This document shows, one piece after another, positions 1-64,000 of a stretch of DNA of 64,000 nucleotides. Where the stretch lies: the IMG/VR virus record IMGVR_UViG_3300035070_002626, positions 186,001 to 250,000 of that record; one strand, given 5' to 3'. Source of the DNA: a virus. The notes under the pieces are model-generated. The model worked only from the letters and a program-made list of their open reading frames with translations. It searched no databases and was not told the origin of the DNA. Position 1 is the stretch's first letter. The number at the start of each line of letters is the position of its first letter. The position numbers and the translations under genes are program-made.

Positions 1-215
1 ATATTAAAATTGACTGTGAAGGATATGAGCTATCCATACTACAAGGTGCAGAGCAAACTATTAAACATCATCAACCTGTGATTGTAGTTGAACAAAAACT
101 ACACAAAGATACCGGCATAACCAAAGAAACACAATATGGCAGTGTTGAATTACTAAAAAGTTGGGGCATGATTGAACTGGCCAGAGTGAGAAACGACTGT
201 ATACTAGGCTGGTAA
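1..215 (+). CDS. FkbM-family methyltransferase, C-terminal fragment
   Basis: The reading frame is open from base 3 and ends at the TAA at 213-215, giving about 70 residues; the start lies outside the window. The opening KIDCEGYELSILQGAE matches the conserved block of FkbM-type SAM-dependent methyltransferases (K-D-x-E-G-x-E-xx-x-L-x-G-A), followed by a typical VIVVEQ strand. Such enzymes O-methylate sugars or small metabolites. It runs convergently with the glycosyltransferase-like gene and overlaps its 3' end by 12 bases. Its place beside a sugar cassette suggests glycan methylation, which is inference. The missing N-terminus prevents checking the SAM-binding motif. Confidence 0.75.
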   Translation, partial: IKIDCEGYELSILQGAEQTIKHHQPVIVVEQKLHKDTGITKETQYGSVELLKSWGMIELARVRNDCILGW

Positions 216-1139
216 GTGCGGTTCAAAGTGTCGATATATTTCACCATTTTGACTTTGTGCAATAGTCCAATGTGCTTGACATAAATTATTCAACCACTGT
301 TCTCTGTCCGGCATTTGAGGATTGTTAATATTTCTAGTATTATGATTTGCAACGTCCCAAGTAACTGCACTTTCTTCATTGATAAATGTTGGTACACCTT
401 CCAATACACTCAATACACTGCTCGAGCTGTTGTAAAATACCGCAGCCCTGGCGCCCTTAACATCTTGTTGAAGTGTGCGCTTGGTACTATCAACAATGTC
501 AACGTGTTGTTGTCGGCCGATTAATTCTGCCCATGGTTTGTCCATAGTACCTGGATGTGGGCGTATTTTAATAACAGTGCCAACTTGACTGCGTATAATT
601 TTTAATGTTTTTTGTAGCCAAGCTATTTGGTCAAATCCTTTAGCATTCCAGCCGTTATCACGCTGCAAGCATAATAAAATATGATCACCATAATTTTTCC
701 ACGGCTTTAATTCAAGTCCTAATGTATCACGCACCATATGCCAGTGATTATGATTGCTGTTACTGTTAGCATATTCACCTTCGTTGTAAAACACACTGTC
801 AAGGCTGTAACGCAACCACATGTTTTCGTGCTCATTGTGAAACTTAAAGCAACTTCCATCAATGCTCATAACTCTGCCGCCAATTGCCTTTTGATGATTA
901 ATAATAGCTTCTCTATGATAAATGTGCGGACCACTATAGCTCATACCGACCCACCCAATGATTACTGCTAGTTTTGCACGATGTAATTGCCGATCACGCA
1001 AATTTTCATCAACCAACACACGGGCACCACATTGTCTTGCGCCGTCTGCAAATGCTCGCATGATCTGTACTTTAATATTATGATTGCGAATCTTCGGAAG
1101 ACTGCTCAAGTACACAACAACATCATAATCCCACGTCAT
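204..1139 (-). CDS. GT-B-like glycosyltransferase / capsule-synthesis-like protein
   Basis: 311 residues starting at ATG 1139. The C-terminal half has a KIRPHPG segment and a following stretch of the form NSSSSVLSVLEGVPTF, the pattern of the nucleotide-sugar-binding half of GT-B transferases and capsule-export/polysaccharide proteins (KxHPxx ... S.. S..lE.l..G.P). No membrane segment is seen. The start codon overlaps the stop of the upstream gene as ATGA, so the two are translationally coupled. The C-terminal part of that neighbour has a comparable NSIAAVEALIFGKPVF block, so the two proteins look like relatives. Donor and acceptor are unknown. Confidence 0.6.
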   Translation of the reverse strand: MTWDYDVVVYLSSLPKIRNHNIKVQIMRAFADGARQCGARVLVDENLRDRQLHRAKLAVIIGWVGMSYSGPHIYHREAIINHQKAIGGRVMSIDGSCFKFHNEHENMWLRYSLDSVFYNEGEYANSNSNHNHWHMVRDTLGLELKPWKNYGDHILLCLQRDNGWNAKGFDQIAWLQKTLKIIRSQVGTVIKIRPHPGTMDKPWAELIGRQQHVDIVDSTKRTLQQDVKGARAAVFYNSSSSVLSVLEGVPTFINEESAVTWDVANHNTRNINNPQMPDREQWLNNLCQAHWTIAQSQNGEIYRHFEPHLPA

Positions 1140-2800
1140 CTGCTGTAGTTCTCCTGCAAAATATGCCAGGCGGTGCCTTCCTGCATTTCTTTAGGTGTAA
1201 ATTGATTGTATGCTAAATTGCAACAAAGATTTCTAACTTCGGGTATAGACGGCATGTAAGGAGTTGCAATTTTCTTTAAGTCTGTGTTAGCCAATGGCTG
1301 CGCTGCATTTGGTCCCATTGTGAACACAGGCTTTCCAAATATCAATGCTTCTACCGCAGCAATACTGTTGTAAGTTACCAAACAGTGCACATCTTGAGAT
1401 AGTGCCATTTCCATTGTGTCCACATTAACACGAGCATGTCGGCTTTGTTTTTCCCTGACTACAATAGGCCTGTCAGTGTGCTGTTTAATTTCGTTGATTG
1501 TTGTTTCTACCCATTCTGTTAAATCTACACCCCAATAAGACAGTGCTTTTTGACTAGGAGGACACAGCAAGATATTTCTCCCTGGAAGATGTCTGTTAAT
1601 TGTAACACCTGTTTTGAGAAATCTATCATCTTGGCACTGTTGGTATAATGGTGCACTATATTGCAATGCATTTTTAGTAATTCGGTGATATTTTTTATGC
1701 TTGCCGTTGCCAAAATAGCCAGTGTCAATGTAATAAAAATCTCGCTTTTCTTCTAAGCATCTATGTATTACTTTCTTTTTAGCAATACCTCTTACTACAA
1801 CCGGCACTGACAAATCAGTTAATTCTACGTGCTTGCTTGCTCCAAACACTCCGTTGGACCCTAATAAAAAACTCTCTACTATTACATCCAACTTTGATTC
1901 TCCTTTTGGTTGAGTAACGCCAGCATCAACAATGCCCATACAGCCCGGGGTATTATGAGATTGTATTATACGTTCAATGATGTTGTCCATACTGTCTTCG
2001 TTAAATATACCAAAAGGGTCACGGCGTAGTTTTAATAAATCTTTAATATCATTTCTAATGTCTTCGGGCAGTGTTAAATCACTTGCACTAATTGTGGGAT
2101 TGTTTAACGTTTCCAAATATTCGTCATGATAGGCATTCCACACATTAGCATACGCACAATCTTCATAATTTTCAAACCATGGGCCTCCTTCAGTGTAGTG
2201 CAAAAGTTTAGGGCTACCGTCACGAGGTTCTACATACCAGTCAGTTAACCAGTTCCATTCAGGGTTAACTGCGCCAATTTCTCTGTCTTTAAGCCAGCTA
2301 AATCTATGCAAGTATGCACCTGTTATATCTGGGGCGTTAACAACATCAACAGTTATTTTTTTATTGGCCTTGTGTGCGCAATTCCACACAACCATGCTGC
2401 TCCAATTTTTACGTGGATAAACTGTTTGTTGTTGCCCGTCCATCTTTACACCTTCTTTAGGAGTGTAATCATGTTGAACGCAAGTTACTGCTTTTTTAGG
2501 ATCAACTTCCTCAATGAGTTTGGCAATATCGTCCACTAGTATCATATCACTATCCATAAAGATAGCAGTACCTTTATAGTTGTTAAGTACTGGTACTAAA
2601 AAACGAGTGAACGTAAATTCTGTACTTGCAAGTTTATCAACTTCGCGACTATAAAATCCACGCATGCGCAAATCGTCTTGTTTTAGAAAGTGTATGTCCA
2701 CCGGAATAGTTGCATGTTTTAATATGCTGTGGCGGCACACGTCAGCAGCAATAGGTTCGCGACTGTCCCATCCAATGTAAATTGTAAGAATATCTTCCAT
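1136..2800 (-). CDS. Two-domain glycosyltransferase (GT-A N-terminus, GT-B-like C-terminus)
   Basis: 554 residues. Residues about 1-240 look like a GT8/GT-A-type transferase: IYIGWDSREP at the N-terminus and a metal-binding DxD in FMDSDMILVD (D83, D85). After a linker, residues about 300-554 form a second domain with GRNILLCPPS and NSIAAVEALIFGKPVFTMG, resembling the C-terminal half of GT-B or capsule-synthesis proteins and the downstream 311-residue protein. The fusion implies two consecutive transfer steps, or transfer plus acceptor binding. Coupled by TAATG to the gene upstream and ATGA to the gene downstream. Substrates cannot be read from sequence. Confidence 0.7.
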   Translation of the reverse strand: MEDILTIYIGWDSREPIAADVCRHSILKHATIPVDIHFLKQDDLRMRGFYSREVDKLASTEFTFTRFLVPVLNNYKGTAIFMDSDMILVDDIAKLIEEVDPKKAVTCVQHDYTPKEGVKMDGQQQTVYPRKNWSSMVVWNCAHKANKKITVDVVNAPDITGAYLHRFSWLKDREIGAVNPEWNWLTDWYVEPRDGSPKLLHYTEGGPWFENYEDCAYANVWNAYHDEYLETLNNPTISASDLTLPEDIRNDIKDLLKLRRDPFGIFNEDSMDNIIERIIQSHNTPGCMGIVDAGVTQPKGESKLDVIVESFLLGSNGVFGASKHVELTDLSVPVVVRGIAKKKVIHRCLEEKRDFYYIDTGYFGNGKHKKYHRITKNALQYSAPLYQQCQDDRFLKTGVTINRHLPGRNILLCPPSQKALSYWGVDLTEWVETTINEIKQHTDRPIVVREKQSRHARVNVDTMEMALSQDVHCLVTYNSIAAVEALIFGKPVFTMGPNAAQPLANTDLKKIATPYMPSIPEVRNLCCNLAYNQFTPKEMQEGTAWHILQENYSR

Positions 2801-3555
2801 TAGTCTCTTCTTTCAATGTCTTCTTCACTGAGTTCGGTACCCATCCAAACTTCAATTACTTTAGCAGTAACATTGCCGACATTAGTTGCTTTGTGCCAAG
2901 TGTGTGCAGGAATATCAATACTTTGTCCCGATGTATATAATATACTTGACTTGTCGCCATTGGCAAACTCTAAATCCATACGGATATCGCCTTCAACTAC
3001 ATGCCAATGTTCACTACGTATAAAATGTCTTTGGTCACTCAGCGGAGTTTCGGTCCCAAATGCAAGTTCCTTTACTGCCCAACCAGGGCCATTATGCAAC
3101 ACTGTGTAACTTCCCCATGCACGGTGCGTTGTAGGTTGACTCCACTCTTTGAGTATCCAACTACTGCTATTCTTTTTATCTTCGCCGCCAACACCAAATG
3201 CAAACTCTACATCCGAATAAATCATTTCTGGAATATTATCTTTAGTTCTGTCACCGCCGTTGGCAAATACAATTTTTGTTTTGTTGCTTGCTGTAGACAG
3301 CAATTGAAAAATTGCACTGCATGCTGTGTCGTCGTTGTCATTGAACCCAATAACTTCATCTACACATGCTAATTCTTTAATAATAGAACAGCGCTCTTCA
3401 AAGGACATAAAAGGGCGACCTTTTTTACGTGCGAGCCATTCATCGCTATTAACTCCTACAACAAGCTTGTCGCCAAGTTCTCTTGCTGCCTTAAAATATG
3501 CTATGTGCCCGCTGTGAAGTGGATCAAACCCCCCTGTAACTAATACTACAATCAT
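2800..3555 (-). CDS. HldE/TagD-like nucleotidyltransferase fused to a cupin (ManC-type) domain
   Basis: 251 residues from ATG 3555, with AAGGAT upstream as ribosome-binding site. Residues 1-130 carry the cytidylyltransferase signature: TGGFDPLHSGH (the HxGH-type nucleotide site) and GVNSDEW, then FMSFEER, as in HldE/RfaE C-domains and glycerol-3-phosphate cytidylyltransferases. Residues about 140-245 form a double-stranded beta-helix with SEHWHVVEGD and IPAHTWH, the pattern of type II mannose-6-phosphate isomerase domains. The protein probably activates a sugar or polyol phosphate; the cupin may isomerise or bind the sugar. The combination is unusual in cellular enzymes. Confidence 0.75.
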   Translation of the reverse strand: MIVVLVTGGFDPLHSGHIAYFKAARELGDKLVVGVNSDEWLARKKGRPFMSFEERCSIIKELACVDEVIGFNDNDDTACSAIFQLLSTASNKTKIVFANGGDRTKDNIPEMIYSDVEFAFGVGGEDKKNSSSWILKEWSQPTTHRAWGSYTVLHNGPGWAVKELAFGTETPLSDQRHFIRSEHWHVVEGDIRMDLEFANGDKSSILYTSGQSIDIPAHTWHKATNVGNVTAKVIEVWMGTELSEEDIERRD

Positions 3556-3609
3556 AGTTGATATCCTTGATTTCTTGTTTTAAATGTGTCTACAGCGTGT
3601 GTTATTAAA

Positions 3610-4428
3610 TTATGCAATCCCATATGTTTCACCTTCGTGTCGCATGCCATTGAACACTGTGGTCTTAAATTTATTATTATCACTGTTTATTGTAGTAAAA
3701 AAATCTAAGTCTAGATCTAATTTTTCTATTAAATTAATTATTGCTCTTGTGTCCTTGGGCAAACACATCCCGCCGTATCCGCGTAGTTCATTGCTTACAT
3801 CAAGATACATATCACCCGCTCTGCCTGTTAGAATATAAGCATCTTTGACTCGTGTATAATCACTGTCTAACTTCTGACAGATTTCATAAAACACGTTAGC
3901 AAATGTAACTCGTGTAGCAGCATACAAATTTAGATAGTATTTGAGTATCTCAGCTTCATTTGGATTTAATTGTACAGTATGCACCGGATAATGCCCGTGT
4001 GCCTTTACAACAGTTTCGTAAACATAATTGTCTTTGGTTCCTACTGCTAGCATTTTATGTTCATTAATAAAGTCGTGTTCTGCACAACGCTCTCTTATAA
4101 ATTCTGGAACAAAACAAATCTGTCTATTTGTATATGTGTCTAGCATACTTTGTGTAAAGCCCGGAACAGTACTACTTCTAATAGCAATTATACCGTTGTA
4201 ATCTATGCTGTCTAACTCTTGTATTACACTCTTGACTATGTCAGTATTGCAGTCACCATTGGGCTTACTAGGTGTAGGCACACAAATAAATGTACACTCT
4301 GTATCTTTTACAATATTAATTGATGTATCAAATTTAGTGTCGTGCACAAATACATTGTGCCCTAGTTGCTCAAAGCCTACTTTGTTTGCTTTGCCTATTA
4401 CACCTAATCCAATAATTCCTAATTTCAT
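3610..4428 (-). CDS. UDP-glucose/GDP-mannose dehydrogenase family, short form
   Basis: 272 residues. The N-terminal Rossmann fold starts GIIGLGVIG, followed by CVPTPSKPNGDCN and the RSSTVPG strand typical of nucleotide-sugar 6-dehydrogenases. The catalytic cysteine is C222 in GGMCLPKDT (family consensus GGxCxPKD). Usual members have roughly 400 residues and a C-terminal nucleotide-sugar-binding domain; here the protein stops about 50 residues after the cysteine, so that domain is missing. It may need a partner, or use a changed substrate. The start overlaps the upstream epimerase stop as ATGA. Confidence 0.85.
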   Translation of the reverse strand: MKLGIIGLGVIGKANKVGFEQLGHNVFVHDTKFDTSINIVKDTECTFICVPTPSKPNGDCNTDIVKSVIQELDSIDYNGIIAIRSSTVPGFTQSMLDTYTNRQICFVPEFIRERCAEHDFINEHKMLAVGTKDNYVYETVVKAHGHYPVHTVQLNPNEAEILKYYLNLYAATRVTFANVFYEICQKLDSDYTRVKDAYILTGRAGDMYLDVSNELRGYGGMCLPKDTRAIINLIEKLDLDLDFFTTINSDNNKFKTTVFNGMRHEGETYGIA

Positions 4429-5297
4429 TTTAAGTTTGCCTCAACTGTATATTTTAATCCAGCGTGTAGATCTGTAGTGGGCACCCATCCTGTTAGTCGT
4501 TGCACCTTTGTAATGTCCGGCATACGTCTGCGCACACTACCTTCTGGTGCAGGAAACTTTTTAATAGGCTGATCAACTCCCATATTATCTAGTATAATTT
4601 GTGCTAGGGTGAGCACATCAACTTCTTCGTTACTACCAATGTTAACTATTTCTCCACGTGCTGCATCTGTAAACATCAATGCTACTAGTGCATCACAAAA
4701 GTCCTTAACGTACAACCAGCTGCGTGTGTTGTCGTATCCGTATAGTTCTACGACACCTGTTTTCACTCTATCAATAAATTCATCAACAAAGTGATTAATT
4801 TGGCGAGGACCATATATGTTGTTAGGTCGTACTATAATCCAATCTAGTCCGCTTGCAATACATGCTTGCTCACCGAGTGCTTTTGAATTAGCATAGCTCC
4901 ATCGAATATTTGTAACGTCGGACACCACAATAGGACACGCTTCGTCTGTTGGTATCTTGTAGTTAAAGTAGTCAGTTGCTCCTGCAATACTTTCTGGTGT
5001 GCCAGTGTATACTATTAGCGGGCGCAACCCATCTTTGTTTCTGTAGTAGTCTAATATGTTAAGGGTAGGAATAATGTTGTCATTGATAACTTCAAACCCT
5101 TTGGTGTAAAAATCTTTGGTACTGTTGTATGCAGCAAGGTGTACAACGATATCTACTTCTGGAAATACTTTAGTTGTCTTAAGATCACCGGACTCTTTGT
5201 CCCATGCTATAATTTCACACTCTGGATGCTGTAGTGTTAATGTTTCTATAAGGTGACTTCCTATAAATCCTGATGCACCTGTAATTAATATTTTCAT
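4425..5297 (-). CDS. NAD-dependent epimerase/dehydratase (extended SDR)
   Basis: 290 residues. The N-terminal GASGFIGSHLIE is the glycine-rich NAD(P)-binding motif (GxxGxxG). The catalytic pair is in SYANSKALGEQ (YxxxK form), followed by IVRPNNIYGPRQ, the usual substrate-loop strand of sugar epimerases and dehydratases; SWLYVKDFCDAL is also typical. Such enzymes interconvert or dehydrate nucleotide sugars. It lies between the DegT-family gene and the UDP-sugar dehydrogenase, one base from the former and overlapping the latter, in a clear operon. Epimerase versus 4,6-dehydratase cannot be decided by eye. Confidence 0.87.
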   Translation of the reverse strand: MKILITGASGFIGSHLIETLTLQHPECEIIAWDKESGDLKTTKVFPEVDIVVHLAAYNSTKDFYTKGFEVINDNIIPTLNILDYYRNKDGLRPLIVYTGTPESIAGATDYFNYKIPTDEACPIVVSDVTNIRWSYANSKALGEQACIASGLDWIIVRPNNIYGPRQINHFVDEFIDRVKTGVVELYGYDNTRSWLYVKDFCDALVALMFTDAARGEIVNIGSNEEVDVLTLAQIILDNMGVDQPIKKFPAPEGSVRRRMPDITKVQRLTGWVPTTDLHAGLKYTVEANLK

Positions 5298-5298
5298 T

Positions 5299-6483
5299 TT
5301 ATTGTCCGTTCATTGATACGTTGTCAAATGCTTTAAGCATTTTGTCTATGCCTTCTTTACAGTCAACAGCATGATTGCCTACCCAGAAACCATTTTTATG
5401 AATGTTTTCAGCAGCATCGTAGTTGCCAGTGGCAGTGTGTGGTAGCATTGATATTACAGGTTGAGCAAGGAAGTTTCCACTGGCAAGTGGTCTCGATTCG
5501 ACGCCTAACAATTCAAACTGTTCAACTAACAGATCACGTTTACCTTCCATGCTTCCATTGAGTACACAACCAAAACTAAACCAACTACTGTTGCCTACTT
5601 CTTTTTGTAAAGTTAAGTAACCTTTATCAGCAAACACACTCATAAAGTAATCTTTGTTTTCAATTCTCTTTTTTAAGATGTCTTCCCATTTTTTAATTTG
5701 AATACTTCCTATTGCGCCGCTCATTTCTAAAGGACGTACACTGTATCCAGGGGTTACAAATGTAAAACTGTCTTTGAAAAAGTTACCTGTCTTTTTAAAG
5801 ATACTACTATTGTCTGGCAATTCTCTACACCAACCGTGTGCTCTTAAACTTCTAAGATAATCTGCATCTTCTTGATTTTGTACGCATATCATTCCGCCTT
5901 CCATTGTTTGTAAATGGTGTGAAAAGAAAAAGCTATGACTGCCCATCATTCCGTGTGTACCGCAATATTTGTCGTTGTATGTTGCGCCCATACTTTCACA
6001 GTTGTCTTCTATTAGAACTAAATCATGCTTTTTGCAAATTAAAGTTATTGCATCATAGTCGCATGAATTGCCGCAAAGGTTAACAGGCATAATTGCAACA
6101 GTGCCTCCGTCTATTGCTTGTTCTATTTTGGTTACATCAATATTAAATGTGTTAGGATCAACGTCTACAAAATTTAAAATAAAATCATTTTGTGTTACAG
6201 GAAAATATGTTGTGCTCCATCCCACTGCGGGAACAATAACATTTGCATTAGGTTTTTTATTTAAGTTGTATTTCCATTTTAACAATGATAACATCAATAA
6301 GTTTGCTGTAGAACCGCTGTTTACCATAACAGCATCAGTTGCTCCAAACTTAGTCGCAAATTCTTTTTCAAACGCAAATACCTTGGGACCCATTGTAAAA
6401 CGTCCCGAGTCCATTACTTCTTGTATTGCAATTAGTTCGTCGGTGCCCCATGTGGACGAAGCCAGTGGATACGTTGCCTGCAT
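5299..6483 (-). CDS. DegT-family 3-dehydratase-like enzyme (ColD/RfbH type, His replaces PLP Lys)
   Basis: 394 residues, PLP fold type I of the DegT/DnrJ/EryC1/StrS family: NSGSTANL (phosphate loop, about 56-63), EDNCESMGA (cofactor-ring aspartate D160), then SFFFSHHLQTMEGGM at 184-198. In aminotransferases this last block reads S-F-x-x-x-K, the lysine binding PLP; here position 189 is His. The same change defines ColD (GDP-4-keto-6-deoxymannose 3-dehydratase, about 388 residues) and RfbH/E1 (CDP-4-keto-6-deoxyglucose 3-dehydratase). The likely reaction is 3-deoxygenation of a 4-keto-6-deoxy nucleotide sugar, as in colitose- or abequose-type sugars. AGGAG lies upstream of the start. Substrate is inferred only. 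Confidence 0.85.
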   Translation of the reverse strand: MQATYPLASSTWGTDELIAIQEVMDSGRFTMGPKVFAFEKEFATKFGATDAVMVNSGSTANLLMLSLLKWKYNLNKKPNANVIVPAVGWSTTYFPVTQNDFILNFVDVDPNTFNIDVTKIEQAIDGGTVAIMPVNLCGNSCDYDAITLICKKHDLVLIEDNCESMGATYNDKYCGTHGMMGSHSFFFSHHLQTMEGGMICVQNQEDADYLRSLRAHGWCRELPDNSSIFKKTGNFFKDSFTFVTPGYSVRPLEMSGAIGSIQIKKWEDILKKRIENKDYFMSVFADKGYLTLQKEVGNSSWFSFGCVLNGSMEGKRDLLVEQFELLGVESRPLASGNFLAQPVISMLPHTATGNYDAAENIHKNGFWVGNHAVDCKEGIDKMLKAFDNVSMNGQ

Positions 6484-6510
6484 AGTGAACTCCTGTATTA
6501 CAGTAGTACT

Positions 6511-6518
6511 TATTTACA
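6511..6518 (-). promoter_or_regulatory. T4-late-type promoter motif
   Basis: Minus-strand TGTAAATA, 28 bases upstream of the DegT-family start. It matches the core TAAATA of the late-type octamers ahead of structural genes in this window. It suggests that the left cassette, from 6.5 kb downwards, is expressed late. Confidence 0.4.
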
Positions 6519-6564
6519 GCCACTTGGCGTTAGTAAATAAATCAAAGTCTGAAAGTTGCGTTAC

Positions 6565-6912
6565 TCAATACCCGTTATTTCTTTTTACATTCCACGCAAT
6601 TGCTGTTAACAATCCCTCGGGCTTGTCATCGTTAACGACAATACGTTCTCCCATTGGCAAGTTAAACAGTATATGATCATATCGTATTCCGCTTTCCTTG
6701 AGAAAAAGTAGAGTTGCTTCTTTCCACGGATCGCTTCGAGCAGTTGTAATTACAATAACATCATCTCTAGGAATAGTGTCCCACAGTTCAACAACACCGG
6801 GCAGCAATGTATCTTGCCCATCGTCAAACAGCCCGTTGTGTTTAAATATAGTCCCATCTAAGTCAAAGAACCATGTGTGTTTTAAATTGTTACTGAGTTC
6901 AAATGGTATCAT
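6565..6912 (-). CDS. Small HAD-like phosphatase
   Basis: 115 residues. Motif I is FFDLDGTIF (D17, D19), motif II is the strand VIVITTARS (T/S position), and the conserved late aspartates are in VVNDDKP. This is the minimal HAD core without a cap domain, near the size of short nucleotide or sugar phosphatases. The start overlaps the stop of the upstream nucleotidyltransferase-kinase gene as ATGA, so the two are probably made together. A role in removing a phosphate from the sugar or alcohol intermediate handled by the neighbour is inference. Confidence 0.8.
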   Translation of the reverse strand: MIPFELSNNLKHTWFFDLDGTIFKHNGLFDDGQDTLLPGVVELWDTIPRDDVIVITTARSDPWKEATLLFLKESGIRYDHILFNLPMGERIVVNDDKPEGLLTAIAWNVKRNNGY

Positions 6913-8435
6913 TGTATTTTTGTTAATCCTTTGTTTAACCAGTAGAGCCCATAATAGAAACTACCAATTACACTGTCAATATCGTCTTTGGCATACCCAC
7001 TAAGTGCTAGCCAAATTAACCCGTGCAGCAATTCAATTTTTGCCACACAATCAGGTAGCAGTTCTTCGAACACACCTTCTGCAACGCCAGCAGTAGGTGC
7101 TGCAGGCATGATGATTTCACAGGTATCTTTGTCAATGTGTAGTTTAAACTTGCGCCGATTAAAGTTATCATATCCCCCAACAGCACTATAGTACACTTTA
7201 GCAAAATCATATATTGGATCGCCGAAAATACCAGGTTTATCAAAATACCCCCTGGGATCAATAAACCAAGCTTTGAGATTATTATCAATAATTGTATTGG
7301 AAAAAGTTGGATCGCCATGTATAGGAGTAAACCATGTTGTTTGTAATGCATTATTGATTTGATTCCACAAGTGCGAATGTGTACTATGAAATATATTAAT
7401 GCATTTTACACCATTGACTGTAAAACTTGCTTTATCAAATCCAGGTATGATCTTACTAACACTGTTTACTCTATTTTGTGTTTTTTCAATGTAAACACGT
7501 TTTATTTGATCATTGTTAGCAGGCTGTTGCCCTTTGCTGTGCAGGTCTTGCAGTGTGTAAATAATGTCTGCCAGCATACTGCGCTGTTCTCTTACAGTAA
7601 GATCCTGCAATTCCCACACATGTTGGCCTTTAACTCTGGACATTGTAAGATGTTGCGAGTCTACTCCCACGCTTGGTATTCTTTTAAAATCCAAATCATT
7701 GATTGCACTGTACCACGCATGCTCTTGTGTTATCAAGTGTGCATAGTCAGAATCGATTGCTTGTTTTACAACAACATCGTCTTGCACATCAACATTATTA
7801 AAGAATCTACAAAATCCTAGTTTGCTGTTGTTTGCTTCTATTGCCCCAAAGTCACCAAGTTCTTCGAGCTGGTGTTCTGTAACTGTATCAAAGTCACTAA
7901 CATTATTACTAAACCACTTAACAAACTCACCGCTAAGTGGTGGTTTTGGAAAATGCTCTTGCGTAGGGAAATAAAATATACCCGGCACACCGTTTGTTTC
8001 ACTGGGTGACTCTACAAGCCCATCTGGTTGCATACTCCAACGACAAGTAAATGCATCAGTTAAGCACACAATAGGACGATCGGCGTTATCCGGAAAAGGT
8101 GCAATATGATTGATGATCAAATCACTCCAAGTTAACAACACTGGTTCATCTTTGGGCACTGCATCTAGTGCTTGAGCAATGCCGGCACAGGTACCTGTTT
8201 CATTTGCACGAATTAATTTGTATTCAACATCAGGGCTATCAACTTGTAAATAGTTTTCTAATTGTTCATACAAGTAATCACCGATAATAATAAAACGTGC
8301 ATTTGGAAATTTGTCAAACAAATGATACAGTAAAGGCTTTCCGTGCACACTAACCAAGCACTTGGGTTTGTTCCATGTGTGATGACGCAGTCTACTTCCT
8401 CGTCCCCCTGCTTGTACTATTATATTCAACGTCAT
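6909..8435 (-). CDS. Sugar/choline-type nucleotidyltransferase fused to APH/choline-kinase-like domain
   Basis: 508 residues. Residues 1-210: NTP-transferase fold with VQAGGRGSRLRHHTWNKPK (GGxGxRL...KPK), the nucleotide site of LicC/RmlA-type enzymes. Residues 215-508: aminoglycoside phosphotransferase/choline-kinase fold with the catalytic HGDPTFSN (H373, D375, N380) and the metal aspartate in FIDPRG (D393). The order matches a LicC-LicA style fusion: phosphorylate a small alcohol or sugar, then activate it as an NDP derivative. The coupled HAD phosphatase fits such a route. Substrate (choline, polyol, heptose) cannot be told. Overlaps both neighbours by ATGA. Confidence 0.8.
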   Translation of the reverse strand: MTLNIIVQAGGRGSRLRHHTWNKPKCLVSVHGKPLLYHLFDKFPNARFIIIGDYLYEQLENYLQVDSPDVEYKLIRANETGTCAGIAQALDAVPKDEPVLLTWSDLIINHIAPFPDNADRPIVCLTDAFTCRWSMQPDGLVESPSETNGVPGIFYFPTQEHFPKPPLSGEFVKWFSNNVSDFDTVTEHQLEELGDFGAIEANNSKLGFCRFFNNVDVQDDVVVKQAIDSDYAHLITQEHAWYSAINDLDFKRIPSVGVDSQHLTMSRVKGQHVWELQDLTVREQRSMLADIIYTLQDLHSKGQQPANNDQIKRVYIEKTQNRVNSVSKIIPGFDKASFTVNGVKCINIFHSTHSHLWNQINNALQTTWFTPIHGDPTFSNTIIDNNLKAWFIDPRGYFDKPGIFGDPIYDFAKVYYSAVGGYDNFNRRKFKLHIDKDTCEIIMPAAPTAGVAEGVFEELLPDCVAKIELLHGLIWLALSGYAKDDIDSVIGSFYYGLYWLNKGLTKIQ

Positions 8436-9157
8436 ATGCTAACAATTCTTTCAGGTAACGGAATATCCCAAAGTTTGCCTTTGTTCCAGTAGTAAACTCC
8501 GTTGACCATGTCTGGGTAATTGTTGTACACATGTTGAAAACTCATGCCACTAAACACAAAACTTTCCAGCTTCCACAGTTTTCTTTCTCGCATGCAATGG
8601 AATGCAGCATCGATGTTGCGTGGAAACATAAAGTCACGCATTTCGTTGCCTGGAATTTGCGTTAGTTCTGTCCAGTCTAGAGAACTGCGAAACAATGCTA
8701 CACCAAAAGTCCAGCCTGCATTGTGTGTACTGTAAAAGTCTAAACTAAATCCATCCAACTTGTGCTCTACTAGATAGTTTTCGGCACTGTGAATTTTATC
8801 ATTGAGTGCATCCCACCTGTGCGTTAAAAACTGTGTATCGTCAGCGTCAATCATCCAGAAGTTGTCACTGTTGTCTTTGCTTAATTCAAACCCTGTCAGG
8901 TTAGCAGTTGCCATGTTGCGCTTACGGGGTTTGAGTTCTTTAAGATAACTTACTAAACTTCTATCACTAGCAACAAATTTTGTTTGCGGATAATCAATAA
9001 AACAAGTGTCTAATATTTTAGGACGACTTCCATCTTCTTCGGTTCTATCACACAATATCCAAGTTGGGTAGTCTTTAAATGTTTCTAGCCAGAAACGTAA
9101 ACAATGCACAGCATGCATGTCCATTCTGTCAATTTTTAAAAACACATTAGTTTTCAT
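8432..9157 (-). CDS. Putative GT-A glycosyltransferase
   Basis: 241 residues from ATG 9157; a TTG two codons upstream (9163) is an unlikely start. The motif FWMIDADDTQFL (D104, D106, D107) is the metal-binding DxD of GT-A transferases at the end of a hydrophobic strand. A second part near residues 155-185 (NAGWTFGVALFR) resembles the acceptor half. It belongs to the same minus-strand run and overlaps the next gene by ATGA. It shows no clear similarity to the other transferases here beyond the DxD region. Donor and acceptor are unknown. Confidence 0.6.
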   Translation of the reverse strand: MKTNVFLKIDRMDMHAVHCLRFWLETFKDYPTWILCDRTEEDGSRPKILDTCFIDYPQTKFVASDRSLVSYLKELKPRKRNMATANLTGFELSKDNSDNFWMIDADDTQFLTHRWDALNDKIHSAENYLVEHKLDGFSLDFYSTHNAGWTFGVALFRSSLDWTELTQIPGNEMRDFMFPRNIDAAFHCMRERKLWKLESFVFSGMSFQHVYNNYPDMVNGVYYWNKGKLWDIPLPERIVSI

Positions 9158-9170
9158 AATCAATAGTCTT

Positions 9171-9434
9171 TCATTTGTTTTCTTTTACCAAAGTATACAC
9201 TACAATTAACTGGTCAAGAATTTCTTTAATTGCAACATTTGTTAAACTTAGTTTACATATGTCTTGAAAGTCACTGTCACTTATGAATTGACCATTGGCT
9301 CTAGCAATTGCATCCGTATCTCCGCCAATGATCCAACGAGGTATAGTATTGTGCGGCGGATCTCTGTACCTAGCATATGTTATACCAGTAGCATGCTCGT
9401 ATATCAACGGCTCACCTGGAAGAAGATCACCCAC
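9171..9434 (-). CDS. Conserved small phage protein, unknown function
   Basis: 87 residues from a GTG start directly after the stop of the upstream membrane protein gene. The middle block TYARYRDPP...IPRWIIGGD is one I associate with a small hypothetical protein family in marine T4-like phages, from memory. No catalytic motif, signal peptide or membrane segment is seen. The start is the only candidate in the frame; no strong ribosome-binding site precedes it, so translation may depend on coupling. Confidence 0.6.
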   Translation of the reverse strand: MGDLLPGEPLIYEHATGITYARYRDPPHNTIPRWIIGGDTDAIARANGQFISDSDFQDICKLSLTNVAIKEILDQLIVVYTLVKENK

Positions 9435-9435
9435 G

Positions 9436-9684
9436 TTACTTGTCCATTAACTCTGCTTTGCGCTTTTCAATAGCTGCAAGTCGCTGTGCCTCAGCTTCAA
9501 TATCAGCAGACTCTCTTTCTGCCTTTGCTGTACCATCCCGGCCCATAAACAATAAAACGATTGCTGTGATAAGGGGTGAAATCAATAGTGCAATAAAAAA
9601 CCAAAGCCATCCATTGCGTCCCCAGTTGTTGGCCCAGTAACCTACTAAAGCCGAAAACCCTACTGCGATTAAAATAATATCCAA
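9436..9684 (-). CDS. Small membrane protein with two transmembrane helices
   Basis: 82 residues. Hydrophobic segments at about 2-18 and 28-48 are separated by a short polar loop with WGRNGW; the C-terminal 30 residues are charged and helical (rich in E, A, K, R). TTG 9684 is the chosen start because AAGGA lies ten bases upstream. The topology resembles small phage inner-membrane or spanin-like proteins, but no lipobox or lysis motif is present. It could anchor a partner at the cytoplasmic membrane. Function unknown. Confidence 0.6.
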   Translation of the reverse strand: MDIILIAVGFSALVGYWANNWGRNGWLWFFIALLISPLITAIVLLFMGRDGTAKAERESADIEAEAQRLAAIEKRKAELMDK

Positions 9685-9685
9685 C

Positions 9686-10048
9686 TTATATGTTTCCTTT
9701 TACTTCAGTGCCACTTGTACGTCTTACAATATCGTCGTGATTAAACTCTGCCCAGTATAGTTCAAATGCTACACCGTCTTCAAGTCCTTCGAACTGATGG
9801 ATCTTGCCTGGCTTGACTTGTGTAAAGTCGCCTGCGTTTAGAATAGTTTCATCAACTAGTCCTTGGTCATCTTGCCACACACGCACAAGCATCTGTCCTG
9901 ACTCTACATAGAAGCCGTTCCATTTAAATTGATGCTCGTGTTCACTGCATTTGTAACCTTTATTAAATTCAATGCGATGGAACTCTAATGCTCCGTTTGC
10001 ATGAATCAACTCTGTGTTACCCCAAATTTTTCCTGCTTTAATTCCCAT
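9686..10048 (-). CDS. Cupin-fold protein
   Basis: 120 residues from ATG 10048, which overlaps the upstream methyltransferase stop as TAATG; a TTG start 13 codons upstream is less likely. The two cupin motifs are visible: CSEHEHQFKWNGFYVESGQM (H-x-H ... G) and PGKIHQFEG (second histidine). This is a metal-binding single-domain cupin like those of sugar isomerases and epimerases. With other sugar genes downstream, a role in sugar modification is likely but unproven. Confidence 0.75.
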   Translation of the reverse strand: MGIKAGKIWGNTELIHANGALEFHRIEFNKGYKCSEHEHQFKWNGFYVESGQMLVRVWQDDQGLVDETILNAGDFTQVKPGKIHQFEGLEDGVAFELYWAEFNHDDIVRRTSGTEVKGNI

Positions 10049-10806
10049 TACTGTTGTTCCATCCACATGTTGTTCTTGTCTAACCAAGGTAATATTAAAT
10101 CTCGTTGTCGCAGATATCCGTACTTAGATATGCTAGCTTCGGCACTTGCTGGCAACAAATCTGTATCACCAGCAAGTTTGTACAAATTAGTAGTTTTAGG
10201 ATCCATTGGTTCAATATTGCTGCGATATACTAGTGCATACATCCATGGATCATTTATGTCTTTTTTGAAAAACCCACTGCGACAGTCCCACCCACTAACT
10301 GCTAGCATGTATATCAACTGTGGCATAGTATAATGATACTTTTGCTCTAAATGAACATTATACTCAAGTATATTGAATTTTACATTGGTTGTTTGCGGGA
10401 CTGCTACAATTAACATAGCATCTTGTTCAGCAACATGCCACCAATTAGACAATGCTTCGTATGGGTTTATTAAATTTTGCAGTTGATCGTGGCATAGCAA
10501 TATATCAAACGTTTTTTTATTACTATTGAATTTTTCAATATCGTCTACACGCTGGTATGAAATGTTGTCGTGACGAGACAACAACTTATCGTGTGTATTA
10601 ATACCAACACACTTGATGTTCAACGGTTGTTGATTGTCACGGGTAACTTGGTTTGCCCACCAAGTCATAGTGTGTCCGTCAACATCGCAGCCAATGTCAA
10701 GAACTCTATTTACACTTTCCATGAAATCATCATACTCTATCATGTAAGACAGAATATTTTCAAATATATGATTGTGTTTTAACTCAATACTACTAAACGA
10801 GCTCAT
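10048..10806 (-). CDS. SAM-dependent methyltransferase-like protein
   Basis: 252 residues. Motif I is RVLDIGCDVDGHTMTWW, followed by CVGINTHDKL (motif II region) and FDILLCHDQLQNL (motif IV), the class I Rossmann methyltransferase pattern. The WWHVAEQDAMLIVAVPQ strand also fits. The C-terminal 60 residues carry no known motif. ATG 10806 has AAGGATTAG ahead of it. It is the first gene of the cassette after the recombination genes. Target could be a sugar, lipid carrier or protein. Confidence 0.7.
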   Translation of the reverse strand: MSSFSSIELKHNHIFENILSYMIEYDDFMESVNRVLDIGCDVDGHTMTWWANQVTRDNQQPLNIKCVGINTHDKLLSRHDNISYQRVDDIEKFNSNKKTFDILLCHDQLQNLINPYEALSNWWHVAEQDAMLIVAVPQTTNVKFNILEYNVHLEQKYHYTMPQLIYMLAVSGWDCRSGFFKKDINDPWMYALVYRSNIEPMDPKTTNLYKLAGDTDLLPASAEASISKYGYLRQRDLILPWLDKNNMWMEQQ

Positions 10807-10820
10807 TTTCTAATCCTTGT

Positions 10821-10835
10821 ACATATACTATATGT
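10821..10835. repeat. Palindrome in the uvsY-like/methyltransferase gap
   Basis: ACATATA, one C, then TATATGT: a perfect seven-base inverted repeat with a one-base centre, 15 bases upstream of the methyltransferase start and close to its ribosome-binding site. It could be an operator or a small mRNA hairpin; it may also be chance in AT-rich DNA. Confidence 0.4.
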
Positions 10836-10855
10836 ATCTTAACAATCAAGCAGGA

Positions 10856-11308
10856 TTAAATTTCAATGTCTTCCATCCCGGCAGTGCGAAGTCTTACAAT
10901 GTGCCCCATTTGCCATTGCTTGGTATCTAAGCCCTTCATGATTCCTAGATACCTATTGCGCATTAGCGCAACTTCATTGATCAACGTTTCGAAGTCGATT
11001 ACTTCATCTTCGCCGTCAACATATTTTTCAGCATCTCTACTGCTCAATGCACGGCCGTAGTTTTCTAGATATTTTTGAAAATGCTTGCGCCGAATCTTGC
11101 GTAGTTGTATGTTAAGAAAGTTGAGCACCGCTTCAATTTCTTGAAGCTGGTTAAAGCGATGCTCAGTAATGCCCGGTAGGGCACTAATATTCTTTTCGAC
11201 TATACCACTAACTTGGCATTCACGTTTTGCGGCAAGTATTTCTTGCTCAAAATGTGTAATAAACCCTGGAATATTTGCAAGATTTTGAGTAACACGACTA
11301 TACCACAT
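10856..11308 (-). CDS. uvsY: UvsY-like recombination mediator
   Basis: 150 residues (T4 UvsY has 137). It is mostly helical with a basic middle (QLRKIRRKHFQKYLENYG) and ends with a helix of the form GLDTKQWQMGHIVRLRTAG, which lines up with the C-terminal self-association helix of T4 UvsY (SRGFAIKHIQDMRAFEAG). UvsY loads the UvsX recombinase on gp32-covered single-stranded DNA. The position just downstream of uvsX, with one small gene between, supports the call. Similarity is weak by eye. Confidence 0.68.
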   Translation of the reverse strand: MWYSRVTQNLANIPGFITHFEQEILAAKRECQVSGIVEKNISALPGITEHRFNQLQEIEAVLNFLNIQLRKIRRKHFQKYLENYGRALSSRDAEKYVDGEDEVIDFETLINEVALMRNRYLGIMKGLDTKQWQMGHIVRLRTAGMEDIEI

Positions 11309-11316
11309 GTGAGTTA

Positions 11317-11607
11317 TTAATACTCATCGTAGTCAAATTCACCATCGTCGTTGATTAAATCAACCATAACATCGTCGTCGATATCATCTTCGATGTCTGA
11401 TTCGTCATGCGAGCCTGTATACTCTCCTACTGCCATCTTGATAGCCCCATCAAATTTAAACGCTTCGCGAATTTCATGTTCGTCGTAGGTTTCCATTAAT
11501 GTTGCTACAACTGTTTCAGCAGCTTCGCGAATATCAGCGTTTTGTAACAAGTGACTTCTGCAATCTCTCCAAACAATTGCAGCTAACTCCAGTGGTGACA
11601 TTGCCAT
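11317..11607 (-). CDS. Small acidic protein between uvsX and uvsY
   Basis: 96 residues. The N-terminal two thirds are helical (SPLELAAIVWRDCRSHLLQ, then AAETVVATLMETYDEHEIREAF). The last 30 residues are almost all D, E and hydrophobics, ending DGEFDYDEY, a tail like the acidic C-termini of single-stranded DNA-binding proteins. It follows the uvsX stop by two bases and precedes uvsY closely, so it is made together with the recombination proteins. A role as a DNA mimic or gp32/UvsY partner is inference. Confidence 0.6.
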   Translation of the reverse strand: MAMSPLELAAIVWRDCRSHLLQNADIREAAETVVATLMETYDEHEIREAFKFDGAIKMAVGEYTGSHDESDIEDDIDDDVMVDLINDDGEFDYDEY

Positions 11608-11609
11608 TT

Positions 11610-12704
11610 TTATACTTGTGCCTCTTCGATTGCTTGTGTTAGTTCTTCGTCTACTAGCTCATCTTCAATTACTTCGGCTAGTTCTTCTACTTTGTTAAAG
11701 TCCAACATAACTTTATCTAAACACCCGTCTTCGTTGCGTTCCCATGCCTTACGGAATTGTAGGATTTCTTCGCCGGTGCTTGTTACAAAACGCAGTCTGT
11801 TGCCTTGTTTGGTTAGCAAGCCAGTTGATTCTGCTAAGTCAACAAGTCCACTATATGGATTCATGCCTGTTTCATAAGGAATCTTAACTTGCACACTTTC
11901 AAAAGGTTTAGCATAACGTGTTTTCATAACTTTACATGCTGCACGAATACCTTTTACTTGAGAGATCTTGTTGCCATCTTCATCCTCTTTTAGTTTGAGC
12001 TTGCGCATAGCAACAACAATCGAACTTGCATAGATAAAGCCTTGCCCACCCGAGATCTTATCGTCTGGATCAAACATGTCTTGTGATGCATATGTGTGAT
12101 TGGTACACACCATGCCAACGTTATAGCTACCAAACATGTTAACAGTATTACGAACAAGTGCAGTAAGTGCCTTAGGTTTACGCCCCAAGTCACCTTTCAT
12201 GTCACCAGCTTCAAACTGGTTAACGTCAGTGGGTGTTAGCATCATGCCCAACGAGTCAATGACAAACAACACTTTAGGACGCTCACCGTCAGGCATTGCT
12301 TTATAATCTTTCATGAATGTTGAAATTGTTTTTGCAACATCGTCGATCATGCTCATTGCTAGTTTAAGCAATTTGCTTTCATCTGTGTCAACGCCTAGTG
12401 CTTGCAGCCATGCTTCGTCTAGTGCGTTTTCTGTGTCAACAAGCACAACAAAAATGCCTTGTTGCTGTGCATGTTTTACAATATTACCAGCAGCAAAATA
12501 ACTTTTGCCTGCACCTGATTCACCTGCAAACACTGTAACTTTACCCAGTGGGCAACCTTTGTGAAAGTCTCCCGAGATAAGATAGTTTAGTGCATAGTTA
12601 CCTGTGCTGATCCAATCAGTTGGATCGTTAAAGCCGATTGACAATCCGTCAATGCTTTTTGTAATGTCCTTGCGGAATTTTGAGATATCAAATGGTTTTG
12701 CCAT
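11610..12704 (-). CDS. uvsX: UvsX RecA-like recombinase
   Basis: 364 residues (T4 UvsX has 391). The Walker A motif is GESGAGKS at 61-68; the Walker B strand is VLFVIDSLGMM; TNHTYAS and GGQGFIYASSIVVAMRK follow as in the RecA core. UvsX forms filaments on single-stranded DNA and drives strand exchange for recombination-dependent replication and repair. Ahead of the start is AAGGACACAAC. The C-terminal 30 residues are acidic, as in T4 UvsX and RecA. It lies downstream of gp32 and a hairpin. Confidence 0.95.
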   Translation of the reverse strand: MAKPFDISKFRKDITKSIDGLSIGFNDPTDWISTGNYALNYLISGDFHKGCPLGKVTVFAGESGAGKSYFAAGNIVKHAQQQGIFVVLVDTENALDEAWLQALGVDTDESKLLKLAMSMIDDVAKTISTFMKDYKAMPDGERPKVLFVIDSLGMMLTPTDVNQFEAGDMKGDLGRKPKALTALVRNTVNMFGSYNVGMVCTNHTYASQDMFDPDDKISGGQGFIYASSIVVAMRKLKLKEDEDGNKISQVKGIRAACKVMKTRYAKPFESVQVKIPYETGMNPYSGLVDLAESTGLLTKQGNRLRFVTSTGEEILQFRKAWERNEDGCLDKVMLDFNKVEELAEVIEDELVDEELTQAIEEAQV

Positions 12705-12740
12705 ATTTTGTTGTGTCCTTGACTAATATTTCATTATCTA

Positions 12741-12772
12741 AGGGCAAGGAAAAAAGAAATAAACCTTGCCCT
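12741..12772 (-). terminator. Hairpin downstream of gp32
   Basis: AGGGCAAGG (12741-12749) pairs perfectly with CCTTGCCCT (12764-12772). On the minus strand the loop is T-rich, but no T-run follows the stem, so it may be a partial terminator or an mRNA-stabilising hairpin between gp32 and uvsX. Confidence 0.55.
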
Positions 12773-12793
12773 CATGTAATTACCACTTAGTAA

Positions 12794-13792
12794 TTAGTTT
12801 GCAGCTTGGCGGCTGCGGATCATAGCCAGAATATCATCTGCTTTACTACTAGGCGCAGCTTCAGCTGATGGTGCCGGAGCTACTGGAGTCTCGGCTGCTG
12901 GTGCAACATCTGTCCAACCACTGTCAGTTGATGTTGATTCTGCCACAGGAGTTGCTGCTGGTGCTGCCACAGGAGTTGCTGCTGGTGCTGCACTTCCTGC
13001 TGGTGCTTGCATGCCCGCTGGGCGGAAGTATTGCCCCCAACGTTCTGCATCGTATGATTGACCGTCAACACTAGCTTCAAACATTTCCTTCATTACTTTG
13101 ATAGCCGTTTCATCTGGGCGTTTTGGTAAGAAGTCAGCCAAGTTGTACAAACCTTGCGATTCGATTGCTTCAGCTTCTGTTGCAGTAAGTGGTGTTTCTT
13201 TACGGGCCCACTTGCTTGTTGAATAGTCAGCATATCCGCCTTTGGCTGTTTTGCTGATACGGAAGTCCAGCCCACGCTCATAGTCAGTTGGAAGTTCTTC
13301 TAGTTCTGGATCCATCAACGCTGATTTAATAGTCTGGAAGATCTGAGGACCAATAATAAAACGTCGAATTGCTTTGTCACTGTTGTCATCAGAGATTGGA
13401 TTCTCACGTACAAAACCTTGCATGATGTACGAACGTTTTTTCCAATACTTACGACCCATGTCTTCAAGACTTTTGTCTTTAAACCACTGACGTACTTCGG
13501 TGAGAATTGGACAAGTTTCGCCCCACATCTCAACACATGGCACTTGTACTATAACATTCTTACTATCCATTTGACCTTTGATGCCATTGAATGGAAGTTT
13601 GATCATTGCACGTTCCATCCAAAAGAACGTATTGCCGTTATCTTCATCAGGAAGGAAGCGAAGCACTGCGCTGTCGCCTTCGTTCATATTCCAATGTGGG
13701 TAAATTGCGCCATCGCCACCGGATGACTGATTGTTGCCTTGCTTGTTGTCTGCCGCTGCAAGACGGGCGCGGATTTCTGCTAATGAAGCCAT
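12794..13792 (-). CDS. 32: Single-stranded DNA-binding protein gp32
   Basis: 332 residues (T4 gp32 has 301). The basic N-terminus (SLAEIRARLAAADNKQ) corresponds to the B domain for cooperative binding. The core includes YPHWNMNEGDSAVLRFLPD, a CVEMWGETCP segment where T4 has its zinc cysteines, and KYWKKRSYIMQGFV, as in marine gp32 proteins. A linker of Ala/Pro/Val repeats (residues about 265-315) leads to the C-terminal tail. A full zinc ligand set is not evident. AGGAGA lies at 13799-13804; the leader upstream holds repeated hairpins. Confidence 0.92.
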   Translation of the reverse strand: MASLAEIRARLAAADNKQGNNQSSGGDGAIYPHWNMNEGDSAVLRFLPDEDNGNTFFWMERAMIKLPFNGIKGQMDSKNVIVQVPCVEMWGETCPILTEVRQWFKDKSLEDMGRKYWKKRSYIMQGFVRENPISDDNSDKAIRRFIIGPQIFQTIKSALMDPELEELPTDYERGLDFRISKTAKGGYADYSTSKWARKETPLTATEAEAIESQGLYNLADFLPKRPDETAIKVMKEMFEASVDGQSYDAERWGQYFRPAGMQAPAGSAAPAATPVAAPAATPVAESTSTDSGWTDVAPAAETPVAPAPSAEAAPSSKADDILAMIRSRQAAN

Positions 13793-13807
13793 TTGTATTC
13801 TCCTATA

Positions 13808-13899
13808 TGCCTACGAGTAGCAACTACTACTCTTTTCATTTGCCTACGATACGCAACTACGTATCTGTGTATGCCTATATACACCGTACTAGTATATAC
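13808..13899 (-). promoter_or_regulatory. Tandem covarying hairpins in the gp32 leader
   Basis: Three units about 32 bases apart, each beginning with TGCCTA on the plus strand (13808, 13841, 13872) followed by a hairpin. Unit 1: GAGTAG-CAACTA-CTACTC (13815-13832). Unit 2: GATACG-CAACTA-CGTATC (13848-13865). Unit 3: ATATACAC-CGTACTA-GTATATAC (13877-13899, with G-U pairs in RNA). Stems differ but stay paired while loop and flank are kept. T4 gp32 represses its own translation through leader structure, so a gp32 operator is the natural guess. Confidence 0.75.
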
Positions 13900-13919
13900 G
13901 CTTTTATTTAGTCCGTCAA
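13891..13919 (-). promoter_or_regulatory. Sigma-70-type promoter of gp32
   Basis: On the minus strand, TTGACG (13914-13919) and TATACT (13891-13896) are 17 bases apart. A transcript from here would begin inside the third leader hairpin. A late-type ACTAAATA at 13905-13912 lies in the spacer and would give a longer leader containing all three hairpins. Confidence 0.6.
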
Positions 13920-13974
13920 GCAAAAAGGTTAAACATTGTCGAAAGAATAAACTTTGTTGATCAACTCGGCTTGG

Positions 13975-13982
13975 ATTAAATA
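13975..13982 (+). promoter_or_regulatory. T4-late-type promoter motif next to an ATG
   Basis: ATTAAATA ends five bases before the ATG at 13988. No ribosome-binding site lies between, so a late transcript would be leaderless or nearly so. Confidence 0.4.
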
Positions 13983-13987
13983 TACAC

Positions 13988-14563
13988 ATGACACATAATA
14001 ACATAAGCACAAAAGAAGTCAACTGTTTCGGGCAAGATGCTAAGTTCGAACTTGCTGCACCAAATCTGTGGTGGGTACATAACGCATTTGACGATGGTAC
14101 ACTAAAGTGGATGCAAAGCATCTATGTAAACATGGACAATACATTCGAAGTAACTCGTCCTGACAAACGTTTATTGCTAGCAGACGGTGCTGACAACCGA
14201 ACACTACAAGAAATTGGTCGTATGATGGTTCCAAGTCTTGAAAAAATGCTAGATCTCAAACTAAACTTAATGATTAGTAAATTCTGGCTCGACTTACCAG
14301 ACTTTGGGTGCCAACCGCATGGCGATAGTGCTGAAATTATTGTCACATTGCAAATATATATTGATGTTAAACACATCGAAGATCACCAACTTCGCATGTA
14401 CGGTGCAGAATTTATGCACGTTAATCCATCAGTTGAAGCCCCGATAATTGAAAATTGCGGATATCTCAACTTAAACACTGATCAAAAAGTACATCAAGTT
14501 ATATGCGGATGTGGTACACGACAAAGTGTAACATTCCAATACAACTTAGCTATTGATAATTAA
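13988..14563 (+). CDS. 2-oxoglutarate/Fe(II)-dependent oxygenase-like protein
   Basis: 191 residues. The metal triad and 2OG anchor of this fold are visible in order: H111-x-D113 in CQPHGDSAEI, H169 in KVHQVICG and R178 in GTRQSVTFQYN. The jelly-roll strands around them (IIVTLQIYID, YLNLNTD) fit. Such phage enzymes hydroxylate proteins, nucleic acids or small molecules. The gene is on the plus strand, opposite to its surroundings, and converges with a second protein of similar architecture, overlapping it by 14 bases. Target unknown. Confidence 0.72.
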   Translation: MTHNNISTKEVNCFGQDAKFELAAPNLWWVHNAFDDGTLKWMQSIYVNMDNTFEVTRPDKRLLLADGADNRTLQEIGRMMVPSLEKMLDLKLNLMISKFWLDLPDFGCQPHGDSAEIIVTLQIYIDVKHIEDHQLRMYGAEFMHVNPSVEAPIIENCGYLNLNTDQKVHQVICGCGTRQSVTFQYNLAIDN

Positions 14564-15113
14564 GCCACAACGTTTCTCGTATACTGTTTTCTGGTATACT
14601 GTTCATCATACCATTGAAAATACGAGGACTGTTATAATACACAATTGCACACCTGGGTTCATGTGGAACGTAAACACATTCATCAGCAGCAATTGCACGA
14701 CTAGGAGAATGATCATTTTCGCCTATTGCTGTGTTAACATCGTCTGATGTACAAAACGCATATTGGTTTGTATCGGCTGCTATTGTGCATAATGGAATTT
14801 GTACTTGAAGTTTGATATCACGATGTATACGATGCATCATAATTTTTGCATGTGATAATGTAATGTCAACATACCCAACTTGTGGCTTTAAGTTAACACC
14901 GCAAAGATCACTAAAGTACGGCGCCCAATGCGCACATATGTCATTTGGTTCTTTGGTTTCAGCCCAATTAGTAAGCAAACGATTATCATAAACCATTTGC
15001 AATTTATTGTTTTCGGCTTTTCTATACAAGTTGCGAACAAATGCATATTGTTCTTGCGGAAAGAAATCCCTGATCAACCACAACTGATCAGGGATTATTG
15101 TTTCTATGGACAT
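14550..15113 (-). CDS. 2OG-oxygenase-like protein lacking the distal histidine
   Basis: 187 residues. It begins with a strand-helix (LWLIRDFFPQEQYAFVRNLY) common to these oxygenases, has a H97-R-D99 in MMHRIHRDIKLQVQIPL and ends SIRETLWLNY with the 2OG-type arginine R179. The distal histidine expected about ten residues before the arginine is not there (NGMMNSIPENS). It may therefore be inactive, use another ligand, or be a halogenase-like or structural variant. The stop of the downstream 744-residue gene region begins two bases after its start. It converges with the plus-strand oxygenase gene. Confidence 0.55.
   Translation of the reverse strand: MSIETIIPDQLWLIRDFFPQEQYAFVRNLYRKAENNKLQMVYDNRLLTNWAETKEPNDICAHWAPYFSDLCGVNLKPQVGYVDITLSHAKIMMHRIHRDIKLQVQIPLCTIAADTNQYAFCTSDDVNTAIGENDHSPSRAIAADECVYVPHEPRCAIVYYNSPRIFNGMMNSIPENSIRETLWLNYQ
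15065..15096. repeat. Perfect 12-bp inverted repeat inside the oxygenase-like gene
   Basis: AATCCCTGATCA (15065-15076) and TGATCAGGGATT (15085-15096) with an eight-base loop, at codons 6-17 of the minus-strand gene. In its mRNA the stem is followed by TTCTTT, so it resembles an attenuator just inside the coding region. Confidence 0.6.
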
Positions 15114-15114
15114 A

Positions 15115-17349
15115 TTATCCTCGAGCTAGTGTTAATAATCTATCTAGCTCTGATTCGATCATTGGGTCACGCTCTGCTTTTAGTGCAGGTTTTCCTGTGT
15201 CAATGTCTGTTACTTCTGTCATATCTTCATCGTCGAGATCTTGTTGATTTGCTTTAGTAAGAGGCTCTTCCTGCGTCGGATCTTCATTTATGGATTCATT
15301 TGCACTAATAAACTTTTCGCCTTGTTTCTCAATCAACTTTTTAAGTGCAACTGCTCCTAGCACGAGTGCAACTGCTGCGCCAATTTCAAATTTGTTGTCG
15401 ATGAGCATTTGTGCATATTCTTCACCAATTGCACTTTTAACCCAATCCCATCCTTGATCCATATAATATGCCCCAGTTGCGCCTGCTGCAATTTTACCAG
15501 CATGTTTTTTTAGTAGCCATTTTAGTACTGGCCATGCACCTCTTGCTGCTACAAATTTAAGAACCCATACTGCTGCTGCTACAAGTGGAGCCATTTCTGT
15601 TAGTTGAGCTTCACTCATAAACGGACGCAATTCTCTTGCGCGGCTTGGGTGCTTTAACATTCTTAAGCCTTTAGATTCACGTTGTCTTATAACTTCCGGA
15701 GTTACGCCCATTGCACTTGCAACCTGTTGCAGTGTGTATTCTTTTTTAAAAGGCCCTATACCAAATCTTGCTTGTATAACTTTTTTAATTTTTACATCAT
15801 CAATTGCATCTAGTTGTGCTGCTAAAACTTTTTTTAATTTTGCACCGTCGACTCCGCTAAAATCAAAATCATCAATGGTGCCGCCAGGCATATCTACTTG
15901 TGTTGCTTTTTTGGTAATATCTTTAGCATCTACTGTATCGTCTGTTGGGATACGTACACCTTTGTATTGAGGACTGTTACCTGCATATGGCATTGCTTCT
16001 CCTAGTGGCTTAAAGCCTCTAGTACTGCCAGTTGGTTCTCCGTTTGGTGCAATTTCTCGTGTGCCACCGAGGTTGCTAAGTGGTCTAGCCTGTGGGCGCA
16101 TGCTACTTGGTCGTGCCATCGGACGCAGGCTAGTCATTGGTGCATTTTCACCAAGCTCGATGTTGAATTCTTTGAGTCTGGCTAGTACCAGTGGTCTACA
16201 ATCGGCATCGGGATTATCCAAACCCATTTCGTAAATGTCATCAAATAGTTCATCGTCGCCAATTAGTCCGTACAGTTGCTCAGTTGCAAATTCTCCAGCT
16301 GGGCCACAATGCAATGGTTCTTTCATAAGTTCAGCTAGTTCTGCCATTTGTTCTGGTGTGCCAGGCAGTGCCCATGTACCTTCGGTAATACTGTCTGCCC
16401 ACTGTTCAAATACGTCAGCTTCTTTCATGTTAGTTTCCTTTATTTTTGCTATTATTGGCAAAGCTTCTTCAATTCGACTATCAAGTGTGTTTGTTGAAAA
16501 CACTTCTCTTACCTTGTCAATGGTTTCATCAAGATCAGTAATTTCCATTGGATCCCATGATGCAAAGATATCTTTATAGCCCTTACGACTAATCATTTTC
16601 TTTGCTTTGCGTTTAAGGTCTTTATAGTGCCTAACTGCATCTTCAGCAATGCTTACTGCATCAACATTTTGACCAAACGATTTACTTTTAGTAGCTCTGA
16701 TAAATTTACTTAATGTTGCTATTTCATTAACTGTGTCACTGATGTGTTGACCAATCTGATCGTATGGATTACCACCTTCAGTTACATGCCTTGCCATTGC
16801 TTTACCGCCGCTTATACTACGGAATGGCATCTTAAATCTTTCGCCTTGACTGTTTTCAACAAACAAACTTTCAATGTTTCTAAAACGTGCTTCGCCTTCG
16901 CCTAGTTTTCTTGAATGTTTGATAATAAGCTTTGCTGGGCCTTGTTTATTATAACTAGTTTTGTTTGTACCGTTCCAGCCTTCAGCTAACTGGGCCATAC
17001 TTTTCATTGAATACTTTAATCTATTCATGTTGTTAAGGCTAAATGTATACAAGTTACGCTTTGCTATATTTCTAATAACTGCAAGAAAATCATACCAATC
17101 ACCGCGGTCATCACGCTCCATTGTGCGTCCGATACTGTCGCCGTAGTATACTTCAATTTTGTCTTCGCCGTCTATTAGAATGACTACTGTCCCGTAATCT
17201 TTGTTTTCAGTTTTAAAATTAAACGAAATCAAGTCAGCATCAGCTGCATTCACAGTAGGCTTGCCCATAGCGTTAAGTGCTTTAGGGTCAAAGTCTCGTG
17301 TTACTATTGTGTCAAAAATTTGTTGTGCTGCGTTGTTATCTTGTGCCAT
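15115..17349 (-). CDS. Virion-type protein with sigma-70 region 4 domain and membrane segments
   Basis: 744 residues. Residues 1-400 resemble a large protein family of marine T4-like virions (DYGTVVILIDGE, DWYDFLAVIRNIAKRNLYTF, then EPLHCGPAGEFATEQLYGLIGDD; from memory). Residues 405-460 are a Pro/Arg/Met-rich linker. Residues 518-578 match sigma-70 region 4: ARFGIG, then YTLQQVASAMGVTPEVIRQ and LKHPSRARELRPF, which lines up with E. coli RpoD RFGI...YTLEEV...VTRERIRQ...LRHPSR...LRSF. Residues 586-604 and 654-670 are hydrophobic; the tail is acidic. It lies downstream of gp17. It could be packaged and act on host RNA polymerase. Confidence 0.75.
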   Translation of the reverse strand: MAQDNNAAQQIFDTIVTRDFDPKALNAMGKPTVNAADADLISFNFKTENKDYGTVVILIDGEDKIEVYYGDSIGRTMERDDRGDWYDFLAVIRNIAKRNLYTFSLNNMNRLKYSMKSMAQLAEGWNGTNKTSYNKQGPAKLIIKHSRKLGEGEARFRNIESLFVENSQGERFKMPFRSISGGKAMARHVTEGGNPYDQIGQHISDTVNEIATLSKFIRATKSKSFGQNVDAVSIAEDAVRHYKDLKRKAKKMISRKGYKDIFASWDPMEITDLDETIDKVREVFSTNTLDSRIEEALPIIAKIKETNMKEADVFEQWADSITEGTWALPGTPEQMAELAELMKEPLHCGPAGEFATEQLYGLIGDDELFDDIYEMGLDNPDADCRPLVLARLKEFNIELGENAPMTSLRPMARPSSMRPQARPLSNLGGTREIAPNGEPTGSTRGFKPLGEAMPYAGNSPQYKGVRIPTDDTVDAKDITKKATQVDMPGGTIDDFDFSGVDGAKLKKVLAAQLDAIDDVKIKKVIQARFGIGPFKKEYTLQQVASAMGVTPEVIRQRESKGLRMLKHPSRARELRPFMSEAQLTEMAPLVAAAVWVLKFVAARGAWPVLKWLLKKHAGKIAAGATGAYYMDQGWDWVKSAIGEEYAQMLIDNKFEIGAAVALVLGAVALKKLIEKQGEKFISANESINEDPTQEEPLTKANQQDLDDEDMTEVTDIDTGKPALKAERDPMIESELDRLLTLARG

Positions 17350-17354
17350 AATAC

Positions 17355-17362
17355 TATTTATT
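17355..17362 (-). promoter_or_regulatory. T4-late-type promoter motif next to an ATG
   Basis: Minus-strand AATAAATA, five bases upstream of the ATG at 17349 and overlapping the gp17 stop codon. No ribosome-binding site lies between. It could start a near-leaderless late mRNA for the sigma-domain protein. Confidence 0.35.
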
Positions 17363-18932
17363 AAAACATTGCCACAAACGGCAAAGGTTCAATTTGATCC
17401 TCTCCAAAATCAGTCATGTGTGTATCCAGTTCCTTGTGATACCCTGTTAAAATTTGCAACATACGAATAGCTAATATGGTAGACATAACCAAATCATCTG
17501 TTTCTCCTGGTTTAGCTGCATAGCTAGTGCCATGGGCTACGAAATTTTTAAATTCGCTTATCAAGCTTCTGCTACGAACTGTCATTTTGTCTGTTTCTAC
17601 AAGTGTTTTTAACTTTGCACACGCCGAAACTTTACTCTTATTGGTAGTGTTAAATCCTTTGCGATATCGTCTGCTACTGCCACTAACAACACTGTTGTCG
17701 CTTAGGAAGTAACCAGGTATGTTTTGTTCTCCGTATTGCTCAATAGTAATCAATGCAGCTTCACCTAATGTGTTGTTTTCAACCGAGTAGTATATACTCT
17801 GTGCATCTTGAACCTCATCGTTAATATGTTTAATAATATCAACTAGTATACGAATTTGGTCTGGAATAGGAGTTTTATTGTGTCGCCATTCTGCTATCTG
17901 TTCTGTTGTGTTAGCCTCAAACACTTGGATAGCACTTGGGTCGCCGCCTGTGCCCAGACTTGGATCTAATGCTACTACATAGATTCTATTTTTCTGTGGC
18001 TTTTTATACCAGCGAACTTGTCCAGTTTTGTACAACGGCTCTATACCTTCAAGGTCGATCAGTTTGGTTGGAGCAATAAGTGTTTCGTCGTTAATAATGA
18101 ATTCACAATCCATTTCTCGCCGAAAACGCTCAACTCCTAATATCGCACGTTGCTCATCTGCCCATTCTTCGTCTCTGTCAGGATGCTCGGCCCAATATGC
18201 TCGATATGCTTTAAATCCATTAATACCCAAGTCTTTGGTATTTCCAAACTCGTCTTCGGTTTTGTTTGCACCTTTCCATATGTATGCAAACTGATCCTCA
18301 TCACTATTCGGTGTACTAGTAATAATAGCTCCACCACCTGTACTCAATGTAGGCGATATACTAGTCCAAAATTCTTTAGCAATAGTAGGTCGAACAAATG
18401 CAAACTCGTCACAATATAAAAGTGTAATACTCATACCACGTCCGGTATTTTCAGTTGTTGTTTGTGCTACAATACGACTTCCGTTGTCAAATTCAATACT
18501 GCCTTTATTATAACTTACTACACCGGCTCGTATGTGATTTGGACATGCTTCATATGCATACCTTACACGTTGCATAATCTCCTGAGCACCTGCATACTTG
18601 TGCGCTGCAACAAGAATTGTACTGTCGGGCTTGAACATACCAAACCAAAGAAGATAACCAGCAGCACTTGTGCTCTTACCGGTTTGTCGAGGCATCATTG
18701 ATATTGAAAATCTGTTTTCATGATAGGTTTGAATCAAGCGTTCTTGAAATTCCCATGGATCGTATTGCATTTTTCCTTGCACAGGGTGTTGTATGAAGAA
18801 AAAGTTCTTCATAAAGTATTCAGCACCCTTTACTGGATCAGCACACAACACAAATTCTTGAATTTGCTGCTCGGTGTATTCTTCTTTTTTATGGGGACTT
18901 TTAATTAGTACCCCGTCAAGTGATTTACTCAT
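17361..18932 (-). CDS. 17: Terminase large subunit gp17
   Basis: 523 residues (T4 gp17 has 610). The ATPase domain has the Walker A PRQTGKST at 81-88, the adenine-binding segment WEFQERLIQ before it, and the Walker B TLLYCDEFAF. The C-terminal RNase-H-like nuclease has VALDPSLGTGGD (first metal aspartate) and a late ETDDLVMS. It cuts concatemers and pumps DNA into the prohead through the portal. Unlike T4, the gp16-like gene is not adjacent; the region upstream holds an oppositely oriented HNH gene. Both catalytic centres look intact. Confidence 0.96.
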   Translation of the reverse strand: MSKSLDGVLIKSPHKKEEYTEQQIQEFVLCADPVKGAEYFMKNFFFIQHPVQGKMQYDPWEFQERLIQTYHENRFSISMMPRQTGKSTSAAGYLLWFGMFKPDSTILVAAHKYAGAQEIMQRVRYAYEACPNHIRAGVVSYNKGSIEFDNGSRIVAQTTTENTGRGMSITLLYCDEFAFVRPTIAKEFWTSISPTLSTGGGAIITSTPNSDEDQFAYIWKGANKTEDEFGNTKDLGINGFKAYRAYWAEHPDRDEEWADEQRAILGVERFRREMDCEFIINDETLIAPTKLIDLEGIEPLYKTGQVRWYKKPQKNRIYVVALDPSLGTGGDPSAIQVFEANTTEQIAEWRHNKTPIPDQIRILVDIIKHINDEVQDAQSIYYSVENNTLGEAALITIEQYGEQNIPGYFLSDNSVVSGSSRRYRKGFNTTNKSKVSACAKLKTLVETDKMTVRSRSLISEFKNFVAHGTSYAAKPGETDDLVMSTILAIRMLQILTGYHKELDTHMTDFGEDQIEPLPFVAMF

Positions 18933-18966
18933 GTTAATACTTATCTACTGTGTGTGGCCTTATGCA

Positions 18967-18974
18967 GTTAAATA
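18967..18974 (+). promoter_or_regulatory. T4-late-type promoter motif before the HNH gene
   Basis: GTTAAATA followed by CTG, eight bases before the ATG at 18983. Its position favours 18983 over the earlier ATG at 18962 as the HNH start. Confidence 0.4.
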
Positions 18975-18982
18975 CTGTTAGC

Positions 18983-19528
18983 ATGGAAAGTACATTAATA
19001 CTAGCACCCGACTACCAACCAGTAAGTTTCTTGCCACTATCAACAATTAGTTGGCAAACAGCAATTAAGTTGTTTTTCCTCGACAGGGTAACTGTACTGG
19101 AATGGCACGATGACTGGGTGGTACACAGTACAAAGTTGGACATACGAGTACCAGCAGTTGTTGTGTCCAATCGAGGATTTAAACGTTCTAGAAAAAAACC
19201 ACGTTTTACCAGGCAAGGATTGTATCTTAGAGATGTATACACTTGCCAATATTGCGAAGAAGTTGTTGGAAAAAAAGATTTAACGTTGGATCATGTTATA
19301 CCAATTAGCCGAGGTGGCAAAACAACATGGGAAAACAGTGTAACTGCATGTGGATCGTGCAACTCGAGAAAGGGCAGTGCTCTGTGGAAACCAATCAAGC
19401 AACCAGTTGCACCAGATTATTGGGATATTGCAAATCGTATTAGAAATATCCCAATGAAAATACGTCACGAAAGTTGGCAAAAATACATTGGTGCAACAAA
19501 TGTAACTGTTACTCGTCTATCTGCTTAG
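18983..19528 (+). CDS. HNH endonuclease
   Basis: 181 residues from ATG 18983; an upstream in-frame ATG at 18962 would add seven residues. The beginning ESTLILAPDYQPVSFLPLSTISW is that of the phage HNH family whose members usually begin at this point. The nuclease core has CQYC, then LTLDHVIPISRGGKTTWENSV (catalytic D-H, N) and CGSCN, so both zinc-knuckle pairs and the H-N residues are present. It is a free-standing gene on the strand opposite to gp17, as in many T4-like marine phages. It may act in packaging or as a homing enzyme. Confidence 0.88.
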   Translation: MESTLILAPDYQPVSFLPLSTISWQTAIKLFFLDRVTVLEWHDDWVVHSTKLDIRVPAVVVSNRGFKRSRKKPRFTRQGLYLRDVYTCQYCEEVVGKKDLTLDHVIPISRGGKTTWENSVTACGSCNSRKGSALWKPIKQPVAPDYWDIANRIRNIPMKIRHESWQKYIGATNVTVTRLSA

Positions 19529-19646
19529 GCTGAACGTTTCTTACAAACTGCTCTGCACTGACTGCGTACTCAACCGGAGCTGGCGCAACCCTAGGAGCAG
19601 GCTTGGGGGCAGGTTGAAGCCCGCCAATTTTAATACTGTTAATCAT
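19509..19646 (-). CDS. Small proline-rich protein
   Basis: 45 residues from ATG 19646, ending at 19509 inside the convergent HNH gene. The sequence begins MINSIKIGGLQPAPKPAPRV and continues with APAPVEYAVSAEQF. The start overlaps the stop of the 51-residue gene upstream (GATGATTAA), so the two form a coupled pair. A Pro/Ala-rich spacer and short helix suggest an adaptor or tail peptide. No family recognised. Confidence 0.45.
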   Translation of the reverse strand: MINSIKIGGLQPAPKPAPRVAPAPVEYAVSAEQFVRNVQPKQIDE

Positions 19647-19794
19647 CTTCTCTCTTTACAAGTTCTATTTTAATGGCATCTTCTGCTCGTAGTATATTAT
19701 AACGCTGTTGCACATCCTGTGTTATATGATACACTAGATCAAGTTTTTGCAACTTTGCTTCAAGAGCAGGTGTTGACACATTTGATAATTGCAT
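19639..19794 (-). CDS. Small coiled-coil protein
   Basis: 51 residues from ATG 19794. It is one long predicted helix with heptad spacing of hydrophobics (LEAKLQKLDLVYHITQDVQQ, then RYNILRAEDAIKIELVKRE). It lies nine bases downstream of the nuclease gene stop and its stop overlaps the start of the proline-rich gene. No weak or strong ribosome-binding site is evident. Function unknown; a small structural or chaperone role is possible. Confidence 0.45.
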   Translation of the reverse strand: MQLSNVSTPALEAKLQKLDLVYHITQDVQQRYNILRAEDAIKIELVKREDD

Positions 19795-19802
19795 ACATTG
19801 TC

Positions 19803-20249
19803 CTAAACTTCAACCACGCCTTCGGCAATAAGTTTGGCCCTGTTAGCCATGTGATGTTCTAGTAATTCTTCTTTGCTGCCACCCATGTAAGGAACTGCAT
19901 GTCCTTCTAGCATCATTATCTCTGTAACAGGCATTGTCCTATCCTGTGGTGCATAGTATACACTAAAGTCGCCTAGGATACGTCCAAATTTGCCTTTCAT
20001 GTCTTCGCCGTCTCGTGCTATCTGTGTTTTAAGCACAAGGTTTGGCGCTTCTAGTAGTTCTATCATACGCTTTTTTGCTGCTAATCCAAACTTTTTTTCT
20101 ACTAAATCTCTTGTGCGGCTTTCGGGTGTGTCGATACCCATGATTCTCACACGTTCATCTCTCATCCAAATACCAAAACCCAAGTCAATGTCAACATCAA
20201 CTGTGTCACCGTCAACGACATTTACCAATTTGGCCTTATATTCGTACAT
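19803..20249 (-). CDS. Staphylococcal-nuclease-like (thermonuclease) protein
   Basis: 148 residues. The SNase fold shows VVDGDTVDVDIDLGF, VRIMGIDTPESRT (the E of the catalytic region), AKKRMIELL and KGKFGRILGDF with the second arginine. These are the calcium and phosphate-binding residues of thermonuclease. There is no signal peptide, so it acts in the infected cell or in the virion. AGGAGCACAAC precedes the start. It may degrade host DNA or RNA. Widespread in marine myoviruses. Confidence 0.88.
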   Translation of the reverse strand: MYEYKAKLVNVVDGDTVDVDIDLGFGIWMRDERVRIMGIDTPESRTRDLVEKKFGLAAKKRMIELLEAPNLVLKTQIARDGEDMKGKFGRILGDFSVYYAPQDRTMPVTEIMMLEGHAVPYMGGSKEELLEHHMANRAKLIAEGVVEV

Positions 20250-20276
20250 GTTGTGCTCCTGTTATGGTATTATCTA

Positions 20277-21140
20277 TTAAGAAAGATCGTCGTATAAGAT
20301 GAGGTTAAAAGTGCTACTCACTAAACTGTTGTTTGTAGTACTGTATGCACGAACTTCGATGTCACAACCTGCAACTATTTTTAATGGAATTGTGTAATTT
20401 TTTGAATATGTTGTTGCACTCACTGTGATAATGTCACGAGCATTCCAAGAACCATTTCCTGCTGCATTAGGGTCACGTGTCATAAACATTGCAATTGCAT
20501 CTGTATTTTGCTTACCAGCGCCAACAGTCCATTGTGTTACATATCCGGTTTTGCCTTCAGGTATTGTGTACAATGCCATAAATGTTTGTCCACGTCCGGA
20601 TGCAGTAATGCCTACGCCGTCTAAGCCAATGATTGCTAACACTGTGCTAGTGTCATCACTGGTAATACTGATTGTTCCTTCGTTAACACCTGATGTGCCT
20701 GCTGAAAGAACCTTTACACGAAACACCCGCCTGAACGCAGCAACTGATGTACTACCAAGATTAACTATTTCTTCAATAATTGCACCTGCTTGGCTTAGAC
20801 CTTGAATTTCTACATTTCTTGCGCCTGTACCAGTTGGATTGTCTTGGACTGCACTACTAGTTACTGTTACGGTTTCCGCAGTTTCGATGTATGTGTAAAT
20901 TCCGCCGCCATCCCAGATAGTTTCTTTGTTGCTGTCAACATCTATATTCATACCAAACTTTTCAATGTAGCTTACGCCATCAACATCTCCCGCACTGATA
21001 TTGATTGCCCAACTGAATGTATCACCAGATGTTCGGAGTATAGGTTGCCCGGCGGCATTGTAATCCATTGCCTGGTGTATATCATTTAATTGATAGTTTG
21101 GATGTTGATGTACGTATGATGTAGGACCAATAATTGACAT
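20277..21140 (-). CDS. Virion structural protein, beta-rich
   Basis: 287 residues, rich in Thr, Ser, Val and Gly with alternating strands (TVTVTSSAVQDNPTGTGARN, EGTISITSDDTSTV). The first 30 residues (HQHPNYQLNDIHQAMDYNAAG) hold no signal peptide. The pattern GYVTQWTVGAG...DIEVRAYST resembles phage decoration or receptor-binding jelly rolls, but no family is certain. GAGGTAATACA precedes the ATG. It lies in a run of head/virion genes and is probably a late structural component. Confidence 0.6.
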   Translation of the reverse strand: MSIIGPTSYVHQHPNYQLNDIHQAMDYNAAGQPILRTSGDTFSWAINISAGDVDGVSYIEKFGMNIDVDSNKETIWDGGGIYTYIETAETVTVTSSAVQDNPTGTGARNVEIQGLSQAGAIIEEIVNLGSTSVAAFRRVFRVKVLSAGTSGVNEGTISITSDDTSTVLAIIGLDGVGITASGRGQTFMALYTIPEGKTGYVTQWTVGAGKQNTDAIAMFMTRDPNAAGNGSWNARDIITVSATTYSKNYTIPLKIVAGCDIEVRAYSTTNNSLVSSTFNLILYDDLS

Positions 21141-21144
21141 TGTA

Positions 21145-21522
21145 TTACCTCGGATATCCTTTAAATGCTATAACTGGGCTTTCGGTGTGAACACCGTCAG
21201 GTTCTCGACTGCCTGTGTGCGACCCGTCTTCTTTACTAACCATCCCAAGTGCAGCAAACGCTTTCTTTGCCATATCTCTTTCTACATCAGAGAACGGGCT
21301 AATAAGACCATCGCCGCCAATCCAACTTTCTGGATCTGGCATGTTTTCATTGTTTCCTTCAGCGTCCATTCCGGCCATGGCGATAGTAGCACGATACATA
21401 TCGTAGTAGCCTTTGCTTCTCACATGGCCAGGACTTGCTGCTTGATGCACATGGGGCGCTTTGCCTTTCCTGTGCTTAAAACGCAAGCCTCTTTCTTCCT
21501 GTAGGAATTCAATAGCTCTCAT
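21145..21522 (-). CDS. Probable internal head protein with LQE cleavage peptide
   Basis: 125 residues. It starts MRAIEFLQEERG, a short amphipathic peptide ending in L-x-E, the form of the T4 internal-protein targeting peptide cut by gp21. The rest has HVHQAASPGHVRSKG, then DMYRATIAMAGMD, PESWIGGDG and ERDMAKKAFAALG, a C-terminal pattern I associate with virion proteins of marine T4-like phages. The start overlaps the stop of the upstream gene as TAATG. Packaging is inferred from the peptide and the context. Confidence 0.6.
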   Translation of the reverse strand: MRAIEFLQEERGLRFKHRKGKAPHVHQAASPGHVRSKGYYDMYRATIAMAGMDAEGNNENMPDPESWIGGDGLISPFSDVERDMAKKAFAALGMVSKEDGSHTGSREPDGVHTESPVIAFKGYPR

Positions 21523-21812
21523 TAGATATTATAAACTCCGCTGTTTGCACTTGAAGCAGTGCCTACTTCGGCAGCTGTAGAATTACTACCAACAATAGTA
21601 AGCTGATTGCCGACACCTATATACATGTATCTTGTGTTGTTTGCAGGAATAACTATTGGCGCACTATAGATAGTGTCTGCATTTTCATTTGGCTTACCTG
21701 CAAGAATAACTTGTGCTGTTACGCTGTTACTGCCAGTTGAGATCATTGCTTTATCTGTAGCCCAGGCTTGTGCTGAAATTGCACCTGCGTATACTGTTGA
21801 TTGACTAGCCAT
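21522..21812 (-). CDS. Small beta-rich virion protein
   Basis: 96 residues, Ala/Ser/Thr/Val-rich (VTAQVILAGKPNENADTIYS, then NNTRYMYIGVGNQLTIVGSN). The composition and strands resemble phage tail or head decoration domains, and a small structural protein of the fibre region (54380-54694) has a similar layout. No catalytic motif. AAGGAAAAATAA lies ahead of the ATG. Function unknown; late structural context. Confidence 0.55.
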   Translation of the reverse strand: MASQSTVYAGAISAQAWATDKAMISTGSNSVTAQVILAGKPNENADTIYSAPIVIPANNTRYMYIGVGNQLTIVGSNSTAAEVGTASSANSGVYNI

Positions 21813-21822
21813 TTATTTTTCC

Positions 21823-22749
21823 TTATGATGTAATCTTGCTTACTGGTTTTTTACTCCACATACGGCAACTCCAGTAGCCTGCTTTTGTTCTATCTTTTTT
21901 ATCTGAGCAATTGTGTCTGGCACGGAAGTTCTTACGAGCGTCTGGGTTGTCTCTGCGGATTTCCATGTTAGGATCGCCAAAGTTTACTTTTTTAACATTT
22001 CCTGTTTTAGGATCTTTTACATACACTTTAAACTTTTTAACATCGCCCCTTGATGGCTTGCCAAGCTTAACTTCACGTCCTTGGTATTTGGCTTCATTGG
22101 TTTTGCCATACTCCAAGGTTTGCATCACATTGTTAACCATTGCGCTAACATCACTTGAGCCCATTTCTTCATCATCAGCATGAAGTTCAGCTTCTTGTTC
22201 AATTGCGTCAATCATACGGTCAACACCGTACTGTCTCACCAGATCGCTAAATCCCCCCATGGTCATGAGTCTACGCTTGATAATGTCTGCTACATCGTCT
22301 GAATCTTCAACAAGTTCAAAACTTTCAGCAAGTGCAGTGTGATGTTTTTTCATATAGAATGCAGCAGTATCTTTGTTACCCATGCGTTCGTGAAATTTTG
22401 CTTGATCAGAATAGTTAGTTGTAACCTCGGCTGATTCAAAATAATTTGTTGCTGCTTCTCTACCGTGCTTTTTAATGAACTCTGCTTTACTCATGTTTTC
22501 AGCATCGTCAAGTTGAGAATCTTTCATCTTGCCTTCGGATACTTCGTCGTCGTCACTCATTGTGCAGCCGCAGCCTTCGAGCACCGATAGTCCATATTCA
22601 TCTGCTTCAATAACCACACCATCATCGTTGTGACTTGCAACATCAAACTCTAGTGCTAGTTCTTCGTTAACAACAGCGACAAATACATCGCCCTCAATCA
22701 TAAACGACTGTGCTCTTTCGCTTTCGGAGATGTATTTTGTTAAACTCAT
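21823..22749 (-). CDS. Virion-associated protein with ISE cleavage peptide and Cys-containing C-terminus
   Basis: 308 residues. The N-terminus SLTKYISESERAQSF contains an I-x-E site. A Cys pair lies in EGCGCTMSDDDE. Residues about 110-160 form helices, then a basic C-terminal third with KFKVYVKDPKTGNVKKVNFG and ending RARHNCSDKKDRTKAGYWSC, a module I recall as widespread in marine T4-like phage proteins. It may bind DNA in the head. The start overlaps the stop of the 474-residue gene as ATGA, so these two are coupled. Confidence 0.6.
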   Translation of the reverse strand: MSLTKYISESERAQSFMIEGDVFVAVVNEELALEFDVASHNDDGVVIEADEYGLSVLEGCGCTMSDDDEVSEGKMKDSQLDDAENMSKAEFIKKHGREAATNYFESAEVTTNYSDQAKFHERMGNKDTAAFYMKKHHTALAESFELVEDSDDVADIIKRRLMTMGGFSDLVRQYGVDRMIDAIEQEAELHADDEEMGSSDVSAMVNNVMQTLEYGKTNEAKYQGREVKLGKPSRGDVKKFKVYVKDPKTGNVKKVNFGDPNMEIRRDNPDARKNFRARHNCSDKKDRTKAGYWSCRMWSKKPVSKITS

Positions 22750-24170
22750 TTTGTTTTAAACTCTTGATAAAGTGACATTAGGTGACTTTCAGTGATATCT
22801 TCAAGATTGACTGTGTTATTACCCATACCCTGCATAGCCAATGCATTGTCGCCAGGGTTGTTAGGATTAACTTGCTGCTTCTGTCTGTTAAGACCACCAC
22901 TAATTGTATTAACAAGTGTTTCGGTATCAGCTGTTGCAGTATCGTCAGCAGCATTAGCAAAATCTTGATCTTCGGCAACAGCTTCGTGTTGCATACCAAG
23001 CGAACCAAGTCCTGCTAGCTGTAGCAATGAACCAAGTTTGGCTGCATCTTCGTCTGTTGCAGTAACAGTTAGGCTTGGGCCGCTTTGATCATTCATACTA
23101 ACGTTGATATTCATACCTTCCATTAGTCTCATTGCATTTTGAGCAATATCGTTGCCTTCGTACACACTTGCATGTTTGTACAATGATTTACCGTTGCCAC
23201 TTGCATCTGTTGCAACTGCGCCGGCTGTTGTTGTTTCTTCAACTTTTTCTTCCTCGTCGACTTGTACATCATCATCTAATTTGTGTGCTGTGTCTTTACT
23301 CATTGTAGTTTTGTGTGTTTTGCCGCCAAACTCGAAATCTTTTTTACCTGCACGTGCTGCCGCCGCTGCCGCTTGATTAAATGCATTTTCGTCAATGTCA
23401 TCTTCGTTAACTGCATCTTCGTTCATGTCATTGTGTCTACGGAAGTCTGCCACGAAGTCTTGTAGTGTATCGCCATCTAGGTAGCGCACTAATTCGCTGA
23501 AGACTGGGTGAGCTGCACAGTCTAATTCGTCGCATAACTCCCAAATAGACTCAGCACTATCGCCCACTGCTTCTTCAACTGACTCTTCCCATGGTGCTTT
23601 CTTTAGAGATACTTTTTTTCTTTCTTCGCCACGCTCTGGTTCGGATGCTTTTGCTAATGCCTGCATGTGTGCACGTTCATCTTCATCTGATGATTCGCTT
23701 ACTGCATTACAATTGCAATGCTTGCAATCTGGTGGACAGTTACAGTCTTCTGCTTTAACATCACTGCCGCAGCACTTGTCCGAACAATGTGTGTCTTTTG
23801 CTTCCGCAACATCTTCATCATCTAACACTACTTCGCTTGCAATTCTACTAGCAGCAGATTCGGCAGTTTCGCTTTCGCCGGCCGCTTCTTCAATTTCACT
23901 TAGAGGCACACCTGCTAGTTCAGCTAAACGTGACATCATAGCATCTTTAAGCTCAGCTTTGATAGTCCCAGCAGTTTCTTTAACTTCTTTGAGTTTGGCA
24001 AGGTTGTCCATGCTTAGTGCAGTGTCTGCAAAAATACTGTCATCTTCGGATATAGCTTTAGTTGATTCTTTTTTGAGGTTTTCAATATTACCAGCTGTGT
24101 CACTTTCCATGATAGGAGTTTTATTAGCAACGTCTTGTAATTTTGCGAGTGTTGTGTAAATGTTGTCCAT
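22746..24170 (-). CDS. Acidic virion-associated protein with a cysteine-rich cluster
   Basis: 474 residues, strongly acidic overall, with low-complexity Ala/Glu/Asp regions. Residues about 130-155 hold nine cysteines and two histidines within about 25 residues (DTHCSDKCCGSDVKAEDC, then NCPPDCKHCNC), a likely metal-binding knot. Candidate gp21-type sites are PIMES near residue 18 and DITES near the C-terminus. A segment SVNMNDQSGPSLTVTATDED is similar in style to a small alpha-beta domain. The gene lies between other proteins with cleavage peptides, so a head-interior role is plausible. Confidence 0.55.
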   Translation of the reverse strand: MDNIYTTLAKLQDVANKTPIMESDTAGNIENLKKESTKAISEDDSIFADTALSMDNLAKLKEVKETAGTIKAELKDAMMSRLAELAGVPLSEIEEAAGESETAESAASRIASEVVLDDEDVAEAKDTHCSDKCCGSDVKAEDCNCPPDCKHCNCNAVSESSDEDERAHMQALAKASEPERGEERKKVSLKKAPWEESVEEAVGDSAESIWELCDELDCAAHPVFSELVRYLDGDTLQDFVADFRRHNDMNEDAVNEDDIDENAFNQAAAAAARAGKKDFEFGGKTHKTTMSKDTAHKLDDDVQVDEEEKVEETTTAGAVATDASGNGKSLYKHASVYEGNDIAQNAMRLMEGMNINVSMNDQSGPSLTVTATDEDAAKLGSLLQLAGLGSLGMQHEAVAEDQDFANAADDTATADTETLVNTISGGLNRQKQQVNPNNPGDNALAMQGMGNNTVNLEDITESHLMSLYQEFKTK

Positions 24171-24181
24171 GTGTTTGTTCC

Positions 24182-24790
24182 TTAACTATCTGCTTTACCA
24201 GCGGAACTTTTCACCGTTGGAATTTTGTTTTTACCCATAATTGGGCTGTCTTTACCAGCTGGAGTATCGGTGTTGTAAACTGCTGGTGCAGTTTTACCGC
24301 CTGCAATTGTGTAATCACTTGCATACTCGTTGCCTACTACTTCACGCTGATAGGGGTCAGCACTGTAGTATTCGCTAGCTTCTTTAGACTCAGCACTATT
24401 TGGCCCGTATTCAGTACCAAGTAGCGGATTTGTTTGATCGTCATATCCATCACGCTCGTTGTCAACGCTGTCAGCATATCCAGCTTGTTGAATAATCATA
24501 TGGTTTGGATCCATACCCATTAACCTGGCAATCTGCATAATCTGTGGCGGAGTTGCTGGATAGTTAAACGATACGTCAAAGAACGACATGCCTTCGTTTT
24601 CAACACCTGGAAAATCTTGAAGTGTTTTTTGAATTGGTAATCTTTTTACATCGGACATAGTAATAACGTCAAACTGTTGAAGTTTTTCTTCTAGTGCGTT
24701 AATAAACTTTGCATCCGTATCACCGAGTATTTTGATTCTATAATCAAAAGTTTTTTTAGACTCGGTTAGATAGCTTGCGAATGATTTCAT
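24182..24790 (-). CDS. Probable internal head protein with LTE cleavage peptide
   Basis: 202 residues. It starts MKSFASYLTESKK, an amphipathic peptide ending L-T-E, like T4 internal-protein targeting sequences. It is followed by a ferredoxin-like strand-helix pattern (FDYRIKILGDTDAKFINALE, then FFDVSFNYPATPPQIMQIA) and a flexible Ser/Asp/Tyr-rich C-terminus with KDSPIMGKNKIP. Related proteins occur near terminase genes in marine T4-like phages (from memory). GCTAAATA lies 22 bases upstream of the ATG. Confidence 0.6.
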   Translation of the reverse strand: MKSFASYLTESKKTFDYRIKILGDTDAKFINALEEKLQQFDVITMSDVKRLPIQKTLQDFPGVENEGMSFFDVSFNYPATPPQIMQIARLMGMDPNHMIIQQAGYADSVDNERDGYDDQTNPLLGTEYGPNSAESKEASEYYSADPYQREVVGNEYASDYTIAGGKTAPAVYNTDTPAGKDSPIMGKNKIPTVKSSAGKADS

Positions 24791-24811
24791 CTTGTTAATC
24801 CCCTATGACAG

Positions 24812-24819
24812 TATTTAGC
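24812..24819 (-). promoter_or_regulatory. T4-late-type promoter motif
   Basis: Minus-strand GCTAAATA followed by CTG, 22 bases upstream of the ATG at 24790. The same ten-base string occurs upstream of gp13. Confidence 0.55.
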
Positions 24820-24827
24820 CAAATATG

Positions 24828-25349
24828 TTACTTTTCGTCTTTGTCTGTGTTCAATAAACGATCTAATAGCGCATTGCGGTCCAGTATCATTCCTGTGCCT
24901 GTAGTAGTATCGTTTTCATCGTTGCTGTTAGAAGCCGCTTGGGCCGCTTTAGCATCCAATGCGGCTTTCTTTAGTTGTAAATCAACCATTTTAAGCTTTT
25001 TGTTTAACTTTGCTGTTTTTGCAGTAATAGCATGCCCAAGCATGGTACTTGCTACACTGAACACATCACTAGCCCACCGACTGTCTATGTTCATGCCAAG
25101 ATCCATTAAGTCGTCAAAGCTTTTAGTTGCCTTGTCTGACAACTCATCCATTTCTTGGTCACTAGCATCAAGTCCTCTTACTTGAGGCAGAGCAGCTTGT
25201 ACTTTATCAAGCTCACTAAGTGCATTTTGCATTACCGGCATGTTATCAGGCGTTGGATCTGGAACATTGTCGGGTACTACTTCGTTAGCAAGCCCATCAT
25301 CGGTGTCAGAATCAGGTAGTTCAAATAATTCTTCGAGTTTACGTGTCAT
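24828..25349 (-). CDS. 16: Terminase small subunit, gp16-like
   Basis: 173 residues (T4 gp16 has 164). The protein starts with a short acidic region (TRKLEELFELPDSDTDDG), then two long helices whose core SRWASDVFSVASTMLGHAIT and AKLNKKLKMVDLQLKKA lines up with the central coiled coil of T4 gp16 (SPRHMEVFATLMGQM, then LKLHKDMKDI). The flexible C-terminus ends in LLDRLL. gp16 rings recognise DNA for packaging and stimulate gp17. It is about 6 kb from gp17, unlike T4. The ATG is only four bases from a TATAAATA. Confidence 0.7.
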   Translation of the reverse strand: MTRKLEELFELPDSDTDDGLANEVVPDNVPDPTPDNMPVMQNALSELDKVQAALPQVRGLDASDQEMDELSDKATKSFDDLMDLGMNIDSRWASDVFSVASTMLGHAITAKTAKLNKKLKMVDLQLKKAALDAKAAQAASNSNDENDTTTGTGMILDRNALLDRLLNTDKDEK

Positions 25350-25353
25350 GCTG

Positions 25354-25361
25354 TATTTATA
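25354..25361 (-). promoter_or_regulatory. Consensus T4 late promoter next to an ATG
   Basis: Minus-strand TATAAATA, then CAGC, then the ATG at 25349. T4 late transcripts start about six bases after this octamer, which would be at the start codon. Confidence 0.55.
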
Positions 25362-25380
25362 ACCTTAAAACTCAGTGTTT

Positions 25381-25821
25381 TTATTTGCGTTTTTTACCTT
25401 GATGGAAAATATCATCCTCTGTAATAACTCTGAAAGTAATACCACTTCGTTTGCACCAAGCTTGTGCCGCTGCCCACTTAGCATAGTTAACAGCAACAAC
25501 AGCTTTTTCTTTATTTGATGCTTTGCTTTCAAGCACACTTTGTTTCTTGGGCTTGATTTCGATTAGTTCAGTAATAACTTTGTTGTGTCGATTTTTATAT
25601 TGTATAAGAAAATCCGGGATGTAGCGTGATTGCTTTCCAGTAAGTGGATTTCTATACGGAATAGCAAGACTTTCGCTTGCCCAACTTACAATGTTGTCAT
25701 TGGTATCGCAGAATCGCATAAATGCTAATTCCCACCCACTGCGATATTTAGGCACGCCTTTGCCTGAATATTTAGATTGATTTAGTACTGTGTAGTAGCC
25801 TTGTTGGTACTTATTGGCCAT
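25381..25821 (-). CDS. 4: Head completion nuclease, gp4-like (TnsA-like fold)
   Basis: 146 residues (T4 gp4 has 150). The features are YRSGWELAFMRFCDTNDNI (catalytic E), RYIPDFLIQYKN (PDF motif) and ITELIEIKPKKQ (E-x-K), which form the active site of TnsA-like/PD-(D/E)xK endonucleases. gp4 acts on the packaged DNA end and lets tails join the head. AAAYRxGWELxFMRFCD is the typical signature of the T4-like family. It lies 31 bases from the gp16-like gene. Confidence 0.85.
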   Translation of the reverse strand: MANKYQQGYYTVLNQSKYSGKGVPKYRSGWELAFMRFCDTNDNIVSWASESLAIPYRNPLTGKQSRYIPDFLIQYKNRHNKVITELIEIKPKKQSVLESKASNKEKAVVAVNYAKWAAAQAWCKRSGITFRVITEDDIFHQGKKRK

Positions 25822-25828
25822 GGCTTAC

Positions 25829-26188
25829 CTATATAACTATGTTGCGAGCGGCGTATTGATTTGGAGTAGCTGTAGTTGAAATACCTAGTAGTGTTGCATT
25901 ACTACGTAGATTGTTAAGATAATATGCTAACGTGGCAGTAATCTGTACTTGATTTTGATTGCTTAGGTCATTAAGAATGGTTTCAACTGGTGTGTTGCTG
26001 TCACGTGCAATTTGAAAAACATTTAGTGTGAAATTTCTAGCGGCCATTTCGTCAGCAAATATAGGAGTAAAAAAACTCAACACGACATCGTAATCGTTGC
26101 TATTAATGTTAAGTTCACGTCCGTAGAAATCGTTAAACACTCTCACAGTTGGATCTGTATTTGGATTTACATAGTTTACAGTTGCCAT
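25829..26188 (-). CDS. Conserved virion structural protein, unknown role
   Basis: 119 residues, mostly helical after an unstructured N-terminus (NYVNPNTDPTVRVFNDFYGR). The pattern YDVVLSFFTPIFADEMAARNF...LAYYLNNLRSNATLLG...PNQYAARNI matches small proteins beside tail tube genes of marine T4-like phages (from memory). Downstream of the 404-residue tail-tube-like gene by two bases. It could be a tail terminator or chaperone; no direct evidence. Confidence 0.6.
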   Translation of the reverse strand: MATVNYVNPNTDPTVRVFNDFYGRELNINSNDYDVVLSFFTPIFADEMAARNFTLNVFQIARDSNTPVETILNDLSNQNQVQITATLAYYLNNLRSNATLLGISTTATPNQYAARNIVI

Positions 26189-26190
26189 TA

Positions 26191-27405
26191 CTAGTATATT
26201 CCTCCGCCGCCATTGGTCTGTGTTGGAATAGTTGATGGACCGTTTGGGTTTATCGGATCAGCTGGTTTTAATGTTGAAGGACTGTTTTGACTGGTTATTG
26301 CACTCTGTTGACTAGCCTGGTTAGGAAACAAAACGCCTCGTGTTATGCCTGGTAGTTGAGATTTGATTGTGCTTGTTAGCATATCAATTGATTCTGTTTT
26401 GAGTATACTCACTAAATCTTTACCTTTAAATGTTTGATATGCGGTGCCGGCTCCTTGTATTGCTCCAACAACACCAGCAAGATTACCTGCACTTAAATCA
26501 GTCATAATACCCGATGCTGCATCAATAAGTCCACCGTTACCTAGTATGTTTGACGTACTACCTGTGCGAGCTAGCGGGCTTGTAACTGCATCATAATTTC
26601 CTGGATTTGCAAATGATGGTATGCCACCATCTGGTTTACTGCCTGTTAGTGCTCCGTTGTAATATTTAACTGTTTCATACTCAAAAGTAAAAGTATTTTG
26701 CATAATACCGGCATCGTCAGCATAACTGTACGTGTCATGATCAAATGAAGTAATAATTGGATTAATAAGGGTGTAGGCTGCCCATTTGTGCTGATCAAAA
26801 CCAAACACAGTGATATCACGAAAAAACGGTGGTTTGCCGCCTCTGGTGCCATCAGTGTAACTTTCGCCTATGTATCCCCAGTCGTTAATTTCTCTGTCTT
26901 GTGTGTAAATATCTCGATAGTTGTAAGGATATGCTGCACCAGGATCGACCCCTTGTGCATTTTGTCCCAAACTGCCATTGGTAACAGAGGCATCAAAATA
27001 TTTCTGGCTAGCATCTTTGTAATAGTATGCATAATAGTTGTACCACAATGCACGAGATAGGTCGCTGGCATCATCGTGCATTGTACAAACAATAGGATCA
27101 TATTCAATTTGAGTCTGAACCTTGCGTTTTCTATTGTATTGATTCATAGTTTCAACACTAAATTTATAGCTAGGAAGCTTAACTTCTTTGACTAGCAAAC
27201 TTAGGTTGTTTAAATCTTGTGTTTGGAAAACATTTCGTAGTTGAGGTATTTGCTGCACATTCAAATTGAATACAACATGATATAGGAACTTACGCCGCGG
27301 TGCAAGAGCATAACCATCGCTACGAAATGTCTTGCTTGCGTGTGTATAGTCCTTAAGGAAATCGTTACCGAAAAATCCTTTTAAGAAATCTTCACCAAAG
27401 GCCAT
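26191..27405 (-). CDS. Tail-tube-like structural protein
   Basis: 404 residues. Residues about 30-250 look like a gp19-type tube or baseplate cap domain: PRRKFLYHVVFNLN, LLVKEVKLPSYKFSVETMNQ and YNRKRKVQTQIEYDPI, with KYY strands at the end. The C-terminal 150 residues are Gly/Ser/Asn-rich and may be flexible. It lies between gp19 and the 119-residue gene, 13 bases from gp19. A role as a second tube protein, tube cap (gp54/gp48-like) or tape-measure hub is possible; I cannot decide. Confidence 0.65.
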   Translation of the reverse strand: MAFGEDFLKGFFGNDFLKDYTHASKTFRSDGYALAPRRKFLYHVVFNLNVQQIPQLRNVFQTQDLNNLSLLVKEVKLPSYKFSVETMNQYNRKRKVQTQIEYDPIVCTMHDDASDLSRALWYNYYAYYYKDASQKYFDASVTNGSLGQNAQGVDPGAAYPYNYRDIYTQDREINDWGYIGESYTDGTRGGKPPFFRDITVFGFDQHKWAAYTLINPIITSFDHDTYSYADDAGIMQNTFTFEYETVKYYNGALTGSKPDGGIPSFANPGNYDAVTSPLARTGSTSNILGNGGLIDAASGIMTDLSAGNLAGVVGAIQGAGTAYQTFKGKDLVSILKTESIDMLTSTIKSQLPGITRGVLFPNQASQQSAITSQNSPSTLKPADPINPNGPSTIPTQTNGGGGIY

Positions 27406-27418
27406 AAGTTACTCCTTA

Positions 27419-28036
27419 TTAGCCGGAAACTACATCACCTAGTGTTCTACCTACGGCTGCACCTACACCGGATCCAATTGGTGTTTGTATAGCATTGTCG
27501 AAACGCATTGTCATACCAATAGTTACTGGCTCATTTGAACCATAGTTTAGATCACCATAGTTTGCTTCAGTAATAAAGCAACCATACATTTCCCATGTTT
27601 CTAGTACAACTGGTTCGCTTGTGCCGTTGCCACCATCGAGAATTTCACAACGTGTAGTGAATTTATAATCAATGCCAGAACTTGCAGAAGCTTGTTCCAT
27701 AAAGTCTAGTTGTTTCTGTAGCTGTTCGCCAATTAGTTTGCTTACGTTTCCGCCAGCATCGTCACGGAAGTTAGCACTTGTTGTAGCCCAAGTATGCTTG
27801 CCAGCTAGGTACATTCTACTGTTGTAGATCTCAATTGGAATTTCTTCAAAAGACACACTAGGACGAGTGAAATCCATTACTTGCTTGGTTAGCTCTGTTC
27901 TTGGGGTTGATACACCTAAGTTTTCAAATACCACTCTAAATCGGTATTTTAGTTTAGGCATTAACAGTCCCTGTGTCGGACTACTCTGGTCACTAGCCAA
28001 AGGCACTGTCATTCTTGATAGCGATGATACGGCCAT
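27419..28036 (-). CDS. 19: Tail tube protein gp19
   Basis: 205 residues (T4 gp19 has 163). The fold shows PKLKYRFRVVFENLG, then TKQVMDFTRPSVSFEEIPIEIYNSRMYLAG and NYGDLNYGSNEPVTIGMTMRFDN, typical of T4-like tube subunits that stack into hexameric rings inside the sheath. AGGAGAATAAAGA precedes the ATG. It is downstream of the sheath gene, as in T4 (18, 19). GATAAATA sits 24 bases ahead of the ATG, so a late promoter is likely. Confidence 0.93.
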   Translation of the reverse strand: MAVSSLSRMTVPLASDQSSPTQGLLMPKLKYRFRVVFENLGVSTPRTELTKQVMDFTRPSVSFEEIPIEIYNSRMYLAGKHTWATTSANFRDDAGGNVSKLIGEQLQKQLDFMEQASASSGIDYKFTTRCEILDGGNGTSEPVVLETWEMYGCFITEANYGDLNYGSNEPVTIGMTMRFDNAIQTPIGSGVGAAVGRTLGDVVSG

Positions 28037-28059
28037 TCTTTATTCTCCTATTACGTACT

Positions 28060-28067
28060 TATTTATC
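28060..28067 (-). promoter_or_regulatory. T4-late-type promoter of gp19
   Basis: Minus-strand GATAAATA, 24 bases upstream of the gp19 ATG and upstream of its AGGAGA ribosome-binding site, leaving a normal leader. Confidence 0.6.
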
Positions 28068-28082
28068 TTAATTATGTCACAA

Positions 28083-28108
28083 GAAAATGGAACCGAGGCT
28101 CCATTTTC
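28083..28108 (-). terminator. Hairpin after gp18
   Basis: GAAAATGGA (28083-28091) pairs with TCCATTTTC (28100-28108). On the minus strand the stem is followed by TTG and a mixed sequence rather than a long T-run; a weak terminator or RNA-end hairpin separating gp18 and gp19 transcripts. Confidence 0.5.
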
Positions 28109-28124
28109 ATGTATTTTAATAGTA

Positions 28125-31100
28125 TTAAACAGCCGATGAAGATGCTACATTACCAGCAGCAATCTCGCCTGTGTTCTTGATTCTAACCGGAATGTAGATA
28201 AACTCAACAGCTTTAACCGGCTCAATTGCAACATCAACGTATAGTTCGTTTCTGTCAATTCTAGCTGGCGTGTTGTTTGATTCATCACAAACTACCAAGT
28301 AATCATAAAGACCACGTTTTGCAACCAAGTCGATCATCAAGCTTTCAATTGAGTTCTTGATTTCGTCTCTTGTGAGTTTATCATTTGGTTCAAACACAAA
28401 GCCTTTAGCAATAACTTCAAGTCTACCACGGATAAACGCTACTAGTCTTGCAACGTTAATTCTATCTAGTGCAGTCTCACTAGATGTTGTCTTGTTACCA
28501 TAGTTAAGTATCCCGCTACCCGGAATGAACGTAATTGGGTTAATGTTGTTCTCGTATAGTGTATCACGTAATCCTTGGCGAATTGCTGTTTGTGTAAATG
28601 CGCCTGTTTGTGCATTTACATAACCAAGTGCATTAGCGTTATCAACTGTGCCTCTACGAGTGCCAGCTGGTGCTAACCAAGGATATGCAACATCATCGCT
28701 GCGAACAACTGTGCGTAACATCATGTGCGACGAAGGAGCAACTACTACTTGACCGCTTAGGTCAGTTGTTTGACAACTTGGATAAAACACACCGTAATAT
28801 GGATCTGCTACAGACAACCCGTCGCCATTTGCATTAGTTGCCCAATTAACAATATCTGTACTATTATCTGCTAGACGCATCGGAGTGTCGCCAATGACAA
28901 ATGCTGTGTTGTTACGCTCGTTGTTTAGTGCAATCATATTGCTTGCAAGTTCTTCGTAGTTTGGACATGCAATCAAATTATACTGTCTTTGCTCTTCACG
29001 AAGTTCTTGTGCACCATCAATGCTAGATTTTAATGCAGCAACAACCATTGCTCTTACTGCTTTGCGACCTGCATACATAGAACCATCTGATTGGTTACCA
29101 CTGGCTGTTACCCAAGCGGCTGTCTCAGTTGGTAGTACATCATTTGGGAAATCAGAGTAATTAAAGTAATTAACTTCGTAGCTCTTAACATTAAAGCCAC
29201 TACGTCTGGTATTCCAAAGCAACATGCCTTCCGGATATAGTGTAGCATCCGGTGCATCAATGTCAAGATAGTCGCTTGTTAGCAAGCTCTTGATTGTTGG
29301 GATAGCATCTGTGATTGGATCAGTTGTGCCATTTGTTGCCCAACGTGCGTCCAAGAATGCAATACCATTTTGTGTTGTTTGGTCAGTGTTATCAAGTAGT
29401 ACCCACTGATCCACAGCGTTAACTGACTGCCAACGATATATTGTTGGGTAGTTGTCTAGGTCTGCGGTCGAAACCCACAAGTCACCATATACTAATGCAC
29501 TGTCGTCACTTTGTTTTGTTGGTGCAGTTACAGAAACAATTGGACCGTTTGGCGAACATGCACTTAGGTTGTAACCACGTTGATCGCTTGAAACATTTTG
29601 ATAACCTTTCCAAGCGCCGCCACTGTTAACTAGGATGTCAACTTGGTCTATTGCGCTGTAATACCAGTTTGTACCATCTACTGGATCAGTGCTTGGCGGT
29701 GTTGCATTTGCTGTATAGCTGTTAACACTTCCACCAAGTGGTTCCCATCCGCTTAGTAAAATGTCACTGTTGTTGCCAGCAGTTACACCTTGTACAGTAG
29801 TAATAAAGCCGGCATTATTTACCGGAGTACCTGTTGTATCTTTAAGAGTGATATTTCCGCCCAATGTATGTTCAATTTGAACTGCGCCAGTTGACAATAC
29901 TCTTGCAGTGGTGTTTGGAACATTGGCTGCAAGGAATGCTGTTACAAAATCTGTTGCAGTAGTACCACCTAGTGTTGCTGTTACTGCGGTAGTCATTGTT
30001 GTACTATTAGCAGCACTGGCTTGAATAGTAAACTGATCTGCACTAATAAAAAATGGAGATGTGTCATCACCAGTAATCAATGTTGCACCAGTGGAATAAC
30101 GTTCAAACACTTTGTAAGTAAATGTATTGTTTTCTTGTACATCATTTCTTACATATAGTGCGCCGATTGCAATATTTTTTCCGCCGCCTGATGGGTCAAG
30201 AGCTTTTTGTGCTGCTTGATCACTTGCATACACCGGAGTGTTTTGTGTAATAAATGTATCTGTTGCAATGTCGTATTTTCTAACAACAATATTAGCGCCA
30301 GCATTAACGTTTGTCGTTTTTGCCCAGACACTTCCTGTTGGGTGTGGTTCTGCACCTGTTGCAGCCCAGCTTGGGTTTTGATAGTGCGGCGACATTTGTA
30401 GCACAGGAGCATAATACTGGCGGGCTGTGATGCCTAGCTCAGTAAGCAACGTTGTGCTATTGCCATTTTCCACCATACAGATACCGTTGCCGTCATCTGT
30501 AGATCCGTCATTGGAGCCGTTACTGTCAATGTAAATATTTAACTTACCATTGGATACGTTGGCACTAATACCTGCAATGGCTGCGTTATTGATATCGGTT
30601 GCTAATTGGGCAACAGTTGTGCCACTTAGCGTAACTTGAACATCGTTAAGATAAATGCTTTGGGCAGTTGTAAGTGTTGGGTTAGTTGTTGTGCTTGTAA
30701 TTGAAGGCCAACTGTTTTTCCAGTCATCACTGCCGACTAGCACCCAAGTGTTAGCTACTACTGCTGGGCTACTGTCTGCGTTGCCGGCAGTTTTATAATA
30801 CACTGGGTTGTTTTTATTAGTTGCTACAACTGCATAATCTCCGATGCTGCCAATTGAATCAAGAGGTATACCGGCTGCAAGGTCGCTTGTGTTAGTAATA
30901 ACAATCGGAGTTTTAGCTGTAAATGTTTCAGTAGATTCGCTCCACTGGAATGCACCCCATGCTGTTGTGCCAGTGTCTAGCCAATATGCACCATCTGATG
31001 GATCACCTGTTGGGCGTGTTGTTGTTGCTGTTAATGCAGCCAGGTCAATGTCTGCTCTTTGTACATACGCTCTATTACTGATACCCAAAACTGAGTATGC

Positions 31101-31388
31101 AGCAAGCAATCCATATTCGTTAAGTTCGTATCCGTTAATACTTGTTCCAGCACTTGTGCTGTAGAAAAACGGTGTACCAAATGTTGCTGCTAGATCTCGT
31201 TGTGAAGTGATCAAGTAAGGTTTGTTTGCATTTGCTGCTGTGGTGCCGGCTGCTACGCCAACACCTGCTCCGCTTACTTTATTCTGTGCTGTTGCAACAA
31301 GAATAAACGGAACTGAATTAGTTGGGGCTGGAAGATAGTTACTTTCGTCGATGATTGTAACTTCTACGCCTGGAGATGTTAGTGCCAT
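28125..31388 (-). CDS. 18: Tail sheath protein gp18, with large insertions
   Basis: 1087 residues (T4 gp18 has 659). The ends are sheath-like: N-terminal SPGVEVTIIDESNYLPAP and C-terminal DRINVARLVAFIRGRLEVIA...NDKLTRDEIKNSIESLM...RIDRNELYVDVAIEPVKAVEFIY, the handshake domains of contractile sheaths. The middle holds repeated modules of the form PTGDPSDGAYWLDTG, HPTGSVWAKT, PPSTDPVDGTNWYYSA and YGDLWVSTA, each probably a small beta-domain facing outwards. They may bind surfaces or stabilise the sheath. A TATAAATA late promoter lies 36 bases upstream of the ATG. Confidence 0.93.
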   Translation of the reverse strand: MALTSPGVEVTIIDESNYLPAPTNSVPFILVATAQNKVSGAGVGVAAGTTAANANKPYLITSQRDLAATFGTPFFYSTSAGTSINGYELNEYGLLAAYSVLGISNRAYVQRADIDLAALTATTTRPTGDPSDGAYWLDTGTTAWGAFQWSESTETFTAKTPIVITNTSDLAAGIPLDSIGSIGDYAVVATNKNNPVYYKTAGNADSSPAVVANTWVLVGSDDWKNSWPSITSTTTNPTLTTAQSIYLNDVQVTLSGTTVAQLATDINNAAIAGISANVSNGKLNIYIDSNGSNDGSTDDGNGICMVENGNSTTLLTELGITARQYYAPVLQMSPHYQNPSWAATGAEPHPTGSVWAKTTNVNAGANIVVRKYDIATDTFITQNTPVYASDQAAQKALDPSGGGKNIAIGALYVRNDVQENNTFTYKVFERYSTGATLITGDDTSPFFISADQFTIQASAANSTTMTTAVTATLGGTTATDFVTAFLAANVPNTTARVLSTGAVQIEHTLGGNITLKDTTGTPVNNAGFITTVQGVTAGNNSDILLSGWEPLGGSVNSYTANATPPSTDPVDGTNWYYSAIDQVDILVNSGGAWKGYQNVSSDQRGYNLSACSPNGPIVSVTAPTKQSDDSALVYGDLWVSTADLDNYPTIYRWQSVNAVDQWVLLDNTDQTTQNGIAFLDARWATNGTTDPITDAIPTIKSLLTSDYLDIDAPDATLYPEGMLLWNTRRSGFNVKSYEVNYFNYSDFPNDVLPTETAAWVTASGNQSDGSMYAGRKAVRAMVVAALKSSIDGAQELREEQRQYNLIACPNYEELASNMIALNNERNNTAFVIGDTPMRLADNSTDIVNWATNANGDGLSVADPYYGVFYPSCQTTDLSGQVVVAPSSHMMLRTVVRSDDVAYPWLAPAGTRRGTVDNANALGYVNAQTGAFTQTAIRQGLRDTLYENNINPITFIPGSGILNYGNKTTSSETALDRINVARLVAFIRGRLEVIAKGFVFEPNDKLTRDEIKNSIESLMIDLVAKRGLYDYLVVCDESNNTPARIDRNELYVDVAIEPVKAVEFIYIPVRIKNTGEIAAGNVASSSAV

Positions 31389-31424
31389 GTTAATTGCTTC
31401 CTTTGTAAAAGTATTCGCTAATGA

Positions 31425-31432
31425 TATTTATA
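31425..31432 (-). promoter_or_regulatory. Consensus T4 late promoter of gp18
   Basis: Minus-strand TATAAATA, 36 bases before the gp18 ATG, with AAAGGAAGC as ribosome-binding site between. It faces away from the plus-strand late motif at 31482-31489. Confidence 0.65.
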
Positions 31433-31481
31433 AAAATATACGAATTCCAGCTCCTTAGAGTGCCCTTTGCAAAGGTTTTAA

Positions 31482-31489
31482 TATAAATA
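31482..31489 (+). promoter_or_regulatory. Consensus T4 late promoter next to an ATG
   Basis: TATAAATA with five bases (ATTGC) before the ATG at 31495. No ribosome-binding site fits between, so the mRNA would be leaderless. It is divergent from the gp18 promoter. Confidence 0.6.
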
Positions 31490-31494
31490 ATTGC

Positions 31495-31839
31495 ATGAAT
31501 AGACCTATATGCGCCGCATGCAACCGACGATTAGTTGCTGTTAACTATAAAAAAGAAGGCAAAACACATTATCGCACAAGATGCGATAATTGCACAAGAA
31601 GAAATCGTCGCAAAAAAACGCCTGTGCCCAGGTGGCAACAGAACGGATTTAAAAAAAGTACAACATGTGATCGTTGTGGATTTAATGCTGTTAGTGGAGC
31701 ACAGATTCTAGTATATCATATGGATGGTAATCTAAACAATAGCAACCTTGCTAATTTGAGATGTGTTTGTTTAAACTGCACAGTTGAAATTAATAGATTA
31801 GATTTACCATGGAAGGTTGGAGATCTAGTAGCAGATTAA
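31495..31839 (+). CDS. HNH-like zinc protein
   Basis: 114 residues. Two zinc sites: CAACNRR...CDNCTRR at the N-terminus and CDRCGF...CLNC towards the end. Between the latter is VYHMDGNLNNSNLANLRCVC, which resembles an HNH core (H-x-D-G-N...N...NL...C). The catalytic first histidine is weak, so cleavage is uncertain; a DNA-binding or transcription role is also possible. It is on the plus strand facing away from gp18, as similar genes are in cyanophages (from memory). It overlaps no neighbour. Confidence 0.7.
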   Translation: MNRPICAACNRRLVAVNYKKEGKTHYRTRCDNCTRRNRRKKTPVPRWQQNGFKKSTTCDRCGFNAVSGAQILVYHMDGNLNNSNLANLRCVCLNCTVEINRLDLPWKVGDLVAD

Positions 31840-31840
31840 A

Positions 31841-32347
31841 TCACTGACTCATTAAGTGCAACATTAACTGATCTAGATTAAACTTTAAATCTTCTAGTGT
31901 GCCATTATTATCGATTGTAAAGTCAGCCATCCATTGTTCTAAACTCATTGAGTCTCTTGATTCAGGCATTAGGTATTTGCTACGATCAACCCAAATACAG
32001 TAATCAAACACACCAGTGTTTTTCATTGCAAAGAATTCACGTTTGTTGCGTAGCCCACAATAGATATCATACGCAGCAAACATTTCTCTTCCTAGAGTCG
32101 CTGCATCAGGAACATTATAATTGCAGATAGCATCATACCATTCTGCTCTGTGATTATGCCTGTCAGCATAGCACTCTTCTTCATCAGCATATCCATACTT
32201 GTCCTTTAGATCATTGTATATAAAATGTTTACTACAAAATTTCGAGCTCGATTCAAATGTATATCCATAATCGTCGCGAAGAATTTCGCATACAGTATCT
32301 TTACCGTGTCTACCGTGACCTATTACTAATAGTTTAAACTTGCTCAT
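31841..32347 (-). CDS. 1: Deoxynucleoside monophosphate kinase-like (gp1-type)
   Basis: 168 residues (T4 gp1 has 241). A P-loop GHGRHGKDT at 10-18, then DAATLGREMFAAYD and RNKREFFAMKN, match the dNMP kinase family of T4-like phages. The enzyme phosphorylates dNMPs from host DNA breakdown to feed phage DNA synthesis. The start overlaps the stop of the methyltransferase-like gene as ATGA-type. It is shorter than T4's enzyme, so the lid or nucleotide-specificity part may differ. Confidence 0.82.
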   Translation of the reverse strand: MSKFKLLVIGHGRHGKDTVCEILRDDYGYTFESSSKFCSKHFIYNDLKDKYGYADEEECYADRHNHRAEWYDAICNYNVPDAATLGREMFAAYDIYCGLRNKREFFAMKNTGVFDYCIWVDRSKYLMPESRDSMSLEQWMADFTIDNNGTLEDLKFNLDQLMLHLMSQ

Positions 32348-32949
32348 ATTAACTTTAATTCCACTGTCCTATGTTTTTTACTTTGTGCAATTACATCAAC
32401 AATTTCATAATCTATCCCAATGCTGTTAAACGTATCTTGCCCGTTGCGCAAATCAAAAATTAATCTTGTGTTTTTGTTGCTGTGCTTGCGAATAAAGTTA
32501 GTGTAGGTACTCATTGGATAGTGTGCACCACAACTTTTAAAACTAAAGATTAAATCAAATATTGTAGACTTCTTTAGTTTACTACAGTTTTCAGGAGTAA
32601 GGTGTGTTCTTTGTAACTCTAGTCTATCCCATTCGGCATTTAGTTCAGCTTTGCTATGATAGTAAACAAAATTATCAGCTTGTCCAAACTTTGCGTCCCG
32701 AGATTGTTCTTTGTTGTTTTTCTCACTAACACCTTCGATTAGATAAACTTCAGTTCCGTATGCTTGTTGAAACCAAAAACTGTCGTATGCTTGGCCACAA
32801 CCAATTTCGCAACTAATATCAACTGCCTGATTGAGATATTGATCAACTATGTTCCATTGCAAACGTTTACTGTCGTTGTATTCTTTGGTTTCCCAGAGTT
32901 CCATCCAAGATTGATCGTTGGTTCCGTTTACAATTGGTATCTGTGTCAT
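32344..32949 (-). CDS. SAM-dependent methyltransferase-like protein
   Basis: 201 residues. Motif I is ISCEIGCGQAYDSFWFQQ, followed by VYLIEGVS (acidic end of strand 2) and FDLIFSFKSCGAHYP (motif IV position). The N-terminal WMELWETKEYND also occurs in phage methyltransferases. It overlaps both neighbours by four bases, so it is in an operon with a nuclease and a dNMP kinase. It could modify DNA, RNA or a sugar; the target is not visible. Confidence 0.65.
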   Translation of the reverse strand: MTQIPIVNGTNDQSWMELWETKEYNDSKRLQWNIVDQYLNQAVDISCEIGCGQAYDSFWFQQAYGTEVYLIEGVSEKNNKEQSRDAKFGQADNFVYYHSKAELNAEWDRLELQRTHLTPENCSKLKKSTIFDLIFSFKSCGAHYPMSTYTNFIRKHSNKNTRLIFDLRNGQDTFNSIGIDYEIVDVIAQSKKHRTVELKLI

Positions 32950-33470
32950 CGTAATTTTTTAACTCCAAGGTGTGCTAGTGTTTGCTGTAGTAAATCAATT
33001 TGCCGTTTGCAATCTTCTAGTGCATGATGGCTTGCTTTAGGTTTAGGCAAGTCTGGATACAAACTATATACCGTTCTTGCATCACGAACACGCCAAAACT
33101 GCCACGGGAGTTGCATGCCATAGCTCTTGTATGCATGTTCTAGTATGTTCATATCAAACGTTGGTCCGTTTGCCCATATAAGATTACAATGAAAAATAAT
33201 TTTACTCAACTCTTCTAGTGACTGTTTAAGAGGGATGCGGCCTTCTTCACCGAATGCTTCTGCTTGTGCTTCGGCTGGCTGAGTTGCCCACCAAGCAACT
33301 GTAGCATCATCAACATCTCTGTCAGGCTGACTGTCGACATCAATCCTTGCATAATAATCTTGTGGGAGATACCCTGACCCAGCTGGATCAAATGTTTGGG
33401 CTGCGATTGTAAGCACACAGGCGTTAGGGCCTGTACCTACAGTTTCAATATCAATCATTATATCTGTCAT
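32946..33470 (-). CDS. dexA: DEDDh 3'-5' exonuclease (DexA-like)
   Basis: 174 residues. The N-terminal DIMIDIETVGTGPNACVLTIA carries the first D-x-E of DEDDh exonucleases; WANGPTFDMNILEHAY holds the second Asp and SHHALEDCKRQI the final H-x4-D. T4 DexA has 227 residues. It degrades single-stranded DNA or RNA from the 3' end. Position in an operon with the dNMP kinase suggests nucleotide recycling. The metal residues are all present. Confidence 0.85.
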   Translation of the reverse strand: MTDIMIDIETVGTGPNACVLTIAAQTFDPAGSGYLPQDYYARIDVDSQPDRDVDDATVAWWATQPAEAQAEAFGEEGRIPLKQSLEELSKIIFHCNLIWANGPTFDMNILEHAYKSYGMQLPWQFWRVRDARTVYSLYPDLPKPKASHHALEDCKRQIDLLQQTLAHLGVKKLR

Positions 33471-33504
33471 AATTTTAGTATAACAGATTTAACACTGTTG
33501 TCAA

Positions 33505-33882
33505 CTATTTTTTTGGTTTAACTGTTTTTTTAGTTCCAGTTGTGCCTTTAAGGCTACTCTTAGGCGGCTTGTATGCTTTTTGAACTTTGCCGCCGCTAGT
33601 AACACTAGACTTGCGCATCTTGTTGAGCATGCTTAATAACTTGCTTGCCGGATTTACACGTTTAGTCTTCTTGGCTTTGCGAGCTGCTTGAGCACTCTTG
33701 GTCTTGCGAGTCTTCTTCATTTGAGCTCGCTTGGCTTGATCAATCGGAGCATCGCAATCTTTTGCATTGCTAACAACACGACCGTTTCGTGGGCCGCTAG
33801 TACAACGCCATTTGGTTTTCAGTTTGTTACCTGTACGACTAAAAACCATTTCGTGTTCGGTGATAAATTCTTCTGCTCTCAT
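33505..33882 (-). CDS. Basic internal-head-type protein with ITE cleavage peptide
   Basis: 125 residues from ATG 33882 (a TTG five codons earlier is less likely). It starts MRAEEFITEHEMVFSR, whose amphipathic peptide ends in I-T-E. The rest is strongly basic, with RWRCTSGPRNG-like KWRCTSGPRNGRVVSN, then runs of K and R (KRAQMKKTRKTKSAQAARKA). This fits a DNA-condensing protein packed in the head and possibly injected, as for T4 internal proteins. The start overlaps the gp13 stop as TAATG. Confidence 0.68.
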   Translation of the reverse strand: MRAEEFITEHEMVFSRTGNKLKTKWRCTSGPRNGRVVSNAKDCDAPIDQAKRAQMKKTRKTKSAQAARKAKKTKRVNPASKLLSMLNKMRKSSVTSGGKVQKAYKPPKSSLKGTTGTKKTVKPKK

Positions 33883-34655
33883 TATCCAATTACCCAAGTA
33901 AGAGGCTGTGAGCCGTCAACATAGTTTTTAAGCTCTTCAATTTTTTCAGCCATGATAGCAGATCCCTCGGCTTTCATCTGTGCACCGTTTAGTGCAGTGC
34001 CGCCTTGTGGACCTGCAATAGTAGCAAACTTTTCTCTAGCTTCGCCGATCATTAATTTACAATTGCCAATCATATAATCCTTTATCCATTGCGAGATAGA
34101 AAAATCACTGAGTAGTTGTGCTTCGGGACGCAGATTGTAACACCAAAGTAATACAACTTCTCCACTGCCTTTGATATCACGCATTAGTGTTATCTCTTTA
34201 GATGCACTATTGTAAGTGTAATTCAAAAATCCACCAAACATCTTAGCAGTAAGCTCAACATACTGGCTATAAAAATCATAGGTAGCAAGTCCGCCCATGG
34301 TGTTACCATTTAACAAATATGTGTTAAGTGCAGCTGAACTAAATGGTTCGAACGCACTGCCTTCTCCGCCGTTGTCCCAACCAATGGTTCTTCTGAACAC
34401 TTGTCTAACAGTTTGTATTTCGCTGGGCAAGGTATAAACATTTACACCATCCTGTAATTTTAGAAAGTTGTAGCTTTCCTCAAACGCATTTTCGGCTCGT
34501 TGGCGATATGTGCCGATAGCTCGCTGATACGATGCTTCGTAGTGCTCTGCATCAAGTTCTAAGTCAATCATCCCGTCGCCAAGTTGAAGCTTTACATAGT
34601 CAATTGTTTGCTGCTTGAGCGTTTCAAGAGTTTGATTAAGTGTTACTGTTGCCAT
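33882..34655 (-). CDS. 13: Neck protein gp13
   Basis: 257 residues (T4 gp13 has 309). The pattern LGDGMIDLELDAEHYEASYQ, AIGTYRQRAENAFEESYNFL, and SISQWIKDYMIGNCKLMIGEAREKF with the GGTALNGAQMKAEG loop is that of gp13-type head completion proteins in T4-like marine phages. It closes the filled head and forms the neck with gp14. Its transcript starts at a GCTAAATA 23 bases ahead of the ATG. gp14 is on the other strand, unlike in T4. Confidence 0.85.
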   Translation of the reverse strand: MATVTLNQTLETLKQQTIDYVKLQLGDGMIDLELDAEHYEASYQRAIGTYRQRAENAFEESYNFLKLQDGVNVYTLPSEIQTVRQVFRRTIGWDNGGEGSAFEPFSSAALNTYLLNGNTMGGLATYDFYSQYVELTAKMFGGFLNYTYNSASKEITLMRDIKGSGEVVLLWCYNLRPEAQLLSDFSISQWIKDYMIGNCKLMIGEAREKFATIAGPQGGTALNGAQMKAEGSAIMAEKIEELKNYVDGSQPLTWVIG

Positions 34656-34677
34656 TTATACTGCCGTCCTTATACAG

Positions 34678-34685
34678 TATTTAGC
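34678..34685 (-). promoter_or_regulatory. T4-late-type promoter of gp13
   Basis: Minus-strand GCTAAATA followed by CTG, 23 bases upstream of the gp13 ATG. It overlaps the end of the early-type upstream gene region. Confidence 0.6.
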
Positions 34686-34689
34686 ATTA

Positions 34690-35946
34690 TCACCAAGCCT
34701 TGAGTATTACTACATGATCATTTCCTCGACCGTTGTACTTTACTTCAGTAGCTTTGATGTCTTGAAAAATCTTACGACAAGCAGGTTTACCGCCCTTTAA
34801 GAATGCTTTAAGTTGTTCTGCTGGTTTGCGCAACGTTTTACTCACACTCTTACTAGGATCATACCCAATAACTGTATTGCTCTTAATAGTATACGTTTGA
34901 GTCATATCGTCTGCAATAAGATGTATCAACTTTCGTGTTGATGTATTGTACAGCCAAGCTTCGCTACCATTTACTAGTTTTTCTGCACTAACACTGGTTA
35001 ACTTTAGATCTGCAAACTCTTTAAGATACTTGAACTTGCGTACAATTTGTGCTGGCGTCTTTTGCTTGATTGCACGTGGCTTGCGTTCTACTTTTTTAAC
35101 TTGTACATAACTTGCACAGTCGGCAATTGCTTTTTCAAGAAACTTGTGTATTGCACGAATTTGTAGTTTTCCTAAATGTGCATATCCTTCTTTGAGCTGT
35201 TCGTGCATGTCTTTTTCGTGTTCGCTCATTTTCTTTAGTTTTGCAGGTGTAGGTGTATTCATCAACTCTGTTAACTCAGATAGCTGATTTTTAAGTGGCT
35301 CCGAAATTATATCAATTGTCTGCGGTGGGCAACTTTTGCTTCTTAGCAAACTCATAACTGAGAACTTTTCAGGATTTTTGTATTCACTAGCAGCAAATTC
35401 ATCAAAAAGTTCATCAATTTCTCCACCAATTTCCATGGTTTTATCTCGCATGTTTTCTTGTACCGTGCGGCGGGCAGTTTCTGGTTTAACAACTTCGTCC
35501 TCTTCGTCCAGGCCCGATGTATCAATTTTAGAAAGTGCTTCGTCAATTTTTTTGCGTATAAAAATCGAGATTGGTTGCAGGTCTCCAACAGTCCCGGGTA
35601 ACGTTTGCCAATATGCATTGTGTTCTGGATGCAAATCAGGCATACCGTTACGCAAACATCTTGTGTAGATTCCAATTAGCACAAGACCAACAGAACCGTG
35701 TTTGCGCATACGTTTAATATCGTTGTTGTTGTAGCCAGAATCTTTCATCCATTCAATTAGGTCAGGAAAAACATCTGCTGCTTTTTTATCTGCATAGTAA
35801 GAATCAAACACACGACGGCGATATTTGTGATATGCAGCACCGCTCATTTTTAGTGCATCATCCCATGCTGCATCTACTTTGCTACGCTTTCTACGAGCCA
35901 CTGGTGCTTTCTTTGGAGGAAGTTTAATACCTGCTACTTTTGCCAT
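34690..35946 (-). CDS. Conserved basic protein of unknown function
   Basis: 418 residues. The N-terminus is very basic (KVAGIKLPPKKAPVARRKRS), followed by a helical region (WDDALKMSGAAYHKYRRRVF) and a long acidic-helical middle, with basic C-terminal half. I recall similar proteins in marine T4-like genomes, also unnamed. The ATG is preceded by AGGAGATAAAC and a consensus sigma-70 promoter, so it is an early gene. It could bind DNA or host proteins; no known motif supports a function. Confidence 0.6.
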   Translation of the reverse strand: MAKVAGIKLPPKKAPVARRKRSKVDAAWDDALKMSGAAYHKYRRRVFDSYYADKKAADVFPDLIEWMKDSGYNNNDIKRMRKHGSVGLVLIGIYTRCLRNGMPDLHPEHNAYWQTLPGTVGDLQPISIFIRKKIDEALSKIDTSGLDEEDEVVKPETARRTVQENMRDKTMEIGGEIDELFDEFAASEYKNPEKFSVMSLLRSKSCPPQTIDIISEPLKNQLSELTELMNTPTPAKLKKMSEHEKDMHEQLKEGYAHLGKLQIRAIHKFLEKAIADCASYVQVKKVERKPRAIKQKTPAQIVRKFKYLKEFADLKLTSVSAEKLVNGSEAWLYNTSTRKLIHLIADDMTQTYTIKSNTVIGYDPSKSVSKTLRKPAEQLKAFLKGGKPACRKIFQDIKATEVKYNGRGNDHVVILKAW

Positions 35947-35970
35947 TGTTTATCTCCTATCAACAATTTT

Positions 35971-35998
35971 ATTATAGCACAACTAGTCTACGTGTCAA
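35971..35998 (-). promoter_or_regulatory. Consensus sigma-70 promoter, minus strand
   Basis: On the minus strand TTGACA (35993-35998) and TATAAT (35971-35976) are 16 bases apart, upstream of the 418-residue gene. Both hexamers are perfect consensus. Confidence 0.75.
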
Positions 35999-36032
35999 CC
36001 TAATCTTTTTTTGTTCTAATACAAGAAAACGG

Positions 36033-36061
36033 TTGACATTGTGATATGTTAATGCTATATT
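36033..36061 (+). promoter_or_regulatory. Consensus sigma-70 promoter, plus strand
   Basis: TTGACA (36033-36038) and TATATT (36056-36061) are 17 bases apart, upstream of the small plus-strand genes. The spacing is ideal; it diverges from the minus-strand promoter. Confidence 0.75.
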
Positions 36062-36091
36062 ATATATAAGTTAGCAAGCATGGAGCATACA

Positions 36092-36343
36092 ATGTTTAGA
36101 ATTCCTAGTTTTTATAAGTTTGATACTTCCTTTGAAGATGCTAAAACAACAATCTCCTGTTACGGACGTGGTGATTTACTCGAAGGAATGCAAGCAATGA
36201 ATCGTGTGTGGGACGAACATTGCGCTAGTTACACAAGTGACAATGCTCGATTTGATGATGATTCAGATTTTTACGAATTCTACGAAGCAGAAGTAAATGC
36301 TTACAACAAAGTTTACGAAACAATGCAACCACTTTTTGCGTAA
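36092..36343 (+). CDS. Small acidic protein, unknown function
   Basis: 83 residues from ATG 36092, which has GGAG six bases upstream; the earlier ATG at 36080 lacks such a site. The protein is rich in D, E and Y (RFDDDSDFYEFYEAEVNAYN) with no recognised motif. It is the first gene after the plus-strand sigma-70 promoter, so an early host-takeover role, possibly as an acidic inhibitor, is likely but unproven. Confidence 0.65.
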   Translation: MFRIPSFYKFDTSFEDAKTTISCYGRGDLLEGMQAMNRVWDEHCASYTSDNARFDDDSDFYEFYEAEVNAYNKVYETMQPLFA

Positions 36344-36354
36344 GGAGATATAAA

Positions 36355-36759
36355 ATGGAAACTTTTACATACAGCGATGATGGTTTCTCAGACCTTCACA
36401 AAGATGTTTACGGATTTCGCCCACGTGGCATTATCCTTAGCAACTGGAACATTCTGCCACCTGCTGAAAAGAAAGTTCGTTGGGATCAACTTTGTGAAGA
36501 GCTTGAAGCAAATACTAAGTTTAAAAACGAACAAGAAGTTAAGGCAGTAGCTCGGTTTGAAGATCGGATTCAAGATGCAATTAGTCTTGGTGCTAGTAAC
36601 CGTGTTGAGGCTCTTCGCTGGATTACTGGCTCTGAAACTTTTTATCACGGACAAGATGTAGAGCATTTTGTTTGGGAGCAAGGTATTTTATTTACTAAGT
36701 ATGGTAAGCAATTAGTAAAAGATCTTTTACTAGTTGTTGAATATAAGGAGTGTGCATAA
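36355..36759 (+). CDS. Conserved early phage protein, unknown function
   Basis: 134 residues with AAGGAGATATAAA before the ATG. The N-terminal FSDLHKDVYGFRPRG block occurs in many T4-like and other phage proteins (from memory). The rest is helical with a cluster of charged residues and WITGSETFYHGQDVEHFVWE. It lies 11 bases from the upstream gene and directly precedes the next. Early gene by position. Confidence 0.68.
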   Translation: METFTYSDDGFSDLHKDVYGFRPRGIILSNWNILPPAEKKVRWDQLCEELEANTKFKNEQEVKAVARFEDRIQDAISLGASNRVEALRWITGSETFYHGQDVEHFVWEQGILFTKYGKQLVKDLLLVVEYKECA

Positions 36760-36948
36760 ATGAGCATGAATCACGATGCAAAGCCTATAGACGAAGAACT
36801 AGAACGTATGAAGGCCGAGTTTCTTGCTAAAGGCGGCGAAGTTACCAAAGGAAAAACCAAAGCTATGGCAAGTGAACTTGGCATCAGCAACAATACATGG
36901 AATAACAAACTGACCAAAGCTGAAAAAGATGCAAAGGCAGGTAAATGA
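36760..36948 (+). CDS. Small helix-turn-helix-like protein
   Basis: 62 residues, starting directly after the stop of the previous gene, with AAGGAG upstream. The segment EFLAKGGEVTKGKTKAMASE, then LGISNNTWNNKLTKAE, is helical with the spacing of a small helix-turn-helix and a recognition helix; similar short proteins are frequent in marine phages. DNA binding is a guess from this pattern. Overlaps the next gene by ATGA. Confidence 0.55.
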   Translation: MSMNHDAKPIDEELERMKAEFLAKGGEVTKGKTKAMASELGISNNTWNNKLTKAEKDAKAGK

Positions 36949-37229
36949 TCAAGAGTTTGTTATTAATAGGAATGTTAGGATCAGCAGCTGATGCCAGAGA
37001 AGCAATAGTTATCGGTAGTGGTGTTGATGATAAAGGATTTAGGTGGTCTACTGGATACACCGATGAGTATAGTTCATGTGGTGATGTACTTGAAAAATTA
37101 AATAAAGATTTCTCAAATTTTCAAATCGAATACACTTATAATTATCGCACATACGATCAAGGATTTGTGGTATATTATACTGACAATGGTGGTACCACAC
37201 TCTGGATGTGCCATCACAATTCGTTTTAA
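36945..37229 (+). CDS. Small secreted or periplasmic protein
   Basis: 94 residues. The N-terminus MIKSLLLIGMLGSAADAREA is a short signal peptide with an A-x-A-type cleavage site near residue 17. The mature part has two cysteines, one near residue 45 in YSSCGDVLEK and one near residue 89 in LWMCHH, that could form a disulphide in the periplasm. Beta-rich, no known fold. In an early operon it might act on the envelope, such as in superinfection exclusion; unproven. Confidence 0.55.
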   Translation: MIKSLLLIGMLGSAADAREAIVIGSGVDDKGFRWSTGYTDEYSSCGDVLEKLNKDFSNFQIEYTYNYRTYDQGFVVYYTDNGGTTLWMCHHNSF

Positions 37230-37245
37230 TCAATAGCATGCAAGC

Positions 37246-37253
37246 GATAAATA
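37246..37253 (+). promoter_or_regulatory. T4-late-type promoter of gp14
   Basis: GATAAATA, 18 bases upstream of the gp14 ATG, with AGAGGAA as ribosome-binding site between. It separates the early small genes from the late neck genes on the plus strand. Confidence 0.65.
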
Positions 37254-37271
37254 CATGCAGAGGAATACTGT

Positions 37272-38597
37272 ATGCCACGCTTGAGTTTATATCGACCAAA
37301 TCGCCAAAACGATTACAAATTTATTGACCGTACTATATCTGAAATGTATCAGGTTGGCGGAGTTGATATGTTTGTCCACAAATACCTTGGGCCACAACCG
37401 CACGGCGATGATAGCTCAAGTGTTAGCGGTGGTACACAAGATGCTACACAACCGGCATACAGCACTGAATCGCCACTGTTTATCGAAGATTTATTCCTGC
37501 TTGAAAACAGAGATCGCAAATACGACGATGATGTTTACGAGATGCGGGGCGTTTACAATTCACAAGATGTTGATTTTGACTTGAGCCAATTCGGTTTGTT
37601 TTTAAACAATGACACATTGTTCATTACATTCCATTATAACTTTATGATCGACACGCTGGGACGCAAACTGATGAACGGTGACGTTCTTGAGCTGCCTAAC
37701 CTTAAGGATTTTCATCCTCTTGACAGTGGCATTGCTAAAGCAATACCCAAGTATTATGTAATACAAGATGCTTCGTTTGCCAGTGAAGGGTTTAGTCAAA
37801 CTTGGCTACCTCACTTGTGGCGTGTTAAAGCAACTCCTCTAGTTGGCGCACAAGAATACAACGATATTCTCAAAAAGCCATTTGAAGTTGACAATATTTG
37901 GGACAATGGAAATTATTACCCAAGTGGTAGTATTGTGTTGTTTGGCAATCAGTATTACCAAGCAAAGATTGACACACCAGTTGGTACCGAAATTACCAAT
38001 ACTGTGCATTGGAAAGAGATTGAGCCTAAGAGTGAACTCGCAACATTTGGTACAGTTACTAAAGATCTCGAAATCAACAATGCTATTCTTACACAAGCAG
38101 AGTACGAAGTTCCACTAAGCGGATACGACACTGTAGAGTTTTATATTGTACCTACAAACGAAGATGGTACACCTGCTGACCCTGATAGCTACACAGTTGA
38201 CGAAACTGGTATCACAGTCGACACAACAGATGTTAATGTCGACGGGCAACCCCAGTCCCCGAGAGCCAATGGATACACGCTAGGATATCTAACCGGTGAC
38301 GGTATTGCACCAAACGGATTACCAGTTACACCTGGTATCAGCTTTCCTCCTGGGCCACACGAAGGAGACTTTGCTTTGAGACTTGATTACTTTCCTAATA
38401 GACTTTTTCGCTACAACGGCACACGCTGGGTTAAGTACGAAGACAATGTAAGAACTGATCTTACTCCAGGTGCGTCAAACCAGACACTTCGTAGTAGTTT
38501 TGTTAACAATACAAACGAAACGCAAACATTGGATCGCGGAGAAATACCAGAGCGCCAGGGTCTTAACCACTTACTAAAACCACAGGCTGATAATTAA
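37272..38597 (+). CDS. 14: Neck protein gp14-like, with extra domain
   Basis: 441 residues (T4 gp14 has 256). The segment LSQFGLFLNNDTLFITFHYN, RKLMNGDVLELPNLKDFHPL and the following KYYVIQDASFASEGFSQTWLP lines up with T4 gp14 (SNFGMQVQDEVTL...[20 protein letters not shown]). The C-terminal half adds a beta-rich region with FPPGPHEGDFALRLDYFPNR-type sequence (GDFALRLDYFPNRLFRYNG), like those in sheath and gp15 here. gp14 forms the neck below gp13. It overlaps gp15 by one base. Confidence 0.8.
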   Translation: MPRLSLYRPNRQNDYKFIDRTISEMYQVGGVDMFVHKYLGPQPHGDDSSSVSGGTQDATQPAYSTESPLFIEDLFLLENRDRKYDDDVYEMRGVYNSQDVDFDLSQFGLFLNNDTLFITFHYNFMIDTLGRKLMNGDVLELPNLKDFHPLDSGIAKAIPKYYVIQDASFASEGFSQTWLPHLWRVKATPLVGAQEYNDILKKPFEVDNIWDNGNYYPSGSIVLFGNQYYQAKIDTPVGTEITNTVHWKEIEPKSELATFGTVTKDLEINNAILTQAEYEVPLSGYDTVEFYIVPTNEDGTPADPDSYTVDETGITVDTTDVNVDGQPQSPRANGYTLGYLTGDGIAPNGLPVTPGISFPPGPHEGDFALRLDYFPNRLFRYNGTRWVKYEDNVRTDLTPGASNQTLRSSFVNNTNETQTLDRGEIPERQGLNHLLKPQADN

Positions 38598-39985
38598 TGC
38601 AACAGTTTTTTTATGACGAGCAAATACGAAGATTTTTACTTCAAGTTACAAGAGTTTTCAGTAACTTCCAAGTTGAATACGGGCGTGACGAGTCAACAAA
38701 TGCAGCCAGCTTGTATCGAGTACCTGTGCGCTATGGCGATGCAAGTCGAAATGCAGCAACTATTATGCAGCAAAACAGTGCCAATTCTTTACCAAGCACC
38801 CCTTTAATTACATTCCATGTTACCAATTTAAACTATGCTCGTGACCGCATGCAAGAACCTTATTTTGTTGAAAAGCAAAATGTAAGGCAACGCTATTGGG
38901 ATACAGACACTGAATCATACGAAACAACCCAGGGCACAGCTTTTACTGTTGAAAAACTCATGCCTGTGCCGTACGATCTTGAAATTAATGTAGATATATG
39001 GACGTCTAATACCAATCAAAAATTGCAGTTGCTAGAACAAATACTAACACTGTTTAATCCAAGTTTGGAAATTCAAAGCACAGATAATTTTATTGACTGG
39101 ACGAGCCTTAGCGTAATGTATCTTGAGCAGGTTTCGTGGAGTTCTCGATCGGTCCCGCAGGGCACAGACAACCCAATTGATATAGCAACTCTTAGATTTA
39201 AGATGCCTATTTGGATTAGTCCACCAGCTAAAGTTAAAAAACTTGGTGTTGTTCAAAAAATTATTGCTAGTGTACTTGATGCAAATGGCGATTATGCAGA
39301 AGCAATACACAACAACGATTTGCTATTAGGAACAAGACAAAAGTTTACTCCTTACAATTATCAAGTGTTGTTATTAGGAAACCAGTTACAAGTGCTAGAA
39401 ACCAAAGCAGTAGTAACCAACAACGACGGAACAGAAGTTCCAACATCACCACCAAGTAATCTTATGTGGCACACTGTAGTTGACTTGTACGGTTCTTTAC
39501 GCAACGGCATCAGTCAAGTCCGCATCGACAATCCATACGACGATACTGTTATTGTTGGCACAGTAGCATATCATCCATCTGACGATAGATTTTTGTTGTT
39601 TACTGTAGACACTGACACTATCCCACAGAACACATTAGATGCAGTTTCATCTATAGTTGATCCTCAACGAAACGGACCAGGTGCAGGACTTGATGCTGCC
39701 GCAACTGGACAAAGATACTTGTTTATTAATAACGCAACTGGTAGTTCTAAAGGCAACGCTGCGGCATGGAGAGGAACCGATGGTGCCCCACTGGTAGCTG
39801 TTGCAAATGATATTGTTGAGTACGATGGCACACGCTGGAATGTTGTGTTTGATAGTTCAAACCCAAGCGGAGTGCAATACACAACAAACATAACCACTGG
39901 TATACAATATCGATGGGCTAACAACGAATGGCTCAAGAGTTACGAAGGATTGTACCCAGAAGGTGAATGGAGCTTGGTACTTTGA
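38597..39985 (+). CDS. 15: Tail completion protein gp15-like, with extra domain
   Basis: 462 residues (T4 gp15 has 272). The N-terminus FFYDEQIRRFLLQVTRVFSN and YRVPVRYGDASRN match T4 gp15 (FFYNSSFRRYATLMGDLFSN..., IRVPITYAS). The conserved block KLMPVPYDLEINVDIWTSNT, KLQLLEQILTLFNPS and LRFKMPIWISPPAKVKKLG also fits. gp15 caps the tail tube and sheath and joins them to the neck. The C-terminal 200 residues are an addition with repeats like those of the fibres (YDGTRWNVVF, YRWANNEW). Starts as TAATG with gp14. Confidence 0.85.
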   Translation: MQQFFYDEQIRRFLLQVTRVFSNFQVEYGRDESTNAASLYRVPVRYGDASRNAATIMQQNSANSLPSTPLITFHVTNLNYARDRMQEPYFVEKQNVRQRYWDTDTESYETTQGTAFTVEKLMPVPYDLEINVDIWTSNTNQKLQLLEQILTLFNPSLEIQSTDNFIDWTSLSVMYLEQVSWSSRSVPQGTDNPIDIATLRFKMPIWISPPAKVKKLGVVQKIIASVLDANGDYAEAIHNNDLLLGTRQKFTPYNYQVLLLGNQLQVLETKAVVTNNDGTEVPTSPPSNLMWHTVVDLYGSLRNGISQVRIDNPYDDTVIVGTVAYHPSDDRFLLFTVDTDTIPQNTLDAVSSIVDPQRNGPGAGLDAAATGQRYLFINNATGSSKGNAAAWRGTDGAPLVAVANDIVEYDGTRWNVVFDSSNPSGVQYTTNITTGIQYRWANNEWLKSYEGLYPEGEWSLVL

Positions 39986-40425
39986 TTAGCGCCGTTGGTG
40001 TTTGGTTTTACAGTATACAAACCAATCGGTATCTTTATTTACTACGCAACGATCCTAAAAATCCTGGATGCTGGGGGTTGCCTGGGGGTAAAGTCGAAGC
40101 TGGTGAAAGTTTAAGTAATGCTATTCAGCGAGAATGCCAAGAAGAAATTGGTATGTGGCCAGAGATAGTTAAACTCGTGCCAATTGAACAGTTTACAAGT
40201 GCTGACGAAAATTTTAGTTATCATACATTCTTTTGCTTGATTAATGAAGAATTTGTCCCTGTGCTTAACAACGAGCATCACGGGTATTCGTGGATTGATT
40301 CGGGAGTTAGACCAAGGCCATTGCATCCTGGGTTATGGACTACTATTAAATTTGAAGAAGTATTAGAAAAAATTAATACTGTAAAGAAATTTTATATATC
40401 ACAGAGTGAAACGAACTTAGCATAA
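39967..40425 (+). CDS. Nudix hydrolase
   Basis: 152 residues. The Nudix box GGKVEAGESLSNAIQRECQE followed by EIG matches GX5EX7REUXEEXGU exactly. The N-terminus overlaps the gp15 gene by 19 bases and has GAAGG just ahead of the ATG. Nudix enzymes hydrolyse nucleoside diphosphate derivatives such as ADP-ribose, dinucleoside polyphosphates or sugar nucleotides; T4 NudE is an example. The 3' end overlaps the convergent DUF115-like gene by 34 bases. Confidence 0.9.
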   Translation: MELGTLISAVGVWFYSIQTNRYLYLLRNDPKNPGCWGLPGGKVEAGESLSNAIQRECQEEIGMWPEIVKLVPIEQFTSADENFSYHTFFCLINEEFVPVLNNEHHGYSWIDSGVRPRPLHPGLWTTIKFEEVLEKINTVKKFYISQSETNLA

Positions 40426-41081
40426 TCCCATCTTTCCACATTTCTATTATTACGCCACACGTCCGGAGTAGGAATGTTGTCGCTTACGTGCACAAACTTT
40501 ACCGCCGGGTATGTTAGCATAACATTGTTTATTTGTGATATCGAAGTTTCATCTTTTTCAAATTTAGGATTTGTGCCGTCAACACCGATTAGAAATATTT
40601 CTTTATGTCCATCAAAGCATGCTAACCAGATTGCAACCGCAACTGATCGTCCCCTATACCCGTAAGGAACAAGATAAAATTCCCCAGGGGTTGTGATACA
40701 ATTTCGTGCGTTACTGTACACACTGGTTTTTTCAGTGTATTTTTCCTTAACTAATTCATCTAATACCGGAATATCAAAGTCAACATAAAAATCACACTGT
40801 ATCTCTCTCCAAGAGTCCTGGCAACCATAACTCTGCAAACGTTTACGTGATAAGTGGCCGCCGCTATGCCTCTGTATGTGATTTTTTAGATCAAATTTTC
40901 CGCCTGCGCTTGTATAAAAACGGCTTTCGCCGTGTCCAATTACTGCGGCACGACCTGAAATGTGTTGATTTTCAATTGGGTTATCAATCCATTCACGTTC
41001 TTGATGTTTTTTACCATCTTTGATTGTGTTGCTGATAATAACAAATTCCCCATCGTAATCTGTGCGATATCTTTCAGACAT
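40392..41081 (-). CDS. DUF115-like (GT42-type fold) glycosyltransferase-related protein
   Basis: 229 residues. The segment GYRGRSVAVAIWLACFDGHK with EIFLIGVDGTN resembles the core of DUF115/MptE-like and sialyltransferase-type proteins (G..A..lA...Gh..I.LiG.D). AAVIGHGESRF near residue 45 is the matching nucleotide-binding start. It lies directly downstream of the fibre gene at 41097 in the same direction. A related protein lies at 55367-55954. A role in glycosylating fibres is a reasonable guess. Confidence 0.55.
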   Translation of the reverse strand: MSERYRTDYDGEFVIISNTIKDGKKHQEREWIDNPIENQHISGRAAVIGHGESRFYTSAGGKFDLKNHIQRHSGGHLSRKRLQSYGCQDSWREIQCDFYVDFDIPVLDELVKEKYTEKTSVYSNARNCITTPGEFYLVPYGYRGRSVAVAIWLACFDGHKEIFLIGVDGTNPKFEKDETSISQINNVMLTYPAVKFVHVSDNIPTPDVWRNNRNVERWDYAKFVSLCDI

Positions 41082-41096
41082 TTTTTATTATTACCT

Positions 41097-42749
41097 TTAT
41101 ATTTTTAACACGCACTCGACTAATTTTTCAGCGATGTTTGTATTCGATTCAAGTGCAATACCAACTAAACAGCAACCAGTAAATTCTGCACTTGCGGTAC
41201 CATTGTCGCTGCAATAAACTGCATCACCTTTTTTAACTGCACCAACTACTCTAACCGGAACACGACCTTTAAGTCCAATTGCTTGCCCTTCACTGTCGCT
41301 ATTCATTAAGTATGCTGGTTCAAACGAAATAACACCAATTGCAATACTGTTTAACATAGCTGCATCAGTTTCATAATTATTATGTGTACTTACTTTCATA
41401 ACTGTACCAATTGGATATTCTTGATCAGTTGTGTATTTTTCTGCCAAGTCAGCATACTGTGCTGATGTTGATGTTGCTGTGATTGTGCCGGCACTAAAGT
41501 TGCCACTGCCATCACGTGCAACAATTGTACTTGCTGTGTTAGCACTAGTAGCATTTGATGTAACAGTAAATGTTCCACCTTCACTACTTGAACTACCACT
41601 TAACCCGACACCGCTAACTGCACCTGTTGCAACATAGTTGCCAGTTGTATCTGTTCCAAGGGCAACTGAATTGGACGCAATAGTAGTAGAAATACTAGCA
41701 GTATCTCCTGCGCTAGTAAATGTAGCACTACCTGTTACATCGCCTGTGAGAGAGACTGTAACTGCACTGCTCAAACCGCCAGCAGTACCGGTTGTATTTT
41801 GATTAAGTGTTGCCACACGTGCCGCTGCCACTGTGCCTGTGCTTATATTACTTCCATTCAACGCAGTTAAACTTGCGCCGCTGCCGCTAAATCCAGCCGA
41901 AGTCAACAAACCAGTGCTAGGATTGTATGTTAATCCACTGTCTTGTGTTACTGCACTTAGCGTGCCTGTTGTCGTCGAACCAACATAAATTAATCTTTCT
42001 GCATTAGTAGTTGTGTCACTACTTACGCTTGCGCCTCCACTTATAGAAGAAAAACTTAATGTTCCGCTGCCGTTTGTACTTAAAACTTGGCCACTTGAAC
42101 CATCCGAGGTTGGATAAGCCAACCCTGAAGCAGTTAAGTTACCAGCAATGGTTACATTACCACTTGCAGTAAGTGATGTAACTGCTGGTGTAAGACTTGG
42201 TGTGATAGTAAGTGTGTCAGTACCATCATTAGTTGTGAGTTCAATGTTTGTTCCGGCAACCAGGGTTAACGTGTCGCCGACCGCATCAGCAACAATACTG
42301 TTTTGTCCTGCTACTGCAAAAACTCCGTATGCTGCGGTACCATTCCTTGCAAATGTTAGTGCAGTTGTACCAACTGTAATTGGATCATCTGTTGTTAGTT
42401 TCCACTGAGTATCAGCATAGGTTGTACCTTCGGTGACCATAATAACTGTGCCAGCACTAATTTCACCAGTTGCATTTGCATCTAAGCTACGTGACCAAGT
42501 CCCGTTTGACCCAGATCCTAGTGTGGTTACATAATAAATTCCGTTTTGACTGCCGTCAGTTTGCCCAGTAACTAAAATTCTATCGTTAACTAATAAAGTT
42601 ACACCATCAATTACTACCGGAGTTCCGCCACTAAGTGTAATATTGGAGTTGGTCAGAGCTCTAGCAGTTTGTTTATAATCAATGTCTTGTAATTGGTGTG
42701 CCCGAGGCCTAGTTAATCCCATGTTAGACGCAATCCTTGTTCGTTGCAT
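41097..42749 (-). CDS. Tail fibre protein with C-terminal chaperone/peptidase-G2-like domain
   Basis: 550 residues from ATG 42749, with AAAGG ahead; a TTG 13 codons upstream is less likely. Residues about 18-120 form a domain (LVNDRILVTGQTDGSQNGIY) that is also found in the 2060-residue fibre. The middle is Ser/Thr/Gly-rich repeats of phage-fibre type (GNLTASGLAYPTSDGSSGQV). The end QYADLAEKYTTDQEYPIGTV, then EPAYLMNSDSEGQAIGLKGR, is the same terminal module as in the large fibre, akin to intramolecular chaperone or autoproteolytic domains. Confidence 0.75.
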   Translation of the reverse strand: MQRTRIASNMGLTRPRAHQLQDIDYKQTARALTNSNITLSGGTPVVIDGVTLLVNDRILVTGQTDGSQNGIYYVTTLGSGSNGTWSRSLDANATGEISAGTVIMVTEGTTYADTQWKLTTDDPITVGTTALTFARNGTAAYGVFAVAGQNSIVADAVGDTLTLVAGTNIELTTNDGTDTLTITPSLTPAVTSLTASGNVTIAGNLTASGLAYPTSDGSSGQVLSTNGSGTLSFSSISGGASVSSDTTTNAERLIYVGSTTTGTLSAVTQDSGLTYNPSTGLLTSAGFSGSGASLTALNGSNISTGTVAAARVATLNQNTTGTAGGLSSAVTVSLTGDVTGSATFTSAGDTASISTTIASNSVALGTDTTGNYVATGAVSGVGLSGSSSSEGGTFTVTSNATSANTASTIVARDGSGNFSAGTITATSTSAQYADLAEKYTTDQEYPIGTVMKVSTHNNYETDAAMLNSIAIGVISFEPAYLMNSDSEGQAIGLKGRVPVRVVGAVKKGDAVYCSDNGTASAEFTGCCLVGIALESNTNIAEKLVECVLKI

Positions 42750-42786
42750 GTATTTACCTTTGTAGCACACACAAGAGTTTCCAGCC

Positions 42787-42815
42787 AAAAAAATAGCAGG
42801 GCGAACCCTGCTATT
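42787..42815 (-). terminator. Rho-independent terminator after the giant fibre gene
   Basis: AATAGCAGGG (42792-42801), loop CGAA, CCCTGCTATT (42806-42815). In minus-strand RNA the loop is UUCG and seven U residues follow at 42787-42793. This is a textbook intrinsic terminator. Confidence 0.88.
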
Positions 42816-42835
42816 CTTAATATTTTAAGTAATGA

Positions 42836-45800
42836 TTACATCATTAGTGCTAGTACTTCGATAACGCCTTCTCCGCCTTCGTGAGCTTCGATTGCTTTAC
42901 CAATTACTGTACCCATTGCTGCATCGTTGTTAGCCATTGCACGACCATTACCAGCTGATACCATCAAGTCACCTGCTGCTACTGGACCTGTTACCTTACA
43001 AGGAACACGACCTGCTAGTGCAAGAGCAACACCTTCTTGTGTGCTGTTCATCAAGTGAGCTGGATCAGTTGAGATAATGCCTGCTACTGCACGACAGTTT
43101 TCACTGTCACATGCTGCAACTTTGCCTTCTCCGCCAAACATTACAACAGTACCTGCTTCAATGTCTGCATCAGCTGCATACATCTCTGCCAAGTCAGCGT
43201 ATTGTGCTGAAGTTGCTGTTGCTGTGATTGTACCGGCACTAAAGTTACCACTACCATCGCGGAATACAATTGTATTAGCTGTGCTTGCGCTTGTAGCGTT
43301 TGATGTAACAGTAAATGTTCCACCTTCACTACTTACACTACCACTAATACCACTACCTGATGTAGCACCTGTACCAACATAGTTACCAGTTGTATCAGTA
43401 CCTAGTGCAACCGAGTTAGCTGCAATAGTTGCTGTTAGTGTAGCATTACCAAGGTTAGTAAGTGTTGCACTACCAGTCAAGTCACCAGCAAGTGTAATTG
43501 TTGGATCAGCAGTATTTGTAGTTGCAATAGTAATACCTGAACTACCATCAAAGTTAGCAGTACCAGTTACAGCGCCACTGAGTGCAATTGCTCTAGGTGT
43601 AGTTAATTTTGCAGCACTACCAGTTGTGTTTTGGTTAAGTGTACCAACTGTTGCTGTTAGTGTAGCATCACCTAGGTTAGTAAGTGTTGCACTACCAGAT
43701 AGATCACCAGCAAGTGTAATTGTTGGATCACTTGTTGCAGTTGTTGCAATAGTAATACCTGAACTACCATCAAAGTTAGCAGTACCAGTTACAGCACCAC
43801 TAAGTGCAATTGCTCTAGCAGTTGAAAGTGTGTCAGCACTACCAGTTACATCACCTACTACGTCACCAGTCATACCAGCCGCAGTAAAGGTTGCACTTAA
43901 TGTGCCGCCTCTTGTAACTGTAACATCGCCATTTAAGGCAGTAGCAACACTAGTTGTGCCATTTTGGATCTGTGTAGCGTCAATGCCGGTTAGCTGACTA
44001 CCGTCACCAATAAAGCTGGTTGCCGCAATGTTACCACTAGCAGTTAAGTTACCAGTTACATTAGCACCGTCTGTTGTAGCAATCATAGATGCTACACCAC
44101 CAGCAGTAATGTTAACGTTACCGTTTGCACCTGCAAAATCAACAAGCGAACTACCACTTTGGATACTATCACCAGCAATTTCAACTGCGTCATCAATTAC
44201 ACCTGGTGTTGTACCATCTGGGCCAAAGAAGCCGATAGCATTACCGCCTGTGTTTTTAATAACAACGTTACCAAGTGTGATTGTACTACCTGCTAGGAAC
44301 AATTCGTTCCAGCGTTTAGTATCACTACCAAGGTTTTGTGCTACGTTTGCTGCTGGCAACAAGTTACCAGTAACTTCAACAGTTGGTGCACCACTTAGTG
44401 CTTCAACTATTGCAGTTGCATCACCGTTTGATAGAGAAACAATACTCGTTGTGGTTGTGATTTCACGAACTTCAATTGTATCGCCTGTTGCCGGAGCTTC
44501 AGTAAATGTCAATGCTGTTCCGCTAACACCGTATGCTGTAGTTGGTAGCTGTACCACACCGTTAATACTAACAATAACACTAGCAGTTGTTTGAGTTGAC
44601 TGTAGCGTAAATGCTACTGTACTATCATCACCTGAGAATGTTTCACTAGCAATAACTGTGAATTCAACACCAGCTGTTGCCCAGCTGTCATTATCGTAGA
44701 ATTCAAACTGATCCAATGAAGTATTGAAACGAATCATACCAGTTGCTGGGGTACCAGGTCGTTGTGCTGTAGAACCAACCGGAATCATCATACTTTCAGT
44801 GCCTGTTACTTTAAGCGTAGCACCTGCGGTTTGAGTAGCGTTTTCACCGATAGCAACTGTTGAAGTACCTGCATCTGCTAGTACATATGCATTACCTGCT
44901 GCGTTCTCAATGAGAACATCAACATCTTGACTGTCAGTGTTTAGTGTAATAGTTTCACCAGCACTATCAATACTATCAGTATTAACGGTAATGTTACCGA
45001 AAGTACCTGCATCTGCAAAGACACCAGTAGTATTGACATTACCTGAGTCAACATTGCCACTGAATGTAGCAGCAACACCACCTGTGATTGTACCAGCTGT
45101 TGAACTCAATGTTCCATCAGTTAGTGTACCACCTGTTACAGTACCACTTGCTGTTAGTGTAGTTGCATCAACCAATGTTGTGTTAACATTACCTGAGTCA
45201 ACATTGCCACTGAATGTAGCAGCAACACCACCTGTTAGTGTACCGGCAGTAATACTTGCAGTACCGTCTGTTAGTGTGCCACCTGTTACAGTGCCACTTG
45301 CAGTTACAGTAGTTGCATCAACCAATGTTGTGTTAACATTACCACTATCAACGTTACCACTGAATGTAGCAGCAACACCACCTGTGATTGTACCACCAGT
45401 TGAACTTAGTGTACCATCAGTTAGTGTACCACCAGTTACAGTACCACTTGCAGTCAATGTAGTTGCATCAACCAATGTTGTGTTAACATTACCTGAATCA
45501 ACATTGCCACTAAATGTAGCAGCAACACCACCTGTAATACTACCAGCATTTAGACTTGCAGTACCATCAGTTAGTGTAGCACCTTCGACAGTACCTGACG
45601 CTGTTACAGAGACAGTTGTTACATCTGCTTGTGATACAATATTACCACCAGTTACATTACCGACTGCTGTTAGTGCCTGTGCTTCAAGTGCACCACCTGT
45701 AATCAAGTTACCAGCAGTTACATTACCACTAAACGTAGCAGCAACACCACCTGTAATACTACCAGCAGTAATACTTGCAGTACCGTCTGTTAGTGTGCCA

Positions 45801-48800
45801 CCTGTTACGGTGCCACTTGCAGTCAATGTAGTTGCATCAACCAATGTTGTGTTAACATTACCTGAATCAACATTGCCGCTGAATGTAGCAGCAACACCAC
45901 CTGTGATTGTACCAGCTGTTGAACTTAGTGTACCATCAGTTAGTGTACCGCCTGTTACAGTGCCACTTGCATCTACAGTAGTTGCATTGACTCTAGTTGT
46001 GTTAACATTGCCCGAGTCGACATTACCACTGAATGTAGCAGTTACGCCACCTGTGATACTACCTGCGTTAAGACTTGCTGTGCCATCAGTTAATGTGCCA
46101 GCTTGTACTTGACCACTGAATGTAGCAGCTACGCCACCAGTTACAGTACCACCAGTTGAACTTAGTGTTCCGTCAGTTAGTGTACCACCTGTTACAGTGC
46201 CACTTGCATCTACAGTAGTTGCAGCAACTCTAGTTGTATTAACGTTACCACTGTCAACATTACCACTAAATGTAGCAGCAACACCACCTGTAATACTACC
46301 AGCATTTAGACTTGCAGTACCATCAGTTAGTGTAGCACCTTCAACTGTGCCTGTTGCAGTTAGACTTGTACCAGTAGCAGCACCAATATCTGGTGTTACA
46401 AACTGTGCACCTGCTTTAACAACAACTGCATCAGCAGTGATTGTAGTTGTAGTTTCGTCAACATTTACAGATAGCTCATTACCTGCTTTAGATAGACCGT
46501 CGCCTGCTACAATCGAACCAGCACCTGAGAACTGACTCCAGGTAATAGCAGTTGTACCCATAGTAACCGGAGCGTTTGTTGTACAAACCCAACCACTATC
46601 AAGGTATACTGTGCCTTCTTCAACAAAAGTAAACGCACCTGGAATTTCACTAGTAGGTGAACCATCCATGTCTTCTGCACGAGTTAGAACGTAGGCAGTG
46701 CCTGCGTCACCTAGTGTAGTAACAACATAGATACCATTGTTTGCGGCAGTAGCTTCGTCTTTAACGAGTAGTCTGTCGCCTTGTGCCATTACAACATCAT
46801 CTTGATCAGCTAGTGCACCGTTTGCATTACCTGTTAGTGTAGCGCCTACACCAGCTGTGCCGTTGTCGTATGTGTTAGCTGGCAGGGCAGAAGCAGTTGC
46901 GGCTCTAGTTGAACCTTTAACGTCAAGACCTTCTGCAACACTGTCAACATAGCCTTTATTGGCTGCGTCACTGTCTTGTACTGGATCTGCAAGAGAAACA
47001 ATTTTTGCACTACTTGCATCAATAACGCCTGTGCCACTTGGAAGAAGAACAATGTCTTCATTTGTGCCAGTTGCAGTAAGAGTTACCGAAGTACCTTTAA
47101 CGTCAGTTGTGTTAACCACACTAGCATTTACGTTGCCAGTTGCAGTTACGTCTAGTCCTTGTACTGTACCAGTAAATGTAGCATCGGTTCCGCCTGTGAT
47201 TGCACCAGAGTTGATACTCAATGTGCCATCAGTTAGTGTACCAGCTTGTACTTGACCACTGAATGTAGCAGCTACGCCGCCTGTTAGTGTACCAGCATTA
47301 AGACTTGCAGTACCATCAGTTAGTGTACCACCAGTTACAGTACCACTTGCTGTTAGTGTAGTTGCATCAACTAGTGTTGTGTTAACATTACCACTGTCAA
47401 CATTACCACTGAATGTAGCAGTTACGCCACCTGTGATACTACCACCAGTTAGTGTAGCAGTGCCATCAGTTAGTGTGTCGCCAGTTATAGTACCACTTGC
47501 ATCCACAGTAGTTGCATTGACTCTAGTTGTGTTAACATTACCCGAATCAACATTACCACTAAATGTAGCAGCAACTCCACCTGTTAGTGTGCCACTAGTA
47601 ATACTTGCGGTGCCATCAGTTAGTGTACCGCCTTCAATTGTGCCGCTTGCGGTTACAGATACTGTTGTTACGTCTGCTTGTGATACAATATTACCACCAG
47701 TTACGTTACCAACGGCTGTTAGTGCTTGTGCTTCAAGTGCGCCACCTGTAATCAAGTTACCGGCAGTTACGTTACCACTGAATGTAGCAGCTACGCCGCC
47801 TGTTAGTGTACCAGCAGTAATACTTGCTGTGCCATCAGTTAGTGTACTACCTGTTACAGTGCCACTTGCATCTACGGTAGTTGCATTGACTCTAGTTGTG
47901 TTAACATTACCACTGTCAACATTACCACTGAATGTAGCAGTTACACCGCCTGTGATACTGCCACTATTAAGACTTGCTGTGCCATCAGTTAGTGTACCAC
48001 CTGTTACAGTGCCACTTGCAGTCAATGTAGTTGCATCAACTAGTGTTGTGTTAACATTACCACTGTCAACATTACCACTGAATGTAGCAGCAACACCACC
48101 TGTTAGTGTGCCACTAGTAATACTTGCAGTGCCATCAGTTAGTGTACCACCTGTTACAGTGCCACTTGCAGTTACGCTAACAGTTGTTACATCTGCTTGT
48201 GATACAATATTGCCACCAGTTACGTTACCAACGGCTGTTAGTGCTTGTGCTTCAAGTGCGCCACCTGTAATCAAATTACCAGCAGTTACGTTACCACTGA
48301 ATGTGGCACTCACGCCACCTGTAATTGCGCCGGCAGTAATACTTGCTGTGCCATCAGTTAGTGTGCCACCTGTTACAGTGCCACTTGCATCTACGGTAGT
48401 TGCATTTAATGTAGTTGCATCAACTAGTGTTGTGTTAACATTACCTGAATCAACATTACCACTGAATGTAGCAGTTACACCACCTGTGATTGCACCCGAG
48501 TTGATACTCATTGTGCCATCTGTTAGTGTCGGTGCTGTAACAGAAGTACCAGCTTCGATTGTAGCATCAACGTTTAGTGCTGTTGTTACGTTACCACTTG
48601 GTGCCATGTTGACCAATGTAAGGTCTGCAACTTGTGCATCAGCATAACTTGATAGCGCAACCACGTTGCCACTTGCATCTGCTGATGTGAACCCTGCTGC
48701 AAATTCACTTGCACTTTCGTCCCAAATCCATGCGATGTTAGTTGAATCCCCACGTTCGCCAACAAAGCCAATGTCAAAAACTGGCGAGCCAGTTTGATCT

Positions 48801-49018
48801 TTAGCTAATAGCAAGATTGGATCTTCAATTAGTGTGTTTACAGTATCAAGTGTTGTACTTGTACCTTGTACTGTTAGATTTCCTGTTACGGTAAGGTTAC
48901 TACCGTAGACCAGATTATCTGCCAGCTTACCTGCACTAATACTATTATCAACTAGTTTAGAACTAGCAACGATAGCACCGTCGGTAATCTGGTTATTCTT
49001 AATTCTGGTTATAGCCAT
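42836..49018 (-). CDS. Giant repetitive tail fibre protein
   Basis: 2060 residues. The N-terminal 100 residues (NNQITDGAIVASSKLVDNSI, then LTVQGTSTTLDTVNTLIEDP) are the attachment type seen in marine T4-like fibres. Two large blocks of about 50-residue repeats (SGTVTGGTLTDGTASITAG, GGVAATFSGNVDSGNVNTT) surround a domain with GLDVKGSTRAATASALPANT. A beta-domain (GDDSTVAFTLQST) and a phage-fibre coil (TGTANFDGSSGITIATT) follow. The end is ADLAEMYAADADIEAGTVVM and DPAHLMNSTQEGVALALAGR, a terminal module shared with the 550-residue fibre. Probably the long side fibre. Confidence 0.88.
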   Translation of the reverse strand: MAITRIKNNQITDGAIVASSKLVDNSISAGKLADNLVYGSNLTVTGNLTVQGTSTTLDTVNTLIEDPILLLAKDQTGSPVFDIGFVGERGDSTNIAWIWDESASEFAAGFTSADASGNVVALSSYADAQVADLTLVNMAPSGNVTTALNVDATIEAGTSVTAPTLTDGTMSINSGAITGGVTATFSGNVDSGNVNTTLVDATTLNATTVDASGTVTGGTLTDGTASITAGAITGGVSATFSGNVTAGNLITGGALEAQALTAVGNVTGGNIVSQADVTTVSVTASGTVTGGTLTDGTASITSGTLTGGVAATFSGNVDSGNVNTTLVDATTLTASGTVTGGTLTDGTASLNSGSITGGVTATFSGNVDSGNVNTTRVNATTVDASGTVTGSTLTDGTASITAGTLTGGVAATFSGNVTAGNLITGGALEAQALTAVGNVTGGNIVSQADVTTVSVTASGTIEGGTLTDGTASITSGTLTGGVAATFSGNVDSGNVNTTRVNATTVDASGTITGDTLTDGTATLTGGSITGGVTATFSGNVDSGNVNTTLVDATTLTASGTVTGGTLTDGTASLNAGTLTGGVAATFSGQVQAGTLTDGTLSINSGAITGGTDATFTGTVQGLDVTATGNVNASVVNTTDVKGTSVTLTATGTNEDIVLLPSGTGVIDASSAKIVSLADPVQDSDAANKGYVDSVAEGLDVKGSTRAATASALPANTYDNGTAGVGATLTGNANGALADQDDVVMAQGDRLLVKDEATAANNGIYVVTTLGDAGTAYVLTRAEDMDGSPTSEIPGAFTFVEEGTVYLDSGWVCTTNAPVTMGTTAITWSQFSGAGSIVAGDGLSKAGNELSVNVDETTTTITADAVVVKAGAQFVTPDIGAATGTSLTATGTVEGATLTDGTASLNAGSITGGVAATFSGNVDSGNVNTTRVAATTVDASGTVTGGTLTDGTLSSTGGTVTGGVAATFSGQVQAGTLTDGTASLNAGSITGGVTATFSGNVDSGNVNTTRVNATTVDASGTVTGGTLTDGTLSSTAGTITGGVAATFSGNVDSGNVNTTLVDATTLTASGTVTGGTLTDGTASITAGSITGGVAATFSGNVTAGNLITGGALEAQALTAVGNVTGGNIVSQADVTTVSVTASGTVEGATLTDGTASLNAGSITGGVAATFSGNVDSGNVNTTLVDATTLTASGTVTGGTLTDGTLSSTGGTITGGVAATFSGNVDSGNVNTTLVDATTVTASGTVTGGTLTDGTASITAGTLTGGVAATFSGNVDSGNVNTTLVDATTLTASGTVTGGTLTDGTLSSTAGTITGGVAATFSGNVDSGNVNTTGVFADAGTFGNITVNTDSIDSAGETITLNTDSQDVDVLIENAAGNAYVLADAGTSTVAIGENATQTAGATLKVTGTESMMIPVGSTAQRPGTPATGMIRFNTSLDQFEFYDNDSWATAGVEFTVIASETFSGDDSTVAFTLQSTQTTASVIVSINGVVQLPTTAYGVSGTALTFTEAPATGDTIEVREITTTTSIVSLSNGDATAIVEALSGAPTVEVTGNLLPAANVAQNLGSDTKRWNELFLAGSTITLGNVVIKNTGGNAIGFFGPDGTTPGVIDDAVEIAGDSIQSGSSLVDFAGANGNVNITAGGVASMIATTDGANVTGNLTASGNIAATSFIGDGSQLTGIDATQIQNGTTSVATALNGDVTVTRGGTLSATFTAAGMTGDVVGDVTGSADTLSTARAIALSGAVTGTANFDGSSGITIATTATSDPTITLAGDLSGSATLTNLGDATLTATVGTLNQNTTGSAAKLTTPRAIALSGAVTGTANFDGSSGITIATTNTADPTITLAGDLTGSATLTNLGNATLTATIAANSVALGTDTTGNYVGTGATSGSGISGSVSSEGGTFTVTSNATSASTANTIVFRDGSGNFSAGTITATATSAQYADLAEMYAADADIEAGTVVMFGGEGKVAACDSENCRAVAGIISTDPAHLMNSTQEGVALALAGRVPCKVTGPVAAGDLMVSAGNGRAMANNDAAMGTVIGKAIEAHEGGEGVIEVLALMM
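45011..46345. repeat. Repeat block A in the giant fibre gene
   Basis: Roughly ten units of about 130-150 bases with nearly identical DNA, including recurring strings such as CCACTGAATGTAGCAGCAAC and GTTGTGTTAACATTACC. Some neighbouring units differ by only a few bases, which implies recent duplication or homogenisation. Confidence 0.85.
47190..48520. repeat. Repeat block B in the giant fibre gene
   Basis: A second set of units of the same sequence family as block A, separated from it by about 850 bases of single-copy sequence. Recombination between blocks or with other phages could change fibre length. Confidence 0.85.
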
Positions 49019-49177
49019 ATTTTTTTAATCTCCAAATATTAAACCGGTTTTAATATAAGGGTATCTTCAGCTATGCTACTCACCCGCGGGCTTTCACATC
49101 GCCAGTCACTCTTACTTTAAGTTACTGAGTGTAAAAGATCCAAGCAGCATACATGCACCTGAAACTCTTATCAATGT

Positions 49178-49185
49178 TATTTATT
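49178..49185 (-). promoter_or_regulatory. T4-late-type promoter of the giant fibre gene
   Basis: Minus-strand AATAAATA, 160 bases upstream of the ATG at 49018. The leader between contains a near-palindrome at 49036-49056 centred on CCGG. On the same strand just upstream, a T-run and weak CAGTT/AACTG stem (49193-49220) may terminate the preceding fibre gene transcript. Confidence 0.45.
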
Positions 49186-49232
49186 GGATATTAAAAAAAA
49201 TACAGTTGCACATAAAACTGCTTATAACAGCG

Positions 49233-50510
49233 TTATACGGCGCTAATATTACCGGATAACAAAACTTTTTTCCAGTTATCTACGCTGTATACTGCTAAGC
49301 TTGGACTGCCGCCGTCACCGTCAGTGACATAAATTATCTGCCCGTTTGCAACATTAGCAATGTTCGCCGCTGTAGCTACTGTATAAGTTGGTAATTGTAA
49401 ACTTTGTACAGTGCTTATATCAGCAACACCGTTTGTTAACACTTCGATTCGATTGGTGCCGCTAATATTTGTAATACTAGACACTGTGGTAACAGCACTA
49501 ATGAATCTTACTTCAATTGTGTCCCCTGTAGCAGGAGCTTCTGTGAATGTTAATGTAGTTCCGCTAACACTGTATGCAACTGTGGGTTCTTGAATAGTAC
49601 CATTGATACTAATAATAACACCAGCAGTGCTTGATGAGGCGTTCAGTGTAAATACAGTTGTACTACTATCGCCGTTTAGTATTTGGCTGGTAATATTTCC
49701 AAATTCACTGCCGCCAACATTGTCCCAGGTAGCCCCATCATACACTTCAACAAATCCAGTTGTTGTGTTAAATCGTAAATCGCCAGTCTCTGGCGACCCT
49801 GGACGCTGCGCTGTGTTGCCAACAGCAATGCCAAGGGCGGTTGTTGTATCAATTTGTACTGTACCGTTTCCTGTGACTTCAAGAATAATATCTGCGCCCG
49901 ATGCAGATGTGCCAATAGTAGTATCTGTAATTACAAGATTACCAATTGATCCGTCTGAGCCGACACCAAATGGACCAACATATCTAGCACCTACAATGTA
50001 AATACTTTTACCAGTAACGCCTGTATCAATTTGGCTTGGAATATTTTCGCCATTGAAGTTAAGAACGCCTGCTTGATAATCAAAGAACCAACCGTCTTCG
50101 TTACCAGAGCCACTTTGGAATAATTGAGTTCCTGTACTTTGCGGAGTTGCTGAGCCAGTGGTGTCAACATAAACTTTAACAAGATAGGTTGATCCAAATT
50201 CAGTTGGGATCCAATCTGTTAAGTTGGTTTTCCATGTTTGGTTATCAGGTGCTGTTAAATCCTCAGTGCACTCAACAGTTGCAGTACCACCTGCGGCATC
50301 TTGATACACTTCAACGATACTACTAGTTGCACTTGGTTTAACGCTAGGTATTACGCCCGAGCTCTGCCATACTTTGTCCCCACGCATTAACAAAGGTGAT
50401 GGTATACTTTCGTTAAATGCTTCTTTATTTGAAGGAGGAGCAGTTTTGGCAACACCAAACCCTAGTTTTTTCCAAAGAAAATCAACTTTTGTGCTATCTG
50501 CGAGTGCCAT
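49233..50510 (-). CDS. Tail fibre/structural protein
   Basis: 425 residues. The N-terminus (DFLWKKLGFGVAKTAPPSNK) and WFFDYQAGVLNFNGENIP are of a kind seen in marine phage fibre proteins. A middle QRPGSPETGDLRFNTTTGFV followed by EVYDGATWDNVG is shared with the giant fibre and the 144-residue protein. The following beta-domain (GDSSTTVFTLNAS, VSGTTLTFTEAPATGDTIEV) is also shared with both. Its start overlaps the stop of the 1128-residue gene as TAATG. Confidence 0.78.
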   Translation of the reverse strand: MALADSTKVDFLWKKLGFGVAKTAPPSNKEAFNESIPSPLLMRGDKVWQSSGVIPSVKPSATSSIVEVYQDAAGGTATVECTEDLTAPDNQTWKTNLTDWIPTEFGSTYLVKVYVDTTGSATPQSTGTQLFQSGSGNEDGWFFDYQAGVLNFNGENIPSQIDTGVTGKSIYIVGARYVGPFGVGSDGSIGNLVITDTTIGTSASGADIILEVTGNGTVQIDTTTALGIAVGNTAQRPGSPETGDLRFNTTTGFVEVYDGATWDNVGGSEFGNITSQILNGDSSTTVFTLNASSSTAGVIISINGTIQEPTVAYSVSGTTLTFTEAPATGDTIEVRFISAVTTVSSITNISGTNRIEVLTNGVADISTVQSLQLPTYTVATAANIANVANGQIIYVTDGDGGSPSLAVYSVDNWKKVLLSGNISAV

Positions 50511-53500
50511 TAGCTTGCTACTCCTACACTAACACTGGTAAGTGATTGTCCGCTTGCTAGTGCAATGCGAACTAATACGTTGTTACCGGTTGAATTTGAA
50601 CTGTTTTCACTACCTAATGTCATAGTGTACGCAGCATTAATTGTACTACCTGTTGGTATTACATCAGCGCCAGTGAGTGCACAGCCCAATGATCCGTTGC
50701 CACCATTGCCGGTGTCGTCCCCGGGCACACCCGAACCTGCATATTGCACAGTACCATCAACCCAGCCGTTTGCAGTGCTTGCATCGTCGATAGTAGTACC
50801 AGGTGCAGCAATCCAAAGTCCAGTAATACCTGTTGAACTGTTTAAACTAATGTCAAAGTTGGCCATTGTTGCTCTACGGAATGCAAATGTAAAATATTGT
50901 GTGCCACTTCGTCCTGTGTTAAGGTCTGGACCAGATGGCAAATAGCCGCTACTAAAGTCTGTAGTAAAGTGATCTAACGTGCCCCAGCGCACAACTGCTT
51001 CTTGTGTTCCGGCAATTGTCTCTGCACCGCTCCAGGCATTGGAAGTATAATAGTTTGTTGCACTATTAAATGCAGGATTGTCTGCTGCACTCCCTAATCC
51101 AGTAATTCGCAACCCGTCGTCGTCGTATACACTTCCTAATGCATCTGCAACAGGAATATTCTGTTCATCAAATCCTGATAAACTTGCACTGTAGATTTGA
51201 ATATATTGATTAGTTATGTTTACTACACTACTAGATCCGTTAACATTGAACATCTGACTATCAACATACCCAACTGCTCTTGCGCTACCGTTTACACTCA
51301 GTGTAATATTACCCATTGGTTGCGGGCTTGCAACACCAACGTCTGCATTAACAATGCCGGCAGTAACAAAACTTGGAGTTCCGTCGATATCACTGTAGGT
51401 TTTTGTTTGTGTGTTGATAATACTGCCGCTCGTGCCCTCAGCTAATGTGCCTGTAGTAAACTGTATAGGCTGACTGGTATTTCTGTATGTCTGTCCTGTT
51501 AGGTTAGATACTTCTAATCCTTGAATTTGAATAGCAGGACTACCTGTATTGTAATACGGTACACCCGAAATGTATCTGTAAGTGCCAGCAGTTTGTTCTA
51601 CAATAACTGCATTGCCTTGCACCACTGTTGGTACATCAAACATGTCATCTTTAACAAAATCAACAAGATTAGTGTCGCCAGTTGTAGTATGACTCAATTT
51701 TGCATCGTTGTAACCTACACTAATGCCACTAAGGGCACGTTGCCACCGTGCATCAAATACTTTAGCAAATCCACTTGGGTAAGTGCTTGCACTAATTTCA
51801 TCGTGCGCATCTCCATCTGCAACAACAATCAAATCTGTGTATGTCCCTGATGCATCACCGCTGCTAGTAAATGTAACATTGCCTGCTGCTGATCCGTTAA
51901 ACTGTGCTGACAGTGTTCCTGATATAGCAGTATTTGCATTTGTAACATTGTTTGTATTAATAGTTGTAGTAGTTGTATAGCGTGTAACACTTGATCCAGC
52001 TGCAACAATGTTGCCGCTACTGTTATCCGTAGCATTGGCTGCCAACAATGGAGACGTCCCTTGACTCGAATCTGCTAAACTCAGTGTCTTGGTACTTAAT
52101 GCACCTGGTTGTGCAGGATTTGCATTAATTTGAATATAATTACTCTTGACTTCGCTATCCGATTGTGCTATAGTAGCAGGAGTTCCGTAAACATCTAGCT
52201 CAACTGTATAGTTGCCTGTGCTCGAATAGGTGTTGGTAATGTTACCATTACCAGGTGTACCAGCTCCGCTGGTAATGTTACCGGTTGTGTTGCCGTCGCC
52301 GAACGCCCAATCAAATATTGTTGCATTTTGACTGGTATTGTCAAATGTAAATAATGCTCTGTCTGCACCGTCACGATAGTCTGTAAACACATAACCATCT
52401 TGTGCATTATCGCCTGTTCTGTCACTGAGTGTAACTGCAGACCCGGTGTAGATTGCTCTCACATCTGGTTCAATTGTAATTGTAGTAGTACCACTTACAA
52501 AAGGTGAATTGGTGCTGCCGTTTCTTACTTGTAAGGTAACATCAAATGTTTGGCTCGTGCCGCTTGCTTGGTTACCCGAGCTAAGAGCAAACGTGTGATT
52601 AATAGTAGATCCTGGATTACCAGCAACTCCACTTTGTATATTAACATTAGCAACTGACCCATCATCCCATGTCCAAAGATATTTTTGCTGACTACCAAAC
52701 ACCGCAGTAGACCCTGGATCAGTGGCAACAGTGTTTGTAAATGTTACCACACCACCGGAGGTTGCTTCTTCGTTGACTAATGTAGTTGCACTAGCAGTAA
52801 ACTGACTAGTGTGATCACTGTACACACTTACTGTCCCTGGCGCACTGTATACTGTAACCGGGGTTGGTCCGGCAGTGCTTGACGTACCGGCTAGTACAAT
52901 TGTGTACTGCTCATCGCCGCCCGAGTTGGTATAGGTATTTGTAAGTGTTGTCCAACCCAATGCTGGGTTTGTATTTGCAACACCATCTCCCCAATCAAGT
53001 TCGTAACTTGATGTTACATTTGTTGATGTGTTATTAATCTCAGCTAATGCACCACTGTCGATGCTGTTGTCTGTTATAGTAAATGCCGGTACAGGATTCG
53101 GAGTGTAAAGTGTAATATAGTTTGTTCTAGTTCTAGTGTCAACTGAACCTTTTGCGCCAAGAGAAACATTTCCTTGGTAAGTGCCATCAGAGTTAAATGC
53201 TGTCAGTGACACAGTAAATTGTCCGCCAGCATCATCGTTGTACGTATGACTAACATTAAGTCCACTGGTTGATGTATTACCGTCGCCAAAGTCCCAGAGA
53301 TAGTTATCAGCAGTGCCCACTAAACTTCCACTAAATGTTACAGTTTGTGGACTTGGACCTGCAAGAGGTGTACCAGTAAATTCAACTTGGCCAACATATG
53401 TACCATTGGCAATGTTTAGTGCAACTTGGTTGAGATCATCAAGACCATCGGTTACAAACGTGTTAGTCGTCCAATCATTGTACGCTACGTTGGTTGTTAG

Positions 53501-53896
53501 ATCCCCGTCAGTTGGTGTGCCAAGGCTAATAACATTACCTGTTAGTCCTCCAACATTACTGATAGGAATAAAACTTAGAACGCCGCTACCGTCAGTGCTC
53601 AACACTGTGCCGCTTGAGCCGCCAGTGATTGTTATATCTTCAACTGCACCTAAGTTAAGCTCTGACCCTGACAGGTCGAGGTTCCCAAGATCGGACGTGA
53701 TACTATTACCGGTGATTACAACATTACCAATTGAGGCATCGTCGGGTGTTGTAATAGCATGAGTAGTCGATGTAGTGTTAACACCAATTCTGCTGTTAGC
53801 CACGTCGATGTACAACGCATCTGTGCTAATTGCTAAATTAGTGCTCCGTTGTAAATCGTTTGCTAATGCATTACCAGAAACCCGTGCAATTGCCAT
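50510..53896 (-). CDS. Tail fibre-like protein with PKD domains
   Basis: 1128 residues. After an N-terminal fibre-attachment part (VSGNALANDLQRSTNLAIST), PKD-type Ig-like domains are visible by their W-x-F/D-G-D-G signature: YLWDFGDGNTSTSG (about 200-212), YELDWGDGVANTN (about 298-310), YLWTWDDGSV (about 380-410) and IFDWAFGDGNTTG (about 500-525). Each is followed by H/N-T-Y and a final beta-strand. PKD domains bind surfaces and are typical of adhesins. The C-terminal 400 residues are beta-rich with no match. A TATAAATA lies 29 bases upstream of the ATG. Confidence 0.8.
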   Translation of the reverse strand: MAIARVSGNALANDLQRSTNLAISTDALYIDVANSRIGVNTTSTTHAITTPDDASIGNVVITGNSITSDLGNLDLSGSELNLGAVEDITITGGSSGTVLSTDGSGVLSFIPISNVGGLTGNVISLGTPTDGDLTTNVAYNDWTTNTFVTDGLDDLNQVALNIANGTYVGQVEFTGTPLAGPSPQTVTFSGSLVGTADNYLWDFGDGNTSTSGLNVSHTYNDDAGGQFTVSLTAFNSDGTYQGNVSLGAKGSVDTRTRTNYITLYTPNPVPAFTITDNSIDSGALAEINNTSTNVTSSYELDWGDGVANTNPALGWTTLTNTYTNSGGDEQYTIVLAGTSSTAGPTPVTVYSAPGTVSVYSDHTSQFTASATTLVNEEATSGGVVTFTNTVATDPGSTAVFGSQQKYLWTWDDGSVANVNIQSGVAGNPGSTINHTFALSSGNQASGTSQTFDVTLQVRNGSTNSPFVSGTTTITIEPDVRAIYTGSAVTLSDRTGDNAQDGYVFTDYRDGADRALFTFDNTSQNATIFDWAFGDGNTTGNITSGAGTPGNGNITNTYSSTGNYTVELDVYGTPATIAQSDSEVKSNYIQINANPAQPGALSTKTLSLADSSQGTSPLLAANATDNSSGNIVAAGSSVTRYTTTTTINTNNVTNANTAISGTLSAQFNGSAAGNVTFTSSGDASGTYTDLIVVADGDAHDEISASTYPSGFAKVFDARWQRALSGISVGYNDAKLSHTTTGDTNLVDFVKDDMFDVPTVVQGNAVIVEQTAGTYRYISGVPYYNTGSPAIQIQGLEVSNLTGQTYRNTSQPIQFTTGTLAEGTSGSIINTQTKTYSDIDGTPSFVTAGIVNADVGVASPQPMGNITLSVNGSARAVGYVDSQMFNVNGSSSVVNITNQYIQIYSASLSGFDEQNIPVADALGSVYDDDGLRITGLGSAADNPAFNSATNYYTSNAWSGAETIAGTQEAVVRWGTLDHFTTDFSSGYLPSGPDLNTGRSGTQYFTFAFRRATMANFDISLNSSTGITGLWIAAPGTTIDDASTANGWVDGTVQYAGSGVPGDDTGNGGNGSLGCALTGADVIPTGSTINAAYTMTLGSENSSNSTGNNVLVRIALASGQSLTSVSVGVAS

Positions 53897-53924
53897 TTAT
53901 AATGCTATCCTCTAAATCTTATTG

Positions 53925-53932
53925 TATTTATA
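53925..53932 (-). promoter_or_regulatory. Consensus T4 late promoter of the PKD fibre gene
   Basis: Minus-strand TATAAATA followed by CAATAAG, 29 bases upstream of the ATG at 53896, with AGAGGATAGC as ribosome-binding site between. Confidence 0.65.
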
Positions 53933-53943
53933 CTAGTTTTGAT

Positions 53944-54378
53944 CTAGGTTCCAGGTACTGTTCCCAGCCCGTGAATTACATGAATTGGCTCAGCATCAAG
54001 CGGTGCTGCACTAAACGTAATGTCATTTCCTCCGCCAGTGATGGTATACACACCCACAGGTTGCTGATAAATGTTTGAAACAAAAGTAATAACTTGATCT
54101 TCGTTACTCACTGATGTACTAAGCGTAAATGAAAGCGTAGACCCATCACCTGTAAATGCATCAACTACTAAATTTGCTTCTCCAGCAACGCCAACTGACT
54201 TGAATACAGTTCCATCAAAATATTCCATACCGCCAGTGCTAGTGTTAAACCTAAAACTACCAAATATCGGAGCAGTAGGTCGATCAGCGGTTGCTCCGCC
54301 CGGAATAATCACACTCGAGGTGCTCGCCGGTATTCTGTGATTTTTTAAAAATTGCCCCGAGCTTGGATTAGCAGCCAT
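53944..54378 (-). CDS. Small fibre-associated structural protein
   Basis: 144 residues. ATADRPTAPIFGSFRFNTST, then GGMEYFDGTVFKSVG and FTGDGSTLSFTLSTS with VYTITGGGNDITFSAAP, are shortened versions of the two domains shared by the 425-residue and giant fibres. It probably forms part of the fibre network or an attachment adaptor. The start follows the stop of the upstream gene by one base. Confidence 0.65.
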   Translation of the reverse strand: MAANPSSGQFLKNHRIPASTSSVIIPGGATADRPTAPIFGSFRFNTSTGGMEYFDGTVFKSVGVAGEANLVVDAFTGDGSTLSFTLSTSVSNEDQVITFVSNIYQQPVGVYTITGGGNDITFSAAPLDAEPIHVIHGLGTVPGT

Positions 54379-54379
54379 A

Positions 54380-54694
54380 TTAGATACCAGTATACGAAAT
54401 TACTGAATTCACTCCTGTTGCAACATTTGCAACAGCACTAATAAAATCATTGTTACCAAGCAATAGTTTTTCACCGCCTGCATATAATTGATATGTGTCA
54501 GTTGCCGTGATTTCTAATGATTTTGTAATACAATTAACATTTCCTACGCTATCTCCACTTGGGACAACATGTATATCTATACTAATAGTAGAACTAGTAT
54601 AATTTGTAAACGCTGCATATGTAATTGCACTGTTATCCGAGCTTGTGTACACTGTGGTATCTGAGTTTACAACTTCGGTTGTTTGAATTGCCAT
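54380..54694 (-). CDS. Small beta-rich structural protein
   Basis: 104 residues, Ser/Thr/Val-rich, with strands NSDTTVYTSSDNSAITYAAF and ATDTYQLYAGGEKLLLGNND. AAGGATTAAAAA lies before the ATG. Proteins of this size and layout occur among marine phage tail and head structural genes; the protein at 21522-21812 has the same style. No specific role can be given. Confidence 0.58.
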   Translation of the reverse strand: MAIQTTEVVNSDTTVYTSSDNSAITYAAFTNYTSSTISIDIHVVPSGDSVGNVNCITKSLEITATDTYQLYAGGEKLLLGNNDFISAVANVATGVNSVISYTGI

Positions 54695-54704
54695 TTTTTA
54701 ATCC

Positions 54705-55370
54705 TTAAAATATAATGCCATAAACGATGGCCTTGCTTTTGCTTACTAGTTCGTCGGATGTGGAGCCATCAACAAAATAAACACCAGTTCCGCCACTGCC
54801 TACTGTGTTTGCATACAAAACTGTGGTATTTGCTACTGAGGCAGGGGCACTACTCTGATCAGAAAGTTGAATTGCGCCGTCAACAGCAACATTGCCAGTG
54901 GCGCTAACAATTCCTGTAATCGAAAGTGTATCAGTGGCTTGATCCCAGGTGAATTCTGCCTCACCGCCGAACGTACCTGCATTATTAAATTGGATAGCAG
55001 TATTAGGACCACCTGGTGAACCAGCTGATGCTGTCCCGATTGCATCCCAAGTGCCAGTTTCTCCGCTTGCACTAGTAGAAGTACTCAATTCCCAGCGGCC
55101 GTTATCAACACTATATCTAATTCCAGCGTAGTTGCTTGCTGTTTTGTGAGTTAATACACCTGCATTAGCAGCATAAGTTGCTGTGTTACTACTGTTTAAA
55201 ACAATAAACGGATCTGATACATTAAGTTCTTCAGTATTAATATACGTTAAGTTGCCGCTAACCACCAAGTTACCGTCAACTTCAAGAGTATCTGTATCAA
55301 TGTATACTCTGTCATCGGCATTTATTGTTTCAATATAGTAATCGCCGTCAATTCTTTTTTTTGTGTTCAT
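54705..55370 (-). CDS. Fibre/adaptor structural protein
   Basis: 221 residues. The N-terminus GDYYIETINADDRVYIDTDT, then LEVDGNLVVSGNLTYINTEE and LNVSDPFIVLNSSN, is the same type as the N-terminus of the giant fibre (GNLTVQGTSTTLD...EDPILLLAKD), so it probably joins the same complex. The rest has GYAGIRYS-like NYAGIRYSVDNGRWELSTS and a phage-fibre coil. The start overlaps the upstream DUF115-like stop as ATGA, and GGTAAATA lies 17 bases upstream. Confidence 0.68.
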   Translation of the reverse strand: MNTKKRIDGDYYIETINADDRVYIDTDTLEVDGNLVVSGNLTYINTEELNVSDPFIVLNSSNTATYAANAGVLTHKTASNYAGIRYSVDNGRWELSTSTSASGETGTWDAIGTASAGSPGGPNTAIQFNNAGTFGGEAEFTWDQATDTLSITGIVSATGNVAVDGAIQLSDQSSAPASVANTTVLYANTVGSGGTGVYFVDGSTSDELVSKSKAIVYGIIF

Positions 55371-55954
55371 AGTGGACCTCTAGCAGTATTTACCTTCTCT
55401 AGAAACTTGCCCATAGACATTATCCTCATATTTTGTATTTTATTAAACCTAGGCACAAATGCTGATTCTGGACCTTCTATTCTCCAGAATTGCCTGGTGC
55501 TAAAGTCCTCAGTAAGCTTGATGATTTGATTAATCCAGTTACCCGGGTATGTTGGTGGGTCGAGATCTTTTTTGTAAAATTTTGTATTTGTATAGATATT
55601 GTTAACCATACCGTTGGTAGTCCCAAGATCCATGCCAATTAAGTATATGTCACTGTGGCCGTCAATTAACGCTAAACTAGCAGCATTTGGGCCACTGCTA
55701 AATCCTTTGTAGTCTTTAGCAAGAAACCGACCACCTAAATCCACGATAGGTTTTCGGGTGTGGAATCTATGTTTTTTTGCATATCCAGAATTTTGTATTT
55801 CTTCAGCAATTGGCCTATCAGTGGCTACCAAGCAATGAGGTGTGCACTCTTGATACAATCTATTGCATCCAAATACTGTACCAATTTCCATCAATTTACT
55901 AGGATTAACTGCTAGCCTGCTTTTGCCGTTTCCTAGTATAAATGCTGCACTCAT
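55367..55954 (-). CDS. DUF115-like (GT42-type fold) protein in the fibre region
   Basis: 195 residues. It starts AAFILGNGKSRLAV (nucleotide-binding loop) and has SSGPNAASLALIDGHSDIYL with IGMDLGTTNG, the DUF115/MptE and sialyltransferase-like core motif. A related protein is at 40392-41081 at the other end of the fibre block. CMP- or NDP-sugar transfer to fibres is a possible function. The ATG directly follows the T-run of a terminator-like hairpin, with the run of G in the stem as the only candidate ribosome-binding site. Confidence 0.6.
   Translation of the reverse strand: MSAAFILGNGKSRLAVNPSKLMEIGTVFGCNRLYQECTPHCLVATDRPIAEEIQNSGYAKKHRFHTRKPIVDLGGRFLAKDYKGFSSGPNAASLALIDGHSDIYLIGMDLGTTNGMVNNIYTNTKFYKKDLDPPTYPGNWINQIIKLTEDFSTRQFWRIEGPESAFVPRFNKIQNMRIMSMGKFLEKVNTARGPL
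55387..55394 (-). promoter_or_regulatory. T4-late-type promoter motif inside the DUF115-like gene
   Basis: Minus-strand GGTAAATA then CTG, 17 bases upstream of the ATG at 55370, with GAGGT as ribosome-binding site between. It would start transcription of the fibre genes separately from the DUF115-like gene. Confidence 0.5.
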
Positions 55955-55987
55955 AAAAAACCCCCATTGTAGTTATTACAATGAGGG
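55955..55987 (-). terminator. Terminator-like hairpin abutting an ATG
   Basis: Minus-strand stem CCCTCATTGTA / TACAATGGGGG (one mismatch) with a short loop, followed by TTTTTT, then directly ATG at 55954. It ends the transcript of the MGRP-type gene upstream and must be read through, or escaped, for the DUF115-like gene. Confidence 0.75.
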
Positions 55988-56009
55988 CTAGCAAGTTAAA
56001 AAATTAATC

Positions 56010-56660
56010 TTAACCGTATTGTGGGTTCTCAATCTGTACTAGATTAATAGTTGTTGTTGATCCTTCGGCACCTGATTTTTCAATTGTGTCATCAAGAACA
56101 TTAAAGTAGTTAACCAATACTTTTGCGTTAGCAAAGTTGATTGCATACTTGTTAGTCATACGCTTGATACGCACTAGAGAAGAACCTTCGTCAGCATAAG
56201 TTACTGTCATAGTATTAGCTGTTAATGCTGCATCAGCTAAATCAGCTAGTACACAAACACCGATTGTATCTGCTGTGCCTGTACCTGCACCTACACCGGT
56301 TGCTTTAAATGTACTACCAACGCCTGCATCTGGGCCTGCACCAATTGATTGCCAGTCAGTATTGCCAAGTGCTGTAATGATGTATAGATTGTCAACAATA
56401 AACGAACCAGCTGTAACGCCAGTCGAATCGCCAACTAGGTATTTTGTTGAACCTTTTTGACGAATAATATAGCCGTCTGCTTCAGCAACTGTGCCGATTT
56501 TAACACGACATGTTGTTGTTGGAAACTCTCCACTTGATAGATTTGAATTACCGCCAACTTGACCGAAGTATAGCTCGCCTGCTGGTGTACCATTTCCGTC
56601 TGGATTGTTAAAGCCAGCGTCTCTAGTATCAGAAATTTTAATTTTGAGAGGACGTCCCAT
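56010..56660 (-). CDS. MGRP-type virion structural protein
   Basis: 216 residues. The start MGRPLKIKISDTRDAGFNNP and the following beta-rich Gly/Thr sequence, with CRVKIGTVAEADGYIIRQKG near residue 50, resembles structural proteins of marine phages beginning MGRP (from memory). The C-terminal SSLVRIKRMTNKYAINFANA closes the fold. It is separated from gp23 by a strong terminator and has its own late-type motif and a leader with two hairpins. A head decoration or tail role is possible. Confidence 0.65.
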   Translation of the reverse strand: MGRPLKIKISDTRDAGFNNPDGNGTPAGELYFGQVGGNSNLSSGEFPTTTCRVKIGTVAEADGYIIRQKGSTKYLVGDSTGVTAGSFIVDNLYIITALGNTDWQSIGAGPDAGVGSTFKATGVGAGTGTADTIGVCVLADLADAALTANTMTVTYADEGSSLVRIKRMTNKYAINFANAKVLVNYFNVLDDTIEKSGAEGSTTTINLVQIENPQYG

Positions 56661-56687
56661 GTTGTTTTCTCCTTGTAGAAGTCCGAT

Positions 56688-56722
56688 GTAGGTTCTAGCC
56701 TACTACGCGGATGGTGTTCCGC
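56688..56722 (-). promoter_or_regulatory. Two small hairpins in the MGRP-gene leader
   Basis: GTAGG-TTCTAG-CCTAC (56688-56703) and GCGGA-TGGTGT-TCCGC (56707-56722), each five base pairs with a six-base loop, three bases apart. They lie between the late-type motif at 56750 and the ATG at 56660, and resemble in size the six-base-loop hairpins ahead of gp32. Confidence 0.45.
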
Positions 56723-56749
56723 ATAAAACGCAGTATTACGTTAGAAAAG

Positions 56750-56757
56750 TATTTAGC
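56750..56757 (-). promoter_or_regulatory. T4-late-type promoter of the MGRP-type gene
   Basis: Minus-strand GCTAAATA then CTT, 90 bases upstream of the ATG at 56660 and just past the terminator that follows gp23. Confidence 0.55.
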
Positions 56758-56761
56758 CAAA

Positions 56762-56787
56762 AAAACAGCACCCGAAGGTGCTGTTTT
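56762..56787 (-). terminator. Rho-independent terminator after gp23
   Basis: AAAACAGCACC (56762-56772), loop CGAA, GGTGCTGTTTT (56777-56787). The minus-strand RNA has a UUCG loop and a U-run of about seven. A strong terminator isolates the abundant gp23 message. Confidence 0.92.
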
Positions 56788-56823
56788 CTCTTCCCTGCAT
56801 AATACAGGTTGTAATGATAAAGC

Positions 56824-58035
56824 TTATGAGAACGAAAGGTTCTGTACAGCAATTTCACCAACATAGTCACCGGCGTTGCCGAAGGACGATGCTGTGTTTG
56901 TTAGCTCAATATAGCCATAACGTGTCATAAAGGACACTACTGGCTCAAAGCTGGACGGATCAAGAACAACGCCTGAACTCATTAGCGGTACGTATGGGCA
57001 ATAGAACGCTGGTGCGTCTGTTTCACTTGCGCCTTTGTAGCCAACTAGTACTGGAGTTGTGTCGCCTGCGTATGAGTCACAGAATACACGCATTGTGCCA
57101 TTCAATGTACCAACGAATTTAGTATTTGTTGGTGCTTCAAATGTGCCTTCTGTTGTGCGAGCAAATGCACTTGTTGTTGCACTCTGTAGCACTGTAAGTG
57201 CAGCAGGGGAAACAACAGCATAGTTGCCTGCGCCACGACGTGTACGCTGAGCGATCAAGTTAGCTGTGCGGTTGATTAGAACTGCAAGAGCTGCATGCTC
57301 GTCACCAACAAATGTTGCTGTACCTGATACTGTGGCTTGGTTGTATGTAAACTCAGTTGCTGCTAGCGAACGTAGAGAAAGTAGAATCTCTTGGTCGATT
57401 TCAGCAGTAATCTCTTGAGCAAGTGCTGCCATGATTTCAGCTTCAACGTCAATGCCGTGCATGGCTTGTGCGTCTTGTGCTGCTTCAAAAGTCCAGCGAG
57501 CTTGTAGCTTACGTGTTTTTGCTTCAACAGCTTGCTTGAGGATTTGTACGGAAATCTGACGACCGCCGGAACCTTCAAGTACTGCTGTGTTTGCACCTTG
57601 GTATGTGTTCTGTGCATTTTGTACAACGCCTGCTGTCACTGTGGACGCAGAGGAGTAAGCTTGTGCAATTTTAAATGGTGATAGAGCTTCGTCACCAGCG
57701 GCTGTACTTGTTGCGGCTGCTGAGTTATCTGTCATTGCGTTTGCATAACGAACACGTAGTGTGTGGATTTGGCCAACTGGACCAGTCATTGGCTGAACGC
57801 CGACTAGTTCGTTAGCAATAACAGTTGGCATAACACGTCTGATAACTGGTAGGATAACACGGTTAAGTGTTGCTACGTTACCGGAAGAAGTTGAACCTGC
57901 TGTTGCGTTCTCTGCCAAGTGCTTGCGAGTGTTTTCTAGGATAACACCCATTGTTGAACGGCGTGAACCTTGAAGGCCTTCTAGGAGGGCTTCCTTGGTC
58001 TCACTCCATCTGTTTTCTAGTAGTTCTTGTGACAT
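56824..58035 (-). CDS. 23: Major capsid protein gp23
   Basis: 403 residues (T4 gp23 has 521). The N-terminal region ends at a probable gp21 cut after LAE in KHLAENATAG (residues 40-42). It is followed by LNRVILPVIRRVMPTVIANE and LVGVQPMTGPVGQIHTLRVR, the signature of T4-type major capsid proteins; AEIDQEILLSLR and SPAALTVLQSA follow in the HK97 fold. It forms the capsid lattice. AAAAGGAGACAG precedes the ATG. The gene is last of the head operon and is followed by a strong terminator. Confidence 0.96.
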   Translation of the reverse strand: MSQELLENRWSETKEALLEGLQGSRRSTMGVILENTRKHLAENATAGSTSSGNVATLNRVILPVIRRVMPTVIANELVGVQPMTGPVGQIHTLRVRYANAMTDNSAAATSTAAGDEALSPFKIAQAYSSASTVTAGVVQNAQNTYQGANTAVLEGSGGRQISVQILKQAVEAKTRKLQARWTFEAAQDAQAMHGIDVEAEIMAALAQEITAEIDQEILLSLRSLAATEFTYNQATVSGTATFVGDEHAALAVLINRTANLIAQRTRRGAGNYAVVSPAALTVLQSATTSAFARTTEGTFEAPTNTKFVGTLNGTMRVFCDSYAGDTTPVLVGYKGASETDAPAFYCPYVPLMSSGVVLDPSSFEPVVSFMTRYGYIELTNTASSFGNAGDYVGEIAVQNLSFS

Positions 58036-58056
58036 TTCTGTCTCCTTTTTCTTTTT

Positions 58057-59148
58057 TTAAAGCCCTGCTAGGCGCTTAAGATCGATAACGTTATTAGCGT
58101 CATTTGTTTGTGATCTTTGTTGTTCGGCCTTAACAGTTTTGTTACCAGTAGATTCAACAAGTGCTTCAGCTTTTTTAGTTGCTTTAGCTTCACTGAGTAC
58201 TGCTGGCAAATACTTCTCAAATGCGTTCTTTAGACGAGATGTTTGAACGTTTTCAAGAAGATTAATCATTACTTCTCTCTTTTGATCGTTAAGAGGAGAT
58301 AGTAGTTCGTCTAATGTAGCTTCCCGCTCATTAGCTTCACGAATGATTTTAATTTCATGATTTTTGCTCTCAACAAGCTTTGCGGCTTGTTTTTGAGCAG
58401 TAACGGCTTCTGCCAACTTAATATCTTTATCTTCAATAGTAGCTAATAGCTTGCGTACTTCTGCATTCTCATTGAGATGCGTGGCACCAAACTCTGTAGC
58501 ATATGCTTCAAATATACGGCGACCAAAATTGTTCTCACGAGCAACCTTGATATCCTCTTTAAGTTGACTTAGTTCTTGCGTAAGATGAGTAGCAACAGTT
58601 GTTGACATCTTTTTAGCAGATTCTTTTACAAATTTACTTTTTAGACTATCAAGTTGTCCACGTGCTTCGCTGACAAGTTTTACTTTAGTTTCAACTAAGT
58701 CTTTCTTGTCTGCTGCGAATTCCTTGATTTCTTCGGCCAAAGCACTTACAATAAAAGATTCTAGCTTACCAAAACCTTCTGCTTGTACTTTGCGATCTGT
58801 GCGTAGTTCGCGAAGCTCTTCGGAAAGTTTTGATACCATAAAGTTATTAAATTTATTAGCATTTTCTTTCATTGCTTTTGCGGCTTTTACACGGTCCTCT
58901 GCAAGCGCCTTTTTCTCTTCGTTAAGTTGAGCAATTTCTTCTTGCAGGCCTTCTGTTACCATTTTATCTAGGGCTTCTACCATCACTGTTTTATCATGAT
59001 CATAGCGTTGTGCAAACTCCTCACGAAGTTCTGCACGAACTGTTTCTTTGGTCTCATTCAACTTTGCTGCCCATTGTTCAGCAATAGCATTACGAGTATC
59101 CTCATTAACCAGGTCGCTATCTAGTAGTGGTTTAATAGCATCTAACAT
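58057..59148 (-). CDS. 22: Prohead scaffold core protein gp22
   Basis: 363 residues (T4 gp22 has 269). It is almost entirely charged helix and coiled coil (EEIAQLNEEKKALAEDRVKA, then KFNNFMVSKLSEELRELRTD) with a C-terminal LKNAFEKYLPAVLSEAK block typical of gp22. It assembles inside the prohead and is digested by gp21 before packaging. AGGAGAATCGC lies before the ATG. It lies between gp21 and gp23, in T4 order, 21 bases from gp23. Confidence 0.93.
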   Translation of the reverse strand: MLDAIKPLLDSDLVNEDTRNAIAEQWAAKLNETKETVRAELREEFAQRYDHDKTVMVEALDKMVTEGLQEEIAQLNEEKKALAEDRVKAAKAMKENANKFNNFMVSKLSEELRELRTDRKVQAEGFGKLESFIVSALAEEIKEFAADKKDLVETKVKLVSEARGQLDSLKSKFVKESAKKMSTTVATHLTQELSQLKEDIKVARENNFGRRIFEAYATEFGATHLNENAEVRKLLATIEDKDIKLAEAVTAQKQAAKLVESKNHEIKIIREANEREATLDELLSPLNDQKREVMINLLENVQTSRLKNAFEKYLPAVLSEAKATKKAEALVESTGNKTVKAEQQRSQTNDANNVIDLKRLAGL

Positions 59149-59157
59149 GCGATTCTC

Positions 59158-59784
59158 CTAAATCTTTAGGTCCCTAATCAAACGAGATACTTCGTCTGTT
59201 AGGTACTTCTGTATTTTGTCGTTTGACCCTGACTCCCTAGCCATTTCAAGAACCGAATGACCATGTTTCATGTTCAAAAGTCCTTCGTAAATAGCTTTAG
59301 GGTAAGCATTTGGAGCACTGGGCTGTGCGACTACATCGACAGTAACAATTTCAAAGTCACTGACGTGTCCGTTGTGTGGATCTACATTACCTGATCCACG
59401 ACTAGATACTCCCAATCGTACACCTGACTGAAGCATAGTTTTAACTAGCTCACCCATTGGTGTTGGAAGTATTTTTAGTTTTCCGTATCCATTTGGACCG
59501 TCCATCCACATACTAGTAATCATGTGACATACACGGTCTAAATTAATCTTAAGGTCATCCGGGTGATCAACTTCACCAAGGACGCTATTGCCTTCTTTGA
59601 TCTGTTCATTAAGAGTTTTAACTGCGTTAGAAATCTCACTCACAGGGTATATTCGCTCATTAGCGTTCTTAACACCACCTTGTATGCAGATGCCTTCCAT
59701 AAAGAGTTCCTTACCGTCTTTCCCTTCAACAAGTTGAATTTGTGCGGTTTCGAAGGTAAGGTTTTCTCTAAGATAAAGAGCCAT
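59158..59784 (-). CDS. 21: Prohead protease gp21
   Basis: 208 residues (T4 gp21 has 212). The herpes-type serine protease fold has the catalytic His in GEVDHPDD and the Ser in RLGVSSRGSG, plus IYPVSEIS and DFEIVTVDVVAQPSAP. It cuts at (L/I)xE sites in gp22, gp23 and internal proteins. AAAAGGATAACC precedes the ATG. It sits between the acidic core protein and gp22, as in T4. Active-site residues are intact. Confidence 0.93.
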   Translation of the reverse strand: MALYLRENLTFETAQIQLVEGKDGKELFMEGICIQGGVKNANERIYPVSEISNAVKTLNEQIKEGNSVLGEVDHPDDLKINLDRVCHMITSMWMDGPNGYGKLKILPTPMGELVKTMLQSGVRLGVSSRGSGNVDPHNGHVSDFEIVTVDVVAQPSAPNAYPKAIYEGLLNMKHGHSVLEMARESGSNDKIQKYLTDEVSRLIRDLKI

Positions 59785-59798
59785 ACTTGGTTATCCTT

Positions 59799-60596
59799 TT
59801 AGTCAATAACGCTTTTGGTATTCACACCAGACGCTTGAGCTAGTTGCGGTTTTGGCGCAGCTTTCATGTCTGGTCTTGTTGTGTTACCTTGGTCTTGTGC
59901 TTTTGGAGCAGGACGACCTTTTTCTGGAGCAGTGTCTGTGTCAACTGGTTTTGCTACAGCACCTTTTGCGCCACTGTTTGCAGCCACAGTACTATGTGTT
60001 TGAGTACCAGCTGGTTCAGTAGTAACAGCTTTAGGAGCAGCAGTTAGGTCAACATTTTCTTCTAGACCTTCCATTTCCATGTCAACTTCGACTGTTTCGT
60101 CGTCCATGTCCATTTCTTCATGGTCATCTTCAACATCGTCGATGTCGTCGGTGTTGTCATCAACTTGACCCATGAGTTCTTCAAACTCGGACATAAGTTC
60201 GTCTAGTTTGTCTTCTAGGCCAACAACACGATCTTCAAGTTCTTCATCGTCGTCATCATCTTCAACGTCGACGTCAACCATTTCGATTTCGTCTTCATCT
60301 TCAAAAGTAACACCTTGCTCTTCGGCTTCAATTTCGTCAATAAGATTATCAACTTGTGATCCGCCAAGTTCTGACTCGTCAATGGACTCGTCCATTTTGT
60401 CATCATACTCGATGTCTTTTTTAACTTCATCACCAGCTTTTTCAGCATGGTCATCTTTTTCTGCGTCTGATTCTTCAGACATAATGTCTTCATAGATTGT
60501 TTTAGATTGCTCTACAACGATCTCATGAAAGAGAGCTTTTGCTTTATCTTCTTCGTCGTTAATAACGAATTCGATAAGTTGTTCAAATTTATTCAT
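59799..60596 (-). CDS. Acidic prohead core protein (gp68 position)
   Basis: 265 residues from ATG 60596, which has GGAGGAAC at ideal distance; an ATG 14 codons upstream lacks this. The N-terminus NKFEQLIEFVINDEEDKAKA and ALFHEIVVEQSKTIYEDIMS is of the core-protein type, followed by long Asp/Glu runs (DVEDDDDDEELED) and a Pro/Ala/Thr-rich C-terminus. The order portal, small core protein, this gene, gp21 matches T4 gp20, gp67, gp68, gp21. A core/scaffold role is likely. Confidence 0.75.
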   Translation of the reverse strand: MNKFEQLIEFVINDEEDKAKALFHEIVVEQSKTIYEDIMSEESDAEKDDHAEKAGDEVKKDIEYDDKMDESIDESELGGSQVDNLIDEIEAEEQGVTFEDEDEIEMVDVDVEDDDDDEELEDRVVGLEDKLDELMSEFEELMGQVDDNTDDIDDVEDDHEEMDMDDETVEVDMEMEGLEENVDLTAAPKAVTTEPAGTQTHSTVAANSGAKGAVAKPVDTDTAPEKGRPAPKAQDQGNTTRPDMKAAPKPQLAQASGVNTKSVID

Positions 60597-60690
60597 ATTG
60601 GTTCCTCCAAAGTATGGGCTCAGTATAATATTTAACATAGAATTAAAAAACTATGCAGTTATAGGAGTAAAATGGGTAGAAAACGATAAA

Positions 60691-60721
60691 TTTATTAGAC
60701 TAAAAGAAAAAGTCTAATAAA
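60691..60721 (-). terminator. Perfect 11-bp hairpin between core genes
   Basis: TTTATTAGACT (60691-60701), nine-base loop, AGTCTAATAAA (60711-60721). On the minus strand it lies directly after the stop of the 71-residue gene, with T-rich DNA following. It may terminate or process the message between the gp67-like and gp68-like genes. Confidence 0.6.
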
Positions 60722-60724
60722 GTA

Positions 60725-60940
60725 TCACATTTGTGGCGGCGCTGGTGCATATTGTGCTTGCACCTTTTTCAGCTCTTCCTTTTTTTCATAATTTCGCATG
60801 TCATACATTTTACGCAATTTTGAAATTTGTTTAAGAGTTAGTTTAGTTTTGCGCAGTTCGCCGAGTTGCGGTGTAGAATTGTCATCCTCTACATCTTGGT
60901 ATCCTTCTGGTGCTGCTTCAAAAAATTCAAATAGTTTCAT
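60725..60940 (-). CDS. Small prohead core protein (gp67 position)
   Basis: 71 residues. The N-terminus MKLFEFFEAAPEGYQ is followed by RKTKLTLKQISKLRKMYDMRNYEKKEELKKV, a basic helix found in small proteins next to the portal gene in marine T4-like phages (from memory). T4 gp67 (80 residues) lies in the same place and is a prohead core component. The positional call is good; the sequence similarity to T4 gp67 is not obvious. Confidence 0.68.
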   Translation of the reverse strand: MKLFEFFEAAPEGYQDVEDDNSTPQLGELRKTKLTLKQISKLRKMYDMRNYEKKEELKKVQAQYAPAPPQM

Positions 60941-60948
60941 AATAATAT

Positions 60949-61971
60949 TTATCCAAAATCTATATCTATAGGATCAATCCTTCCTGCACCTAGAACTGAT
61001 CCTTTTGAGCAGTTTCCTATACAAATGTTATGACAGGTTTTTATACTATCAAAACTATTTTTAAGTTTAAATTTGTAAAAATCTGACTGTGCAATATCAC
61101 TTATACTGTGAATATTCAAATTTATATCGTTGAGGTTGCCAATTATTTTTCTAAAAAGCCTATCAGACATTGTGTTTTTCCAAGTTGTTCCGGACGTCAT
61201 ACAGCACGGCAATACATACCCTTCATGATTTATGTACATATCCCCGTGTTGATTCCAGGAGCACTGAGGGCTTGTAAACTCGTTGATACTGTTTGCTACG
61301 CTGTGAGACTTAGTAACAAATTCTATTCCGTCTGCCATTTCTAAATCATACTGAAACTCCCCGTCGATATACACAGGCCAAATAGTAGTTCCAAAGAAAT
61401 TTCTATTAGAGTATTGAACTTGAAAGTCTATAAATCCAAGATCTTTTGCCAATTGTCTAGCTTCCTCAATTTGATGTTGATTGTGTTTGAAAACTATGTA
61501 TTTCCAAGTTGCATTTCCTCCGGCTGAAATAAAACTTTTTGCATTTTCAATAGTTTTTTCCCAGTTAGCATTTATTCTATAGATGTGATTTGTATCTTCT
61601 AATCCATCTAGTGCAAATACAACATGCACATTCTTATAGGCTGCTATCTCTGAAAACCACTTTTTATTGCGTATACTTCCATTAGTATTAATGTCAACCC
61701 GGTTGATGTCTTTAAAAAAGTCAACAAAATTTCCAATTTCAGGATTCATTACTGGATCGCCGTAATCGCCTTCAAACTTCATATATTTTAAGTTAGGCAA
61801 ATACTTTAAATCGAAATTTTTTGAAAAATTATCAAAACTTAAATGCCCCGGAGTAAGATTTTTATCTAAAAATCCATGTTCGTCAAATCTAGGACATTGT
61901 GGGCAGTGCAAGTTGCAAAAACTAGATGATTCGATTGTTAGTTGTTTAATTTTATTTAAATCTAAGAACAT
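60949..61971 (-). CDS. Radical SAM protein with SPASM-like C-terminus
   Basis: 340 residues. The iron-sulphur motif is SSFCNLHCPQCPRF (CxxxCxxC) in the first 25 residues, with GDPVMNPEIGNFV and VDINTNGS strands of the radical SAM barrel. The C-terminal third has CSWNQHGDMYINHEGYVLPC, CC in total, and CHNICIGNC, as in SPASM domains that hold additional clusters. Such enzymes modify peptides or sugars. It lies between gp20 and the core genes, overlapping the 148-residue gene by ten bases. The target is unknown. Confidence 0.88.
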   Translation of the reverse strand: MFLDLNKIKQLTIESSSFCNLHCPQCPRFDEHGFLDKNLTPGHLSFDNFSKNFDLKYLPNLKYMKFEGDYGDPVMNPEIGNFVDFFKDINRVDINTNGSIRNKKWFSEIAAYKNVHVVFALDGLEDTNHIYRINANWEKTIENAKSFISAGGNATWKYIVFKHNQHQIEEARQLAKDLGFIDFQVQYSNRNFFGTTIWPVYIDGEFQYDLEMADGIEFVTKSHSVANSINEFTSPQCSWNQHGDMYINHEGYVLPCCMTSGTTWKNTMSDRLFRKIIGNLNDINLNIHSISDIAQSDFYKFKLKNSFDSIKTCHNICIGNCSKGSVLGAGRIDPIDIDFG

Positions 61972-62408
61972 TTGCTGTTAAACCAGTGCCACATGGGCGT
62001 ATAAAAGTCTATACGCACTTCGCCGTTAAGTCCAATAAAACCGTAAAACTCGTCAGTTAAGGTTGGACCATTTTGATTGTTGTTACTACCCACATGATAA
62101 TAACAGGGATTTCCGTTAACGTATAAATCAGTTACATCAATTTCATCAAGTACAATTTTCTGCACAATTGCATGAACATTGTAAACAATGTTGTCTTGTT
62201 CGTCAACAATTGTGTGTTCTTCAGTTTTTCCCCGCATCACTACCCGAATACATTGTTCAGTGTGCTCGGCGGTATCTTCGTATTCAATAGTATATTGTGT
62301 TACACCTTCATTAAATGAATTACTTGTAACAAGTTTATTGTTTTGGTATACATCAATAAAAATTTCCGGAACAGTTTCACTGCACTCGATATCTATTGTT
62401 GAAATCAT
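61962..62408 (-). CDS. Hypothetical beta-rich protein beside the radical SAM gene
   Basis: 148 residues, acidic, with DIECSETVPEIFIDVYQNN and TQYTIEYEDTAEHTEQCIRV strands, then a C-terminal MWHWFNSKCS. It has the same layout as small carbohydrate- or protein-binding beta-sandwich proteins. Its position between the portal and the radical SAM gene, and a ten-base overlap with the latter, suggest a functional pair, perhaps as substrate or adaptor. The C-terminal cysteine close to aromatic residues would be a modifiable site. This is inference. Confidence 0.55.
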   Translation of the reverse strand: MISTIDIECSETVPEIFIDVYQNNKLVTSNSFNEGVTQYTIEYEDTAEHTEQCIRVVMRGKTEEHTIVDEQDNIVYNVHAIVQKIVLDEIDVTDLYVNGNPCYYHVGSNNNQNGPTLTDEFYGFIGLNGEVRIDFYTPMWHWFNSKCS

Positions 62409-62411
62409 TTG

Positions 62412-64000
62412 TTATGCTAGAGGCGTTTCTGCTGCAACTGCACCAGCATCGATGTCCACATCAATTTCCTCACCGCCTGCTTCGATGTCACCGCCGGTTT
62501 CAATATCTGCATCAAAATCAGCAGGACTAACACCAACTGTGCGTAAATCTTTGCCCATTGGTTCAAGTTCACTTGGTTGTCCAGTTTCTTCACTCCACAA
62601 TTTCGAGTTTTCTTGCAACTCGTCGTCAGTGAGACCCAGGTAACGTTTCATAAGAAAACGCTTGCTCATGTAGGGAATTTGCTCTAATGTGCTAAACGCT
62701 TGCATACGAGTTGTATCAAGTTCAGCTTGGCGATAACTAGCAAAATTCTGTGGTGGTGCAAACTTGATGTTAAACAACCCACTGTCAATATTAAAGCCTC
62801 TCCAGCGCAAAAACATTTTAAATTCATCATCAAGTTTTTGACAAATTTGCTTTTGCAGTCTTTCACAATACTGATTAAATCTGTATTCTTGTATAAGTGC
62901 AGTACCAACACGCCCATCGTTCATTGGGCGATCACTGTCGTCTGGGCCAGTTGGAAGGTAACTGCTTGGAACACGAAGTCCTCTGCACATCTTGTTGTTA
63001 AAGTATTTTAAGTCATCAATTTGACCTAAGTTCTCGCCGCCTGGAAGTGTTTCAACTTTAGAACCACGACCTTCTGCTGTTTGTGGGAAGAAGTAGTCTT
63101 CGTTGATTGACAATGGATTGTATGTAGTATCCATTGTAGTACCAGCTTGTCCGCCTTGTTGATTAGGAATACGTCTTTGGTGCACTTCATTTTTAACACG
63201 TTCAACAAACTGCATAGCAAGGTGACTTGGCATGTTGCCTACATCAATATAGAATACTCTGCGCTCTGGTGCACGTTGTACACGATAGATTAGAATCGAG
63301 TCTTCAAGTAGTTCTTTTTGTTTGAATACTTTGAAAATCATTTCAAGTATACTTTGACTAAACGGCCAATAAAAATCCAAGCCTTCACTAAGTCCAAGGT
63401 GAACTATGTTTTTAGCATCAATCACTGTTTCGTTTATAGTGTGTTCAAATCTACTTTGTCCACCAGCAAGAGGCGCATTTGGGATAGTGTAGTTTGAATT
63501 TGATCCACCGCTGCCCCCAATTGACCCTGCATTAGGATTTGATCCATAATCTGTAGTGCTTTTAGGAGCAATGCTTAAATTTTGAAAGTTGGGATTAATA
63601 TCACGAATAACGTATTGTTCGGGTTTCTTGCCTTCGTTTTCGTTAACAATAACTCTTACTACTTTGGTCATGTCGACCCAGTATAGTTCAAAGGTTTCTG
63701 GATCTCTAACAAAAACCTGATCGCCGTACTTCAACGTGTTTCGGAAGAGACGGAATATGCGTTGATCAAACTTGTTGAGTTTAGTCCACTGTTGTAGTTG
63801 TTTTCTAATAATCTCAATTTCGTTGTTTGTAGGAGTGTCAGCGTAATCAACTTCAAACGGTGTGCCGTTGCTTTCATTGGTTTGTGTTGCAAACTCAGCA
63901 ATAATATCTAAACACGCATTGATTTCACTGTCACAATCCATATTTTCATATTGATTATAACGTTCAATTCTGTTTGGATGTCCCGAATACACTTCTGGCA
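62412..64000 (-). CDS. 20: Portal protein gp20, 5' end outside the window
   Basis: At least 529 residues in the window (T4 gp20 has 524); the reading frame continues through the right edge (PEVYSGHPNRIERYNQYENM), so the start is not visible. YRVQRAPERRVFYIDVGNMP, LPGGENLGQIDDLKYFNNKM and DEFKMFLRWRGF are the T4-type portal signature. The dodecameric portal is the DNA gate and the start of head assembly. The C-terminus ends in an acidic low-complexity tail. It is the first gene seen in the head operon. Confidence 0.95.
   Translation of the reverse strand, partial: PEVYSGHPNRIERYNQYENMDCDSEINACLDIIAEFATQTNESNGTPFEVDYADTPTNNEIEIIRKQLQQWTKLNKFDQRIFRLFRNTLKYGDQVFVRDPETFELYWVDMTKVVRVIVNENEGKKPEQYVIRDINPNFQNLSIAPKSTTDYGSNPNAGSIGGSGGSNSNYTIPNAPLAGGQSRFEHTINETVIDAKNIVHLGLSEGLDFYWPFSQSILEMIFKVFKQKELLEDSILIYRVQRAPERRVFYIDVGNMPSHLAMQFVERVKNEVHQRRIPNQQGGQAGTTMDTTYNPLSINEDYFFPQTAEGRGSKVETLPGGENLGQIDDLKYFNNKMCRGLRVPSSYLPTGPDDSDRPMNDGRVGTALIQEYRFNQYCERLQKQICQKLDDEFKMFLRWRGFNIDSGLFNIKFAPPQNFASYRQAELDTTRMQAFSTLEQIPYMSKRFLMKRYLGLTDDELQENSKLWSEETGQPSELEPMGKDLRTVGVSPADFDADIETGGDIEAGGEEIDVDIDAGAVAAETPLA

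Follow-up and report, generated by a model that had tools for sequence, protein, structure and literature searches.

The window, which is the whole 64,000-nucleotide stretch analyzed here, belongs to a virus record of 299,910 bases and carries a gp32-like single-strand DNA-binding protein gene followed by uvsX and, further on, a UvsY-like gene. The assignment of this gene comes from PHROG (family 1192); the Pfam gp32 match falls slightly under the cut-off. By gp32, jumbo phages such as PA5oct come closest among the isolates; the PA5oct protein is 55% identical to that of the window across 77% of its length. A 744-residue protein encoded at 15115-17349 (minus strand) combines a virion structural PHROG match with a sigma-70 region 4 domain near residues 522–567. 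The features relevant to the gp32 leader are as follows, with the evidence for each in parentheses.

10856-11308: UvsY-like gene, further beyond uvsX
11610-12704: uvsX, next after gp32
12794-13792, minus strand: gp32-like single-strand DNA-binding protein gene, 332 aa (PHROG 1192, E 3e-66)
13800-13804, minus strand: Shine-Dalgarno AGGAG of gp32 (sequence)
13808-13812, minus strand: AGGCA copy 3, closest to the start codon, 2 nt 3' of hairpin 1 (motif enrichment)
13815-13832, minus strand: hairpin 1, GAGUAG-UAGUUG-CUACUC (covariation; covariance-model match 13806-13836, E 1.5e-6, the window units being part of the model)
13841-13845, minus strand: AGGCA copy 2, 2 nt 3' of hairpin 2 (motif enrichment)
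13848-13865, minus strand: hairpin 2, GAUACG-UAGUUG-CGUAUC (covariation; covariance-model match 13839-13879, E 1e-10, the window units being part of the model)
13872-13876, minus strand: AGGCA copy 1 (sequence; motif enrichment)
13873-13901, minus strand: promoter-associated dyad over the -10 box (sequence; leader comparison)
13891-13919, minus strand: sigma70-like promoter, TTGACG-17-TATACT, whose spacer contains CTAAATAA, like the T4 late promoter (TATAAATA)

Hairpins and promoter dyad of the gp32 leader

On the gp32 mRNA strand the two hairpins are 33 nt apart and each is followed by GTAGGCA. In a fold of the leader both stems form with a pairing probability of ~1. The evidence for the hairpins is comparative, since the window alone is unremarkable: 13 of 100 window-only shuffles gave at least two hairpin matches at three mismatches, so that the pair is not very improbable, and the fold of the whole leader has z = -0.9, the stability of the complete leader being not unusual. 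We searched 2.9 million IMG/VR viral contigs with the pattern GTAGTTGCNNNNNGTAGGCA, in which the loop, the closing pair and GTAGGCA were fixed, while all of the 5' arm outside the closing base was left free, as were the outer five bases of the 3' arm. Of the 109 matches, 71 form all six pairs, one forms five and the other 37 form at most four, which we take to separate real elements from chance ones. Apart from a few before another gene, the real matches are located in gp32 leaders, and they have the stems GAGTAG, GATACG and GATGAG; GATGCG and GGTGTG were seen at the position of the second hairpin.

The initial annotation had read the stems GAGTAG/CTACTC and GATACG/CGTATC as a case of compensatory change and hence as a conserved RNA structure upstream of the gp32 ribosome-binding site, and both points are borne out. 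In 15 distinct units 100% of the stem cells are paired, and four of the six pairs have changed on both sides (double compensatory changes). The covariation score is 0.613, compared to 0.165 for shuffled units and at most 0.143 when the units were slid, and G-U pairs are tolerated in the stems. Loss of the hairpins or breakage of the stems in relatives would have spoken against such a structure; hairpin 1 is retained down to 71% gp32 identity, and its stem is unbroken in these relatives (71–100% identical). Turnover of hairpin 2 is seen already at about 90% identity. Judged by this covariation, hairpins 1 and 2 are true RNA hairpins. An Rfam search of the gp32 leader matched no known family. 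Elsewhere in the window, at 56658-56743 (minus strand), the Rfam freshwater-2 cis-regulatory RNA (RF02980, 62.3 bits) is found right at the start of a 216-aa gene with no assignment.

The third of the "three tandem hairpins" originally proposed did not hold up alongside the other two. The unit at 13873-13901 is without the TAGTTG loop and shares bases with the -10 hexamer of the promoter TTGACG-17-TATACT, and for these reasons the three-hairpin model was rejected. The unit is a dyad of the form TATAC...GTG, present in 35 of 52 nonredundant gp32 leaders where 1.6 would be expected after shuffling; its outer stems vary, and a T-run follows it in some relatives. It is a distinct, conserved, promoter-associated element. 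Perhaps it serves as a terminator-like hairpin, or as the 5'-end hairpin of transcripts begun upstream. Transcripts starting at the sigma70-like promoter would lack its 5' arm. TAAATA within the promoter spacer is found in 48 of the 52 leaders (about 11 expected after shuffling); it resembles the T4 late promoter. In four gp32 leaders (L030, L054, L077 and L109) the -10 box lies within a long dyad followed by a T-run, such that the promoter is embedded in a terminator-like hairpin.

AGGCA arrays before three gene families

The hairpin was also considered as the defining element of these leaders and was rejected. A covariance-model search of the relatives' leaders, as had been suggested, did recover the subclade of the window, but beyond it model R1 matched only one DnaE-like leader, and the UAGUUG hairpin is missing from most leaders across the clade. 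What is constant was overlooked at first: the gp32 leaders of about 75 relatives revealed repeats of AGGCA, which are common to two further gene families. The element has the consensus A-U/C-AGGCA-A-C/U, with a short invariant core and drifting flanks, and AGGCA occurs in 43 of 45 nonredundant gp32 leaders, compared to 12% of background windows. From these comparisons, it is the AGGCA array, on the sense strand and close to the start codon, that stays constant across the clade, and not the hairpins.

We performed a controlled count on leaders of 70 nt, of which 50 nt or more had to be intergenic, after removal of redundancy at 85%. At least two copies of AGGCA were present in 53/65 leaders of gp32, 21/23 of a DnaE-like gene and 33/43 of a ~110-aa protein, as opposed to 1/682 leaders of other genes at the same loci; P values for such leaders are inflated by their phylogenetic relatedness. 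Antisense AGGCA was seen in 0/65, 2/23 and 0/43 leaders, respectively. AGGCA as the general ribosome-binding site of these phages was rejected in view of the 1/682 figure and of the AGGAG/AAGGA-type sites that other window genes use. Genome-wide counts were obtained by pattern searches. In 27 phage records, noncoding AGGCA-AGGCA-ATG arrangements before credible genes belonged to these three families only, and the other AGGCA clusters were mostly within coding frames, with no further recurrent gene downstream. The three genes are non-homologous, hence the shared array is not explained by common descent of the leader. Within the record of the window, which may be incomplete, no gene other than gp32 was found to have the array. 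Among isolates, none of 12 phages has it before gp32 (GAP32 alone has two scattered copies far from the ATG), which makes the array a trait of the clade. Our literature search, whose coverage mostly excludes subscription papers, found nothing relevant on the motif.

The strand bias bears on whether the repeats act as DNA or RNA. The initial annotation had raised a DNA operator as an alternative. A transcription factor would then bind the TGCCTA/AGGCA repeats as double-stranded DNA, and the conserved dyad over the -10 region of the gp32 promoter would suit this. However, the copies are downstream of the promoter, inside the transcribed leader and extending almost to the ATG, they are tied to the start codon and they have one orientation (118 sense and 3 antisense copies in gp32 leaders). 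The tolerance of G-U pairs in the stems likewise argues against this alternative, which we regard as distinctly unlikely. The position at the ribosome-binding site, the strand bias and the G-U tolerance together favor an RNA operator acting on translation. Short invariant cores with drifting flanks, on the sense strand only and near start codons, would also be expected if a small RNA containing UUGCCU, rather than a protein, recognized these sites by seed matching. Yet several copies per leader at regular spacing are unusual among small-RNA targets, and this explanation is highly improbable.

The second family came to light through one hairpin match that precedes not gp32 but a gene with Pfam DNA_pol3_alpha and finger domains. 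Its DnaE-like relatives are mostly without the hairpin but have AGGCA arrays ending a few bases before the ATG; the last copy is likewise within a few nucleotides of the ATG in many leaders of the small protein. In one phage (G024) the DnaE-like leader is nearly identical to the gp32 unit of the same phage and may be a copied segment of it. The DnaE-like gene was not found in the 299,910 bases of the window's own, possibly incomplete, record. At least two T4-like jumbo phages (G024 and G026) encode the 564-aa DNA polymerase III alpha-like protein (L224, L225, L234-L313) alongside a family B polymerase. The array was not seen to extend to the latter (gp43): its leaders in the two phages checked, G000 and G026, have no AGGCA array.

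The third family, the ~110-aa protein (MATEKLFTVAGT family, L385-L464), was exposed by the pattern search of the records and has no Pfam or PHROG match. Homologues are present in 8 of the 9 AGGCA-bearing phage records looked at (6 of 7 searched, and two more). The protein was found in no isolate phage and is well conserved in uncultured jumbo phages. In the record of the window, its gene follows close behind another gene and has no AGGCA before it. The first 60 residues are modeled confidently in the predicted structure. Comparison with PDB folds gave no convincing match, the best VIA-align result having Z 4.2 (59 residues, 5.2 Å) and DdrB having Z 3.9 (39 residues, 2.0 Å).

In gp32 leaders, neighboring AGGCA copies with no hairpin between them are mostly 9–17 nt apart, and copies 25–34 nt apart often enclose a hairpin that ends 0–2 nt before the next copy. 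When these hairpins are looped out, mostly 10–15 nt remain between copies. This is near the hairpin-free spacing, so the hairpins look like spacers that keep AGGCA in register. For 14 of 34 long spacers the hairpin has p < 0.05, with a combined p of 2e-7 that is inflated by related leaders. The UAGUUG loop is fixed in the subclade of the window, and the hairpins may for this reason be an added recognition feature there as well.

A candidate mRNA operator and its possible regulators

We propose, with a probability of roughly 60%, that the gp32 leader acts in cis as a repeated mRNA operator, in which one trans-acting factor on the AGGCA copies adjusts translation. Directly seen are an array in sense orientation before three unrelated genes, hairpins that covary, and the spacing pattern. 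The specific part would be single-stranded AGGCA, in two or three copies spaced by about 10–16 nt near the ribosome-binding site and, in some genes, overlapping it. Where the gaps are longer, a small hairpin would take up the slack and abut the next copy; in the subclade of the window this would be the covarying stem with the fixed UAGUUG loop. A trans-acting factor is implied by the occurrence of one element before several genes. Such a factor would bind the copies, probably side by side, and compete with the 30S subunit, and it is probably a translational repressor. The outcome would be an adjusted synthesis of gp32 and, in relatives, of the polymerase III alpha-like and ~110-aa proteins as well. 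It is also conceivable that the leader stabilizes the mRNA or provides a ribosome standby site or enhancer, with no dedicated regulator: its hairpins and AGG-containing repeats could block RNase E or recruit ribosomes, and stability is a known property of the T4 gene 32 mRNA (PMC535899). The confinement of the array to three gene families among hundreds of leaders makes this unlikely.

The main candidates for the binding factor of the proposed operator are gp32, on the precedent of T4, and the ~110-aa protein, whose own leader has the array in many relatives. Both are special cases of the operator reading, and our confidence in each is included within that given above, not added to it. In T4, gp32 and gp43 are autogenous translational repressors with separate operators, and RegA represses many early genes (PMC3014915, PMC535899). 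T4 and RB69 gp32 repress themselves through a structured nucleation site followed by short single-stranded repeats that run up to the ribosome-binding site (PMC535899, PMC3014915), a layout similar to that of the present leader. On it, gp32 would nucleate on the hairpins and spread over AGGCA and the ribosome-binding site, in line with the cooperative gp32 site that the initial annotation had suggested. There are differences, however. The T4 repeats are UUAAA/UAAA over the ribosome-binding site and those here are AGGCA; the hairpin loops of the present leader have no partner of four or more Watson–Crick bases anywhere in the leader, as a 5' H-type pseudoknot of the T4 gene 32 kind would entail; and the array is common to other genes, mostly with no such hairpin, just as most leaders of the clade have none. 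Moreover, gp32-type OB folds have little sequence specificity. Since the array also precedes two other genes, the factor that binds it probably controls several genes in trans and is not necessarily gp32, and we hold autogenous control by gp32 to be a possibility at well under even odds.

The ~110-aa protein as a repressor of gp32, of the DnaE-like gene and of itself through AGGCA would recall T4 RegA in its size and in its multiple targets, RegA being one small phage protein that acts on unstructured RNA at or just before start codons. The array in 33 of 43 of its own leaders and the co-occurrence with AGGCA-bearing records are in keeping with this role. A search of nine records for the RegA family (PF01818), which had no positive control, gave no match. 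Against it stand the array-free gene copy of the window's genome and the lack of a recognizable RNA-binding family or fold. RegA sites are A+U rich with no clear consensus (PMC3014915), and the present element has a precise 5-base core in repeats. We consider this assignment doubtful.

Two other systems offer partial parallels. In the gene 43 operator of T4 and RB69, too, a small hairpin of 18 or 16 nt, with a conserved loop, precedes the ribosome-binding site of a replication gene (PMC3014915), but that loop is UAAC rather than UAGUUG, the present hairpin is joined to AGGCA repeats, and in two of these phages the leader of the family B polymerase gene is without the element. STAXI is an RNA element that occurs in two or three copies near DNA-handling genes, including those of single-strand DNA-binding proteins (PMC2864571). 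Its units, in contrast, are pseudoknots, and its Rfam covariance model did not match the gp32 leader even at E 10.

The sequence comparisons point to a previously undescribed common control of replication-protein synthesis. The sharing by three non-homologous genes indicates a factor acting in trans, and one candidate for it is a small orphan protein. Tentatively, jumbo T4-like phages might have a new post-transcriptional regulon, in which a single new regulator that binds RNA, perhaps the ~110-aa orphan protein, reads the AGGCA arrays of the single-strand DNA-binding protein, of a second DNA polymerase and of itself, in place of the separate autogenous operators and RegA of T4. According to a review, the autocontrol of gp32 needs to be studied across diverse T4-related phages, and RB49 does not have the T4 operator (PMC3014915); the AGGCA array offers a large uncultured clade a concrete candidate operator that can be tested. 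A different short repeat, ACACAATT-like and in about four copies, lies before gp32 of Agrobacterium phage Atu_ph07 (L087, leader before 1201), and clades may each have their own gp32-leader repeat.

Follow-up and report, generated by a model that had tools for sequence, protein, structure and literature searches.

Why does a phage protein of the virion structural type contain region 4 of a sigma-70 factor? This question is raised by a 744-residue protein encoded in the 64,000-nucleotide stretch of DNA analysed here (hereafter the window), which is part of a 299,910-bp genome record. The virus is a large, marine-type virus infecting bacteria. An earlier reading made without database searches (the sequence-only reading) had placed region 4 at residues 518-578 of this protein and had offered two options for its role, namely a packaged protein that could redirect transcription, or a membrane-anchored anti-host sigma. 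Our best explanation as a whole, to which we give a probability of about one half, is that region 4 serves as cargo, in the form of a cassette, in an internal head protein system like that of T4.

Table 1. Features of the locus, of its genome, and of other proteins carrying the region-4 cassette. Positions are those of the window unless a record is named; arrows mark candidate cleavage points.
Feature	Extent	Position	Strand	Evidence or remark
Carrier ORF	744 aa	15115..17349	-	Directly downstream of TerL
Virion structural homology in carrier	Residues 104-265	16555..17040	-	phrog_13484; tblastn
Region-4 cassette	Residues 452-585, 134 aa	15595..15996	-	pI 9.33; present/absent junctions; five-relative alignment
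Sigma-70 region 4 (4.1 + 4.2)	Residues 518-578	15616..15798	-	
Hydrophobic all-helical cassette	Residues 586-689	15283..15594	-	pI 8.89; co-transferred with region 4
Acidic C-terminal tail	Residues 690-744	15118..15282	-	pI 4.05
Candidate prohead-protease site	LGE451↓AMPYAG	15997..16005	-	Insert junction against L002-L004
Candidate prohead-protease site	LTE585↓MAPLVA	15595..15603	-	Insert junction
Candidate prohead-protease site	INE689↓DPTQEE	15283..15291	-	Recombination junction
Terminase large subunit (TerL)		17361..18932	-	Pfam Terminase_6N 4.5e-17; phrog_36964 1.4e-109
Small ORF with tag	MRAIEFLQE↓ERG	21145..21522	-	
ORF with internal-protein-like capsid-targeting tag	MKSFASYLTE↓SKK	24182..24790	-	
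Small ORF with tag	MRAEEFITE↓HEM	33505..33897	-	Tag read from its ATG start
gp23-type major capsid protein		56824..58035	-	phrog_138 4.5e-103; N-terminal candidate site HLAE↓NATAG, read from sequence
gp21-type prohead (head maturation) protease		59158..59784	-	phrog_207 1.9e-57
gp55-type late sigma		G000:C1:261695-262039	-	Outside the window; phrog_234 2.7e-25
L012 carrier of region-4 cassette	548 aa			
L013/L014 carrier of region-4 cassette	572 aa			N-part nucleotidyltransferase-like
L019/L020 carrier of region-4 cassette	264 aa			N-part pterin-4a-carbinolamine dehydratase, Pfam 1.2e-18

Region 4 and its carrier protein

The identity of the domain was borne out by profile, sequence, and structure searches, and it is a genuine RpoD-type sigma-70 region 4. 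The Pfam profile Sigma70_r4 matched residues 522-567 (E = 4.3e-8; 33 bits, the curated cut-off being 24.1), and the 61-residue stretch searched alone gave 6.7e-10. Relatives scored 31.9-44.7 bits with the same profile. In addition, the carrier was matched by PHROG 351 'RNA polymerase sigma factor' (1.4e-9) and by TIGR02393, the NCBIfam model of the RpoD C-terminal domain (4e-12). The PDB matches listed by phmmer were region 4 of RpoD, SigA, HrdB, SigB, and RpoS, with the best (1.8e-9) among the RpoD/SigA chains, and identity to the E. coli region 4 was 44% across 72 aligned residues. Furthermore, the cassette was modelled with AlphaFold at moderate confidence (about 70-76 pLDDT in the core), and in a Foldseek comparison all 50 PDB matches shown were sigma or sigma-region-4 chains with a probability of 1.00. 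A generic helix-turn-helix identity was dropped because sigma matches prevail by a wide margin in Pfam, PHROG, NCBIfam, PDB, and Foldseek. The sequence-only reading was also right that regions 2 and 3 are missing, as Pfam found neither of them in the 744-residue carrier. Across the 299,910-bp genome record, the profile Sigma70_r2 had no match, and the only region 4 found was that of the carrier.

Five region-4 cassettes could be compared residue by residue (E. coli numbering). R588, Q589, E591, and F563, together with the helix-turn-helix and hydrophobic core, are kept in all five. E585 is kept in four of them, and K593 likewise in four, with R in the remaining one. R584 is lost in all five. 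This residue is a main -35 contact in sigma region 4, and the specificity for a normal -35 element is therefore doubtful.

The rest of the carrier agrees with the earlier description of a virion structural family with two hydrophobic segments and an acidic tail. Its N-part belongs to the virion structural protein family phrog_13484 (E = 6.6e-15, PHROG profile search), and phages of the PA5oct/RaK2/GAP32 group matched residues about 89-303 in tblastn. The Kyte-Doolittle maxima of the two hydrophobic segments are 1.51 and 1.77, and the acidic pI of the N-part and tail contrasts with that of the basic cassettes between them. The place beside TerL is common to the carrier homologues of PA5oct/RaK2/GAP32-type jumbo phages, and L007-L010 and L071 show the same neighbourhood. 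In phage CBB, mass spectrometry of purified virions detected CBB_276, the homologue next to TerL, through 8 peptides that cover 21.7% of it (PMC5259590). Homology with this protein supports a virion location of the carrier. Of the two options in the earlier reading, a packaged protein is the better one.

The phrog_13484 proteins (CBB_276 and those of PA5oct, RaK2, GAP32, and Ettore) share with the carrier the homologous N-part and the position beside TerL. However, the region-4 and hydrophobic cassettes occur in none of the cultured homologues examined, and region 4 is absent from all four TerL-adjacent cultured homologues tested (Ettore, Phosso, Vibrio 2.275.O, and Atu_ph07).

A cassette exchanged between relatives and carriers

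Region 4 does lie inside the carrier, as had been claimed, but comparison with relatives indicates that it is a transferable cassette outside the virion protein family proper. It is missing from L002, L003, and L004, which are otherwise 85-99% identical (best segments 99, 91, and 85%). At the insertion site these relatives read ...PLGE-DEQLNE-IAP... or similar, and the window carrier reads ...PLGE, then about 130 residues including region 4, then AQLTE-MAP.... The DNA identity between the window and L002 is 99.7-100% over residues 101-451, 67-82% over residues 586-689, and 98.8% over residues 690-744. Over residues 586-689 the window is 93-96% identical to L004. INE689 is the downstream recombination junction, where the identity to L002 climbs from 82% to 98.8%. 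This pattern shows that region 4 and the hydrophobic cassette were replaced together as one unit with its ends at LGE451↓ and INE689↓. The region-4 cassettes have a pI of 9.3-10.05, compared with 9.6 for mature IPII/IPIII of T4. The leader of the cassette (window 15850-15996, residues 452-500) contains about 40 residues (RIPTDD..DITKK..VDMP) that are conserved across the five cassettes, and it was modelled at low confidence with no helix.

Scans of viral contigs found the region-4 cassette in four carrier types (Table 1). A second filled/empty pair was seen among pterin-dehydratase ORFs, which read QLEE-region 4-..IEEKWS in L019/L020 and QLDEKWS in L065. The ORFs of L019, L020, and L065 all end with a recurring KWSxxYKKSIxCxNPKGFSQKAHCAGRKK, with or without a preceding region 4. 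In L013, region 4 sits in the nucleotidyltransferase carrier and not in the dehydratase gene, and L020 shows the reverse. There was one copy per cassette-bearing record searched, the contigs being mostly fragments. This indifference of region 4 to its carrier suggests a cargo acting in trans. L015 was excluded, because its match to the cassette profile was weak and fell in a head-protein ORF that is unrelated and lacks region 4. Neither the region-4 nor the hydrophobic cassette was found in the bacterial genomes searched, and in cultured or annotated phage records the region-4 query matched only ordinary sigma genes or unannotated records.

The same comparison bears on the possibility that region 4 is a plain DNA-binding helix-turn-helix of the head or packaging machinery, with a role in DNA condensation or one like that of the terminase small subunit near TerL. 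A basic cassette with a helix-turn-helix, in a carrier beside TerL in the window, would suit such a role, and the T4 internal proteins are likewise basic and head-associated (PMC9026906). However, the cassette most resembles region 4 of primary sigma factors, a likeness that extends to the 4.1 helix and the RpoD C-terminus, and not a generic helix-turn-helix. Moreover, the carriers of L012, L013, L019, and L020 were not seen beside TerL in the available sequence, for which reason a terminase small subunit was dropped as the main reading, and region 4 is missing from the homologues beside TerL in phages Ettore, Phosso, and Atu_ph07 and in the Vibrio phage. We regard a plain DNA-binding role as unlikely.

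Candidate protease sites and a proposed route into the host

The window encodes a gp21-type prohead protease of 208 residues, and the genes for the gp23-type major capsid protein and the portal lie in the same head cluster. The gp21 protease of T4 cleaves after L/I-x-E (PMC9026906), and the cassette borders LGE↓, LTE↓, and INE↓ in the window fit this (L/I)xE↓ motif. An exception is the region-4 cassette of L013, whose N side has no clear protease site. Triplets of this kind are common in the carrier ([LIVMF]xE occurs 27 times in 744 residues), and therefore the motif alone proves little. Since the region-4 cassette is transferable and flanked by prohead-protease-type sites, it probably acts as a peptide set free from the 744-residue protein and not within it. 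The other option in the sequence-only reading, a membrane-anchored anti-host sigma, thus becomes less likely.

The hydrophobic companion cassette, for which an AF2 model was all helical, was found at 47 loci in about 30 distinct proteins, with a single copy in each record that has it. Its N border carries [LIV]xE in every readable case. By their unrelated upstream sequences, 33 proteins with this cassette fall into 15 groups, and the background of [LIV]xE is 2.4% per position. These contexts cannot be counted as 15 independent events, because the linker before the cassette belongs to the homologous unit; conservation of this linker between unrelated neighbours nevertheless argues for a function. 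The shortest of these proteins consist of a tag and the cassette alone (MKINEITEQRVDE↓VAP...). The hydrophobic cassette was not found in the cultured phages searched, and a fold search against viral proteins gave no significant match.

In T4, the internal proteins are basic and head-associated, are ejected, and have N-terminal capsid-targeting tags of 10-19 residues (PMC9026906). IPII and IPIII begin with MKTYQEFIAE↓. Similar tags begin the carriers of L013 (MLLRELFE↓) and L012 (MKINDLNALSE↓). A short N-terminal (L/I)xE tag is absent from the window carrier, and none is clear in the pterin-dehydratase carriers of L019/L020. Among the window genes, 7 of 61 have a tag, which as a simple rate is not significantly enriched. 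In the gene clusters of relatives the tag signal is clear: in L045, eight of nine consecutive, mostly unrelated genes carry a tag motif whose last residue falls at position 8-10 (binomial P = 2e-6 even with a background of 15%). Taken together, the tags, the protease and head genes, and the basic pI of the region-4 cassettes make packaging likely and release of the cassette by cleavage plausible.

Small consecutive genes with tags like MKxxEIxE↓ ahead of unrelated bodies are seen in L045 (3090-7664) and L013 (4278-9800). These clusters may be a repertoire of packaged proteins; nucleotidyltransferase and pterin-dehydratase domains are among those encoded. In addition, several unrelated proteins in the window (21823-22749) and in L012, L013, and L036 end with the same C-terminal module, AKYQGREVKLGKP...KVYVKDPKTGNVKKVNFG...KAGYWSCR (phrog_7595). 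Elsewhere in the window, ORFs that by eye resemble a cytidylyltransferase, a dehydrogenase, an NDP-sugar epimerase, and a DegT aminotransferase stand in a row (2800-6483), perhaps as a phage glycan cassette, and a 2060-residue protein of repeats such as GTLTDGTASITAGSITGGVAATFSGNV (42836-49018) is probably a fibre.

For the cargo of an internal head protein system, we propose four steps. First, the carrier would be built into the prohead, as its family membership and the mass spectrometry of phage CBB suggest. Second, the gp21-type protease of the same genome would cut after (L/I)xE at the cassette borders, for which the motif, the junctions, and the T4 precedent speak, and would yield a basic peptide of about 15 kDa with a complete region 4. 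Third, following the precedent of the T4 internal proteins and Alt, the peptide would stay with the packaged DNA and enter the next host. Fourth, and least certain, it would dock on the beta-flap of the host RNA polymerase, weaken the use of host -35-dependent promoters, and bias the polymerase to phage early genes. The beta-flap is the binding site of both T4 gp33 and domain 4 of the host sigma (PMC2988020), and Alt of T4 modifies host RNA polymerase (PMC9026906). As region 2 is absent, the peptide could not start transcription alone. Its role might be that of a delivered sigma decoy or modifier, binding the flap with weak or altered -35 recognition. Since the carrier is probably packed in the head, the cassette may reach the RNA polymerase of the next cell before any viral gene is read.

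Alternatively, region 4 may act late in the producing cell as a sigma4- or gp33-like partner of a gp55-type sigma, and its head location would come from the carrier only. T4 gp33 mimics sigma4, binds the flap, and represses basal transcription (PMC2988020). A gp55-like gene is present in the genome (Table 1). The gp33 profile phrog_254 matched neither the carrier nor anything else in the genome record, with T4 found at 1.6e-33 in the same search as a positive control; however, divergent gp33 homologues could be missed by this profile. Counts of the T4 late promoter TATAAATA (4 in the window against 4.3 expected) are uninformative. On the other hand, the cassette is patchy and missing in relatives only a few per cent apart, which fits accessory cargo and not a core late-transcription factor. 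A late role therefore seems rather improbable to us.

There is little to recommend an uncut fusion, corresponding to the membrane option of the sequence-only reading, in which region 4 and the hydrophobic cassette together would tether or block RNA polymerase at the inner membrane during DNA entry. The two cassettes adjoin in the window, L012, and L013 and moved together in the window, as such a fusion would have it. However, an (L/I)xE site parts them in all three, no hydrophobic cassette follows region 4 in L019/L020, and that of L020 sits in another gene.

Returning to the cargo reading, the NG86 rates among the cassettes (dN 0.16-0.39 against dS 0.9-3, dS being near saturation) indicate purifying selection. 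A non-functional fusion, in which a captured piece of host rpoD has persisted by chance in a variable stretch of the protein that tolerates it, would agree with the insertion site in a variable region and with the patchy distribution, but it is very improbable in view of the low dN, the 58-69% identity across several contexts, the helix-turn-helix core and leader conserved across all five, and the single copy per record.

Comparison with known systems and meaning

The closest comparison is with IPI-IPIII and Alt of T4. As in T4, two of the four carrier types begin with a short tag that closes with (L/I)xE, the cargo is basic, the content is accessory and swappable, and the genome encodes a gp21-type protease; Alt, for its part, acts on host RNA polymerase. 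However, the cargo here is a piece of sigma, namely region 4, a single polypeptide strings together several cassettes and has (L/I)xE sites inside it, and the window carrier is a larger virion-family protein without the short tag.

The proposed binding site and the lack of region 2 are shared with T4 gp33. However, gp33 has no sequence similarity to sigma (PMC2988020), whereas the cassette is truly homologous to sigma and lies within a putative head protein. T4 Srd and Srh are postulated sigma decoys (PMC3594737), and the idea of a phage-made sigma piece competing for core RNA polymerase is the same, but they are expressed early after infection, whereas the cassette lies in a putative virion protein. 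Polyvalent proteins are also multi-domain phage proteins, which enter the cell on invasion and are cut into their functional parts (Iyer et al. 2017, PMC5512222). They are split by a peptidase domain of their own, and the text describing them does not mention sigma, while the splitter proposed here is the prohead protease. Meanwhile, group 2 jumbo phages, which are related, have single-HTH minimal sigma-type proteins, but these are presented as sigma factors rather than as head-protein cassettes (Iyer et al. 2021, PMC7824862).

We found no report in the open-access literature of a packaged sigma region 4 as swappable head cargo. Packaged internal proteins, sigma decoys, and gp33 are already known, and what is new here is probably region 4 as swappable, probably protease-released head cargo. 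We tentatively suggest a wider plug-in system, in which capsid-targeted polyproteins would hold prohead-protease-bounded cassettes swapped between phages and carriers, and in which one cargo would be an injected sigma region 4 that reprograms host RNA polymerase before phage transcription.

For T4-related and jumbo phages that lack an RNA polymerase of their own, the way in which an advantage is gained in the first moments of infection is known mainly from Alt. If our reading is true, packaging a sigma region 4 would amount to an attack on host transcription that is non-enzymatic and precedes phage expression. Furthermore, the rule that cargo ends, protease sites, and recombination ends coincide would then give a sequence guide to further injected phage proteins.
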